Shown piece after piece: positions 1-41,339 of a DNA stretch of 41,339 bases. How positions within the stretch are numbered: position 1 is the first letter of the stretch; every line of letters begins with the position of its first letter. Under the pieces are notes generated by a model. The model made no database searches. It was not told the DNA's origin and saw nothing but the letters and a program-made list of their open reading frames with translations. This DNA is from a virus, in the IMG/VR virus record IMGVR_UViG_3300047202_000202, positions 1-41,339 of that record. One strand, 5' to 3'. The position numbers and the translations under genes are program-made.

Positions 1-28
1 GTATGACCGTAAGACAACCGAATAGACT
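1..28. repeat. Terminal direct repeat, left copy
   Basis: Bases 1-28 are identical to 41312-41339. The repeat falls inside an operon: the methyltransferase gene ends at 41312 and the exonuclease gene begins one base later (41314, equal to base 3). Its ribosome binding site AAGGAG lies at 41301-41306, so the two ends join. A short exact overlap of this kind is what an assembler leaves when a circular or circularly permuted genome closes. It is not a biological long terminal repeat. Confidence 0.93.
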
Positions 29-731
29 ATTCATCGATATTGAAACAGTTGCAAGCCCGGACGCGCAGTTGCTTCTTCCAGAACCCAAGATCGATAAGCG
101 GATCAAGGACGAGGTAAAAATTGCCGCGGCGCGGGAGGAAAAATTAGCCGAGGCACTTGAACTAGCCCCACTGGACCCAGACCTGGCCACAATTGCACTA
201 ATAAGCATGCAGATAGGAACTCAGGGGGATCCAACTATTCTTCTGATTGATAGACCAGAGATAAAAATTTCCGCCCGGTTGAAAAAGTTGCTAACGACCA
301 CCTGTTATACAACAATCATGACCGAGGCAGCAGCCATTCAAACTTTTTGGAAGTACTTTGCAATGTGCGGGGGCAGAGCAGTTGGGTACAATATCATTTC
401 TTTCGATATTCCCTTTCTACTTCGACGCAGCTTTGATTTGGGGGTAAAACCCGCGGTTATTCCAAACTTGGCAAAGTACCGGGTCGAACCACTCACGGAT
501 CTTTTTTGCCTTCTGTTCAACTGGAATTGGCAAGGAAGTAAAAAATTAAAGTGGGTATGCACTAGGTACGGAATAGAGGTGCTAGCACCAGAGGTAGACG
601 GTTCCATGGTGAAGGACCTATCCCCAAAGGAGTTGGTGGAGTATGGACTATCGGACCTGCACGCAACGGTTGAGCTGTTCAAGCGCATGAACGGTTATTA
701 CTTTGCCATGTGGGATGGCCCCACGAGTTAG
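3..731 (+). CDS. DEDD-family 3'-5' exonuclease (RNase H-like fold)
   Basis: A 242-residue protein with the three exonuclease motifs of the DnaQ/PolB-exonuclease-like family. Exo I is FIDIET with D12 and E14, Exo II is GYNIISFDIPFL with D135, and Exo III is YGLSDLHAT with D218. It resembles the stand-alone 'predicted 3'-5' exonuclease related to the PolB exonuclease domain' family. It is the last gene of the rightward replication operon (helicase, two methyltransferases, this gene), which wraps through the end of the window, and its ribosome binding site AAGGAG is at 41301-41306. Likely role: processing of DNA ends or proofreading-type trimming during replication or recombination. The polymerase gene at 28666-30411 has its own exonuclease domain, so this is an additional enzyme. 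A terminator follows at 766-797. Family is firm, exact role inferred. Confidence 0.85.
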   Translation: MTVRQPNRLFIDIETVASPDAQLLLPEPKIDKRIKDEVKIAAAREEKLAEALELAPLDPDLATIALISMQIGTQGDPTILLIDRPEIKISARLKKLLTTTCYTTIMTEAAAIQTFWKYFAMCGGRAVGYNIISFDIPFLLRRSFDLGVKPAVIPNLAKYRVEPLTDLFCLLFNWNWQGSKKLKWVCTRYGIEVLAPEVDGSMVKDLSPKELVEYGLSDLHATVELFKRMNGYYFAMWDGPTS

Positions 732-765
732 CATTAAGTTGGATCCAGGCCAAGATTATACCCTA

Positions 766-797
766 AAACAGGGGCCTTTTGGCTCCTGTTTTTATTT
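766..797 (+). terminator. Rho-independent terminator of the replication operon
   Basis: An 11-bp stem (AAACAGGGGCC pairing with GGCTCCTGTTT, one G-U pair) closes a TTTT loop at 766-791 and is followed by TTATTT. It lies 35 bases after the exonuclease stop and separates the rightward replication operon from the late genes. Confidence 0.88.
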
Positions 798-869
798 GCA
801 TGGGCCTAAAAGAGCCGTGAAAAAGCCCAAAAATATGCAGTGAAATAGCAAAAAATCAAATATTTATTG

Positions 870-937
870 TAAAATTGAAAAAAATGCAAAAACAAACTTT
901 AAAATTGAAAAAAATGTAAAAATTTGTCATAAAATTG
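870..937. repeat. Three 30-bp-spaced AT-rich direct repeats
   Basis: TAAAATTG occurs at 870-877, 900-907 and 930-937, exactly 30 bp apart. The first two copies extend to 17 identical bases (TAAAATTGAAAAAAATG, 870-886 and 900-916) with A-runs after them. A 30-bp spacing places the copies on the same face of the helix, and the phased A-runs should bend the DNA. The array lies in the 448-bp non-coding gap before the terminase gene and beside a large palindrome. Possible roles are a packaging (pac/cos) recognition site, a replication origin, or a binding array for a phage protein. The sequence alone does not choose between them. Confidence 0.7.
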
Positions 938-941
938 TCGT

Positions 942-1038
942 GGTCACAAAGGCATGATTTGGTCAGTTTCTATAAAGTATTAAGAGCTTAATTTTGCTCT
1001 CTTAAGTACTAAATGAGTGACACTATGCCTTTGTGACC
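942..1038. repeat. Long imperfect palindrome upstream of the terminase
   Basis: GGTCACAAAGGCAT (942-955) is the exact reverse complement of ATGCCTTTGTGACC (1025-1038). Inside it a second dyad pairs TTAAGAG (980-986) with CTCTTAA (999-1005), and AGAGC (983-987) can alternatively pair with GCTCT (996-1000). Weaker complementarity lies between these dyads, so the whole 97 bp could form a cruciform or an RNA hairpin. There is no T-run after it, so it is not a simple terminator. It sits directly after the 30-bp repeats. Together they are the best candidate in the window for a packaging site or an origin. Confidence 0.72.
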
Positions 1039-1128
1039 CGCAGAACTAATGTTCTATTTTGATACTTTTAAGGGTAAAAACACCTGTTAATTGCATAAAA
1101 AACGACCGTTGTCAAAGGTCGTAGCTGG

Positions 1129-1155
1129 TTTAGAAAACTAAAAGGGTGTTATAAT
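1129..1155 (+). promoter_or_regulatory. Extended -10 promoter for late genes
   Basis: A perfect extended -10, TGTTATAAT (1147-1155), lies 24 bases before the terminase start, giving a very short leader. The -35 match is poor: TTTAGA at 1129-1134 is 15 bp upstream. The same TGTTATAAT element recurs at 6935-6943 before the scaffold gene. Promoter assignment is by sequence only. Confidence 0.6.
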
Positions 1156-1179
1156 AGAATAATGAGGAACGAGTGAGAA

Positions 1180-2946
1180 ATGGCTGCGCAAACAAAGTCA
1201 AAGAAGAAAAGGGTAACGAAACCAATAACCATAACCCCGCTAACGGTAGAGCAGCGGCGGTTTGTTATTGGTTTATTGGCACGGGGTTTTACCACCCCGC
1301 AAATAAATAAGCGAGCCGCATTATTTGAGGATCCTTTTCACATTACACCGAACACCGCTTGCATAATGAGACGGGAGAATAAACTAAACTTTTCAAAGCT
1401 CGTGAGCGAGGGTAAAATGCTTGGGTTGGCTGAGGGATTGGCTAAGAAAGAAGAGCGAGTAAGATTATTGCAGGAACTGGCGTATGAACTGCGCGAGGAC
1501 CTGCTCCATAAGGAGAAAAAAGAACGAAAGATATGGTTGAGGCGCTTGAAGGGATATGGGCAAGGGGTTAATTTTTTTACCCAACCGTTCTTTGAGTTTA
1601 ATCAGGGAGAAATTCAACAGCTGCGTGGAGTTCTTGATGATATTGCAAAGGAATTAGGACAGCGGGCGAAACCAGATGATAAGATATTGGGAGCTGGTGA
1701 GGAGACCAAGGATTTTCAAATTCCAGCCGACGCCCTTGCGTCTTCTTTTATTGATGTTTATCGTGATATTCGTGATCGTAAGCACATGGAGTACTTGTTG
1801 AAGGGTGGTCGCGGATCCACAAAGTCCTCATTCACATCTTTGGTTATTATTTATTTACTAATCACTAACCCTGGAATACATGCAGCTGTAATGAGACAGG
1901 TTGCTAACACACTGCGGGATAGTGTTTATAGTCAACTTGTATGGGCAATTGGATTTCTTGGATTATCTGATAAATTTAAGTGCATTACCAGTCCTCTTGA
2001 GATTGAGTATTTACCAACCCATCAAAAAATATACTTTAGGGGGGCGGATAAACCTGAGATGATTAAGTCCATCAAACCAACCGCAGGTTATATTGCAATA
2101 CTTTGGTTTGAGGAATTGGATCAATTTCATGGCCCTGAGGCTATTCGTAAGATTGAGCAGTCTGTTTTGCGAGGTGGCGAAGAAGCTTGGGAGTTTAAAA
2201 CTTATAACCCACCGAAAACGGCAGCAAACTGGGTGAATAAGTACATCCAGATTCCTAAGGCGAGTCAGTTTCAACACCATTCAACCTATCTTAGTGTTCC
2301 ACCAGAATGGTTAGGGCAAACATTTATCAATGAGGCAGAACACCTACGAGATGTAAATCCACCAGCGTATGAGCATGAACATATGGGTATTGTTACAGGA
2401 ACAGGTGGACTAGTCTTTGAGAATACCGTACTTCAAAAGATAACTGATGAGGAGATTGCTCAATTTGACCACGTTTTACATGGGTTAGATTGGGGATATT
2501 TTCCAGACCCGTTCTGTTATGGTAGAATGCACTACGATGCTGCAAGACTCACACTTTATATCTTTGATGAGTATCGAGTTAATAAGAGATCCAATAGATT
2601 GGTGTATAGAGACCTTGTAAAGCGGGGATTAAAGTCGAGTGATTTGATTATAGCCGACAGTGCGGAACCAAAGAGTATTGCAGACTTTCGAGAATACGGG
2701 GCAAATATCCGGGGTGCGGAGAAGGGACCGGACAGTGTAGACTATTCAATAAAGTGGTTGCAAAGTTTAAAGGCAATTATTATTGATCTAGAACGTGCTC
2801 CATACCATGCCGAAGAATTTTTAAACTATGAATTGGAGCAGGACAAGGATGGCGAGTTTATTAGTGCGTACCCAGATCGAAATAATCATGCTATCGATGA
2901 TGTTCGTTACGCGACTAATTTAATTTGGCGAAAGCGAGGCCAATAA
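1180..2946 (+). CDS. terL: Terminase large subunit with small-subunit-like N-terminal extension
   Basis: A DNA-packaging motor of the PBSX/terminase_3 type, 588 residues. The ATPase has a Walker A motif GGRGSTKSS at 209-217 and a Walker B segment AILWFEELD at 306-314. The nuclease domain begins at HGLDWGYFPDP (D437 a likely metal ligand). Enzymes of this type are usually about 420-450 residues. The extra length is an N-terminal region of about 170-190 residues that starts with a basic tail and a helix-turn-helix-like segment (residues about 20-70, LTVEQRRFVIGLLARGFTTP onward), followed by a charged helical stretch. That segment looks like phage small-terminase or DUF2280 DNA-binding domains. 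No separate small terminase gene is visible next to it, so one protein may both recognise and cut the DNA. It starts with ATG after a weak purine-rich stretch (GAGGAACGAG). The repeat/palindrome region lies just upstream. Confidence 0.93.
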   Translation: MAAQTKSKKKRVTKPITITPLTVEQRRFVIGLLARGFTTPQINKRAALFEDPFHITPNTACIMRRENKLNFSKLVSEGKMLGLAEGLAKKEERVRLLQELAYELREDLLHKEKKERKIWLRRLKGYGQGVNFFTQPFFEFNQGEIQQLRGVLDDIAKELGQRAKPDDKILGAGEETKDFQIPADALASSFIDVYRDIRDRKHMEYLLKGGRGSTKSSFTSLVIIYLLITNPGIHAAVMRQVANTLRDSVYSQLVWAIGFLGLSDKFKCITSPLEIEYLPTHQKIYFRGADKPEMIKSIKPTAGYIAILWFEELDQFHGPEAIRKIEQSVLRGGEEAWEFKTYNPPKTAANWVNKYIQIPKASQFQHHSTYLSVPPEWLGQTFINEAEHLRDVNPPAYEHEHMGIVTGTGGLVFENTVLQKITDEEIAQFDHVLHGLDWGYFPDPFCYGRMHYDAARLTLYIFDEYRVNKRSNRLVYRDLVKRGLKSSDLIIADSAEPKSIADFREYGANIRGAEKGPDSVDYSIKWLQSLKAIIIDLERAPYHAEEFLNYELEQDKDGEFISAYPDRNNHAIDDVRYATNLIWRKRGQ

Positions 2947-4353
2947 ATGTTTACTAAGATTTTTCAGTGGATTCAGGAGGTATTCAAAATGATACGGGGA
3001 ACCGATGTCAAACAGGCATTAAAGGTTGATGTTGCTATAAGTGAAATAATGGCAAGTGCACTCCAAACTTGGAGTTTAATGTACGCTAATCAGGCGGGTT
3101 GGTTAAATAAGGATATAAAATCACTTAATCTATCCGCTGCTATTGCTGGTGAAATTGCTCGAGCAGTTACGATTGAGATGGAGGTAACATTTTCTGAGGG
3201 TGCGCGAGCCAAGTATTTGGCTGAGCAGTTGGATCCAATCATTCCTAAATTACGTCAATGGGTTGAGTACGGAGTTGCAAAGGGGGGTTTAGTTCTGAAA
3301 CCGTATCCAGATGGAAAGAATATCGGGATTGACTGTGTGCAAGCAGATCAACTGTATCCTGTAACCTTTGACGCCAACGGAAATATAACCGCGTGCGTGT
3401 TTAGTGATCAGCAACAGGTTGGAAATAAATATTATACTCGATTGGAGTATCATACAATGACTGATGTAGGGTGCGAAATTCGCAATCAGGCGTTTAGATC
3501 CAATGATCGAGAAGTACTTGGAATTCAATGCAGTTTATTGGAGGTTGATGTGTGGAAGGATTTAAAACCGGAAGCGACTATTACTGGCATTGAAAAACCT
3601 CTCTTTGGGTATTTTAGGTACCCAATGGCGAACAATATAGACACCCTAAGTCCATTAGGAATATCCTGTTTTGCTCGGGCGGCGGTTGGAGATAAGTGCT
3701 TAATTCAACAGGCGGATGAGCAGTGGTCGAACTTACTTTGGGAATTTGAGAGTGGGCAGCGAGCTTTATACGCGGATGTGGTGGCCTTTGGGCGGGATGA
3801 GGATGGAAAACCGGTCTTACCAATGAAACGATTGTATCGTGCATTGAATGGGAGTGCAGATATTGGGGATGAGGGGTTTTTCAAGGAGTGGTCACCATCC
3901 TTCCGCGAGGCGTCGATTCTTGCTGGGTTAGAGGCAATACTTCGCCGAATTGAGTTTGTTTGTGGGCTGGCTTATGGGACTCTTTCGAACCCAGAGACGG
4001 TTGATCGAACCGCCACGGAGTTAAAAATTAGTCAACAAAGAAGTTATGCGACAATTACTGATACCCAGAAAGCCCTTAAAGAAACCTTAGACCAACTGCT
4101 TTATGGGATGGATACTTGGGCGACCTTAAATAATCTGGCTCCGGCAGGATCGTATGAGGTAAATTATGATTTTGACGACAGTGTGATTGTGGACAAGGGC
4201 CTGCAGTTTCAACAGGATATGCAGTTGGTTTCGGCTCGTCTTATGAGTGACGTTGAATTTCGTATCCGTAATTTTGGGGAGAGTGAGGAAGAGGCTAAAA
4301 AACAGTTGGCCTTGGTTGCGCCTGAGCTTAGTTTATTTGATGGAGGAGTATAA
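2947..4353 (+). CDS. Portal protein (SPP1 gp6-like)
   Basis: A 468-residue portal of the SPP1 gp6-like family. It forms the dodecameric ring at the capsid vertex through which DNA is packaged and ejected. The N-terminal pattern (amphipathic start, then a stretch resembling 'VKQALKVDVAISEIMASALQ'), the central acidic region and the position between terminase and minor head protein all fit. Two starts are possible. ATG 2947 directly follows the terminase stop and gives the N-terminus usual in this family. ATG 2989 has a much stronger ribosome binding site (AGGAGGT, 2975-2981). I keep 2947 because the extra 14 residues resemble homologues, but internal initiation at 2989 is plausible. Confidence 0.9.
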   Translation: MFTKIFQWIQEVFKMIRGTDVKQALKVDVAISEIMASALQTWSLMYANQAGWLNKDIKSLNLSAAIAGEIARAVTIEMEVTFSEGARAKYLAEQLDPIIPKLRQWVEYGVAKGGLVLKPYPDGKNIGIDCVQADQLYPVTFDANGNITACVFSDQQQVGNKYYTRLEYHTMTDVGCEIRNQAFRSNDREVLGIQCSLLEVDVWKDLKPEATITGIEKPLFGYFRYPMANNIDTLSPLGISCFARAAVGDKCLIQQADEQWSNLLWEFESGQRALYADVVAFGRDEDGKPVLPMKRLYRALNGSADIGDEGFFKEWSPSFREASILAGLEAILRRIEFVCGLAYGTLSNPETVDRTATELKISQQRSYATITDTQKALKETLDQLLYGMDTWATLNNLAPAGSYEVNYDFDDSVIVDKGLQFQQDMQLVSARLMSDVEFRIRNFGESEEEAKKQLALVAPELSLFDGGV

Positions 4354-4354
4354 G

Positions 4355-4483
4355 ATGCCGTATAAGAGTAAAAAACAACGCGCCTACATGCATATTCATC
4401 ATCCCAAGATCGCTAAAAGATAGGACAGAAAGTATGGCGGTAAAATCGAGAGAGTCTCAAAGAGAAGAAAACGGAAAAGATAA
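4355..4483 (+). pseudogene. Small basic phage protein interrupted by an in-frame amber codon
   Basis: ATG 4355 opens a 22-codon reading frame (ribosome binding site TGGAGGAG overlapping the portal end) that stops at TAG 4421-4423. The same frame then continues without interruption to TAA 4481-4483. The protein would be about 42 residues, beginning MPYKSKKQRAYMHIHHPKIA, then KR, the stop, and DRKYGGKIERV with a basic end. It belongs to a common family of tiny phage proteins with the pattern 'KSKKQ..YM...HPKIAKRW.K.YGGKI', usually next to portal and minor-head genes. The amber codon falls exactly where the family has Trp, so a single G-to-A change (TGG to TAG) explains it. TAG ends other genes here, so recoding is unlikely. 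Options are a true nonsense mutation, readthrough or a sequence error. Confidence 0.6.
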
Positions 4484-4488
4484 TAATC

Positions 4489-6699
4489 GTGCTCACGCCT
4501 TCTGCCTTTGATGCCATTGCTACTAAAATAACGGATTTGTATGAGGAGTACAATCAGTCTGTTATTAATGATATTGCTAGGCGAATGGTGAAGATGGGCA
4601 AGATAATGCCCTCAGCCGCATGGCAAATGCAGCGACTTATTGAATCTGGTAAGACGTTTGACCAAGCATATTATGCAATTGGTAACTTATTAAAAAGGAA
4701 CAAGAAAGTACTTCGGGATGCATTTAGGGCAGCAGGTGTAAAGTCAATAAAGTTTGATGATCGGGTTTATAAAGCCGTTGGTTTAAACCCGCTTCCACTA
4801 AACCTATCCCCTGCAATGTTAAATGTACTAATGGCGGGGTTAGAAAAAACTGCAGGTGTGGTGGAGAACTTTGTGAAGACAACCGCCCTGGATGCAAGTC
4901 AAACTTTTATAAAAGCTACGGATCTTGCGTACATGCAGGTGAGCTCAGGTGCAATGTCCTATAATGAGGCGATTCGTGCGGGTATAAAGAAGGTTGCTGC
5001 CGAGGGAATTCATATTATAAATTATGCTACAGGACATAAGGATCAACTGGATGTGGCGATGAGACGAGCAGTACTTACTGGTGTTGCTCAAACAGTAGGG
5101 CGGTTATCAATAACACGGGCTGATGAATTGGGTTGTGATCTGGTTCAAACTTCTGCGCATATAGGTTCACGACCAACGCACGAACCTTGGCAGGGAAGAG
5201 TATTTAGTAGATCTGGTAAGGATCCGAAATATCCCAGTTTTTTGGGAGAGACTCATTATGGTGAGGTGGATGGATTATGCGGTATAAATTGTAGGCACTC
5301 CTTTTATCCATTTTATAAGGACATTTCAAGAAACGCGTATACTCAGGAAACATTGCGGGAGTATAAAAACAAGATCGTACAATATAATGGCGAGGACATG
5401 TCCGTGTATGAGGCCATTCAAAGACAACGAGCAGTTGAGCGTGAGATTAGGAAGGTAAAACGGGAGGCCAACGCTTTATTTGCGGTTGGGTTAGATAACG
5501 GGGAAGAAGTTATCCGGGTAAAAAGTTTGCAGGCGCAGATGCGAGATTTTATTGAGCAGACTAAATTAAGCAGACAACCAGACCGCGAGGGTGAAAGAAT
5601 TAAGTCTATAAAACAGGCACTTAGGGAAATAAAAGAGCCATCATTAGAGGTTGTCGATTTAAAATCCAAACAAAAACCTGTGCCTATACTTCCACATATA
5701 CCTGTAATACCTGGATTGGTTGGAGCAGTTGAGTTGATTGCAGGTGAAGTGGTCGCGGCAGTTTCGGCAATTTCATTAACGACCGCTAGTGGGGTGGGTG
5801 CAGCGGGTGCAATTGGTACGACGACGGGTATATTGGAAGCGGCGGCAATGGAAGCAGTGGCAGCAGGAGTGGAGGCACAGAAAAAACTTGATCTAAAATT
5901 AAAGATTCCCCTTGGTGTGTCTCCTACTGGAAAGCCTTACCGAGTTTCTCCTGATGGAACAACGATATACACGAGTGAGAAACCGATGCCTGGTAAGGGA
6001 GCGTTTGATTCAGAGCGCGTTGTTATTAAGGATGATGGGGAGGCTATTTTAAAAACTGATTTATCGCGCATGTACGGTTGGGGAACATTTAATATAGAGC
6101 AAGGTTTTGCGCATCGTGAAGTTGGCGCGTATGAGTTAGATCAAGCTCTTGGGCTTAATATGGTACCGAGAACAACAGCGTTTATAGAGAATGGGGAGTA
6201 TAAAAGTCTTCAACAGCTTGTTCTTGATTCTCGGACAGGAGGTGAGACTTTTTTATTTTTAACAGAGCATGATCTTTGGGATGCTTTGGTGGACAAGGAA
6301 GAACCGGGTAAAATGATACTCTTGGATATAATAATAGCCAACGAGGATCGTCATACAGGTAACTGGTTAGTAGCAGGTGATCATTTATACGCGATAGACA
6401 ACGGTTTAGGGTGTATTAGAACAACTGATAATTGTAAAAATTATTTACGCCTTTATTCTCGATTTAATTTTTATGACATAGCGCGTAATAAAAACTACGA
6501 ACAAATGTGGTATTTACCAAAAAAATACCGTGCAGGATTGCAGGATTTAGTCTCGTCAGGAGAACTAAAGCGTATTTTAGGAAAAATGTTACTGGGGGAT
6601 AAGGATAGAGATGGTGCAATAAAATTAATGGAAGCAGCAGAAAAACGTGCTATAAGCCTTCTTGCGAGTTGGGATGATGTGTTTACGGATGTATATTAA
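4489..6699 (+). CDS. Minor head protein (Phage_min_cap2) fused to a PI3/4-kinase-like domain
   Basis: A 736-residue protein in three parts. Residues about 1-330 match the minor capsid protein 2 family: HIGSRPTHEPWQG at 224-236 and the Cys/His cluster GLCGINCRHSFYPF at 262-275. Such proteins sit near the portal and can enter the cell with the DNA. Residues about 395-465 are a Pro/Ala/Gly-rich hydrophobic linker that could cross or insert in membranes. Residues about 480-736 look like a kinase of the PI3/4-kinase/HipA-like fold: helix REVGAYELDQALGLNMVPRT, catalytic loop DIIIANEDRHTGN (N618, D620, H622, N625) and metal-binding AIDNGL (D637, N638). All key catalytic residues are present, so activity is likely. 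The substrate, protein or lipid, is unknown. The start is GTG 4489; no in-frame ATG lies nearby and the ribosome binding site is weak. Confidence 0.85.
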   Translation: MLTPSAFDAIATKITDLYEEYNQSVINDIARRMVKMGKIMPSAAWQMQRLIESGKTFDQAYYAIGNLLKRNKKVLRDAFRAAGVKSIKFDDRVYKAVGLNPLPLNLSPAMLNVLMAGLEKTAGVVENFVKTTALDASQTFIKATDLAYMQVSSGAMSYNEAIRAGIKKVAAEGIHIINYATGHKDQLDVAMRRAVLTGVAQTVGRLSITRADELGCDLVQTSAHIGSRPTHEPWQGRVFSRSGKDPKYPSFLGETHYGEVDGLCGINCRHSFYPFYKDISRNAYTQETLREYKNKIVQYNGEDMSVYEAIQRQRAVEREIRKVKREANALFAVGLDNGEEVIRVKSLQAQMRDFIEQTKLSRQPDREGERIKSIKQALREIKEPSLEVVDLKSKQKPVPILPHIPVIPGLVGAVELIAGEVVAAVSAISLTTASGVGAAGAIGTTTGILEAAAMEAVAAGVEAQKKLDLKLKIPLGVSPTGKPYRVSPDGTTIYTSEKPMPGKGAFDSERVVIKDDGEAILKTDLSRMYGWGTFNIEQGFAHREVGAYELDQALGLNMVPRTTAFIENGEYKSLQQLVLDSRTGGETFLFLTEHDLWDALVDKEEPGKMILLDIIIANEDRHTGNWLVAGDHLYAIDNGLGCIRTTDNCKNYLRLYSRFNFYDIARNKNYEQMWYLPKKYRAGLQDLVSSGELKRILGKMLLGDKDRDGAIKLMEAAEKRAISLLASWDDVFTDVY

Positions 6700-6713
6700 A
6701 GAGGTAATTTACT

Positions 6714-6920
6714 ATGTTTACCTATGAAGTTTATCAACTAATAAACGAGGGTTATAAAGTTCTTGCTACTATTGAAGGTGAAGTGGTAACTGGATCTGGG
6801 GCAAAATGGATTGAGAAAACGTTGCGAGAGTATGGATGGCCAGGAGTAGATCCTAGGATTGTTTTTCATGGAATGTACGTATGGGCAGTGAAAGTTGATT
6901 CGAGGGCGCAAAGTGCGTAA
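6714..6920 (+). CDS. Small protein of unknown function in the head module
   Basis: A 68-residue protein with a good ribosome binding site (AGAGGTAA) 15 bases after the previous stop. It is mixed alpha/beta in appearance, begins FTYEVYQLINEGYKVLATIE, and has no Cys motif or membrane segment. It is the last gene before the promoter at 6935-6943 and so probably belongs to the first late transcript. I do not recognise a family. Confidence 0.7.
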   Translation: MFTYEVYQLINEGYKVLATIEGEVVTGSGAKWIEKTLREYGWPGVDPRIVFHGMYVWAVKVDSRAQSA

Positions 6921-6934
6921 TTCATGTAAAATTG

Positions 6935-6943
6935 TGTTATAAT
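6935..6943 (+). promoter_or_regulatory. Extended -10 promoter before the scaffold/capsid genes
   Basis: TGTTATAAT (6935-6943) repeats the extended -10 found before the terminase. No convincing -35 lies 16-18 bp upstream. Predicted transcription start is near 6950, about 100 bases before the scaffold start. A second promoter here would raise expression of scaffold and major capsid over the terminase and portal genes. Confidence 0.55.
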
Positions 6944-6960
6944 TTAACTGCTAGTATCAC

Positions 6961-7036
6961 AATTTCGCAAATTGCATGCGTAAAAAGGCAAGCGACCAGG
7001 TGCCGGCAACCACCTAAAACGCCTAGGACGTGAGAG
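6961..7036 (+). promoter_or_regulatory. Structured leader before the scaffold gene
   Basis: A stretch that can fold into nested helices. AATTT-CGC-AAATT is at 6961-6973. An outer stem GCGT (6978-6981) pairs with ACGC (7019-7022), and an alternative AGGC (6986-6989) pairs with GCCT (7021-7024). An inner hairpin AGGTG (6998-7002) pairs with CACCT (7011-7015) around the loop CCGGCAAC. It is more G+C-rich than its surroundings and ends just before the ribosome binding site AAGGAGA. It may be a 5'-UTR stabiliser, a regulatory RNA or a small self-cleaving RNA. I could not match it to a known riboswitch class. Confidence 0.45.
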
Positions 7037-7053
7037 TAAGGAGAACAGATAAA

Positions 7054-7668
7054 ATGAATAAAAAGGATCTTGAGAAGCTAGGACTAACTGCAGAAACCTT
7101 GGAAAAGGCTGGTTTAAAGATCGATGTACTGGAAGAGATTATTATTCTGCATGGTAAGGACATTGAGAAACATAAAACGGATTTGACCGCAGCCTTGACT
7201 GAGGCAACTGGGTTAAAAACTCAACTTACCGAAGCCAGCGCAACTATTGATAGTTTTAAAGCCATGAAACCGGAGGAACTTAAGGCCGCTGTTAATGACT
7301 ATAAGACTAAGTACGAAACTGCTCAGGCAGAGTCCATAGCACAATTGACCACCTTAAAATTCAACCATGCGTTGCAGGGAGCCTTGATCGATGCAAAGAT
7401 CAACGGCGTGGGAAAGGTTAAAAATACTAAAGCTATTCTGGCTCTCTTGGATGTTGAGTCCATCAAAAAGAACTACAATGAGAAGGATGATTCTTTTGTT
7501 GGTCTTAAAGAGCAGTTGGAAAAGGTTAAGCTCAACGATGGTTATTTGTTCGAGGACGAAGATCAACCCCCTAAAATTGTGATTGGGGGCGGTAATAAAC
7601 AAATCGTGGGTGATGCGGTAGTGAACGCGGCTAGAAAGGCTGCAGGACTATCGATACCTGAAAATTAA
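7054..7668 (+). CDS. Capsid scaffold protein (Phage_GP20-like)
   Basis: A 204-residue protein of the phage GP20 scaffold type, which guides assembly of the procapsid and is then removed. It opens MNKKDLEKLGLTAETLEKAG, has a coiled-coil middle (residues about 25-110, rich in Lys, Glu and Ala, with segment KTDLTAALTEATGLKTQLTE), and ends in a more structured C-terminal part ending AARKAAGLSIPEN. It lies directly upstream of the major capsid gene, the usual place. ATG 7054 is chosen over GTG 7030 because AAGGAGA at 7037-7043 is correctly spaced for it. Confidence 0.88.
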   Translation: MNKKDLEKLGLTAETLEKAGLKIDVLEEIIILHGKDIEKHKTDLTAALTEATGLKTQLTEASATIDSFKAMKPEELKAAVNDYKTKYETAQAESIAQLTTLKFNHALQGALIDAKINGVGKVKNTKAILALLDVESIKKNYNEKDDSFVGLKEQLEKVKLNDGYLFEDEDQPPKIVIGGGNKQIVGDAVVNAARKAAGLSIPEN

Positions 7669-7679
7669 GGAGAATAATA

Positions 7680-8564
7680 ATGGCTCAGTCTATTGGTCTT
7701 GTGACCAAATTTATGCCTATTTTGGATGAAGTTTATAAATTCGCTTCGGTTACGGCGCGCATGGATGCAATGACTAAACCCGTTGATTTTGCTGGGGCTT
7801 CTGTTGTGGAGATTTTTACAACTACCCCTATTGGGTTGGGTACATACTCTCGTGCGCTTGGTTATCCAAAAGGACAGGTTGTGGGCGCTTGGGAAAGTTT
7901 TACTTTGGCGGCACAACGTGGTAGGGAGTTCAACATTGATCGAATGGACAACGAGGAATCACTTGGAATGGCATTCGGTACCTTGGTAGGTGAGTTCATC
8001 CGTACCCAGGTTGCACCTGAGATTGATGCGTATCGTTTTGCTAAGTACGCTGGAACTGGTTCCATTCAAACCGTTACCGGGGCAACATTAGCCAGCAACA
8101 GTATAATCGCTGCCGTCGACGCTGCAAAGGCTGCTTTGAATGCTTATGAAGTTCCGATGGAAGGGCGCTTACTGTATATGTCCAGCTTGTGTAAGGGATA
8201 CTTGGAGCAGGCTATTTCTCGTACGCTGGGAAATGATAATACGGCGGACAGGCGTTTACGTTTCTTTGATGGAATGGAAATTGTTGAGGTTCCGGCGGGA
8301 CGTTTTTACACAATAGTTACGCTGGATTCTGGTTCTGGTGGCGTTGACGCTGGTGGCTTTAGCAATGGTGGGGTAGGCATCAATTTTATGCTGCTTCACC
8401 CGTCGGCAGTTATTCAGGCAACAAAGTTGGCCAAGTTGAAAATTTTTTCCCCCGACGAGAATCAGGATTATGATGCCTGGAAATTCCAGTACCGGCTATA
8501 CCACGACGCCTTTGTTTACCCGCAAAAAGTCAAGGGTGTATACCTCCATAAGCTAGGAGCATAA
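7680..8564 (+). CDS. Major capsid protein
   Basis: A 294-residue protein with a strong ribosome binding site (AAGGAGA), directly after the scaffold gene. This is the position and size of HK97-fold major capsid proteins. It has the typical N-terminal helix region, a central segment resembling the E-loop/P-domain (GRLLYMSSLCKGYLEQAISR), and a C-terminal part ending in KFQYRLYHDAFVYPQKVKGV, a pattern frequent at the end of such capsid proteins. There is no N-terminal prohead protease gene and no obvious long delta domain, which agrees with a separate scaffold protein. It forms the icosahedral shell. Confidence 0.88.
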   Translation: MAQSIGLVTKFMPILDEVYKFASVTARMDAMTKPVDFAGASVVEIFTTTPIGLGTYSRALGYPKGQVVGAWESFTLAAQRGREFNIDRMDNEESLGMAFGTLVGEFIRTQVAPEIDAYRFAKYAGTGSIQTVTGATLASNSIIAAVDAAKAALNAYEVPMEGRLLYMSSLCKGYLEQAISRTLGNDNTADRRLRFFDGMEIVEVPAGRFYTIVTLDSGSGGVDAGGFSNGGVGINFMLLHPSAVIQATKLAKLKIFSPDENQDYDAWKFQYRLYHDAFVYPQKVKGVYLHKLGA

Positions 8565-8565
8565 G

Positions 8566-8799
8566 ATGAAAATGCGCAATGGTGGCGTGATCATCGATAT
8601 TAACCCGCTTGATATGAGCGGATACATAAAGGCCGGATTCGTAGAGATTAAGGAAGAGGCGTCGGAGGATGAAGCAGCGTTGGATTCTTCCTCCTCTTCC
8701 TTAGATCCGGCAGAGGTTGAACCATCATCCCTGGTTGTTGATAATAAGGTAAAACCACTTCGAAGGGGTGAAAAAGTATCTAAAAAGGCGGTGAAATGA
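8566..8799 (+). CDS. Small acidic/Ser-rich protein after the capsid gene
   Basis: A 77-residue protein that starts one base after the capsid stop (ribosome binding site TAGGAG within the capsid gene end). The first 35 residues (GGVIIDINPLDMSGYIKAGF) look folded. Residues about 36-60 are acidic and Ser-rich, probably disordered, and the tail is basic (RRGEKVSKKAVK). The place between capsid and connector genes fits a head accessory, decoration or spacer protein. No family recognised. Confidence 0.75.
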   Translation: MKMRNGGVIIDINPLDMSGYIKAGFVEIKEEASEDEAALDSSSSSLDPAEVEPSSLVVDNKVKPLRRGEKVSKKAVK

Positions 8800-9683
8800 T
8801 GGGCGGAATTGATTGGGCCTTACAATTGCAAAATGATTCTAAAAACATTGATTTAGCCGTCGGTACAGGTCGCGAGTTTTGGGCGATTCAATCCACTGAG
8901 GCTTTCTTTCAAACGTTCGTTGATGAGAAAGGTCTATACCCAGACGGCGTGGCGAAGTGTTATACCACCATCCAAGCTGCAATAGATGCTTGTGTAAATA
9001 ACCGAGGTGATGTGGTTAATGTTGTTGGTGAGTGGACTAGCGACGTTAATCTTGTCAACCTCAATAAGTGGGGAATTACAGTAAGAGGTGCCACTGACTG
9101 GAATAACATCACCGGTGGTGGAAATGCAAACATCACCTGTACGGGCGCTGCACTTGCTACTGTAATTATCTCGCATGCAAAGTGCCATCTTGAGAACTTG
9201 GTTATTTATGCTAACGGCACAGGTGAAACGAAGGGCATTGAATTTGGCGGTTCTGTCTCGCAAATTCTAATCCGTAACGTTGAGATTGTGAAAAATGGTG
9301 GCACCAATGGACAAGGGTATGGGATTTTAGGGACGAACGTACCCGTTAGAGCTTGCTTTGAGCACATCAAGATCACTGGAAAAGCCGACCATTCGCTGAA
9401 ATGGGGGGTTGGTATTCAATCAGCTTCCTACGGATGCGTTTGGAGAGACATTGAGATAAGTGACACCACCGCTCAAGCAATTTACAACGTAGGCTCTTCA
9501 GGCGATTTGTTTGAAGATATTACTTGCATGCCCTCCTGCGTGACAGGTCTTCAAATAGGAGGTGGTGACGCAGCTAATTCTGTGATTAAGCATTGTCATG
9601 TGCTGGCTGCTACTCCAGGGGTTAGTTCGGCGCTAATTTCACAAAGTTATATAGCAGGATTGTCTGCTTACGCCGGGACGTAA
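8796..9683 (+). CDS. Beta-helix (pectate-lyase-like) head-associated protein
   Basis: A 295-residue protein whose start overlaps the previous stop by four bases (ATGATG; M1 or M2 could be used). After an N-terminal segment of about 60 residues, it has YTTIQAAIDACVNNRGDVV, the classic entry to a right-handed parallel beta-helix. Short beta rungs with repeated N/G-rich turns follow (for example GIEFGGSVSQILIRNVEIVK). Beta-helix proteins in phages are usually fibres or tailspikes in the tail module. This one lies between the major capsid and the head-tail connector genes, so it may be a capsid decoration or head fibre that binds host surface glycans. The enzymatic residues of a lyase cannot be assigned. 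Confidence 0.72.
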   Translation: MMGGIDWALQLQNDSKNIDLAVGTGREFWAIQSTEAFFQTFVDEKGLYPDGVAKCYTTIQAAIDACVNNRGDVVNVVGEWTSDVNLVNLNKWGITVRGATDWNNITGGGNANITCTGAALATVIISHAKCHLENLVIYANGTGETKGIEFGGSVSQILIRNVEIVKNGGTNGQGYGILGTNVPVRACFEHIKITGKADHSLKWGVGIQSASYGCVWRDIEISDTTAQAIYNVGSSGDLFEDITCMPSCVTGLQIGGGDAANSVIKHCHVLAATPGVSSALISQSYIAGLSAYAGT

Positions 9684-9707
9684 GAATAAGGAATAGAGGA
9701 AGTAGCA

Positions 9708-10124
9708 ATGACCGCATACGCAGATTATACATACTATACGAACACATATCTCGGAGCGGTCATTGCTTCTCCTGACTTTGCGCGCTTAGCATTACGCGCT
9801 TCTTTTGAAGTAGATCGGATCACATTCAACCGTGCAGCCCCTGTAGTTGCTGAGGCCATTGATACATCAACGATTGATTTGATCAAAATGGCAACATGCG
9901 CTGTTGCAGAGCAGATTCAAACTAACGAGTCAGAAGGCGGTGTAGATGGAATTAGTTCTGAGCAGGTGGGTAGTTACTCTGTAACTTATTCAGATAGTTC
10001 TAGTAAGCGCATATCTAATTTAAAGAAAGTCCAGCAGGCGGCTAGTTTATATCTGGGTCAATCTGGATTAATGTTTTCTGGATTTATATCAGGTGAGTAT
10101 GGTGGAGTAACAGATGAGGACTAA
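9708..10124 (+). CDS. Head-tail connector (adaptor) protein
   Basis: A 138-residue, mostly helical protein. The opening (AYADYTYYTNTYLG followed by FARLALRASFEVDRITFNRA) is typical of gp6/gp15-like adaptor proteins that sit under the portal ring. It has a ribosome binding site (AGAGGAAG) and is the first of four small genes in the conserved connector order. It overlaps the next gene by 11 bases. Confidence 0.78.
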   Translation: MTAYADYTYYTNTYLGAVIASPDFARLALRASFEVDRITFNRAAPVVAEAIDTSTIDLIKMATCAVAEQIQTNESEGGVDGISSEQVGSYSVTYSDSSSKRISNLKKVQQAASLYLGQSGLMFSGFISGEYGGVTDED

Positions 10125-10548
10125 CTGCTCGTGCACCGTTTATAATCGATACGTTGTTGATGGGATTGAGTATTATCAGCACACGTACGTTTATGATGTT
10201 GCCTGGGAAGACCGCAAGCAGATTAATACACTTGCCACTGGCGGGAACATTTCTACTAATAGTGCGCGTGCGTTTATACCGCTTGCCCGTGGAAAGAATT
10301 ATTTAAAGCCAAAAGCGTGGGGTGCTTTAATTACTAAGACAGGCAAGTGGACGCTTGCTGAGGGCGATTATGTTGTAAAAGGGTTGGTGGCGGATGAGAT
10401 TCATTATGCTGTTGTATCACCACCCACTGCAGCTTTTTTAATCGTTGATCTTAAGAGTAAGTATGATGATGTTTTTCAAATTTCAAGCGTTGATACAATG
10501 GACGCCGGAAGTCAATCAATGCATCATTGGAATGTGGGGTTAAAATAA
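10114..10548 (+). CDS. Head closure / minor capsid protein
   Basis: A 144-residue protein in the second position of the connector block, with a ribosome binding site GGTGGAG inside the preceding gene. It is beta-rich and opens RTNCSCTVYNRYVVDGIEYY, a pattern seen in small minor-capsid proteins of Bacillota phages. It probably acts as the stopper/closure protein. The role is inferred mainly from gene order. Confidence 0.65.
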   Translation: MRTNCSCTVYNRYVVDGIEYYQHTYVYDVAWEDRKQINTLATGGNISTNSARAFIPLARGKNYLKPKAWGALITKTGKWTLAEGDYVVKGLVADEIHYAVVSPPTAAFLIVDLKSKYDDVFQISSVDTMDAGSQSMHHWNVGLK

Positions 10549-10549
10549 C

Positions 10550-10945
10550 GTGTCAACACCTGCTATAAAAACTCCGCAGGATGAAATTTTTATCGATCAA
10601 CCAAGTATGAAGGTTAAGTTGATATGGAACACTCATTTTCAACCCAAGTGGCAAGGACGGTATACGAACGTTCAAAAGTACGTTGATTCTGAGGTTTTAC
10701 GCTTGTGTGAACCTTTTATTCCGCTCTTAACGGGGATGTTGATCATGTCTGGAATTCTTGGTACTGACATTGGTTCTGGGGTAGTTTCTTGGACTGCGCC
10801 GTATGCTCGTTATCAATACTATTTGAAACGCGGTGTTGGAACCCAGACAGGACCTCTACGCGGTCCACATTGGTTCGTACGAATGAAGGCTGTTTATAAA
10901 GGTTTGATCATAGCAGGCGCTCAAAAGATTGCGGGCGGTGGATAA
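10550..10945 (+). CDS. Minor capsid protein / tail completion (Minor_capsid_2-like)
   Basis: A 131-residue protein starting with GTG. It carries the segment EPFIPLLTGMLIMSGILGTD followed by SWTAPYARYQYYLKRG and a GPHWFVRMKA motif, which is characteristic of the minor capsid 2 family (tail completion or neck proteins). It lies third in the connector block and starts one base after the previous stop. Confidence 0.75.
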   Translation: MSTPAIKTPQDEIFIDQPSMKVKLIWNTHFQPKWQGRYTNVQKYVDSEVLRLCEPFIPLLTGMLIMSGILGTDIGSGVVSWTAPYARYQYYLKRGVGTQTGPLRGPHWFVRMKAVYKGLIIAGAQKIAGGG

Positions 10946-10947
10946 AA

Positions 10948-11376
10948 ATGGCAGCGACAACGACTATTGAGGCAATAAAGAGTTACCTTAAGACCTATTC
11001 AGGGTTAAAGAGTAAGGCGCCTATGTGGGTTGATTTTTTAGGTCATAAGCCTACAGAGTATGCTATTATCCCACTTCCTGGTGAAAAGATTATTGAGACA
11101 TATGTAAATGGCAGCTCGTTACGGGCATTTCCATTTGCATTTCAAAGCATGGAGTCAACGGCCGATGAGCTGGCAAGACTTCAAACCAATGGTTTTTATG
11201 AGTCCTTGTCTGATTGGTTTGAGACTCAATCAGAATCAGGTATACTGCCAACGTTAAATTCTAATAAAGTGGCAGAGCGGATTGAGACTTTAGGTTGGGC
11301 ATTCCTGTTTGAGCAGGGAGAATCTAGTACTGGTATATATCAGATCCAGTGTCGTTTGGTGTATGAACAATCGTAG
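10948..11376 (+). CDS. Tail terminator / minor capsid protein
   Basis: A 142-residue protein in fourth place in the connector block, immediately before the tail tube genes. This is the usual slot of the tail terminator that caps the tube. It has an N-terminal helix (TTTIEAIKSYLKTYSGLKSK) and a C-terminal beta-strand ending IYQIQCRLVYEQS, consistent with the small alpha/beta fold of such proteins. The function is assigned from position and shape. Confidence 0.65.
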   Translation: MAATTTIEAIKSYLKTYSGLKSKAPMWVDFLGHKPTEYAIIPLPGEKIIETYVNGSSLRAFPFAFQSMESTADELARLQTNGFYESLSDWFETQSESGILPTLNSNKVAERIETLGWAFLFEQGESSTGIYQIQCRLVYEQS

Positions 11377-11391
11377 TTAAAGGAGATAACA

Positions 11392-11883
11392 ATGACTGCT
11401 ACTAAGGTAAAAAGAAGTCAGATTAAAACTTTTCTCGATGTTTCCGGTTTAGCGGATGGTTCAGAGTATGAATTGCTCGGGGATGGTGTGGTGGCTGGAA
11501 AAATTTCTATGAATCCTAAGGTTACCAATGAAACTTACATCAACCAGGATAACGCGAGTATAACGGTTGATAGTTATGCTCCCACCATGTCAATTGAGCA
11601 GGTAGCCAAGGTCGGTGATGCGGTCTTCGATTTTATTGACGGTCTTAGAATTAATCGCGCTGTTTTAGAGGCCGCAGAAACAGTTATCTGCAATGTTTGG
11701 TTGTATGATGCGGACGGTGCTCCTGGTGCCTATATTGCAGAGGAACAGGCCGTTTCAGTTCAAATCGACGATTTTGGTGGGGAGGGTGGTTCACCTGCGC
11801 GCATCAATTATACAATCAATTACATCGGTGATCCGGTTCCGGGTACCTTTGATGAGGATGATAGTACGTTCACTCCAGACTAG
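11392..11883 (+). CDS. Major tail (tube) protein, undecorated copy
   Basis: A 163-residue protein with a strong ribosome binding site (AAAGGAGAT). It has the features of siphophage tube proteins: a beta-rich core with repeated strand patterns, a conserved stretch KVTNETYINQDNASITVDSY and a C-terminal DFGGEGGSPARINYTINYIG. It is followed directly by a longer paralogue that shares both stretches. Tube subunits stack as rings around the tape measure protein. Confidence 0.85.
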   Translation: MTATKVKRSQIKTFLDVSGLADGSEYELLGDGVVAGKISMNPKVTNETYINQDNASITVDSYAPTMSIEQVAKVGDAVFDFIDGLRINRAVLEAAETVICNVWLYDADGAPGAYIAEEQAVSVQIDDFGGEGGSPARINYTINYIGDPVPGTFDEDDSTFTPD

Positions 11884-11892
11884 GAGCAAAAT

Positions 11893-12675
11893 ATGACAAC
11901 CAAAATTAAAAGAAGTTTGTTCAAAACATTTTTAAATATTGGTACTCTAATTGCTCCGGAATGGTCCATAGTTGGTCCAGGAGTGGTCACGGGAAGATTG
12001 GGGTATGATCCTAAAATCACCAATGAAACGTATATTGATGAGGATAATGCGAGTATAACCATTGATGGTTATGCCCCTACTTTTCCAATTGATATGGTTG
12101 CTAGGGTAAATGATCCACCCGCTGTTTTTGAGTTTATTGATTCGTTGCGTAAATCAAGAGCAATATTAGAGGATGCAGAAACTGAAATATGCAATGTACT
12201 ATTATATCAAACTCCGGCGGGTGGTTATTACTATGCTGAAAAGCAGGCCGTCAGTATTCAGGTAGAAGATTTTGGTGGAGAAGGTGGTTCACCTGCACGT
12301 ATTAACTATACGATCAATTTTTTGGGCGATCCTGTATCGGGCATATTTAAACCAGCGGCTCCGGCAACATTTGAGGCTAATCCAATTACTACAGTACTAA
12401 CTACAATGGTCATTGGAACCGCTGTACTTATCCCACTTTTTGCGGACGATCACAGCAATTTACTATACACGTCTTCCGTGATTAATGAGATTGATGAGGA
12501 AGTATTGACGTCAACCCTAGCAGGTGCTGACATTGTACAGAAGGTTGGTGTTACTGAGGTAAATCAGAGTGCTGCTGCTGCTTTAGCTGTGGGATTAAAT
12601 CATATTACCATCGAGGTAACTGTTGGTGAAGAGGTTAGTACTTACCGCGTTGATATAACCAGGGCAGCGGCGTAA
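11893..12675 (+). CDS. Second tail tube protein with C-terminal beta-sandwich domain
   Basis: A 260-residue protein. Residues 1-155 are a close paralogue of the preceding tube protein, with shared stretches KITNETYIDEDNASIT and EDFGGEGGSPARINYTINFL. Residues about 160-260 are an added domain with LAVGLNHITIEVTVGEEVST followed by YRVDITRAA, the signature of cadherin-like beta-sandwich (Ig-like) modules that stud phage tails. It has its own ribosome binding site (TAGGAG) overlapping the previous stop. The phage therefore encodes plain and decorated tube subunits as separate genes. In SPP1 the same effect comes from a frameshift. Confidence 0.82.
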   Translation: MTTKIKRSLFKTFLNIGTLIAPEWSIVGPGVVTGRLGYDPKITNETYIDEDNASITIDGYAPTFPIDMVARVNDPPAVFEFIDSLRKSRAILEDAETEICNVLLYQTPAGGYYYAEKQAVSIQVEDFGGEGGSPARINYTINFLGDPVSGIFKPAAPATFEANPITTVLTTMVIGTAVLIPLFADDHSNLLYTSSVINEIDEEVLTSTLAGADIVQKVGVTEVNQSAAAALAVGLNHITIEVTVGEEVSTYRVDITRAAA

Positions 12676-12704
12676 GAATTAGTATTCATTCAAAGGAGTT
12701 GATC

Positions 12705-13163
12705 ATGCCTGATTATCCCAGTATACGCGTTGATACTGGTATAAAACGTGTTCAAATAAACGATGGACCGGACTTTATTGAGTTCAATCCAAGCGATGTT
12801 ACATTTGCTGAGCGGTTTTACCAGGTTATGCAAGAGTTCGAGGTTAAAAAAGAAGAGTACTTAATTCGTGCCAACGAGGTTGATGCCAATAAAAAAATTG
12901 GTCCTGATGGTATAACCACTAACCTGCCCGAAGAAATAGCCATAATTCGTGATATATGTGAATTCATGCGCTCTGAGATTGATGTACTATTCGGAACAGG
13001 AACGAGTCAAAAAGTGTTCGGGTCCGCTTTAGCCGTTGGAATGTTTGAGCAGTTTTTTAACGGTATACTTCCATTTATTAAAGTAGCTCGATCAAATAAA
13101 ACCGCTAAGTATATGCCAAAAACACCGAATAAAAAACGACGCGCGCGCAGAATAGTTAAATGA
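12705..13163 (+). CDS. Tail assembly chaperone, first gene (gpG-like)
   Basis: A 152-residue protein between the tube and tape-measure genes, the standard position of tail assembly chaperones that coat the tape measure during tail building. It contains FIEFNPSDVTFAERFYQVMQ and a basic C-terminus (KKRRARRIVK). ATG 12705 is chosen over TTG 12699 because AAAGGAG (12692-12698) is six bases upstream. It overlaps the next gene by ATGA. Confidence 0.75.
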   Translation: MPDYPSIRVDTGIKRVQINDGPDFIEFNPSDVTFAERFYQVMQEFEVKKEEYLIRANEVDANKKIGPDGITTNLPEEIAIIRDICEFMRSEIDVLFGTGTSQKVFGSALAVGMFEQFFNGILPFIKVARSNKTAKYMPKTPNKKRRARRIVK

Positions 13164-13744
13164 ACATACTGGTTGATGAGTTTCCAAAGTCTGTTGATAT
13201 TAACGGGGTTGAGTATTCGCTTAATACTGATTTTCGTACCTGCGTTAGAATTATTCTTGCCTTTGAGGATGATAGTTTAACCTCGCAAGAAAAGCAGATG
13301 ATAATGCTTGAGAATATGTACAATAAGATACCCGACGATGTTGAAGTTGCCATTGAACGGGCGGCAGAATTTCTCAATGGAGGAGAGATAAGTAGTAATT
13401 TGGATTCACCAATGCGGTTATACTCTTTTGCGAAGGATGCAAATTTAATTTTTGCGGCTTTTAAGCAAACACATAATGTAGACTTAGAAAAAGAGCGAAT
13501 TCATTGGTGGAAATTTTTAGCCCTATTTATGGATTTAGGGGGTGAAACAACTTTTTGTAATTTGGTTTCACTTCGTAAGCGACTTAAAACCGGTCAGGCA
13601 TCAAGGGAAGAGCACCGTGTTGCTAGAGAAATAGGTGATATGATCGAAATTCCTGAACCTGATACGCGCACGTCCGAGGAAAAATTACGCGAGGAAGAGT
13701 TCATGCGTTTAATTACTAAGAATGATCAAGTAGGAGCGGTGTAA
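13160..13744 (+). CDS. Tail assembly chaperone, second gene (Gp15 family)
   Basis: A 194-residue protein of the bacteriophage Gp15 type. It opens NILVDEFPKSVDINGVEYSL, then NTDFRTCVRIILAFEDDSLT, and has the conserved HWWKFLALFMDLGGETTFCN segment. It lies directly before the tape measure gene and overlaps the previous chaperone by four bases (ATGA), which implies translational coupling. It works with the first chaperone on the tape measure protein. Confidence 0.85.
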   Translation: MNILVDEFPKSVDINGVEYSLNTDFRTCVRIILAFEDDSLTSQEKQMIMLENMYNKIPDDVEVAIERAAEFLNGGEISSNLDSPMRLYSFAKDANLIFAAFKQTHNVDLEKERIHWWKFLALFMDLGGETTFCNLVSLRKRLKTGQASREEHRVAREIGDMIEIPEPDTRTSEEKLREEEFMRLITKNDQVGAV

Positions 13745-13748
13745 AATA

Positions 13749-16391
13749 ATGCCTGGTGGATACGACGGATCTATTCGCATAGATACTTCTGTTGATAGCA
13801 GTGGTATGACAACTGGTACCAGCCGTATAAAACAAGTATTACACGGTCTTGGTTCCATATTAAGTAAAATAGGTCTTGCTGTAGCCGCGGCTTTTGCAAC
13901 CACATATATAACAAATTATATAAAGAAATTAAGGGAGGGGTATTCGGCTATACAAAAGGATGCTGTAAAAGTAGAAACTAGTACCGTGGCCGTAAAGAAT
14001 TTATCCGGCGCATTTAAAAAAGTAGCCGTTACCGCTGGTGGTGCAACCGCTGCTATTGCAACAGTATCAATTGCAATTATTGCCCTTTCTGCTGCGGTTA
14101 CTTTAGTTATTGCTGCTCTAACCATTGTTAGCACCGTTTTAACCGTGTTCGGTTCAGTTATCTTCGCCGCCGTAAAAAATACGGCTGTATTTGCGGCAGA
14201 ATTTAAACGACTGCAACTCTCAGCCTTGGCCGTGGGTGAAATGTTTGGTTTTACTAAGGATGAAACAAGAAAATTAACTGACGAGTTGGTGGCTTCGGGT
14301 ATTCAAACAGATGTTGCTAATAAAGCGTACATTAATTTTGCACGAGAAGGTTTAAAAGTTTCCTTGCTCCCTGCTTTGGCCAGGGGTGCTCAAAATTTAG
14401 CAATGTTTGCTGAGTCGGGTGAAACGTCAAGTGATATGCTTGAACGTTTATTGGATGGAATTTTAACATTAAATCCATTAATGCTTAGAACTGCTGGTTT
14501 GGCTGTGGATTTAGATGTTGCTTATAAGAAATATGCTGATACACTTGGAGTAACATCAGATAAACTAACTATAATGCAGCAACGTGAAGCAGCTATGTCT
14601 GCGGTGATGGAAAAATTAAAGGGTGTCACAGGCTTATATGAATTATCTCAACGAACAGCCGCTGGACAAATGATGTCCAACATTAGAATAATAAATGAGT
14701 TTAAAGCAGCTCTTGGTATGCCGTTTCAAGATACATTATATACTGTGGTTAAGGCTTTTAATGATTTGATCAAAGTATGGACAATAGCAATACAACCAGG
14801 TGGTCAATTTTATTTGGTGCTAGTTTCTATTAGTGATATTACAATGTTTTTAGCAAGAAGGGTATCTGGACTACTTTCAGGACTAACTAAACTTCTAGGT
14901 TTGACCGGTGTAGGAACTCAAAGTATAGCGGATGCAGCCATTCAATCTGCTGAAGGTTTAGACTCAGCAGCTGGAGCTGCCAAGGAACTAGCTAAAAATA
15001 TTGAGGACTCCAGTAAAAAGGCGGGAGGAGCATTAGCCGCATTTGACCAATTGGATGTATTATTACAGAAGGAGGCGGAAAAACCTGCCGTTGTTGAAGT
15101 GATCGACACTACAGGTGTTGAAACTGGTGTTGGAGCTGCAACAGCATCTGTGAGTGAACTTACAAAGTCAGTAAGTTGGTTAGAAGAGATTTGGGAAAAA
15201 TTTAAAAAATCTTGGGTTTGGACATTCATTCTAAATTCAATAGAAGGTGTACTTCATATACTTATGGGAATTATAGATCTATTGAAGGGAAAATGGAGCG
15301 AGGTGTGGGAGCACTTTAAAGAGGCTGCTAAACTATATTGGGAAAATTTAAAACTTCTATGGTCTGTATTCGCTTCTTGGTTTGATGAGCATGTTCTACA
15401 GCCGTTAATTACTTGGTTTAAGGACGCCTGGGAAAAGATAAAAACATATGCCAAGGTTGCTTGGGAATGGGTCAAAGAAACTTGGAGAGCGTTTGCAGAT
15501 TGGTTTAAACAATTTGTACTGGATCCAGCAAAGAAATTTTTTACTGAGTTATGGGATAATATTGTAAATGGGGCTAAGGATGCTTGGTTAAAAATTACAC
15601 TTAAATGGGAAGAACTTGGAGAATGGTTTGAGGAGAATGTTAAGGAACCATTATCAGCAAGTTTCTCAGAAGCGTTGAAGAATGTAAAAAGATTCTTTGA
15701 TGATGCATGGACCCATATAACTGAACTGTGGAAAGACCTCGGAGCGTGGTATAGGGAGCATGTTACGGACCCCATTAAAAAGTTTTTTACGGATTTATGG
15801 GATAATATTAAAACTAAGGCCTCTGATGCTTGGCAGGGTATTGTGGATAAATGGAACGCTATAACAGCTTGGTTTAATGATAATATTATTAGTCCACTTA
15901 GGGAAAAGTGGGATACCATGTTAAATTGGCTCGGGGATAAGTGGGGCGTAATATTTACGGGTATTAAGGACTTTGTAAAGAATAGGGTAAATGATATTAT
16001 TGGTTTTATGAATAGGATGATTGAGAGTATAGTGGGTGGGATGAATTCTATTATAGGTGCAGCCAATACAATTGGGAATATAGTTCCTGGGTGGTGGCAT
16101 ATTCCAAATATTATCGTTCCGCGCATACCCTACCTTGCCACCGGTGCCGTTATTCCTCCCAACAGTCAATTTATGGCAGTACTTGGCGATCAAAAAACTG
16201 GACGCAATATAGAAGCTCCAGAAGAATTAATTCGTCAAATTATAAGGGAGGAGGTTGGTAAAATTCAAGCAGAGGTGACGATTAATTTTGCCGGTACACT
16301 CGCCTCCTTAGTCCGTGAACTAAAACCGTACATCGATAAGGAAAATACTCGCGTTGGTGGTAATTTAATAAAGAGTGGTGTTGTAGGATGA
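13749..16391 (+). CDS. Tail tape measure protein
   Basis: An 880-residue protein that sets tail length and is ejected during infection. Residues about 40-150 hold long Ala/Val/Ile-rich hydrophobic helices (IAIIALSAAVTLVIAALTIV), typical of tape measure proteins that form a channel in the host membrane. Residues about 410-500 are Ala-rich and helical. Residues 539-732 are an exact 41-residue tandem repeat rich in Trp (separate entry). The C-terminus is a more folded region (VPGWWHIPNIIVPRIPYLAT) that probably touches the baseplate. It overlaps the next gene by ATGA. The ribosome binding site is moderate (TAGGAG, spacing long). Confidence 0.9.
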   Translation: MPGGYDGSIRIDTSVDSSGMTTGTSRIKQVLHGLGSILSKIGLAVAAAFATTYITNYIKKLREGYSAIQKDAVKVETSTVAVKNLSGAFKKVAVTAGGATAAIATVSIAIIALSAAVTLVIAALTIVSTVLTVFGSVIFAAVKNTAVFAAEFKRLQLSALAVGEMFGFTKDETRKLTDELVASGIQTDVANKAYINFAREGLKVSLLPALARGAQNLAMFAESGETSSDMLERLLDGILTLNPLMLRTAGLAVDLDVAYKKYADTLGVTSDKLTIMQQREAAMSAVMEKLKGVTGLYELSQRTAAGQMMSNIRIINEFKAALGMPFQDTLYTVVKAFNDLIKVWTIAIQPGGQFYLVLVSISDITMFLARRVSGLLSGLTKLLGLTGVGTQSIADAAIQSAEGLDSAAGAAKELAKNIEDSSKKAGGALAAFDQLDVLLQKEAEKPAVVEVIDTTGVETGVGAATASVSELTKSVSWLEEIWEKFKKSWVWTFILNSIEGVLHILMGIIDLLKGKWSEVWEHFKEAAKLYWENLKLLWSVFASWFDEHVLQPLITWFKDAWEKIKTYAKVAWEWVKETWRAFADWFKQFVLDPAKKFFTELWDNIVNGAKDAWLKITLKWEELGEWFEENVKEPLSASFSEALKNVKRFFDDAWTHITELWKDLGAWYREHVTDPIKKFFTDLWDNIKTKASDAWQGIVDKWNAITAWFNDNIISPLREKWDTMLNWLGDKWGVIFTGIKDFVKNRVNDIIGFMNRMIESIVGGMNSIIGAANTIGNIVPGWWHIPNIIVPRIPYLATGAVIPPNSQFMAVLGDQKTGRNIEAPEELIRQIIREEVGKIQAEVTINFAGTLASLVRELKPYIDKENTRVGGNLIKSGVVG
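15363..15944 (+). repeat. 41-residue Trp-rich tandem repeats in the tape measure gene
   Basis: Four complete 123-bp units (15363-15485, 15486-15608, 15609-15731, 15732-15854) and a partial fifth code for 41 residues each with a constant pattern: x-x-x-x-x-W-[FY], then V-x-x-P about five residues later, a central helix with F and W, then D-A-W-x-x-I and a final W. Unit starts are SVFASWF, RAFADWF, EELGEWF, KDLGAWY and NAITAWF. The period is exact at the protein level, while the DNA has diverged. Confidence 0.9.
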
Positions 16392-16759
16392 TAATTTTAG
16401 ATGGAATTTCTTACGATATACCTATAGTCAATGTTATACGCACCGCGGATTTTTTGGATAAGTACGCCGAAAGAACTGAGGATGGTGTTTTACACCGAGA
16501 ATTAATAGGCGTATACTTTAATTATAGACTTCAATTTGGGCAGATTACTAATGTATTCGACTATGCTGCTTTTTGGAATAAACTCACGGAGGCCGTAGAA
16601 TTTCATACGGTTACAGTTCCAGGTGAGAACGGGGATTATACATTTATCGTTTACTTCGCTTCCATTAGCGATGAGTTACGAAAAACTAAGGCTGGAATTA
16701 GTTTTTGGAAAAATTTAACGGTGAATTTTATTGCCAAGGAGCCAGCAGAAATACCATGA
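16388..16759 (+). CDS. Distal tail-type protein
   Basis: A 123-residue protein directly after the tape measure gene (ATGA overlap), where distal tail (Dit-like) proteins are found. It is beta-rich, with GVLHRELIGVYFNYRLQFGQ and FWNKLTEAVEFHTVTVPGEN. It is shorter than a full Dit, which is usually over 200 residues, so it would match only the N-terminal hub domain. Assignment rests on position and fold impression. Confidence 0.55.
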   Translation: MIILDGISYDIPIVNVIRTADFLDKYAERTEDGVLHRELIGVYFNYRLQFGQITNVFDYAAFWNKLTEAVEFHTVTVPGENGDYTFIVYFASISDELRKTKAGISFWKNLTVNFIAKEPAEIP

Positions 16760-18459
16760 AAACCCGCCCTCTCATTTCATTTGGATTATATGCCATGGCA
16801 ATTAAACAGGATATGACTTCTGCATGTGATGACTTGCAATTATTCTCAAAATTGCTGGATCTAAAAACAGGCGGTATTACAAGTCGTCCATATATTACTT
16901 ATGAACCAAGTTATTGGTTGCTTGATGGTGGTTATAAATTTAGACCGTCTGAGGATATTGATATTCATGTAGGATTGATGAGCTTATCCATGAGTGATGA
17001 AAACGGTGATTTTACTATTCCACCAGTCTTAACAATTACATTCGGTTCAACGCACACAACTACTGGTATCATACTACATTTTTCTCAATATACGGAGGAT
17101 TTTGCAAATGACGTAGACATATCTTTTTATGATGAAAATGATGATCCTATTAGAACTGATAATTATTATCCTATTACTAGTTGGGAATTTTCTACGGAAC
17201 AGGGCGTAGAAAATTTTAAAAAAATTATAATAACGTTCAACTCAACAAACAAACCTTACCGTTATTTGCGATTAAAGATCATTGATTTTGGTGAATTAAT
17301 GTATTTTACAAATGCGGATATAATGTCTGCTAATATAGTAGAAGAAATAAATCCGTTATCTGTAGAACTTCCAATCAATACTTTAGAATTAAAATTATTT
17401 TCAAGCGATCCTACCTTCAGTATAGTAAATCCAACAGGAGATTATTATGATTTGCAGTATAAGCAACCTTTAGATGTATATGAAATAATGGGTAATGAAA
17501 CCGTTTATATTGGTCAATTTTATCTTAATACGTGGGAAAATCCTTCTAGCACCGAAATACTTTTTAAGTGTGTGAATAAAATAGGTATATTGGATACAGT
17601 TCCTTGTATGGGCGGCATTTGGTTAACGCCTATAAATATTGGAGATTTGATTGATAATTTAATGACTAACATTGGAGTTCCTTATGAACTAGATACAAAT
17701 TTAAATGACGTTGAAATAAAGGGTTGGTTACCAGTTTGCTCATACCGTCAGGCATTACAACAAATAGCCTTTGCAGCTGGGGCATATATTACTTGTTCTC
17801 GTTCCAATGTAGTTCGTATAGTTCAAATGGAACTAGCTTCAGAATTATCTAATTATGACTACACTATTTTAAAGGCTGAAAAAGGGGTGTCCCAATCACT
17901 AATTCTAAAAACATTAATAACGGGAGTGGAGGTTACAGCCCATGATTATGTTTTAAATTCTATTGAAACTGAACTATATAATAGCATCCTTGATATTGGC
18001 ACATATACTATTACATTTAACACCCCACAGCATGATTTGGATCTTGGTGGAACGGCTGTTGCTAGTATTGAACAATCGGGGGCCAATTATGCTGTAATTA
18101 ATGTTACTACTGAAGGAACAGTTGTACTTTTAGGTCAAGGTTATACGGAAACTAAATTAGTTGAAGGCGTTTATAACACGGAATTAGATCCAAGCGTGCT
18201 TGGAAATATTTTAGGTATTCCCGATGTAACTTTAGTTCATTCAACTATTGCTAAAGACACTGCTCAAAGGGTTTATGATTATTATCAACAACGTTACTTA
18301 CAAAAAGTAAAATTATACGCACCACGCGCTGAGGTAGGAAGGTCTATACTAATAGACACTCTTTTTAATAAGCAGATAGGTGGTATAATGGAGAAAATGA
18401 CCCTTGATCTAACTGGTGGATTTGTAGTTAATGCTGAAATTACGGGGATAGTTATATGA
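16756..18459 (+). CDS. Baseplate hub / tail-associated protein
   Basis: A 567-residue protein from ATG 16756, which overlaps the previous stop as ATGA; AAGGAG lies upstream. The N-terminal 200 residues resemble a carbohydrate-binding beta-sandwich (DNYYPITSWEFSTEQGVENF, then KKIIITFNSTNKPYRYLRLK). Residues about 200-430 look like a gp27-type hub (LDVYEIMGNETVYIGQFYLN, then the helical IGDLIDNLMTNIGVPYEL). The C-terminal part is rich in strands. It occupies the slot of Tal/hub proteins that close the tail tip and contact the host. I see no peptidase motif in it. Confidence 0.7.
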   Translation: MKTRPLISFGLYAMAIKQDMTSACDDLQLFSKLLDLKTGGITSRPYITYEPSYWLLDGGYKFRPSEDIDIHVGLMSLSMSDENGDFTIPPVLTITFGSTHTTTGIILHFSQYTEDFANDVDISFYDENDDPIRTDNYYPITSWEFSTEQGVENFKKIIITFNSTNKPYRYLRLKIIDFGELMYFTNADIMSANIVEEINPLSVELPINTLELKLFSSDPTFSIVNPTGDYYDLQYKQPLDVYEIMGNETVYIGQFYLNTWENPSSTEILFKCVNKIGILDTVPCMGGIWLTPINIGDLIDNLMTNIGVPYELDTNLNDVEIKGWLPVCSYRQALQQIAFAAGAYITCSRSNVVRIVQMELASELSNYDYTILKAEKGVSQSLILKTLITGVEVTAHDYVLNSIETELYNSILDIGTYTITFNTPQHDLDLGGTAVASIEQSGANYAVINVTTEGTVVLLGQGYTETKLVEGVYNTELDPSVLGNILGIPDVTLVHSTIAKDTAQRVYDYYQQRYLQKVKLYAPRAEVGRSILIDTLFNKQIGGIMEKMTLDLTGGFVVNAEITGIVI

Positions 18460-19028
18460 GATATACTCCTGCAATTTTTGATCGTACTGTGGAAGATATT
18501 ACCAATAAAACCTTTAAGGCATACTTGAATGTGGAAGATTGGCGACGTATTTATAATAATTCTAGAGTTGCAAATGCACTCGTTGCATTTCTAGTAAACA
18601 TTGATATCGCATTTGATGAAATTTCAATGCCTACTACTACAACCATACCCACAGTTGTAGAATTAAATACTCTACTAACAAATATTGGAGAAATAAGAAT
18701 TGCTTCCGGACTACCGCCAATTACTGGACTAGTTGAAATAAAAAATGATTGGTTACCAGGTAGTTCTGCAGATTCGCCCACATACGTTGATGTTAATGAT
18801 TGGGAACGGGTTATTGATATAATATTTCATTCTATTGGTATTTTGGTTGACTATAACAGAATTTACTGCGGTGTTCCAAATGTGGGTCAACCGAGCTTTT
18901 GGCAGCATAGATTTAGACAATTTAATTGGGTTCCAGTTTCTGAGTCTCCCGTGCGCAGGGCGCGGACAGGTATTGCGGCAACGGGTGCTGGACTAACATG
19001 GAATAATAGTTTTAGGAGGTATGCTTAA
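18456..19028 (+). CDS. Tail/baseplate structural protein
   Basis: A 190-residue protein coupled by ATGA to the hub gene and sharing one base (TAATG) with the next fibre gene. The middle has helical and Thr-rich stretches. The C-terminal segment WQHRFRQFNWVPVSESPVRR ends with aromatic and basic residues. The position between hub and fibres suggests a linker or upper baseplate component. No family recognised. Confidence 0.65.
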   Translation: MRYTPAIFDRTVEDITNKTFKAYLNVEDWRRIYNNSRVANALVAFLVNIDIAFDEISMPTTTTIPTVVELNTLLTNIGEIRIASGLPPITGLVEIKNDWLPGSSADSPTYVDVNDWERVIDIIFHSIGILVDYNRIYCGVPNVGQPSFWQHRFRQFNWVPVSESPVRRARTGIAATGAGLTWNNSFRRYA

Positions 19029-19945
19029 TGCCATACGAACCTACTGTTTGGACGAACGAGGTTCCAGAAGAATCTCCAATAAAGTATAAGATTAGTCAAG
19101 CAAGTGAAGGTGATGTTGCCACTGACGCAACAATTGAGATTGTTACCCCTGTAATTCCTGGTACATCTCTTAACGCCAATAATTTAAATCATCTTGAGGA
19201 GGGCGTTGAAATCGCGCAAGATACTGCGGAGGAAGCAGATACTATCGCTGATGCAGCACAGGTGTCTGCTAATACAGGTATATCCAATGCAGCCCTTGCA
19301 CAAACAAAGGCCGATACTGCCTATGCAAATGCCGCCGGTGCTCAAACAACTGCAAATGCTGCTATTCCAAAAAGTTTAGCAACCGTCATAGGTCAAATTC
19401 TTTACTCAACCGCTGCTAATATTTGGGAGGCCCTTGCAAAACCATCCGTGGATTCTGTACTAAAAAATACTTCCACTGGAGTACTATCATGGAAGGCTAT
19501 AAATGATTTTGTTTTAAAATCTCAGTTCATTGCCAGTCTATCTGCGATAGGTCTAGCAGATAGTACATACTCTGGTATTACTCAACCAGGTACGGCAGGA
19601 ACAATTTTGGGATTTGGATATTTAGTCTATCTTTCACCAACGGATAGTAAGTGGGAATTAGCCGACGCTGATGCAGTTGTTTCTTCTTTCGGTACTATAG
19701 GCATCTGTGTGCAGGCAGCTGCGGAGAATGCGGCTACACTTGTTTTATTATGGGGAAGTATTCGATCAGACGCGCGTTTTCCAACATTAACTGTGGGTGC
19801 TCCTGTTTTTGTAAGTACAACCGGTGGTTATGTTCAAACAAATGCGCCTGGATCTGGAAAGGTGGTGCGAATTGCGGGGTATGGAAATGCTGCGAAGGAA
19901 TTGTTTATCTGTGGTAATGGTAGTAACTATATGGAGCTCATATAG
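19028..19945 (+). CDS. Tail fibre protein with coiled-coil shaft
   Basis: A 305-residue protein. Residues 1-70 are an attachment domain also present in the fibre at 20509-22134 (pattern VW.(N/D)E, then NANNLNHLEEGVE). Residues about 65-115 are an Ala-rich coiled coil with repeated QTKADTAYANAAGAQTTANA. Residues about 115-305 are a Gly/Ser/Thr-rich beta region, likely the tip. It is translationally coupled to the previous gene (TAATG). Confidence 0.75.
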   Translation: MPYEPTVWTNEVPEESPIKYKISQASEGDVATDATIEIVTPVIPGTSLNANNLNHLEEGVEIAQDTAEEADTIADAAQVSANTGISNAALAQTKADTAYANAAGAQTTANAAIPKSLATVIGQILYSTAANIWEALAKPSVDSVLKNTSTGVLSWKAINDFVLKSQFIASLSAIGLADSTYSGITQPGTAGTILGFGYLVYLSPTDSKWELADADAVVSSFGTIGICVQAAAENAATLVLLWGSIRSDARFPTLTVGAPVFVSTTGGYVQTNAPGSGKVVRIAGYGNAAKELFICGNGSNYMELI

Positions 19946-19946
19946 T

Positions 19947-20498
19947 ATGGCAACTATAGACATTGGACCTGGGGCTGAAGATCGAGCTGGGTGGGTTGAT
20001 GTAGGCAATACATTAATTGCTAAGGCAAACCCCTCAAATGCTAGTGGTACTATTGAGTATGTTAGTGTTTGGGTTAATACTAATATGGGGTTTGATGTTT
20101 CAATTGGCACATTTTATGGATCCTCTCCACTATTTACATGTCGTGATTGGCAAGCAATTACAGTTGGGGAGGAATTTATTCCAGCCGACGGTCATGCACA
20201 TACATATCCGGTAGATATTACTGTTGAGGTGGGAGACCGTTTAGGCATATACTGGAATTATAGTGGAAAGATTGAATCGTCTGAATCCGGTGGAGAGGGA
20301 TTTTATTATAGGGGTGGGAATCAAATGGGAGCTGGACAAGGGTTTTATAATTTTTTCTCCGGTATGGATATTAGTATTTTTGGATTTACAGGTTGGGAGC
20401 ACATATCTAAAATTAATGGTGCAGTAACCGCTAACATAGCTAAAATAAATGGTGTGCTTGTGGCGTCCATTTATAAAATAAACGGTGTACTAAGGTAG
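19947..20498 (+). CDS. Putative fibre-tip or receptor-binding protein with KINGV repeats
   Basis: A 183-residue protein from ATG 19947, one base after the fibre stop. Residues 1-145 are a compact beta-sandwich-like region with many Gly and aromatic residues (EYVSVWVNTNMGFDVSIGTF). The C-terminus has three tandem copies of a short strand-turn motif, (I/N)(I/S)xKINGxxxA: ISKINGAVTA, NIAKINGVLVA and SIYKINGVLR. This short repeat is common at the ends of phage and bacterial surface proteins. It lies between two fibre genes, which suggests receptor binding. Confidence 0.6.
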   Translation: MATIDIGPGAEDRAGWVDVGNTLIAKANPSNASGTIEYVSVWVNTNMGFDVSIGTFYGSSPLFTCRDWQAITVGEEFIPADGHAHTYPVDITVEVGDRLGIYWNYSGKIESSESGGEGFYYRGGNQMGAGQGFYNFFSGMDISIFGFTGWEHISKINGAVTANIAKINGVLVASIYKINGVLR

Positions 20499-20508
20499 GG
20501 AGAGACAA

Positions 20509-22134
20509 ATGACTAAAATTTACAGTAAAAATGTTTGGGTAGATGAGATACTGGCGGGTGATGAACTCTATGATATTTTAGACGATGAAGATAATCCCAT
20601 CCATGAGGATGTTCAAATTCAATTAACAACGGACGTGGCGCAGGCTGGATCTGCCGTTGATGCGGACAAGATGAATAATATCGAGGATGGACTTGACGCA
20701 ATTGATACACTGGTTGATGGTAGTATAGCCAAGTCTCTTTTTGATGCTAATACAGTCTTAGCAGCTAATGCAGACGACACACCCGCACCCGTGACCATTG
20801 CTGAGCAAACGGTCCTTGGTCGAATAACAGACGGAAATATAAAAGGATTATCGATTGCAGAACTGCAAGCACTAATTAATTTATCGAATTATGTAACCAA
20901 GGCACTTTTCGACGCTAACACAATTCTAGCAGCTAACGAGAACGATACACCTGCGGCTGTGACCATAGCAGAACAACAAATTCTTGGCCGCATAACAAAT
21001 GGAAATATAAAGGGACTCTCGGTTGCGGAATTAAAAACACTGCTTAATTTGGCAGGATATGCACCGATGGTGAGTAATATTACTAAAACCGTTGGTGCTG
21101 ATAAAGATTATGCTACCATTCAGGAAGCTATAAACTATTTTATGGGTAAAACCGTCTCTGGTACCTGTACCATTGCAGTTGACGCTGGCACTTATGCTGA
21201 AAATCTTACCTTCGCTTCGATTCAAATTATGCCTGGTGCTACTCTGTGGCTCAAAGGTGATACACGTACCTTGGCCGGGTTGACCTACGTTGATCATACT
21301 CACGGCGCTAATAGTGAGGACAGAACAAACGGCGGTTCTACCGATGCTGCTTGTGCGCTGGCTACTTCTGTTAATGATATTACCGTTACTGTAACCGGTA
21401 CAGATCCAGACTTTAATGCTGATAGTTGGGTAAATGGAGATAAATTACTTGTTTATGACAATGCTGGCGCTATCACAGAGAAAACCATTAATAGTACTAG
21501 CAATAAAACTATTTCTCTTACCGCCGCCGCCCCTACTGTCGGTGGATCTGGTTCTGCTGTCGCTTTATGTCCAAATAGAATTATAAGTTTAGGAGGTGGA
21601 ACAGGCATAACCGTAAATATTACTGGTGTGACAATATCTGGATTTTATATAAAATCTTCAGTAGCAACAGGATATGGTATTAATATTAATATAGGTGCTT
21701 CTGCAGTATTACAAAATATTTTAGTTCGTAAATTTTATGCTTCTATTGCAATCATATCAGGACAAGCCTATGCAACCGTTGGTTGTATGTCATCATGGGA
21801 GGCAGCAGCTTATGGTTTTCAAGTAAGATTGTCTGGCTATTCAAGTATTCATTACTTATCAATTATTAAATGCACCCTTTATGGAATTTTCAATGAGGGT
21901 GGTGATCTTCTTTATTCTTATAGATCAAAAGCAGTTGGATGTAGTATTGGTTATTGGACTTCCTTCAATTCTTGCTTATATTTATACGCAAATAGTGCTA
22001 TTAATAATACTACTGGTTTTTATGCAACTTCTGGTGGATTTATTGATGCTACTTCCAGCAATGCCAGGTCCACGGGTAATGGTACACTATCAGCAACGGA
22101 TGGTCTCACCGGCAGCTATGTTTTACTCACGTAA
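20509..22134 (+). CDS. Tail fibre / tailspike with duplicated module and beta-helix
   Basis: A 541-residue protein with a strong ribosome binding site (GGGAGAGA). Residues 1-70 are the shared fibre attachment domain. Residues 75-186 are two copies of a 56-residue module (separate entry). Residues about 190-541 start with VGADKDYATIQEAINYFMGK, the entry of a right-handed beta-helix, and continue with short rungs and Asn/Ser/Gly-rich turns to the end. This is the architecture of host-surface-binding tailspikes. A depolymerase function is possible but no active site is evident. Confidence 0.8.
   Translation: MTKIYSKNVWVDEILAGDELYDILDDEDNPIHEDVQIQLTTDVAQAGSAVDADKMNNIEDGLDAIDTLVDGSIAKSLFDANTVLAANADDTPAPVTIAEQTVLGRITDGNIKGLSIAELQALINLSNYVTKALFDANTILAANENDTPAAVTIAEQQILGRITNGNIKGLSVAELKTLLNLAGYAPMVSNITKTVGADKDYATIQEAINYFMGKTVSGTCTIAVDAGTYAENLTFASIQIMPGATLWLKGDTRTLAGLTYVDHTHGANSEDRTNGGSTDAACALATSVNDITVTVTGTDPDFNADSWVNGDKLLVYDNAGAITEKTINSTSNKTISLTAAAPTVGGSGSAVALCPNRIISLGGGTGITVNITGVTISGFYIKSSVATGYGININIGASAVLQNILVRKFYASIAIISGQAYATVGCMSSWEAAAYGFQVRLSGYSSIHYLSIIKCTLYGIFNEGGDLLYSYRSKAVGCSIGYWTSFNSCLYLYANSAINNTTGFYATSGGFIDATSSNARSTGNGTLSATDGLTGSYVLLT
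20731..21066 (+). repeat. Two 56-residue direct repeats in the fibre gene
   Basis: Two 168-bp units (20731-20898 and 20899-21066) code for nearly the same module: K(S/A)LFDANT(V/I)LAAN, then DDTPAPVTIAEQ or NDTPAAVTIAEQ, then LGRITDGNIKGLS or LGRITNGNIKGLS. The DNA copies have many third-base differences, so the duplication is old. Such modules lengthen fibre shafts. Confidence 0.88.
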
Positions 22135-22148
22135 TCAGGGAGAATATA

Positions 22149-22493
22149 ATGACAGATAAATTTCCTGTTCCAAAGTTAATTTACGACCGCAGAATCTTGG
22201 TAGATGGCAGCATGGTCTATGTTGACGAAAAAGGTATTGTCTTAGGCGTTGCGGTTTCGGGTGACTTTCCCAAAGGCATAATCATTGGTCAACAGTTATC
22301 ACTGATCGAACGCCGGGAAATGGAGTATGAAAATCGGGGTTGTACGATTGAAGCCCTGATCGTAGCACTATGGGAGATGGTGGTTGAGAACAGGCCGGAT
22401 GCTGCTGCGGCGCTAGAACTCGTGCGCGAGCGGGTGAAAGAGGATATAAGCCAAAAGAGTGTATCAAAGGAACGGCATCATGTCAAACGGTGA
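22149..22493 (+). CDS. Small protein after the tail fibres
   Basis: A 114-residue protein with a good ribosome binding site (AGGGAGAA). The N-terminal half is strand-rich (PKLIYDRRILVDGSMVYVDE). The C-terminal half is a charged helix (residues about 70-105). The place between fibres and lysis genes suggests a fibre accessory or chaperone, but no family is recognised. The next gene starts inside its last codons. Confidence 0.65.
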   Translation: MTDKFPVPKLIYDRRILVDGSMVYVDEKGIVLGVAVSGDFPKGIIIGQQLSLIERREMEYENRGCTIEALIVALWEMVVENRPDAAAALELVRERVKEDISQKSVSKERHHVKR

Positions 22494-22887
22494 AATGCTG
22501 ACGGAACTGCAATTAATGCTTCAACAAGAGAAGATAACTGCTAAGGCCGCTCAACGAATGATCTTATCGGCGGTTGCAATGCTGCTCAAGGATACAGGAG
22601 AACTGACTGAGCGGACTAACTTGATGGATGACCGGATAGTTGGTCTGCGTGATGCCAATGAGAGACTCCTGGTCGTAGTAGAACGACACGGTAAGATCTT
22701 TGAAAGTTGGGGTCTCAACCCTGGAAGAAATTTTATAGATTGGTGTGGAAAACACACCAGATTCACACTGATCATCCTGACGATGATCGTCATTATTATA
22801 GCAGTAGACGTAATTCAAGGGGGTTATTGGGAAAAAATAATGATTAACGTTGATGGGTGGTTAAAATATTTGAGGTTGGTCTTGTGA
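22480..22887 (+). CDS. Membrane protein of the lysis cassette (XhlA-like arrangement)
   Basis: A 135-residue protein from ATG 22480, with AAAGG nine bases upstream; GTG 22459 is less likely. Residues 1-75 form a long amphipathic, coiled-coil-like helix (ELTERTNLMDDRIVGLRDAN). A membrane segment follows at about 95-112 (RFTLIILTMIVIIIAVDVI), with a short C-terminal tail. A soluble helix plus a C-terminal membrane anchor beside lysin genes resembles XhlA/hemolysin-type accessory holins. It precedes the endolysin gene. Confidence 0.6.
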   Translation: MSNGEMLTELQLMLQQEKITAKAAQRMILSAVAMLLKDTGELTERTNLMDDRIVGLRDANERLLVVVERHGKIFESWGLNPGRNFIDWCGKHTRFTLIILTMIVIIIAVDVIQGGYWEKIMINVDGWLKYLRLVL

Positions 22888-22899
22888 GAGAAAGATATC

Positions 22900-23577
22900 A
22901 TGATACAATTATTATACCCCTTCAAAAAGCAGTATCAGGTTACGCAAACATGGCAGGAGCATAAGGACCGGGCGATTAAAAATGGTTGGTGCTGGAAACC
23001 GGGCTCGAACTGTACCCAATGGTATTACCCTGGGATAGATTTTGGATCTCCGATCGATGTTGAATTGTTAGCCTCAATCGACGCTAGGGTGACGTTAAGA
23101 AAGGAGAATACTGGTTACGGGTGGTCGACAGATCTTGATGACGGTCAAGGCAATAGAATTATATATGGTCACTTATCTAAATTCTTAGTTGAGCAGGGAC
23201 AGATCGTTAAGAAAGGTCATATTATTGGATTGTCTGGTGGTGCTAAGGGAACCGTAGGAGCTGGAACTAGTACAGGACCCCACCTGCATTGGGAGTATCG
23301 AAAGGATGGCATTCCAACCGATCCTACCCCATTCATCGAAGCATTGCAACCCCTTGACGATGTTCATGTTGGAAACGTGATGAAATTTATTAGTACGCCG
23401 AGAATAAGAACCGCTCCTGTTCTTTGTCCTGATAATATAATGGGCATAATTTTACCAGTTACAAATATGGTAGAAGTACGAGAAATACGAACTATTGGTA
23501 GTATTATATGGGGACGATTTGATAATCTATGGATTGCATTAAAAGAAGGAAATGTAAAATATTATGATAAAAGTTGA
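22900..23577 (+). CDS. M23-family endopeptidase-like lysin with SH3-like tail
   Basis: A 225-residue protein. Residues about 10-145 match the M23 (LytM/lysostaphin-like) fold: GIDFGSP around D47, HLS at H91 and GPHLHWEYR with H128 and H130. M23 enzymes bind zinc with a His in the first motif (H-x-G-x-D). Here the position holds Tyr (YYPGID, Y43), so one zinc ligand appears replaced; D47 and the HxH motif are intact. Residues about 155-225 form a bacterial SH3-like wall-binding domain. It sits in the lysis cassette and overlaps the next gene by 14 bases. Whether it cuts peptidoglycan or only binds it is open. Confidence 0.8.
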   Translation: MIQLLYPFKKQYQVTQTWQEHKDRAIKNGWCWKPGSNCTQWYYPGIDFGSPIDVELLASIDARVTLRKENTGYGWSTDLDDGQGNRIIYGHLSKFLVEQGQIVKKGHIIGLSGGAKGTVGAGTSTGPHLHWEYRKDGIPTDPTPFIEALQPLDDVHVGNVMKFISTPRIRTAPVLCPDNIMGIILPVTNMVEVREIRTIGSIIWGRFDNLWIALKEGNVKYYDKS

Positions 23578-24283
23578 CGATATAAAGTTTGGAAGATTGG
23601 AGCCTAAAGAACGGGCGTACGAACAAACATACTCGTTCACGGGATTGGCTATCCCAACGGCCCGGGATGTAGAGGTAAATCTATCTTTGCCTGGTTACGA
23701 TGAGTTTTATGACCAAAACGCAGAGGGCAGATGCGTAGGGGCGTCGGAATCTTGGATGCAGTCAATCTACAATAGAAAGAAGTACGATGCGCATTGGCTC
23801 TACAAAATGGCACAGCAATACGATAATAATCCAGCTACTGACCCAGCGTCAGATACAGGGACGTTTGTTTGGGCAGGATTTTGGGTGTTGCAACACCTCG
23901 GGCACAAAGTATTCGACGGCGAGATTAGTCGGGATGAGGGCATACGGTCGTATTACTGGGGGCAGAACGCAGATCATTTTCGAACGGCATTAGCGCTTGG
24001 TCGAGTGCCTGTGATTGGCGTGAACTGGTATGAAGGTTTCATGACACCAACGTTATGGCATAATGAGTGGTGGATTGGTAGAAGTTCATTAGGCAAGCGC
24101 GTGGGCGGGCACGCAATTTGCGCTCACTGGGCAAGTGATAGACGCCAAGCAGGTCGGTTAATAGGCACTTGGTATAAGTCTGATTATCCATCTGTGTGGA
24201 TAGCGTACGAACTAATTAATAAACTGTTGAGTGAGGGCGGCGAGATGTGCGTCGCCATCGACAGACCGGACTTACCATATTAA
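23564..24283 (+). CDS. Papain-like (C1-type) cysteine peptidase
   Basis: A 239-residue protein with the layout of a papain-fold peptidase: candidate nucleophile C57 in QNAEGRCVGASESWM at the start of a helix, and the His motif GGHAICAHW with H183. The segment after the His (LIGTWYKSDYPSVWIAYE) occupies the place of the papain NSWG motif but lacks the Asn. It has no secretion signal. It overlaps the M23-like gene by 14 bases and precedes the holin, so it is probably part of the lysis cassette, cutting peptidoglycan cross-links or proteins. Fold fairly sure, substrate unknown. Confidence 0.68.
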   Translation: MIKVDDIKFGRLEPKERAYEQTYSFTGLAIPTARDVEVNLSLPGYDEFYDQNAEGRCVGASESWMQSIYNRKKYDAHWLYKMAQQYDNNPATDPASDTGTFVWAGFWVLQHLGHKVFDGEISRDEGIRSYYWGQNADHFRTALALGRVPVIGVNWYEGFMTPTLWHNEWWIGRSSLGKRVGGHAICAHWASDRRQAGRLIGTWYKSDYPSVWIAYELINKLLSEGGEMCVAIDRPDLPY

Positions 24284-24300
24284 AAGAAAGGAGGTAAACT

Positions 24301-24654
24301 ATGGACGCATTACAGATAGTCACCGTTGTTTTAGCCCTAGGAGGCTTTGGTGCATGTGTTAGTGCACTTGTAGGTCTGGGCAAGACTTTTAGTATAGTCA
24401 CAGATGGCAATTCCGCTACGTGGATTACAGGGTTCGATCTTCTTGGTATGATCGCCTTGTATATCGCTGGAGTGTTTAAGTATCCACTTGATCTTGTGAC
24501 AATTGACGCAAAGTTTATGCTGCTGGCAGGAGTCTTAGTGTTCGCAGGAAAACTTGTCATCGCGTTGGGCGGATCCAAATTATTCTATGCCTTTGTCCGT
24601 GGGACAAAACTTGTTGGTAAGAGCTTTAGCTACGACAAAAGAGCAGTGAACTGA
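24301..24654 (+). CDS. Holin-like small membrane protein
   Basis: A 117-residue protein with a very strong ribosome binding site (AAAGGAGGTAA). It has three hydrophobic segments at about residues 3-26, 45-60 and 70-92 and a basic C-terminus (GTKLVGKSFSYDKRAVN). This is the profile of phage holins that let lysins through the membrane. It is the last rightward late gene, followed directly by a terminator, which fits late lysis timing. Confidence 0.72.
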   Translation: MDALQIVTVVLALGGFGACVSALVGLGKTFSIVTDGNSATWITGFDLLGMIALYIAGVFKYPLDLVTIDAKFMLLAGVLVFAGKLVIALGGSKLFYAFVRGTKLVGKSFSYDKRAVN

Positions 24655-24677
24655 TTCTAAAATCCTGCGGTTAAATA

Positions 24678-24718
24678 AAAATCCCCTGGCAAATTAACCT
24701 GTCAGGGGATTTTATTTA
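24678..24718. terminator. Bidirectional terminator between converging operons
   Basis: AAAATCCCCTG (24678-24688) pairs perfectly with CAGGGGATTTT (24703-24713) around a 14-base loop. The + strand continues TATTT and the - strand continues TTATTTAA, so it can stop both the late rightward genes and the early leftward genes. Confidence 0.88.
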
Positions 24719-24722
24719 AATT

Positions 24723-24759
24723 TTTCCTCCCCACCGTTAACCAACCAGTGGGGAGGAAA
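24723..24759. repeat. 12-bp perfect hairpin near the operon junction
   Basis: TTTCCTCCCCAC (24723-24734) pairs with GTGGGGAGGAAA (24748-24759) around 13 bases. There is no T-run on either side, so it is not a standard terminator. It probably strengthens the 3' ends of the converging transcripts. Confidence 0.75.
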
Positions 24760-24798
24760 CTAAGGAGGAGAAAAGAGGAGCCACTTATCCAAGGCAGC

Positions 24799-24905
24799 TC
24801 CTTAAGGAATCTCATACGGGTTTAGTCTGCTGGAGGAACAGGCTATAAAATACAATCAAATAACGCATGAGATTCCTTAAGGAACCGGCAAACGATTAAG
24901 TTTGC
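24799..24905. repeat. 17-bp inverted repeat and adjacent hairpin downstream of the leftward operon
   Basis: TCCTTAAGGAATCTCAT (24799-24815) is perfectly complementary to 24867-24883, with a 51-base spacer. A smaller hairpin, GCAAAC/GTTTGC (24888-24893 and 24900-24905), lies beside it. With the two hairpins to the left, the whole 24655-24921 gap is non-coding and highly structured. It may be a long 3'-UTR or a stable RNA read leftward. A TATAAT on the - strand at 24919-24914 could start such an RNA, but it lacks a -35. Confidence 0.65.
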
Positions 24906-24921
24906 TGATTCCTATTATACC

Positions 24922-25122
24922 CTACTTTTTTGCCGGTTGCTTAGGCTTTGACCCAATCTCAACCATTTGAACCTGGCACTGATATTTCTTTTCACCGATC
25001 TGTAGTTTGCCAGTCCCGAAGAAACCCTGTGAACCTGTGCTAAACACTTTTGCGTTGGCAACCAACATACCAACAACGGTCCCATCACTCTTGAGCTCAA
25101 CTGTAACAACTGCTGCTGCCAT
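24922..25122 (-). CDS. Small protein of unknown function
   Basis: A 66-residue protein and the last gene of the leftward operon. Its start is set by GGAGG (25133-25129), which leaves six bases before ATG 25122; ATG 25125 is also possible. The sequence is strand-rich (AAAVVTVELKSDGTVVGMLV and GKLQIGEKKYQCQVQMVEIG), suggesting a small beta-barrel, with a basic tail. No family recognised. A 10-bp hairpin stands in the gap before it. Confidence 0.72.
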   Translation of the reverse strand: MAAAVVTVELKSDGTVVGMLVANAKVFSTGSQGFFGTGKLQIGEKKYQCQVQMVEIGSKPKQPAKK

Positions 25123-25166
25123 CATATACCTCCAAAACATTGAATTTGATGCAGGATTGCACCCAA

Positions 25167-25195
25167 CCATTCAGCAACAAAACGCTGCTGAATGG
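25167..25195 (-). repeat. Intergenic hairpin before the last leftward gene
   Basis: CCATTCAGCA (25167-25176) pairs perfectly with TGCTGAATGG (25186-25195) around a nine-base loop. No T-run follows on the - strand. It lies between two co-directional genes, about 40 bases before the ribosome binding site of the second. Confidence 0.8.
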
Positions 25196-25211
25196 ATACT
25201 ACTATCCTACT

Positions 25212-26054
25212 TTACCTCGATAAGACGTTGGGTATAATGCGCAGACTCTTTCCAACCGCTGCTCCACGCGATGCGCCCTCGGGACTGAAGTTATTTGATC
25301 CGCGCGATCTTACGCTGTAAAAACCTGTGGAAAAATGCTTGTAAGCTTCTTCAACCTTGCCAGTATAAATGGCCAATGCGCTGGTTGTTTGCTTACTTCT
25401 ATTTGCCTCTTCCTCTATGGCTGCTTGCTTCATCGCCTTTATGCAGTGAATTATCCAACTAGCCTTGAACACGAACGGCATTTCCTCGTGCGGTATATTC
25501 TTGAACTGGTAGTTGGCCGGTTTCAAACCACGACGTGCAATGTCAGCATACTGCTCTGGATACTTTATAACGAGTTCATGGCACCATTCCGTCATTGCTT
25601 TCGCTGCCATGCACATTATGACTACAACCCATTGATCATAAAGCATGGTTGCAATCTTACCACTGTCACCAGCGCCAAAGAAGCTCATAACATCGCCGGT
25701 TTTTTCTTTGCCATTTACACCTTTTCCTTTTATACTGCAAGTGGTATAATGCTTGGTATGCGTAACCTTTCCAATCAACCAAGCAAGTTGCCACATCCAT
25801 GGTTGAATTCCATTGAAAGCAATGGTGCCAGAATTAGAGTTGAACTTTCGCTCAGCTATCGCTTCTGCTTCTTTACTTGCCTCGATCAAAATTTCCTCAG
25901 GTAATATTGCATACTTGTCCATGAGTTTTTGAATGAGCACTGTTGCATTGGTGATCTCGCCTTCGAACGCACCACTGTCAATACCGGTCATTGCAGTTAG
26001 TTTGTAAATTTGCTCGATAATCTTTACGCGCTTTTCTACTGTAGTTGCAGTCAT
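25212..26054 (-). CDS. DUF2786-like protein
   Basis: A 280-residue protein with a good ribosome binding site (GGAGG). The N-terminal 55 residues fit the DUF2786 pattern: a helix KRVKIIEQIYKLTAMTG, a Glu-rich turn, and ATVLIQKLMDKYAILPEEI. A Trp-rich helical region follows (GIQPWMWQLAWLIGK), then KHYTTCSIKGKGVNGKE. DUF2786 proteins are common in phages and mobile elements and lack a proven function. The C-terminus is basic and Ser/Gly-rich, perhaps for nucleic-acid contact. It lies among early genes. Confidence 0.65.
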   Translation of the reverse strand: MTATTVEKRVKIIEQIYKLTAMTGIDSGAFEGEITNATVLIQKLMDKYAILPEEILIEASKEAEAIAERKFNSNSGTIAFNGIQPWMWQLAWLIGKVTHTKHYTTCSIKGKGVNGKEKTGDVMSFFGAGDSGKIATMLYDQWVVVIMCMAAKAMTEWCHELVIKYPEQYADIARRGLKPANYQFKNIPHEEMPFVFKASWIIHCIKAMKQAAIEEEANRSKQTTSALAIYTGKVEEAYKHFSTGFYSVRSRGSNNFSPEGASRGAAVGKSLRIIPNVLSR

Positions 26055-26081
26055 AAAAATCCTCCATTTAGACGGTGGATT

Positions 26082-26186
26082 CCGCCTTGTCCGCCCTCAA
26101 CCTTACAGTGGTTGGTTGAGCTGCTCTTATTTTGATCACGCTGTCAAGATAGCGGACAGGGCGGAGGGAGTTTTCACTCCCTCGCC
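26082..26186 (-). promoter_or_regulatory. Multi-hairpin leader before the DUF2786-like gene
   Basis: The 201-base gap 26055-26255 is non-coding and folds in competing ways. Hairpin A is GAGGGAGT (26164-26171) with ACTCCCTC (26176-26183). Hairpin B joins 26082-26094 to 26152-26164 (13 bp, one mismatch on the - strand), enclosing CTCAACC/GGTTGAG (26096-26102 and 26114-26120). A and B share bases at 26164, so they cannot both form fully. This is the geometry of an attenuator or a translational switch. No ligand class is recognised. Confidence 0.5.
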
Positions 26187-26255
26187 TGCTTTAAACTTTC
26201 ACCCGCAATTAAGCTCTACAGTGGTTCGCAAGTTTTCTTGCTTACTCGACCAATG

Positions 26256-26960
26256 TTACTTTTTTATTGAATCCATAAAATCGTGAATGAGGGTAATTAA
26301 CCGTGCAGCATTATCTTCATCCAAGCTTGGACTGCAGTTGACCTTTACAATTACATTGCCCACCGTTAAACTGTCCGGTGATAGGGTGATATTGTCCAAA
26401 ATTTTGTAGGTTGCGCTTTCATACGGTTTATGTCCAAATTTATCGATCAAACGGTCAGAGATAACTTTATTATTTTTTACAATTGTATCTCTGCGATTAT
26501 CGTTGGTCTTTTTTATCATCGCATAACCATACAATTCTTTGACGGTCTCAGTAATCTTCACATAATTGAACGTTCCGTCTTTTTTCATTGGAAAATTGTG
26601 ATGTGATTGGTAAGAACCGACCACGATCTTAGGTGAGTTCCAAGTATCCAATTTGACTGAGTAGGTGGAGTAAGAATCACTTCCATCATCCAACACAGTG
26701 AAAGTAGGATTAGATGAATCTTCGGAAAATTTATAAGAGGCTTTCTCAAAACCAGTGTTTTTCAACGCTGCTATAAGTGCTTTAGCAACTACAGTATTTT
26801 TTTCACGGGTTTTTAAAACTTCTAACCTGTTTGCCTCTCTCCTTGCAGCCTGTTGTGCTTCATAGGTCGCCTTACGTTCCTGCTCCTGTAATTCATACAA
26901 CATTTTCTTGCCTGCTTCGATCTGTGCCTGTAGTTCAATTGCTGTTAATTTAGTAGTCAT
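26256..26960 (-). CDS. Unknown early protein with N-terminal coiled coil
   Basis: A 234-residue protein from ATG 26960 (GGAGG upstream). Residues about 8-60 form a charged coiled coil (AQIEAGKKMLYELQEQERKA). The rest is mixed alpha/beta (residues about 85-130: TFTVLDDGSDSYSTYSVKLD) with no catalytic motif that I recognise. It lies between two small unknown genes in the leftward operon. Confidence 0.72.
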   Translation of the reverse strand: MTTKLTAIELQAQIEAGKKMLYELQEQERKATYEAQQAARREANRLEVLKTREKNTVVAKALIAALKNTGFEKASYKFSEDSSNPTFTVLDDGSDSYSTYSVKLDTWNSPKIVVGSYQSHHNFPMKKDGTFNYVKITETVKELYGYAMIKKTNDNRRDTIVKNNKVISDRLIDKFGHKPYESATYKILDNITLSPDSLTVGNVIVKVNCSPSLDEDNAARLITLIHDFMDSIKK

Positions 26961-27020
26961 AATAATCCTCCAGAATTTAAATGTTTGATTTTTTCTCATC
27001 AGTCCAGGTACTTTCTGGAG

Positions 27021-27038
27021 ACTCCGCCGAAGCGGAGT
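27021..27038 (-). repeat. Stable TTCG-loop hairpin in an early intergenic gap
   Basis: On the - strand this reads ACTCCGC-TTCG-GCGGAGT, a 7-bp perfect stem with an unusually stable C(UUCG)G tetraloop. No T-run follows. It lies between the 64-codon gene and the ribosome binding site of the next gene. Confidence 0.82.
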
Positions 27039-27044
27039 TTCGAA

Positions 27045-27239
27045 TTAGTTATCCAAATCCACGGTTTCTAAGTAACGAGGTGTACGACCCATCTTCATAA
27101 AAATTTCTAATCTTAGAATGTCAGAAACTCGTACCCAGATCCAACCTTCAAGAGTTTGATGGCAAATATAAACACCTTCACCTTGCCAATTAATTTTTTG
27201 ATCTTGGTATGTTCTTGTAATATCCTGTAAGTCTGTCAT
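27045..27239 (-). CDS. Small protein of unknown function
   Basis: A 64-residue protein with ribosome binding site GGAGG. It contains GEGVYICHQTLEGWIWVRVS, a strand-turn-strand pattern with aromatic residues, and an acidic C-terminus. No family recognised. It is preceded by a broken gene at 27260-27616. Confidence 0.65.
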   Translation of the reverse strand: MTDLQDITRTYQDQKINWQGEGVYICHQTLEGWIWVRVSDILRLEIFMKMGRTPRYLETVDLDN

Positions 27240-27259
27240 TTTATCCTCCAGTTTGATTT

Positions 27260-27616
27260 TTAAATTTTATTCCACATATTATTATTTACCCACAACTTCA
27301 TTTCACGGACAGTTTTGAACTCAGCAACCTGGTTAGTTCTGTATATTTTGACCTTGAATGTTTTATTAAGAGTTTTGAACCCTACAGCAACGGCAGAAGG
27401 TCCTAAGTTGATTGTAAATTGATTTCTATCCCAGCGCTGATAATGAATGTGCCAAACTTCTTTATTGAAAACAGATGAAAAATTGGCTGAAGCTTCTGTC
27501 ACGGTTGGTTGAATATGAACTTCATCAAATAAAGCGGTTCATGCTTTCTGTTCTGCTTCATCTAAATTTAACAGTTTAGCATACTTGGATAATCGGTTCT
27601 GCAAGTTGGTTGACAT
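27260..27616 (-). pseudogene. Early gene interrupted by an in-frame opal codon
   Basis: ATG 27616 has a strong ribosome binding site (GGAGGA) and opens MSTNLQNRLSKYAKLLNLDE. The frame stops at TGA 27541-27539 after 25 codons and then stays open to 27260. The downstream part has only a GTG (27502) with no ribosome binding site, so it is unlikely to be a gene of its own. Joined, the protein would be about 118 residues. After the stop it reads TALFDEVHIQPTVTEAS, then an aromatic-rich region (VWHIHYQRWDRNQFTINLGP) and ends in a helix. TGA ends many other genes here, so general recoding is unlikely. The options are a nonsense mutation, readthrough or a sequence error. It is the first gene after the promoter at 27910-27905. 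Confidence 0.62.
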
Positions 27617-27898
27617 GATAATTCCTCCAAATTAGAATGTAGTGCAGAATTACACTGGACCGCACTGGAAGATTCCAGTGCAGACACTATAATCCTGTTT
27701 TATTTACAATAAAATTTTTAATCTCCCAGTTCAAAACCCTACCACCTGCCATCGGAGTGAACCTACGTGCACACTCAGGATTTGAGGATTTTTACTTTGC
27801 GGTTTGAACCAGACTGTTCCCTGGAACTTTACTCCCCTGATATTAGGTTCCTAGGTACTGGGTTTTGTTTTTTGTTAAGGTTCTCTGTAGCGTGGTAC
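27617..27898 (-). promoter_or_regulatory. Long structured 5' leader of the second leftward operon
   Basis: The gap between the predicted start (about 27898) and ATG 27616 is about 280 bases and shows no gene. It can fold: a 9-bp inverted repeat GCACTGGAA/TTCCAGTGC at 27662-27681 with a two-base centre; an A/T-only hairpin TTTTATT-GTA-AATAAAA on the - strand near 27700; and long-range pairing of CAAAACCC (near 27733) with GGGTTTTG (near 27860). Leaders this long often control expression. I see no known riboswitch or tRNA. Confidence 0.5.
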
Positions 27899-27904
27899 AT
27901 TATC

Positions 27905-27910
27905 ATTATA
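27905..27910 (-). promoter_or_regulatory. Leftward promoter of the second early operon (-10)
   Basis: On the - strand TGCTATAAT gives a perfect extended -10 (TATAAT at 27910-27905). The -35 position holds ATGTAC, a poor match. Two palindromic sites lie upstream, centred at about -41.5 and -64.5 from the predicted start at 27898. The same layout stands at the other leftward promoter. Confidence 0.68.
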
Positions 27911-27932
27911 GCACACCTACCCTAGAAGTACA

Positions 27933-27970
27933 TAGACAAATGTCATGTATATTGCATGACAAATGTCATG
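27933..27970. promoter_or_regulatory. Operator pair upstream of the second leftward promoter
   Basis: Site 1 is TAGACAAATGTCATG (27933-27947, imperfect, centre 27939.5). Site 2 is CATGACAAATGTCATG (27955-27970, 7-bp arms with a 2-bp centre, centre 27962.5). The spacing is 23 bp. The same sequence pair is found at 37869-37906 and, by eye, nowhere else in the window. Two copies at two promoters of the same phage indicate a shared regulator. Confidence 0.8.
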
Positions 27971-27972
27971 CT

Positions 27973-28212
27973 TTATTTACGCGCATTTTTATGCACTTTT
28001 ATGGCTTTTCGCAGTGTGTTGGGATTAATTTTAAACATCATTGCAACATGCTTTAGACCGCGCATGTGCACATTGTATAGTAAGGATTCTTGAATGCCTT
28101 GACAGCAGGGTAAACGATCCTCCGGCAAAACAATCCAATGACCTTTATCATCTTGGTACCCATTCGGTTGGATAGTTCGGTTCTGTCGACCAAGATATTC
28201 TAATACTGCCAT
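27973..28212 (-). CDS. Small helix-turn-helix protein, candidate regulator
   Basis: A 79-residue protein from ATG 28212; TTG 28224 is too close to the upstream GAGGA. Residues about 53-72 (LKHVAMMFKINPNTLRKAIK) have the spacing of a helix-turn-helix, and the C-terminus is basic (HKNARK). The N-terminal 50 residues are unlike any family I know. Its stop codon is only two bases from the operator pair at 27933-27970, so it may bind there, but this is inference. Confidence 0.62.
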   Translation of the reverse strand: MAVLEYLGRQNRTIQPNGYQDDKGHWIVLPEDRLPCCQGIQESLLYNVHMRGLKHVAMMFKINPNTLRKAIKVHKNARK

Positions 28213-28220
28213 TTGTATGG

Positions 28221-28655
28221 TCAATCCTCATCCTCCTTCTTCCAACCATGCGCCGCAAGAATTTCATGAATATTAGGCGGTTTCCAATGTGCTGGTTTAA
28301 TAAGGTCTGTTGCGGATCCACGCATTAATCGAGATACTATAGTTTCTTGCGCACTTCGCGCGCGTTGTTTTTGCATGTTCGATGTCTGTACCTCCTCAAA
28401 CAACTCTTCCCATGGAAAACCATGCAAATGCGCTGTTCCAAGAGCAACTACCACTATGTCCACCAACGCGTCTGCAATTCCTGGAAGGTCTTCATAAATA
28501 TATGCTTGTTGTAATTCCATAACCTCCTCATGAAGGAATTTAACGCGAAAATCTGCCACGGCATTTTCAACATGGTGTGGAATATAATCTTCTTGATCTT
28601 CGGTAATGTAACCGAAATGCCTGTATAATAGTCCAACAGCATCAAAATTACTCAT
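28221..28655 (-). CDS. MazG-like nucleoside triphosphate pyrophosphohydrolase
   Basis: A 144-residue all-alpha protein from ATG 28655 (ribosome binding site TAGGAGT). It carries the MazG/PRA-PH metal-binding pattern: E-E-x-x-E in FLHEEVMELQQAY, followed by GIADALVDIVVVALGTA in place of the E-x-x-D helix. Such enzymes split NTPs or dNTPs to monophosphates plus pyrophosphate. In phages they clear a nucleotide (for example dCTP or dUTP) or counter host alarm nucleotides. It sits next to DNA polymerase and close to a TS-family enzyme and a dCMP deaminase, which favours a role in deoxynucleotide supply. Confidence 0.78.
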   Translation of the reverse strand: MSNFDAVGLLYRHFGYITEDQEDYIPHHVENAVADFRVKFLHEEVMELQQAYIYEDLPGIADALVDIVVVALGTAHLHGFPWEELFEEVQTSNMQKQRARSAQETIVSRLMRGSATDLIKPAHWKPPNIHEILAAHGWKKEDED

Positions 28656-28665
28656 AGTCTTACTC

Positions 28666-30411
28666 CTAAGCTTGCCACACATCACCTATTTTTATTCCCA
28701 CCCTAACGGTTGTATCAATAACCTTATTCATTCCAACAATCATAGCCTCCTCTAATTCTTTGCCATAATTTTTAGCCTCCCTATTTGGAACAGCTGCAAC
28801 CAACTCATCATGTACTTGTCCACCAAGATATTTATCCAATCCACGACGACCTGCCTCTAGTATCCCATATTTTATTCCAACCGCTGCAGTTCCTTGCACC
28901 ATCGTATTTAAAATGGTGGTTGATTTTTTATTATAACCGACCAAAATTCGTCGACAGCCGTTGGGCAGTCTTATGAATACTGGACCTGTCTTCATGGCCA
29001 ATTTTTCTGCCCTTGACCTGATATTTCTCAATCCCTCAAAGGTAGTAAAAAATCGGTAAACAATGTCGGAGGCTTGATCAAATGAAATATTACTACCGGA
29101 CATTTTTACGTACTCATAAAATCGTTGCACTCCACCACCGAATATAAGAAGAAAGGTCATTGCCTTCGCAAAGGATCTTTGCTCTAATGTTATACTCTTC
29201 TGCGGGATATTCAAAACAGCAGCTGCAATGGCCGAGTGAATATCCTCCTTCTCCAATACTCGTATTAATTCTTCATCATTAGCCTGAAAAGCTGCTATGC
29301 GAATTTCAATCTGTGAATAGTCGCCGGATACTATTTTATACCCAGGCAATCCTCCAATAATATCCCCACGACTATCCTTCGGTACCTGCTGTAAGTTTGG
29401 ATCACTGCAAGTAAATCGAGTTGTATCCGCCGAACACTGCCAAAACCTTGGATGTATCCATCCATCAATAATATGCTCTTCACGCCATTCAGGCCTGTAC
29501 ATTTTTATTCTTTGTGCACCATGCCGCCACTGTAGAATATTTTTTGCTATAATTCCAGCCACTCCTCCAAATTGCGCCATGGGCTCAAGAATTTCAACGC
29601 CAGTACTATCAACATCAATTCCCCTCGCATTCAACGCTCTTTTAAGTTGCACTGGAGAATTGAGATTTATTTCTTTACCAAGCCTTTTGCGTAACCATTT
29701 TTCAGACTTAATAATCGCCGCCCGTTGGTTTTCAACAAACGCTACTACCCGTTCCTCTGAGCAGGGCAATCCATTTATGGTCATTTGAGCCACCAACGGC
29801 ATAAGGTCCATTTCCATCTGAAGGGCCTCTAACTGTTGAGTTTCCTCGGCCTTTGCAAGATGAGATTGATATAGTGCGGGTAGACTAATAACATCCTGAG
29901 CAGCGTACTCGATTTGCTGCACGCTTAATTTTTGGTCCCAGTGACCGTGCTCAATATTTTTATCAATATTCTTTCCCAGTCTGCGTCGAAGTGAACTTCT
30001 AAGAGACCTTGATATATCCCTTCGTCCGGTGCTGGCAAGTACAGTCTCTCCAACCAGCGTATCATACCATTGGGATTTTCGCCAAGGAATTCCTGCATTA
30101 TGCAAGAACATTATATCGAACCCAACACCATTGTGCACTATAAACTTTCGCTTAGACGTGAATAAATCCCTAACACATTGTGGGATTTGTCCGTCACGAA
30201 TTTGAAGTACAGCAAGGGTACTGGTTTTTTCACCGTAAAGTTGAATCGTTGCAATGTCATTTCGCCAGGGATTTAATCCAGTTGTTTCAAAGTCAATACC
30301 AACAATTGTATCCTCCCGAAGACGCGCGCAAGCGGTGATGGGATTATCAAGTACAGGTATCCCATCAATTAAAATTTTAAATTTCTTTTTAGTTAGTTTA
30401 ATTTTTGCCAT
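28666..30411 (-). CDS. polA: DNA polymerase, family A, with 3'-5' exonuclease
   Basis: A 581-residue replicative polymerase of the Pol I type. The exonuclease domain has motif I VGIDFETTGL (D40, E42), motif II VHNGVGFDIMFL (D99) and motif III YAAQDVISLPALY (D173). The polymerase domain has motif A GDYSQIEIR (D364, E369), motif B RSFAKAMTFLLIFGGG (R412, K416, F420) and motif C QVHDELV (H534, D535, E536). All catalytic residues are present. There is no 5'-3' nuclease domain, as is usual in phage enzymes. Motif B has Phe where many enzymes have Tyr before Gly (IFG for IYG) and Thr-Phe-Leu for Asn-Phe-Gly. The start is ATG 30411, overlapping the previous small gene by 14 bases. It works with the primase-helicase at 38006. 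Confidence 0.92.
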   Translation of the reverse strand: MAKIKLTKKKFKILIDGIPVLDNPITACARLREDTIVGIDFETTGLNPWRNDIATIQLYGEKTSTLAVLQIRDGQIPQCVRDLFTSKRKFIVHNGVGFDIMFLHNAGIPWRKSQWYDTLVGETVLASTGRRDISRSLRSSLRRRLGKNIDKNIEHGHWDQKLSVQQIEYAAQDVISLPALYQSHLAKAEETQQLEALQMEMDLMPLVAQMTINGLPCSEERVVAFVENQRAAIIKSEKWLRKRLGKEINLNSPVQLKRALNARGIDVDSTGVEILEPMAQFGGVAGIIAKNILQWRHGAQRIKMYRPEWREEHIIDGWIHPRFWQCSADTTRFTCSDPNLQQVPKDSRGDIIGGLPGYKIVSGDYSQIEIRIAAFQANDEELIRVLEKEDIHSAIAAAVLNIPQKSITLEQRSFAKAMTFLLIFGGGVQRFYEYVKMSGSNISFDQASDIVYRFFTTFEGLRNIRSRAEKLAMKTGPVFIRLPNGCRRILVGYNKKSTTILNTMVQGTAAVGIKYGILEAGRRGLDKYLGGQVHDELVAAVPNREAKNYGKELEEAMIVGMNKVIDTTVRVGIKIGDVWQA

Positions 30412-30616
30412 GACGTGGTTTCGCATTGAAAGCAATCTGTCTACTCTTACGACGACAGGGTTGGTGGTGGCTGCTTTTATTCTGCTTTTGTTTTTTAGGC
30501 CCACTATACTCAGGCATCGGTCCGTTGTAAACGGTTTTCTTCTTTGATTTTTTTTGAGTCAACCACTGCTTTATTAATTTGCATAGTGATTTTAAAAACT
30601 CTATGATTCGCTTCAT
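30398..30616 (-). CDS. Small basic protein of unknown function
   Basis: A 72-residue, strongly basic protein (pI clearly high). It starts with an amphipathic helix (MKRIIEFLKSLCKLIKQWLT), then a Lys-rich stretch and a Pro/His/Arg-rich tail. It fills the gap between the SAM methyltransferase and the polymerase gene and overlaps the latter. The ribosome binding site is weak. It is probably real from position and lack of other use, but unproven. Confidence 0.45.
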   Translation of the reverse strand: MKRIIEFLKSLCKLIKQWLTQKKSKKKTVYNGPMPEYSGPKKQKQNKSSHHQPCRRKSRQIAFNAKPRHGKN

Positions 30617-30626
30617 AATCGTCCAC

Positions 30627-31406
30627 TCATTTCCGCCTCATTATAAATAACGAATTATTCGACTCCGCAGGGTATGGTGCAGCTGCGAACACTGTTGCCA
30701 TGCTGTTTGGTAAAAATTCAAATATGGCCAAGTGCTTTGGATCCATCCAAAAATTTTCTGGTACGCGGGACTTTGCAATAAACACACCGTAGGCTTTTAT
30801 TACATCAAATCCGGCCTTTCTTACCATGCTTATTTTTTCTTCATACGCTCGTTCTCGAGAACCCTCAGGTCCAATATGATGATCCGCCGTAGACTTAGAT
30901 ACTCCCGCGTTCGGTGTGCTAAATATGCACGTGCCGCCAGGTTTTGTCCATCGATATAAATCGTTCAACAAATTTTGCTGCTGTGATCTAGGAACGTGCT
31001 CAAATACCTCTGTGCATACTGTAAGATCCGCCTTTGCAAGGTCAAAGTTTTCTGTGTCCAGGGCAAGGTCAATTCGTACGAGTGTAACGTTTCCCTTCTT
31101 CCATCCAAGATGATCAAACCATTTTACACTGGCGCGAAGATCGAGTCCAACATAATCAAACTCATCCGCACTTCTATTTCGCCACAACCAATTTAACAGG
31201 GAAAATCGACCACACCCAACATCGGTGATTAATTTAGGATGATTTTTAGCAATCCACTTTGCAATAAAACCATACCTTGCACCATGCCCTACCCAATCAT
31301 TATGCGACATAAATCCGGCATTCAATGCATCAGTTGCGTTCAACTCGGTCAAACCAGAGTTGGATTTATTCTTCACACTGATCGGGATAAAATTACGCCG
31401 TAGCAT
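30627..31406 (-). CDS. Class I SAM-dependent methyltransferase, substrate unknown
   Basis: A 259-residue enzyme. Motif I is ITDVGCGRFSLL (DVGCG at 62-66), an acidic adenosine-binding position lies in YVGLDLR, and ADLTVCTEVFEHVPR is typical of the Methyltransf_11/23 group of small-molecule or modified-base methyltransferases. There is no DPPY/NPPY motif, so it is not an adenine or cytosine-N4 DNA methyltransferase. It has a strong ribosome binding site (AAGGAGG) and overlaps the upstream TS-family gene by 14 bases, so it may act on a nucleotide or a modified base made by that enzyme. Confidence 0.78.
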   Translation of the reverse strand: MLRRNFIPISVKNKSNSGLTELNATDALNAGFMSHNDWVGHGARYGFIAKWIAKNHPKLITDVGCGRFSLLNWLWRNRSADEFDYVGLDLRASVKWFDHLGWKKGNVTLVRIDLALDTENFDLAKADLTVCTEVFEHVPRSQQQNLLNDLYRWTKPGGTCIFSTPNAGVSKSTADHHIGPEGSRERAYEEKISMVRKAGFDVIKAYGVFIAKSRVPENFWMDPKHLAIFEFLPNSMATVFAAAPYPAESNNSLFIMRRK

Positions 31407-32184
31407 CTTTTTCCTCCTTAGTAGAAACCTGTGTTTGAATAAAATACTTAGGATCTACCAATAATAGTTGAAGTTCATAATCCGCCCACTCCTTTATACT
31501 TTCCCAGGTTGCCAAGTTTTCCCAGTTTTCCCACCATTTTGGTAAGGAAAAACTTCCATAATAAATAAATTTACTCTTGCCCCTAAGCTCTGTATCATAA
31601 TAAACATGCGAGTTACCTATGTTAACAATTACTATGCCAGGATTTACTCTAACACAATTGGCTATAGCCAAAGCAATTCCTCCAAATTGGATTATATCGT
31701 AAGGGAGTCCCCAAACTCCGTCGCTAGATCGCATGGTTACTATTGTGATCAGATTATTAGCATACTTATTAATCATAAATTGCATTGATAATGTACATGG
31801 TATTGTTTCATTAGTATCCCTAGGATGCGCGATCATAACCACTGCTCGTCTTGAATCAGGGTCGTTTTGTAACTCTCTTATAGCACGCTCGAATTGCCCA
31901 ACGGTTCGTGGACCATAAGCAGACTGTCCAGTAAATAAATCCAAGCGTGCTTTTGGGGCTACATTTGCAATTTGACTTTTGTTGAATGTTCCAAGAATAA
32001 ATTGATACAATTCAACAAACCCAATTGCTAAATTATCCCCTGGTCGTTTATATACCGTGCCAGGAATAAATATGAACGTATTATCGAACACGGCGGTTGT
32101 GCATAAACCGCGTGGATGCTGTGCTAAACCACGATCAACAATACTCTCATAATAGTCTTGATATTCCATGATATGTTTATTCAT
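31393..32184 (-). CDS. Thymidylate synthase family enzyme with an Asn-to-Asp change
   Basis: A 263-residue enzyme with the TS/dCMP-hydroxymethylase fold. Visible motifs are DSRRAVVMI, catalytic Cys in IPCTLSMQF (C130), the phosphate and substrate segment MRSSDGVWGLPYDI (R152, S153, D155), and HVYYDTE. In classical thymidylate synthases the residue after P-F/Y is Asn (N177 in E. coli), which selects dUMP. Here it is Asp (D163). Asp at this place is found in T4 dCMP hydroxymethylase and, when introduced into TS, favours dCMP. The enzyme may therefore act on dCMP to make 5-hydroxymethyl- or 5-methyl-dCMP. The His after the catalytic Cys in most TS enzymes (PCH) is Thr. It overlaps the deaminase gene by eight bases. 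Confidence 0.82.
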   Translation of the reverse strand: MNKHIMEYQDYYESIVDRGLAQHPRGLCTTAVFDNTFIFIPGTVYKRPGDNLAIGFVELYQFILGTFNKSQIANVAPKARLDLFTGQSAYGPRTVGQFERAIRELQNDPDSRRAVVMIAHPRDTNETIPCTLSMQFMINKYANNLITIVTMRSSDGVWGLPYDIIQFGGIALAIANCVRVNPGIVIVNIGNSHVYYDTELRGKSKFIYYGSFSLPKWWENWENLATWESIKEWADYELQLLLVDPKYFIQTQVSTKEEKDATA

Positions 32185-32662
32185 TGTTTATTGTACCCTC
32201 TCCACCAATTATAAAATATCCGCGAAAATTAATATATCCAAATATAGATATTTCATGGTCCCTTAATAAGTTTGCAACCTTTTTATAATCCTTTCCATAT
32301 ACCATTCCAAATCTTACTTGAACGATTTCGACCTGAATAAACCTAAGAGCGCATCGATAACAGGGTGAATGGGTAACGTATAGTGTACAACCCTTCGGTG
32401 AAACTCCATTAACCGCGCACTGCAGTATTGCATTCTCCTCTGCATGAATTGCGCGAATGCAATGGTTACTTCCATCCTCCATCTCACAACCCACCTCATC
32501 ACAATGCTTCATAGTTCTTGGTGCCCCATTATATCCTGAGGCAATAACCTGATGCTCAGGATTCACTAAGACTGCACCAACTGCTACTCGCGCAGTACAT
32601 GTACTACGCATTGACCATGCTTTAGCCAACAACATAAACGTATCATCCCACGAAGGTCGCAT
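32177..32662 (-). CDS. Deoxycytidylate (dCMP) deaminase
   Basis: A 161-residue zinc enzyme converting dCMP to dUMP. It has the cytidine deaminase motifs HAEE (H73, E75) and PCYRC (C101, C104), and an extra Cys/His cluster (HCDEVGCEMEDGSNHC) as in T4-type dCMP deaminases. Regulatory dCTP-binding features cannot be judged. It has ribosome binding site AAGGAA after a 10-bp hairpin, and lies beside the TS-family gene, for which it could supply substrate. Confidence 0.92.
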   Translation of the reverse strand: MRPSWDDTFMLLAKAWSMRSTCTARVAVGAVLVNPEHQVIASGYNGAPRTMKHCDEVGCEMEDGSNHCIRAIHAEENAILQCAVNGVSPKGCTLYVTHSPCYRCALRFIQVEIVQVRFGMVYGKDYKKVANLLRDHEISIFGYINFRGYFIIGGEGTINNE

Positions 32663-32675
32663 AATAATTTCCTTC

Positions 32676-32700
32676 GAGGGCGGGTTTGTTACCCGCCCTC
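32676..32700 (-). repeat. 10-bp perfect hairpin before the deaminase gene
   Basis: GAGGGCGGGT (32676-32685) pairs perfectly with ACCCGCCCTC (32691-32700) around five bases. On the - strand it is followed by the ribosome binding site region (AAGGAA) without a T-run, as in the other early intergenic hairpins. Confidence 0.82.
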
Positions 32701-32714
32701 TTATATAACTAAAA

Positions 32715-33455
32715 TTACCGCATGGCGGTTGATTCGGCCAAGGCCTTCTTTAGTACATCAGCCTTTATGGTCATTTGATTGACGATTGGAGTATAGTATG
32801 TTCCCATTGGACCATTGCGCTGCGCTGAGGTCAAGCGAACCGCAAATGTTCCAACACCATGCTGTGCTACCATAGTGTTCAGCATTTTGCCTGGGGTTAT
32901 ACTTGTCCTGGAAAACTCTAATATAGCCAGTGTATTTGCCTCAACAACATACACCATATAAGAGTATAAAAACGTGCATGGAGGAGCCACGTTTTTCTTG
33001 CCCTTTTTACTTGGGCTGGAAGCCCATTGCGCAAGTTCACAGCGAGAGCAATCCCCACCAGGGTTCCCAATCCCGTTATAACCGTCACCACTGCGACAAA
33101 TGACCGTACGAGTATCAGGATCGCGTAATTCACGCCGACGAGTCATTGCAATTGGAATAATACTAACTGCACTTAATGGCTTTTCTCCGAGAATAAGCCA
33201 CTGACCAGGTTTTGCTGTACCATCCTGAACTTCCAAGGTTAGTCCCTGTGCTAATCGCAGACGTGGGATAAATAGATCCTGTCCTTCCAGGGTAGGTGTA
33301 TCTGAGTACACTGAAAGCGCAGTTTTTGGAACAGAGACTTCATCAACCTCTTCAACCATGTCGTCAAACCCAGGAGAAACTCGACCAGTTCGTGCACGCG
33401 CAGGTGTTTTAGGTTTATTTTTAACGGTTGATTTGACTTGTTTTTTTGCTACCAT
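32715..33455 (-). CDS. Putative single-strand DNA-binding or recombination protein with Cys cluster
   Basis: A 246-residue protein with a strong ribosome binding site (AAGGAGAT). It has a basic Lys/Ala/Pro N-terminal tail (residues 1-25), an acidic stretch, and a beta-rich core that begins after IPRLRLAQGL. The core holds a Cys set (C at VICRSGDG, then GGDCSRCELAQW, then PPCTFLYSY) that could bind zinc. The pattern resembles phage proteins annotated as OB-fold ssDNA-binding, but I cannot show it. The position between nucleotide enzymes fits a replication role. Family uncertain. Confidence 0.5.
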   Translation of the reverse strand: MVAKKQVKSTVKNKPKTPARARTGRVSPGFDDMVEEVDEVSVPKTALSVYSDTPTLEGQDLFIPRLRLAQGLTLEVQDGTAKPGQWLILGEKPLSAVSIIPIAMTRRRELRDPDTRTVICRSGDGYNGIGNPGGDCSRCELAQWASSPSKKGKKNVAPPCTFLYSYMVYVVEANTLAILEFSRTSITPGKMLNTMVAQHGVGTFAVRLTSAQRNGPMGTYYTPIVNQMTIKADVLKKALAESTAMR

Positions 33456-33456
33456 A

Positions 33457-34383
33457 TTACATCTCCTTTTTTAGTTTACTGATTATCTGCTCAACGTTTT
33501 CACGTTTTTTTGCCGTCGCCTCATTATTATATCGAAAGAGGTACGATGGGTGTGGGATTTCAATGACCCTTTGACTTATATTATTGTCTCCTTTAACATA
33601 GTTTTTGACCCATAATTGAGCCTTCTCACCACATGCAACGAGTGTTTTAGCATTCCTTAATGCCGCTGGTGGACAGTCGTGCGCATTTACCCAGCCACAC
33701 ATAAAAGCTTTATCCGCCATTAATCTACCAAGAATTGTTGTCATGCGGCTGGTGAATGGTAACCAACCTCCTGGTATTGGTTTATTGCTACGTTTTTCAC
33801 CAACAAAAATAACGTCTGCATTGGTTGGTCCACAATAGTAAGGTGGAAGAACGGGTGATACTGGGGTGTGTAAGTACTCATCCATAATTAATTTTACTGA
33901 ACGGTCTAAGCTCATCATTGAGTGAACATTATCAACAATGAACCATCCGAACATCTTAGCATACGCACGGTACAAATCTCTCTCAACGCTCGGATCTACC
34001 GGCCAATCACTTTTATCTCTTTTATTCACGTGTGTTTTAGGATCAGGTCCTAAAACCATTACGCGAAGACCGTCCGCTTGAACTGCTCGACCGTGTAACC
34101 ATTCACCCAACCAAGGATCATTTACCATGCGATGATCAGCATTACCTGGCATACCGAGAGAACCATAAACATATTCACTAGGCCAACAACGATCCCAGAT
34201 TGCAAGGTACTCTCGTGTTGTGGCGTCCTTTTCAAGGATAGGAGAGTATACTCGATCGTCCGGACTTACTGGGCCAAAATGACGAGTAATAACTGTCCTT
34301 TTGTATTTTAATTGATACGCCAATGCTTTGATGATTGTAGTTTTACCAGCCTTTTCTGGACCATCGATTACTATAACACTCAT
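33457..34383 (-). CDS. dNMP/thymidylate kinase-like domain fused to a uracil-DNA-glycosylase-like domain
   Basis: A 308-residue, two-domain protein. Residues 1-170 are a P-loop kinase: Walker A GPEKAGKT (8-15), a DRCWPSEYVYG motif (64-74) typical of phage deoxynucleoside-monophosphate kinases, and a central RVMVLGPD strand. Residues about 185-308 resemble family-4/5-type uracil-DNA glycosylases: VIFVGEKRSNKPIPGGWLPF, then NAHDCPPAALRNAKTLVACG, then RVIEIPHPSYLF (HPS at 278-280). The glycosylase catalytic residue cannot be assigned. A kinase tied to a base-recognising domain, close to an altered TS-family enzyme, suggests nucleotide or base modification. It overlaps the preceding small gene by ATGA. 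Confidence 0.75.
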   Translation of the reverse strand: MSVIVIDGPEKAGKTTIIKALAYQLKYKRTVITRHFGPVSPDDRVYSPILEKDATTREYLAIWDRCWPSEYVYGSLGMPGNADHRMVNDPWLGEWLHGRAVQADGLRVMVLGPDPKTHVNKRDKSDWPVDPSVERDLYRAYAKMFGWFIVDNVHSMMSLDRSVKLIMDEYLHTPVSPVLPPYYCGPTNADVIFVGEKRSNKPIPGGWLPFTSRMTTILGRLMADKAFMCGWVNAHDCPPAALRNAKTLVACGEKAQLWVKNYVKGDNNISQRVIEIPHPSYLFRYNNEATAKKRENVEQIISKLKKEM

Positions 34384-34580
34384 TTTATTTCCTCTGCTTT
34401 AGGCTCAAATCCTGGTAAGTATGGTTGTATAACTGAGTATGCACTTATTATCATGTTGATAGGATACTCACAACTGGCGCCTGGGTAGGTACAGGCGCCT
34501 AAATAATTTTTACAACCAGCACATTGTGGATAACCTACCATATAGGCTTTTTTACCTATACTCACAATTGTTTTGAGCAT
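34380..34580 (-). CDS. Small Cys-rich protein
   Basis: A 66-residue protein with a Cys cluster (QCAGCKNYLGACTYPGASCE) that could form a small zinc site, followed by a hydrophobic helix. It shares ATGA with the kinase/UDG-like gene, so translation is coupled. No family recognised. Confidence 0.65.
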   Translation of the reverse strand: MLKTIVSIGKKAYMVGYPQCAGCKNYLGACTYPGASCEYPINMIISAYSVIQPYLPGFEPKAEEIK

Positions 34581-34588
34581 GTTCTGTC

Positions 34589-35101
34589 TTATTCCTTATC
34601 ATCAGAACCATCATCTTCAAGGTCTTCTTCGAGGTCTTCATCCCAAACAGGCGTGCCCAAAACTGGACCCTTAGAAGTATGAATCCCTTCTGTGGGCTTA
34701 GAAACCGCTTTTTTGACCGGTTTTTTGGTCACCGTCTTTTTGGCCGGTTTTTCAACGGACTTTTTGGCCGACTTTTTAGGCATCTTTTTTACTGGTTTTT
34801 TGATTGCCTTTTTAATCGCCGGTTTTTTACTTTGCGGTGACTTAATAACGCGCTTAATTGCGGGTGCCGTGCCGGAGCGTAAATCCCAGGCATAGAACGT
34901 ATCACCAGTCTTTGCGCCTGCGGTATTGGAGCATAAAAAGACCGGTTTCATCCCAGACTTCTCAATAACCGCTACCACGGTCAAATAGTTCTTGTTAGCC
35001 TCCCGCGCTGCCTTCCATTCTTTACTGTGACTTAATGGACCGCCAGGTGTTTCAATAACGGGATAAACCTTCATCCCCTTTTTAATCTCTGATACTCTCA
35101 T
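34589..35101 (-). CDS. Histone-H1-like protein with Lys/Pro/Ala-rich repeats
   Basis: A 170-residue protein from ATG 35101 (AAAGGAG upstream). Residues 1-80 look folded (MRVSEIKKGMKVYPVIETPG). Residues about 85-140 are low-complexity repeats of the KKP.(I/V)KK or AKK type, like eukaryotic H1 tails and bacterial Lys-rich nucleoid proteins. The C-terminus is acidic (EDLEEDLEDDGSDDKE). A basic tail beside an acidic end suggests nucleic-acid binding with autoregulation. It could coat phage DNA or act on the host nucleoid. Confidence 0.75.
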   Translation of the reverse strand: MRVSEIKKGMKVYPVIETPGGPLSHSKEWKAAREANKNYLTVVAVIEKSGMKPVFLCSNTAGAKTGDTFYAWDLRSGTAPAIKRVIKSPQSKKPAIKKAIKKPVKKMPKKSAKKSVEKPAKKTVTKKPVKKAVSKPTEGIHTSKGPVLGTPVWDEDLEEDLEDDGSDDKE

Positions 35102-35187
35102 ATAAATCTCCTTTATTCTAAATTTGATAAACCACAAACACCTTCATTAAACAAGGTAATTCTTTATATCATACCTATCACCTCCCC

Positions 35188-35829
35188 CTACCATCTCTTC
35201 CTACTTACTAGGTCAACAATAACTCCGATACTGGTTTGCAAATAATACCGACCTAAGAATAAAAACACTCGTGCGGGTTCAGATCCACGCTTTTGAACAA
35301 ACTGCTTTACAGCGTCCGATAACGACCTACCAGCTTCTTCCAAGTAAAATTTATTAGGTAACCCTGAAAGACTATCAAGCAAGACTGGTTTATACTTTTT
35401 AACGTACTCGGCCTCATCGGATGGAAGTTCCTCAACTTTATGAATAACCACACTCTTACCAGTAAACCTACTCTTACTATCCTTCCAGCAAGTCTTGCAC
35501 ATTTTATCCCGACCATCCTCATACTGCTTATTACGTGGAAAGGCGGATACAATCTTGACTTCACCACATCTCCTACACTTCTTCTTTGTAAGAATGGCTT
35601 CTTCTCGTTCCTTAGACTGATTAATGGTTGTATCCTGTTTTATTGCCCTGTGTGCTTTAAAAATTTTTCCTGCAGGTTTTTTACCCCGCCTTTCAGCCGT
35701 TTTCTCCTTATACTCAAGGCAGCACTTGATGCAGATTTTATTTAGTCCATCAGGATTTCTCTTGTTAAGCGAGAATTCGGTGAGAGATTTAGATGCCTTA
35801 CAGTAGGTGCAAACTTTTTTATCAATCAT
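35188..35829 (-). CDS. Protein with two CxxC zinc-finger motifs
   Basis: A 213-residue protein. Two similar zinc modules have the pattern C-x2-C, FS or FP, NK or NKQ, DG, C-x2-C: residues C7/C10 with C33/C36 and C85/C88 with C111/C114. This module often precedes HNH nuclease domains, but no H-N-H follows here. The C-terminal 80 residues are an alpha/beta region (DSLSGLPNKFYLEEAGRSLS). The gene has no visible ribosome binding site. It starts right after the broken methyltransferase gene and may depend on translation of that gene. Confidence 0.72.
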   Translation of the reverse strand: MIDKKVCTYCKASKSLTEFSLNKRNPDGLNKICIKCCLEYKEKTAERRGKKPAGKIFKAHRAIKQDTTINQSKEREEAILTKKKCRRCGEVKIVSAFPRNKQYEDGRDKMCKTCWKDSKSRFTGKSVVIHKVEELPSDEAEYVKKYKPVLLDSLSGLPNKFYLEEAGRSLSDAVKQFVQKRGSEPARVFLFLGRYYLQTSIGVIVDLVSRKRW

Positions 35830-35831
35830 TT

Positions 35832-36640
35832 TTATTTGTAATTTATTAATCTCTTTTTACTAATTTTACATGCTTTATCACCAATATCACAACCAATAAA
35901 TTTTCTTCCTAACTCTAATGCGACCTCGCCTGTCGTTCCAGATCCCATATAAAAATCTGCAACAATATCATTTTTATTAGAAGATGCTTTGACAACTTTT
36001 TCTAACAATGACTTTGGTTTTTGCGTATCATATTGCAATCGTTCTTTGTTATGAGGAGGCAAAATTCCTAGTTCAAACCAATCTAAAGGAGGACTGTAGG
36101 CACTTCTAAAATATTCTTTGCTATTTCCCGCCTTGGCATAATATCCTCCATATTTTTCTATCTGTTTTCCCCACGTTTTTTGCATACTTTCAGTTATAAC
36201 TGTTTGCCGAATATCATCTAAATTAAAAATATAATTATCTGACTTCGTATAGAACAAAATAACATCGTGTTTTGGGCTATAAGAATTCTTTTTAAATCCT
36301 GCACTACGATAACACCACGAAAGTTCATTCCTAAAATTATCATATTCAAAGATTTCGTCACAAATTATTCGCAACCAATGATTTATTCTTGTATCCATTT
36401 GTAAATAAATAGAGCCCACTTCTTTTAAAATTCTATACATTTCTTTCAATCGGGGAATATAATGTTCATCAATTATTTTTTATCGGCTTTTATATCCTTA
36501 TAATCTTTGAACGACCTTCCCGTTCCATAGAGAATATCGCAATAAATTAAATCGATATAATTATTCGGTAATGATTTCATTAATTCTAAATTATCACATT
36601 GGTATAAAGCGCACTTACTTGTTTTATAATATGGTCTCAT
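35832..36640 (-). pseudogene. DNA methyltransferase (beta class) interrupted by a -1 frameshift at an A6 run
   Basis: The N-terminal part starts at ATG 36640 (MRPYYKTSKCALYQCDNLEL) and contains IYCDILYGTG, the motif-IV position, where DPPY is DILY. It ends at TAA 36475-36473. The rest of the enzyme continues in the -1 frame: IIDEHYIPRLKEMYRILK, then LPPHNKERLQYDTQKP, and motif I FYMGSGTTGEVALELG with FIGCDIG to 35832. The shift lies at six A residues (- strand of 36476-36481); one extra A would restore a single frame. Motif order (IV before I) marks beta-class N6-adenine or N4-cytosine methyltransferases. The cause may be an indel, a sequence error or programmed slippage on AAAAAA. Confidence 0.75.
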
Positions 36641-36721
36641 AACATTTCTCAATATGCCGCTCGGTCTCTTTCGCCGGAGTACTGCTGGACCGATAGTTTC
36701 ACTGGACACGGCATTTTAATC

Positions 36722-37780
36722 CTACTTTCTGGACACAGCAACGGTCATTGCAGCTGAGAAGGCTCTCCGTTTCTCATAAGACCGTGTGCCCCAAATTGCT
36801 GATACGTTAGCAGATTCATTCCCATCTCGATAATCCGCGGACTCTACCACGGCATTATAAAGTGCCCACGCGGTATTACCCACCGCTGGAGATTGGTCAC
36901 TTACCCGAGCAAATAGATCACGAGCAAGTTCCTGAAAGCGGGTTTGGCGCTCACAGTAGTACTGCCAAAGACTGTTTACAGCGGTTGATTCCTCATAAAT
37001 ACCCGCAATCAAAGTAGTATCCATGTCCTCCAAATCATCCAGTACTTCAGCCTTTTTTGGTCGCTTGGGCATTGGGTAGGTTGCATTAAGGATGAACTCT
37101 ACTTCTTTTGGTTTTAGTGTGCACTTTGCCAGGATGTTGAATGCCTCCAATGTATTATCCTTTGCGGACTCAAGCTGCTTGATCAACTGCACACGAGAGG
37201 CTAAAGCCTGCTCAATTCCTCCAACATGCTCCATGGCCACGGTTACCACTGCGGATTTTAGCCCACTTATCAGCGTGTTTTGACATACCCAACGAACAGG
37301 GGTGAACGCAATCTTTAATGAAGTACCACCATCCTTGGTATCCGTTGCTCCAAAGTATAGGTGAATGAGCTCCTTATTTACCTCTATTTCCCCGGCATCA
37401 AGCATGATAAAGATTGTTTCACCCTTACCCAGGATGCCAACAGTCTCGCAGGGCCATTTGTCAGTGAGTAAATCCATGGTCTTGGCTATGTCAATATTTT
37501 GGATTAGTCCATAATCCGGCGATGCATAACCAAAAATCCGATATTCATCATCACCCTTAACTGGTTCACGAACTATGGCCGATTTTGAAGGATACGGAAC
37601 CAGCTGTGTACCAAGCTTTGTAGGAATTTCTACCGCCAACGATGCAAGAAAGGTCTTAAAATTTCCTTTCGCGCGTCGAAGTCCCTGCACGCATGTTTCA
37701 CCCTCCTTCATTGGAGTACCCAACCCATGCCAACCGGGTTCTCCACGGTACGCAAAACCTTCCCTAAATAGGTTATCCAT
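36722..37780 (-). CDS. DUF932 family protein
   Basis: A 352-residue protein of the DUF932 phage/plasmid family. It opens with the diagnostic GEPGWHGLGTPM and contains YGLIQNIDIAKTMD, a strand GETIFIMLDAGEIEV, and RWVCQNTL. Homologues are common early phage and plasmid genes of unproven function. It is the first gene of the leftward early operon, directly after the promoter and operators at 37841-37906, with a strong ribosome binding site (AAGGAGAT), so it should be made early and in large amounts. Confidence 0.88.
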   Translation of the reverse strand: MDNLFREGFAYRGEPGWHGLGTPMKEGETCVQGLRRAKGNFKTFLASLAVEIPTKLGTQLVPYPSKSAIVREPVKGDDEYRIFGYASPDYGLIQNIDIAKTMDLLTDKWPCETVGILGKGETIFIMLDAGEIEVNKELIHLYFGATDTKDGGTSLKIAFTPVRWVCQNTLISGLKSAVVTVAMEHVGGIEQALASRVQLIKQLESAKDNTLEAFNILAKCTLKPKEVEFILNATYPMPKRPKKAEVLDDLEDMDTTLIAGIYEESTAVNSLWQYYCERQTRFQELARDLFARVSDQSPAVGNTAWALYNAVVESADYRDGNESANVSAIWGTRSYEKRRAFSAAMTVAVSRK

Positions 37781-37840
37781 GTATATCTCCTTATTCCATT
37801 ACGCGGGAATTCGCGATTTAATTGGTATGAATCTAGTAAG

Positions 37841-37846
37841 ATTATA
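37841..37846 (-). promoter_or_regulatory. Leftward early promoter (-10)
   Basis: TATAAT on the - strand at 37846-37841, preceded by GGC. The predicted start is near 37834, about 54 bases before the DUF932 start. The -35 position has only GTACTG. Both leftward promoters share ATGTACT between the operator and the -10 element, and both have operators near -42 and -64.5. Confidence 0.68.
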
Positions 37847-37868
37847 GCCTAAAACTCCGCAAACAGTA

Positions 37869-37906
37869 CATGACAAATGTCATGCAGTTTTTAGACAAAT
37901 GTCACG
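37869..37906. promoter_or_regulatory. Operator pair between divergent early promoters
   Basis: Site 1 is CATGACAAATGTCATG (37869-37884, perfect 7-bp arms, centre 37876.5). Site 2 is TTAGACAAATGTCACG (37891-37906, imperfect, centre 37898.5). The 22-bp spacing is close to the 23 bp at 27933-27970. The pair lies between the leftward promoter (37846) and the rightward one (about 37955), so one regulator could serve both directions. Confidence 0.82.
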
Positions 37907-37954
37907 TTTGTCCAAATGGTGGATTTTTGACACGATGTCCGATCAATTGCGCAT

Positions 37955-37960
37955 TATAAT
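37955..37960 (+). promoter_or_regulatory. Rightward replication promoter (-10)
   Basis: TATAAT at 37955-37960. A TTGACA lies at 37927-37932, but the gap is 22 bp, longer than the usual 17. The predicted start is near 37967, 39 bases before the primase-helicase start. The operators lie about -68 and -90 from this start. Confidence 0.6.
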
Positions 37961-38005
37961 GTATTAAATTGAATCAAAAAAAGATTTGCCTAAATTGGAG
38001 ACATC

Positions 38006-40183
38006 ATGACTCAAACAGGCATGGATGATATACTATACTTAGCATCACTAGGCTTTCGAGTTCACCCGCTCATAGTGAAAAATAAAATACCGATTATTGC
38101 AGCCTGGGAGCGTAAGGCGTCTACAGACCCTGCTATGATAAGACAGTGGGCAATAATTCACAAAGGTTGCAATTGGGGATTAGCAACGGGCATAGAAACT
38201 GGTGTATTTGTAGTTGATTTAGATGCAAAGGCTGGGGGACTAAGAACGTGGAAAAAATTGCTTAAAGAACAAAGTGTACCAACAACCGCTGAAGTAATTA
38301 CTGGTGGTGGTGGAATTCACCTATACTTTCAATACCCTAAAAATACTGAAATAAGAAATAGCGCTGGAAAAATTGGTAAGGGGATTGATATTAGGGGTGA
38401 GGGTGGGCAAGTCGTCATACCACCCTCAATTCATCCAAATGGGGTTGCATACCGATGGAAAACGTCACCTAAAATAACCCCAATAGCCAAGGCGCCCAAA
38501 TGGCTTATAAATTTAATAATTGGGGCGCAAGCAACCGTTGAGCCCGCAATTATAGGAGGTCCGGTAGAAAAAGGGACACGAAACAATCAAATATATCATC
38601 AAGCCCTATATTTAGCAAGGCAAGGTGCACTGCAGGATGTTACACTAACCACAATGCTTATTTGGTGCAAGTCCATCAGAGAAGAAATTGACCGGAAGGA
38701 GATTGAAGCAACCGTTGCAAGCGCGTACAAGTATCATGAAAAAGAGAAGAATAAAATAGCCGCAATCACGGACATAGAATTATCGGATGTAGGAAACGCT
38801 CAAAGACTCATTGCCGCGAGTGGAACCAAAACACTCTATGTTCCATCCCTTGGTTGGCATATTTGGGATGAAAAGCGTTGGGAATACGATGTTGAAAATC
38901 TAATAGTAACAAAGCTAGCGATCGACGCAATGGAAGAGATGAAGGTGGACATAGGTGAGCAACTTAAATCAGTTACCGACAGGCACAAAGCAGCAGTATT
39001 GTATAAGATGTATAACTGGGCGATTGGGTCGCATAGTGCGGGTAAGATAACCGCAATGGTAAATGTTAGTAAGGCCTTTCCACAAATAGTAAAGGATCTT
39101 TCAAGGTTGGATGATAGCAACACCGATTTTTTAATCAACTGCGCCAATGGAACACTTGACATGCGCACTGGTAAACTATCCCCCCACGATTCAAAGCAGT
39201 TCATTACTCGCCTAGTGCACCATAACTATAATCCAAAAGCTAAGTGCCCTACCTGGCTTGAAACTCTAAACTTAGCCTTTGGTGGAAATAAAGAAATGAT
39301 CTCATTCTTTCAAAGGGCGGTAGGTTATTCTGCTTCCGCGGCTTTGTCAGAGCAGTGCTTTTTTATTTGCTGGGGAGAGCGTGGTAATAATGGGAAAAGT
39401 ACACTGATTGAAGCACTTCAAAGAATTTTAGGTCAGGATTATGCGGTCATGACCGATGCCAGAGTTATATCCTCAAAGGACAAGGACAATCATGTTCTTT
39501 CGAGCTTGGCAGCTTTAAATAAAGTAAGAATTGTTTCGATCAACGAGATAGCTGAAAATGCCATACTGGACGAGGAACTTATAAAGCAACTTACTGGTGG
39601 GGATACGCTGCAGGCTAAAAAATTATACATGGAACCGTTCACGTATCGACCCGTATTCAAAATATGGGTGCGAGCAAATAACAAACCAACAGTGCGAGGA
39701 ACTGGTGAGGCTTTTTGGCGACGTGTAAAGCTTATTCCATTCACGCATCAAATTCCAGAGGCGAGGCGAAAACCCAGGCATGAAATTGATGCGCTATTAC
39801 TAAATGAGGCGGAGGGAATTCTTGCCTGGATAGTCAAGGGTTTTCGACTTTGGTATGAGGAGGGTGGATTGCAGGATCCACCAGAAGTGCAAGCGGCTTG
39901 GATACAGTACAAGGATGCCTCCGATATTGTTGCGCAATTTTTAGGCGAGTGCATTGAAATGAGTGAGAAAGGTCCTAAGACGACCATAGCAAGGCAGGTT
40001 CTTTATGGAGTATTTAGAGAGTGGTGCAAGGATCAAGGTTTAAAGTACGTGATGTCGGCTGAAAAGCTAGCCAGAAGAATCTCAGAGCGGACCGGTCAGT
40101 ATGAGCGCGTGCGAGAAAAGCAGGTTTCGGTTTGGGTTGGCATGAAACTAACCGCGAATGCGGCGATGAACTACTCGTTCTAA
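38006..40183 (+). CDS. Primase-polymerase / SF3 helicase (D5-type) replication protein
   Basis: A 725-residue bifunctional replication initiator. Residues about 5-190 are an archaeo-eukaryotic primase-polymerase domain: VVDLDAK (D71, D73), the His in GGGGIHLYFQYP (H105), and GIDIRGEGGQVVIPPSIHPN. A PriCT-like linker follows at about 210-250. Residues about 360-650 are a D5_N/SF3 helicase: Walker A WGERGNNGKST (456-466) and RIVSINEIAENAILDEEL with the downstream TGGD and the Arg-containing RANNKPTVRGTG. The ribosome binding site is TTGGAGA before ATG 38006. It makes primers and unwinds DNA for the family-A polymerase. It leads the rightward operon. Confidence 0.92.
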   Translation: MTQTGMDDILYLASLGFRVHPLIVKNKIPIIAAWERKASTDPAMIRQWAIIHKGCNWGLATGIETGVFVVDLDAKAGGLRTWKKLLKEQSVPTTAEVITGGGGIHLYFQYPKNTEIRNSAGKIGKGIDIRGEGGQVVIPPSIHPNGVAYRWKTSPKITPIAKAPKWLINLIIGAQATVEPAIIGGPVEKGTRNNQIYHQALYLARQGALQDVTLTTMLIWCKSIREEIDRKEIEATVASAYKYHEKEKNKIAAITDIELSDVGNAQRLIAASGTKTLYVPSLGWHIWDEKRWEYDVENLIVTKLAIDAMEEMKVDIGEQLKSVTDRHKAAVLYKMYNWAIGSHSAGKITAMVNVSKAFPQIVKDLSRLDDSNTDFLINCANGTLDMRTGKLSPHDSKQFITRLVHHNYNPKAKCPTWLETLNLAFGGNKEMISFFQRAVGYSASAALSEQCFFICWGERGNNGKSTLIEALQRILGQDYAVMTDARVISSKDKDNHVLSSLAALNKVRIVSINEIAENAILDEELIKQLTGGDTLQAKKLYMEPFTYRPVFKIWVRANNKPTVRGTGEAFWRRVKLIPFTHQIPEARRKPRHEIDALLLNEAEGILAWIVKGFRLWYEEGGLQDPPEVQAAWIQYKDASDIVAQFLGECIEMSEKGPKTTIARQVLYGVFREWCKDQGLKYVMSAEKLARRISERTGQYERVREKQVSVWVGMKLTANAAMNYSF

Positions 40184-40194
40184 AAAGGGATAAA

Positions 40195-40758
40195 ATGCCG
40201 ATAAATAAACATATAATGATGATCAGGCGCACAACAAAAATTGGAAGCAAGGATTTTCTTTCAACCCCTCATTGGGTTACGGGCATTTTATTAAATCATA
40301 TAGAATTTATTGGACCTATTTGGGAACCGGCCTGTGGTGACGGTAAGATGGCAAAGGATCTCAAAAAATATGGGTATACAATTCTATCATCGGATCTTTG
40401 CAAGCGGGGGTTTGGAAAAACTGGTGTCGATTTTTTGAACGAAAAACTTACGTGGGCGCCAAATATCGTAACCAATCCACCCTACGTTATAGCGAATAAA
40501 TTCGTAAATCACGCGCTTGAACTTTACCCAAGCGGTAAAGTTGCAGTATTAATGCGCACCCTCTTTTTAGAGGGAAAGTATAGGCATGAAATGTATAAAA
40601 GATTTCGACCATCTGAAATTATTGTTATTTCGGATAGAGTAGATATGTGTTCTGAGAAACCTGGTCGTGCGTTCTCATTATCTTGGTTTGTTTGGGATTT
40701 TTCTAAAAGAACTAAAATCACCAAACTTAGTTGGGCGAAATATGAAGGAGATAAATGA
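40195..40758 (+). CDS. DNA methyltransferase-like protein (NPPY type)
   Basis: A 187-residue protein from ATG 40195 (AAGGGA upstream). It carries motif I IWEPACGDGKMA (around 43-53), SSDL at the acidic position, and motif IV IVTNPPYVIA (NPPY 94-97), as in N6-adenine and N5-glutamine methyltransferases. It is short and lacks a clear target-recognition domain, so the DNA target is unknown. It overlaps the next methyltransferase by ATGA and lies in the replication operon. It may protect phage DNA from host restriction. Confidence 0.8.
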   Translation: MPINKHIMMIRRTTKIGSKDFLSTPHWVTGILLNHIEFIGPIWEPACGDGKMAKDLKKYGYTILSSDLCKRGFGKTGVDFLNEKLTWAPNIVTNPPYVIANKFVNHALELYPSGKVAVLMRTLFLEGKYRHEMYKRFRPSEIIVISDRVDMCSEKPGRAFSLSWFVWDFSKRTKITKLSWAKYEGDK

Positions 40759-41312
40759 TTAGAGCGTATCAAAGAGACAGTTATGATTGGGTTAGGACTC
40801 AACCCGACAAGTCCTACGACCATATTGTTACAGATCCTGTTTATGGCATACCGTTTGATCTACCTGAGTGGAGAAGGATCTGTCGAGGAAATATCATAGT
40901 GTTCAATGGTGCAAAGTTTCCTCCGCCGTTTGAGCCAGATGAAAAAGCATACTGGATAAAACCTCTGTCAACAAAGAACTTTTCTAAGCACCTAGGTCGT
41001 TTTGTGGAAGAAATTTTTATATCTCGCGGTGGGAATGCATTCAACGGACTTCACTGGTCACAAATGTCTGGAGTGTACAGTGATTTACTCATTGAATCAC
41101 GAACCCTAAGTCGACACCCGTGGGAAAAGCCCATGACATTAATTGAGCGGCTGGTGCGAATTTATACCAACTCGGGTGATTTAGTTCTTGATCCCTTCTG
41201 TGGTTCAGGGACCGTACTTTTGGCCTGTAAAAATCTAAGCCGCTCATGCATTGGACTAGATATAAATAAAACGTGGGTAAATCAAATTAATCGTAAGTTA
41301 AAGGAGACATAG
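40755..41312 (+). CDS. DNA methyltransferase, beta class
   Basis: A 185-residue protein. DPVY at 27-30 stands in the place of the DPPY catalytic motif. Motif I LDPFCGSGTVLLACKNLSR is at 145-163, with the CIGLDI acidic position after it. Motif order IV then I marks a beta-class N6-adenine or N4-cytosine methyltransferase; the Pro-to-Val change in DPPY is unusual. It has a strong ribosome binding site (AAGGAGAT) and overlaps the previous gene by ATGA. It ends two bases before the start of the exonuclease gene across the genome junction. No restriction endonuclease is seen beside it. Confidence 0.85.
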   Translation: MIRAYQRDSYDWVRTQPDKSYDHIVTDPVYGIPFDLPEWRRICRGNIIVFNGAKFPPPFEPDEKAYWIKPLSTKNFSKHLGRFVEEIFISRGGNAFNGLHWSQMSGVYSDLLIESRTLSRHPWEKPMTLIERLVRIYTNSGDLVLDPFCGSGTVLLACKNLSRSCIGLDINKTWVNQINRKLKET

Positions 41313-41339
41313 TATGACCGTAAGACAACCGAATAGACT
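41312..41339. repeat. Terminal direct repeat, right copy (start of the exonuclease gene)
   Basis: Identical to bases 1-28. Base 41314 is the ATG of the exonuclease gene that continues at base 3 on the other end. The ribosome binding site AAGGAG at 41301-41306 lies upstream, inside the end of the methyltransferase gene. Confidence 0.93.

What the first reader, a model, noticed from the sequence alone, without database searches (positions are those of the whole stretch)
4489..6699. Minor head protein carries a complete PI3/4-kinase-like domain
The N-terminal half is a Phage_min_cap2 head protein. The C-terminal 250 residues show a catalytic loop NEDRHTGN (N618, D620, H622, N625), a metal site AIDNGL (D637) and the helix usual in HipA/PI4-kinase-like folds. 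All catalytic residues seem intact, so this is not a relic. Head-completion proteins of the MuF class are known to carry toxin or enzyme domains. A kinase entering the cell with the DNA could act on host membrane or proteins at the first step of infection. A hydrophobic Pro/Ala/Gly linker (about 395-465) could help membrane transfer. I know of no described example with this exact pairing.
Basis: partly seen in the sequence, partly recalled or inferred. Interest (0 to 1): 0.82.

Follow-up and report, generated by a model that had tools for sequence, protein, structure and literature searches.

The report
Phage head protein carrying a kinase
A phage head protein ends in an apparently intact kinase of the PI4-kinase fold and is followed by a small partner gene that accompanies such kinases in many unrelated uncultivated phages, which suggests a virion-borne effector with its own dedicated control protein.

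Summary
The 736-aa ORF at 4489-6699 is a MuF-type minor head protein (Phage_min_cap2, E 4e-100) with a C-terminal kinase. The window's own Pfam kinase score is below cut-off, but a six-sequence profile matches human PI4-kinase type II (E 2e-9), the twelve best Foldseek hits are PI4KII, and every catalytic residue is conserved.

The claim of no precedent is only partly right. Fusing enzymes to MuF proteins is a known design (MuF toxins), and PI4K-like domains recur on MuF1, MuF2, portal and other late proteins in uncultivated phages. I found no paper describing this effector type in the open library.

The new result lies outside the given coordinates. A 68-aa gene at 6714-6920 follows the kinase. 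Its family (no Pfam, PHROG or PDB match, confident model) accompanies the kinase in all six MuF2 loci and most MuF1 and other loci. It is absent from kinase-less relatives; three rare bacterial copies exist. I read it as a cognate inhibitor. It could instead be an activator, substrate or packaging factor.

Lipid phosphorylation is unlikely, the hydrophobic linker is not conserved, and the carriers lack detectable integrases, unlike classical MuF toxins. Packaging, delivery, activity and inhibition are untested.

The parts
2947..4353 (+). portal protein gene directly upstream, the usual neighbour of MuF genes
   Evidence: PHROG 533 portal E 4e-113; SPP1_portal
4489..6699 (+). MuF2 minor head protein with C-terminal kinase, 736 aa
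4489..5589 (+). residues 1-367, Phage_min_cap2 (MuF2) head domain; many relatives end here
   Evidence: Pfam E 3.6e-100; about half of the relatives stop within a few residues of this junction
5590..5946 (+). residues 368-486, variable linker; hydrophobic Ala/Gly-rich stretch at about 403-450 not conserved in relatives
   Evidence: hydropathy comparison, alignment
5947..6696 (+). residues 487-736, PI4-kinase-type-II-like kinase domain
6052..6054 (+). K522, predicted ATP-binding lysine
   Evidence: invariant in six homologues
6340..6363 (+). catalytic loop NEDRHTGN (N618, D620, H622, N625)
6397..6399 (+). D637 of AIDNGL, predicted metal-binding aspartate
6698..6704 (+). ribosome-binding site (AAAGAGG) of the partner gene, overlapping the kinase stop codon
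   Evidence: read; every related partner gene checked there also has one
6714..6920 (+). 68-aa partner gene of an uncharacterised family that follows the kinase
   Evidence: AlphaFold2 pLDDT 92.4
7030..7668 (+). head scaffolding protein, next downstream head gene
   Evidence: Phage_scaffold E 4.5e-31

Best explanation
The protein is a MuF2 minor head protein whose C-terminus is a PI4K-type-II-like kinase used as an exchangeable virion-borne effector. Shown by sequence and models: the two-domain architecture, the fold, the intact catalytic residues, the exchange of the tail at a fixed junction in relatives, and the tight linkage of the kinase with a small downstream gene family. Inferred: the head domain carries the kinase into the capsid, it enters the next cell with the DNA, and there it phosphorylates a host target, more likely a protein than a lipid. 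The 68-aa partner, translated from its own ribosome-binding site right behind the kinase, most likely binds the kinase and keeps it off in the producing cell until packaging.
For: Domain and fold. Catalytic residues invariant in six independently found homologues. Modularity: relatives of about 40-65% identity either end at about residue 367 or carry other tails at the same junction; by eye, or with weak Pfam support, these include ADP-ribosyltransferase-like, GNAT-like, JAB/RadC-like, metallopeptidase-like and unassigned tails. In L021 the same kinase is a separate gene directly behind an unfused head protein, nested inside the fused clade at 100/98 support. Partner: a 3-of-4 leave-out profile recovers the held-out core member at E 3e-12 to 6.5e-7. 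With a broad profile the held-out window partner scores E 0.0023 and most MuF1-linked ones score 1e-5 to 1e-18, while the best hit in kinase-less loci is never below 0.4. 28 of 49 kinase loci have it within 800 bp downstream or fused. Over whole virus records it occurs in 19 of 22 kinase records (8 of the 11 not used for training) and in 0 of 14 kinase-less MuF2 records. It is fused to the kinase in L128, and tandem cassettes occur in L090, L095, L098 and L114. Precedent: MuF toxins with adjacent small immunity ORFs (PMC5576092, PMC11699363). [quoted passage not shown]
Against: No test of virion presence, kinase activity, toxicity or binding. The window and the two other roughly 41-kb kinase-MuF2 records show no tyrosine or serine integrase, whereas published MuF toxins are tied to temperate phages, so a classical toxin role is doubtful. 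The partner is not found nearby in 21 of 49 kinase loci, mostly divergent ones, of which three have a copy elsewhere in the locus. Its profile is not significant behind the kinases of HSTV-2, HCTV-6, HHTV-1 and phage Mx1, although a small ORF sits there in each. Three bacterial genomes and one phage record hold partner-like ORFs without an adjacent kinase. In some loci the partner domain is fused to the next open reading frame, which a pure immunity protein would not need.
Confidence: 0.55

Rival explanations
1. The kinase works inside the infected cell during head assembly: it phosphorylates phage structural proteins and the partner is its regulator or activator. It is not an injected effector.
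For: It is encoded in the head-gene block between portal and scaffold. In haloviruses HSTV-2 and HCTV-6 the kinase gene also lies among head and tail completion genes. No integrase was detected.
Against: Many close relatives have no kinase tail at all, so it is not needed for assembly. The tail position is taken by unrelated enzyme-like domains in relatives.
Confidence: 0.17
2. Classical MuF polymorphic toxin: the phage or prophage uses the kinase to kill or arrest competing cells, and the small ORF is lysogen immunity.
For: Same architecture and toxin/small-ORF order as Bxa, Apk2 and the MuF toxins of Jamet et al.. Linked small ORF family. Rare partner-like genes without an adjacent kinase in bacterial genomes could be orphan immunity genes.
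Against: No integrase in the window or in the kinase-carrying records L004 and L051, although three relatives with other tails have one. Jamet et al. found MuF toxins only in temperate phages.
Confidence: 0.2
3. A lipid kinase that phosphorylates a membrane lipid of the host during entry.
For: The nearest solved structures are PI4KII-alpha and PI4KII-beta. This phage has a hydrophobic linker.
Against: The long loop that PI4KII has between hinge and SxQ strand is missing. The hydrophobic linker is not conserved. The same fold also serves as protein kinases in CtkA, Fam20 and HipA, which are also Foldseek hits. Phosphatidylinositol is not a usual lipid of Bacillota, the likely host phylum (own knowledge).
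Confidence: 0.06
4. The small downstream protein is not an inhibitor but the kinase's activator, substrate or packaging chaperone.
For: In several loci its domain is fused to the N-terminus of the next open reading frame, and in L128 to the kinase itself, which fits joint delivery or regulation in cis. In L094 it lies before the kinase.
Against: Position and size match immunity genes of other MuF effectors. Partner-like genes without an adjacent kinase in bacterial genomes are easier to explain as immunity or unrelated use.
Confidence: 0.3

Closest known systems
MuF polymorphic toxins (Jamet et al. 2017, PMC5576092; Bxa, PMC11699363; Apk2, PMC12226406)
   Same: N-terminal MuF head domain (MuF2 = PF06152), gene after the portal, variable C-terminal enzyme at a fixed junction, small ORF directly downstream
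   Different: PI4K-like kinase effector, not found in the texts searched (the word kinase has 0 occurrences in Jamet). The partner family is new. The carriers show no integrase.
PI4-kinase type II (human PI4KII-alpha/beta)
   Same: Best profile and fold match; same NxDRxxxN and IDNGL motifs, hinge VPxT and SxQ strand in the same order
   Different: About 20% identity, missing loop, phage context, lipid activity unknown
SCO1664 family (TIGR03843), bacterial
   Same: Closest NCBIfam model, matching residues 540-641, E 2.9e-7
   Different: 30 bits against a cut-off of 172, so not a member; no head domain or partner known to me
HipA / CtkA / Fam20 kinases
   Same: Weaker fold matches
   Different: Only one of 45 relatives matches HipA_2 in Pfam; the partner has no similarity to HipB or other DNA-binding antitoxins in Pfam
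Polyvalent-protein kinases and MuF-zeta kinases (Iyer et al. 2017, PMC5512222)
   Same: Kinase domains in proteins thought to be injected with phage DNA
   Different: Those are Ser/Thr/Tyr-type kinases lacking the C-lobe, or zeta-type kinases. This one has a helical C-lobe and PI4K motifs.
Phage and halovirus proteins labelled PI3K/PI4K catalytic domain (for example HSTV-2 L7TJZ0, HCTV-6 gp16)
   Same: Same kinase fold in late structural gene blocks
   Different: Other N-terminal domains, and the small ORF behind them is not a detectable member of the partner family

Membership tests
MuF2 / Phage_min_cap2 head proteins (PF06152) | profile match over the head domain above cut-off | tested here: met
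   335.9 bits against 26.3
MuF2 / Phage_min_cap2 head proteins (PF06152) | gene directly after the portal and before scaffold and major head protein | tested here: met
   portal 2947-4353, scaffold 7030-7668, major head 7680-8564
MuF polymorphic toxins | variable C-terminal domain swapped at a fixed junction | tested here: met
   tails of 0-686 aa after residue 367 in relatives
MuF polymorphic toxins | small specific ORF directly downstream | tested here: met
   6714-6920 with its own ribosome-binding site and conserved linkage
MuF polymorphic toxins | carried by temperate phages | tested here: inconclusive
   no tyrosine or serine integrase in G000, L004 or L051 records; the records may be incomplete
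MuF polymorphic toxins | C-terminal domain toxic and neutralised by the small protein | not testable with these tools
   needs expression assays
PI3_PI4_kinase (PF00454) | score above Pfam cut-off | tested here: not met
   window 23.8 against 27.1 bits; close relative L004 passes with 42.9
PI3/PI4-kinase fold | structural match to solved PI kinases with catalytic residues in place | tested here: met
   Foldseek ranks 1-12 all PI4KII, E 7e-8 to 2e-6; residues invariant
PI4-kinase type II (as lipid kinase) | phosphorylates phosphatidylinositol | not testable with these tools
   loop between hinge and SxQ strand missing
SCO1664 family (TIGR03843) | score above curated cut-off | tested here: not met
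   30.1 against 172.4 bits
HipA toxin-antitoxin kinases | HipA profile and HipB-type DNA-binding partner | tested here: not met
   no HipA profile for the window protein; the window partner matches no Pfam family
Polyvalent-protein STY kinases (Iyer 2017) | loss of the C-terminal subdomain | tested here: not met
   helical C-lobe at model residues 183-265

The most novel reading that the evidence does not exclude
Tailed viruses share a two-gene cassette of a PI4K-fold kinase plus a cognate 70-90-aa inhibitor. It is plugged onto whatever virion protein is available (MuF1, MuF2, portal and others) and injected to rewire the host at the first step of infection, even by phages without lysogeny genes. 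Some bacteria keep orphan inhibitor genes as protection.
Probability: 0.3. Interest if true: 0.85.

Novelty: new variant of a known kind. Interest (0 to 1): 0.62.

Why it matters
Virion-borne enzymes that act before any phage gene is expressed are few (T4 Alt is the classic). A recurrent kinase with a conserved dedicated partner across MuF1-, MuF2- and portal-type proteins would be a new, easily testable class of early-infection effector and would suggest a function for a family that no searched library describes. The MuF effectors tested in the papers read here are ADP-ribosyltransferases and alarmone synthetases; a PI4K-fold kinase adds a different chemistry with a searchable partner gene.

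Tried and rejected
tblastn of kinase domains against 50,697 phage records: none for the window, L004 or L104 domains; only Myxococcus Mx1 and two haloviruses for L097. Searching genome contigs with the six-row kinase alignment failed for lack of a conserved stretch; a four-row one found four weak loci. Testing the partner behind isolated-virus kinases: a small ORF is there each time but the profile is not significant, so I do not count it as support. Pattern searches for the partner in viral contigs found no further relatives. An alignment meant to model kinase and partner together in L128 was dropped, because the kinase C-lobes aligned to the partner region. Partner fold against PDB: no match below E 0.2. 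Membrane transfer by the linker was rejected. Pseudokinase was rejected (all residues present and invariant). The invariance of DRHxxN in the 45-sequence set was not used as evidence, because the scan pattern selected for it; K, E and the metal D lie outside that pattern and are still at least 90% conserved. Literature searches in the held open library found no paper describing a phage MuF-PI4K protein; subscription journals are not covered.

Full report
What is there. The window is a whole IMG/VR virus record of 41,339 bases. Its late block reads terminase (1180-2946), portal (2947-4353), the protein in question (4489-6699), a 68-aa gene (6714-6920), scaffold (7030-7668) and major head protein (7680-8564). 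The 736-aa protein matches Phage_min_cap2 over residues 2-356 (E 3.6e-100) and PI3_PI4_kinase weakly at 608-640 (E 4.9e-5, below cut-off).

The kinase is real. Relatives L003, L004, L048 and L051 carry the same head-kinase fusion, and in L021 the kinase is a separate gene directly behind an unfused head protein. These were found through the whole protein or the head domain, not the kinase motif. K522, R543, E544, D613, N618, D620, R621, H622, N625 and D637 are invariant among the six. L004 passes the Pfam cut-off. A profile of the six matches PI4KII-beta in the PDB at E 2.4e-9. AlphaFold2 gives pLDDT 76.5 and pTM 0.81, and the twelve best Foldseek hits in the PDB are all PI4KII, followed by CtkA, Fam20 and HipA among others. 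Compared with PI4KII, the loop between the hinge and the SxQ strand is missing.

The tail is a module. Among about 80 relatives of the head protein (about 40-65% identity), many end within a few residues of position 367. Others carry different tails at the same junction, which by eye or weak profile match include ADP-ribosyltransferase-like (L009), GNAT-like (L003, L025, L048), JAB/RadC-like (L058, L081) and metallopeptidase-like (L043, L047) domains. This is the pattern described for MuF toxins, whose MuF2 domain is PF06152 (PMC5576092).

The kinase family is wider than this pairing. A motif scan of IMG/VR returned 52 loci. Of 45 kinase ORFs scanned, 42 match PF00454, ten carry Phage_Mu_F and two carry a portal domain. 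Others carry a short motif of the form PRDxxGRFxxGG before the kinase. The six MuF2-context kinases form one clade (95/91), with the unfused L021 nested inside. BFVD lists related folds in phages and haloviruses.

The partner gene. Directly behind the kinase in the window, L003, L048, L021 and L051, and one gene further in L004, lies a small ORF with its own ribosome-binding site. The four core sequences recognise each other when left out (E 3e-12 to 6.5e-7) and the profile finds nothing convincing in kinase-less MuF2 loci. The ORFs behind the MuF1-type and other kinases belong to the same family. With each left out in turn, most are recovered at E 1e-5 to 1e-18; the window's own scores 0.0023; L048, L021 and L004 are not recovered significantly by the broad profile; the best hit in kinase-less loci is never below 0.4. 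With the full profile 28 of 49 kinase loci have the partner within 800 bases or fused, typically 10 bases before to 30 after the kinase stop, and none of about 66 kinase-less loci does (the 66 was entered by hand and includes near-duplicates, and 22 of the partners trained the profile). Over whole virus records it is in 19 of 22 kinase carriers, including 8 of 11 not used for training, and 0 of 14 kinase-less MuF2 phages. L128 has it fused to the kinase; L090, L095, L098 and L114 have tandem cassettes. No Pfam, PHROG or solved-structure sequence match of note exists. The AlphaFold2 model of the window's partner is confident (pLDDT 92.4) and has no PDB match below E 0.2.

Limits of the link. 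In about 1,130 bacterial genomes of four phyla only three partner-like genes appeared. None has a kinase directly beside it. One (L155) lies in the same gene cluster as a 1464-aa protein with a C-terminal kinase, about 0.6 kb upstream of that ORF. One (L154) lies about 0.3 kb from a CRISPR array. One phage record holds a copy away from its kinase, and in L094 the partner precedes the kinase. Behind the kinases of HSTV-2, HCTV-6, HHTV-1 and phage Mx1 a small ORF is present but is not recognisably of this family.

Interpretation. The simplest reading is an exchangeable virion-borne kinase effector with a cognate control protein, most likely an inhibitor that protects the producing cell before packaging. 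The architecture and the small downstream gene match MuF toxins, where adjacent small proteins of Bxa and Apk2 are immunity proteins (PMC11699363). [quoted passage not shown] One feature differs: MuF toxins were reported only in temperate phages, whereas the window and the kinase-carrying records L004 and L051 show no integrase, although relatives with other tails (L015, L029, L077) do. The window also encodes its own DNA polymerase, primase, thymidylate synthase and dCMP deaminase. This favours an early-infection role over lysogen competition, but the records may be incomplete.

Host and substrate are not known. Terminase and head-protein relatives are mostly from phages of Bacillota such as Blautia phage Montmirail. 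Protein phosphorylation is more likely than lipid phosphorylation for the reasons given; this is inference.

Novelty. The design, an enzyme on a MuF protein, is known. The effector class and its partner family are not described in the papers I could search. I file it as a new variant of a known kind.

Noticed in passing
L083 4965-7175 and L084 3046-5235: The MuF2 head protein is interrupted inside the invariant GWN|CRHSFYP motif by inserts of about 160 and 330 aa that look like inteins (TPNHPIL block, C-terminal HN|C).
   Followed up: partly
L093, L097, L098, L108, L113, L117, L123, L129; L004 4704-5351, 5308-5979 and 7976-8443; L058: A short recurrent motif of the form (N)PRDxxGRFxxGG or PRDPKGxSTGGQF/W precedes enzyme-like domains encoded in phage head-gene blocks; L093 holds four copies in one ORF. 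It could be a capsid-loading or processing signal.
   Followed up: partly
L154 1051-1308 (bacterial genome): A partner-like gene without a kinase lies about 0.3 kb from a CRISPR array with 12 repeats; a possible orphan immunity gene.
   Followed up: partly
L155 464-4855, minus strand (bacterial genome from the phylum search around a Bdellovibrionales genome): A 1464-aa protein with a hydrophobic, signal-like N-terminus ends in the same kinase domain; a partner-like gene lies 0.6 kb upstream.
   Followed up: partly
L048 4995-8156, L003 6001-8544, L009 1009-3579: MuF2 proteins with several effector-like domains in a row (one or two GNAT-like domains plus kinase; GNAT-like plus ADP-ribosyltransferase-like).
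   Followed up: no
HSTV-2 10647-12119 (NC_020159), HCTV-6 gp16: The halovirus kinase gene lies between head and tail completion genes and has a different N-terminal domain; the small gp17 overlaps its end.
   Followed up: partly
window 1180-2946: The terminase large subunit has about 180 extra N-terminal residues not covered by most phage terminase hits, and no small subunit gene is obvious; a possible fused terminase.
   Followed up: no
window 24922-41312: The non-structural part encodes DNA polymerase A, primase-helicase, two DNA methyltransferases, thymidylate synthase, dCMP deaminase, uracil-DNA glycosylase and a Lar-like antirestriction protein, without integrase.
   Followed up: partly
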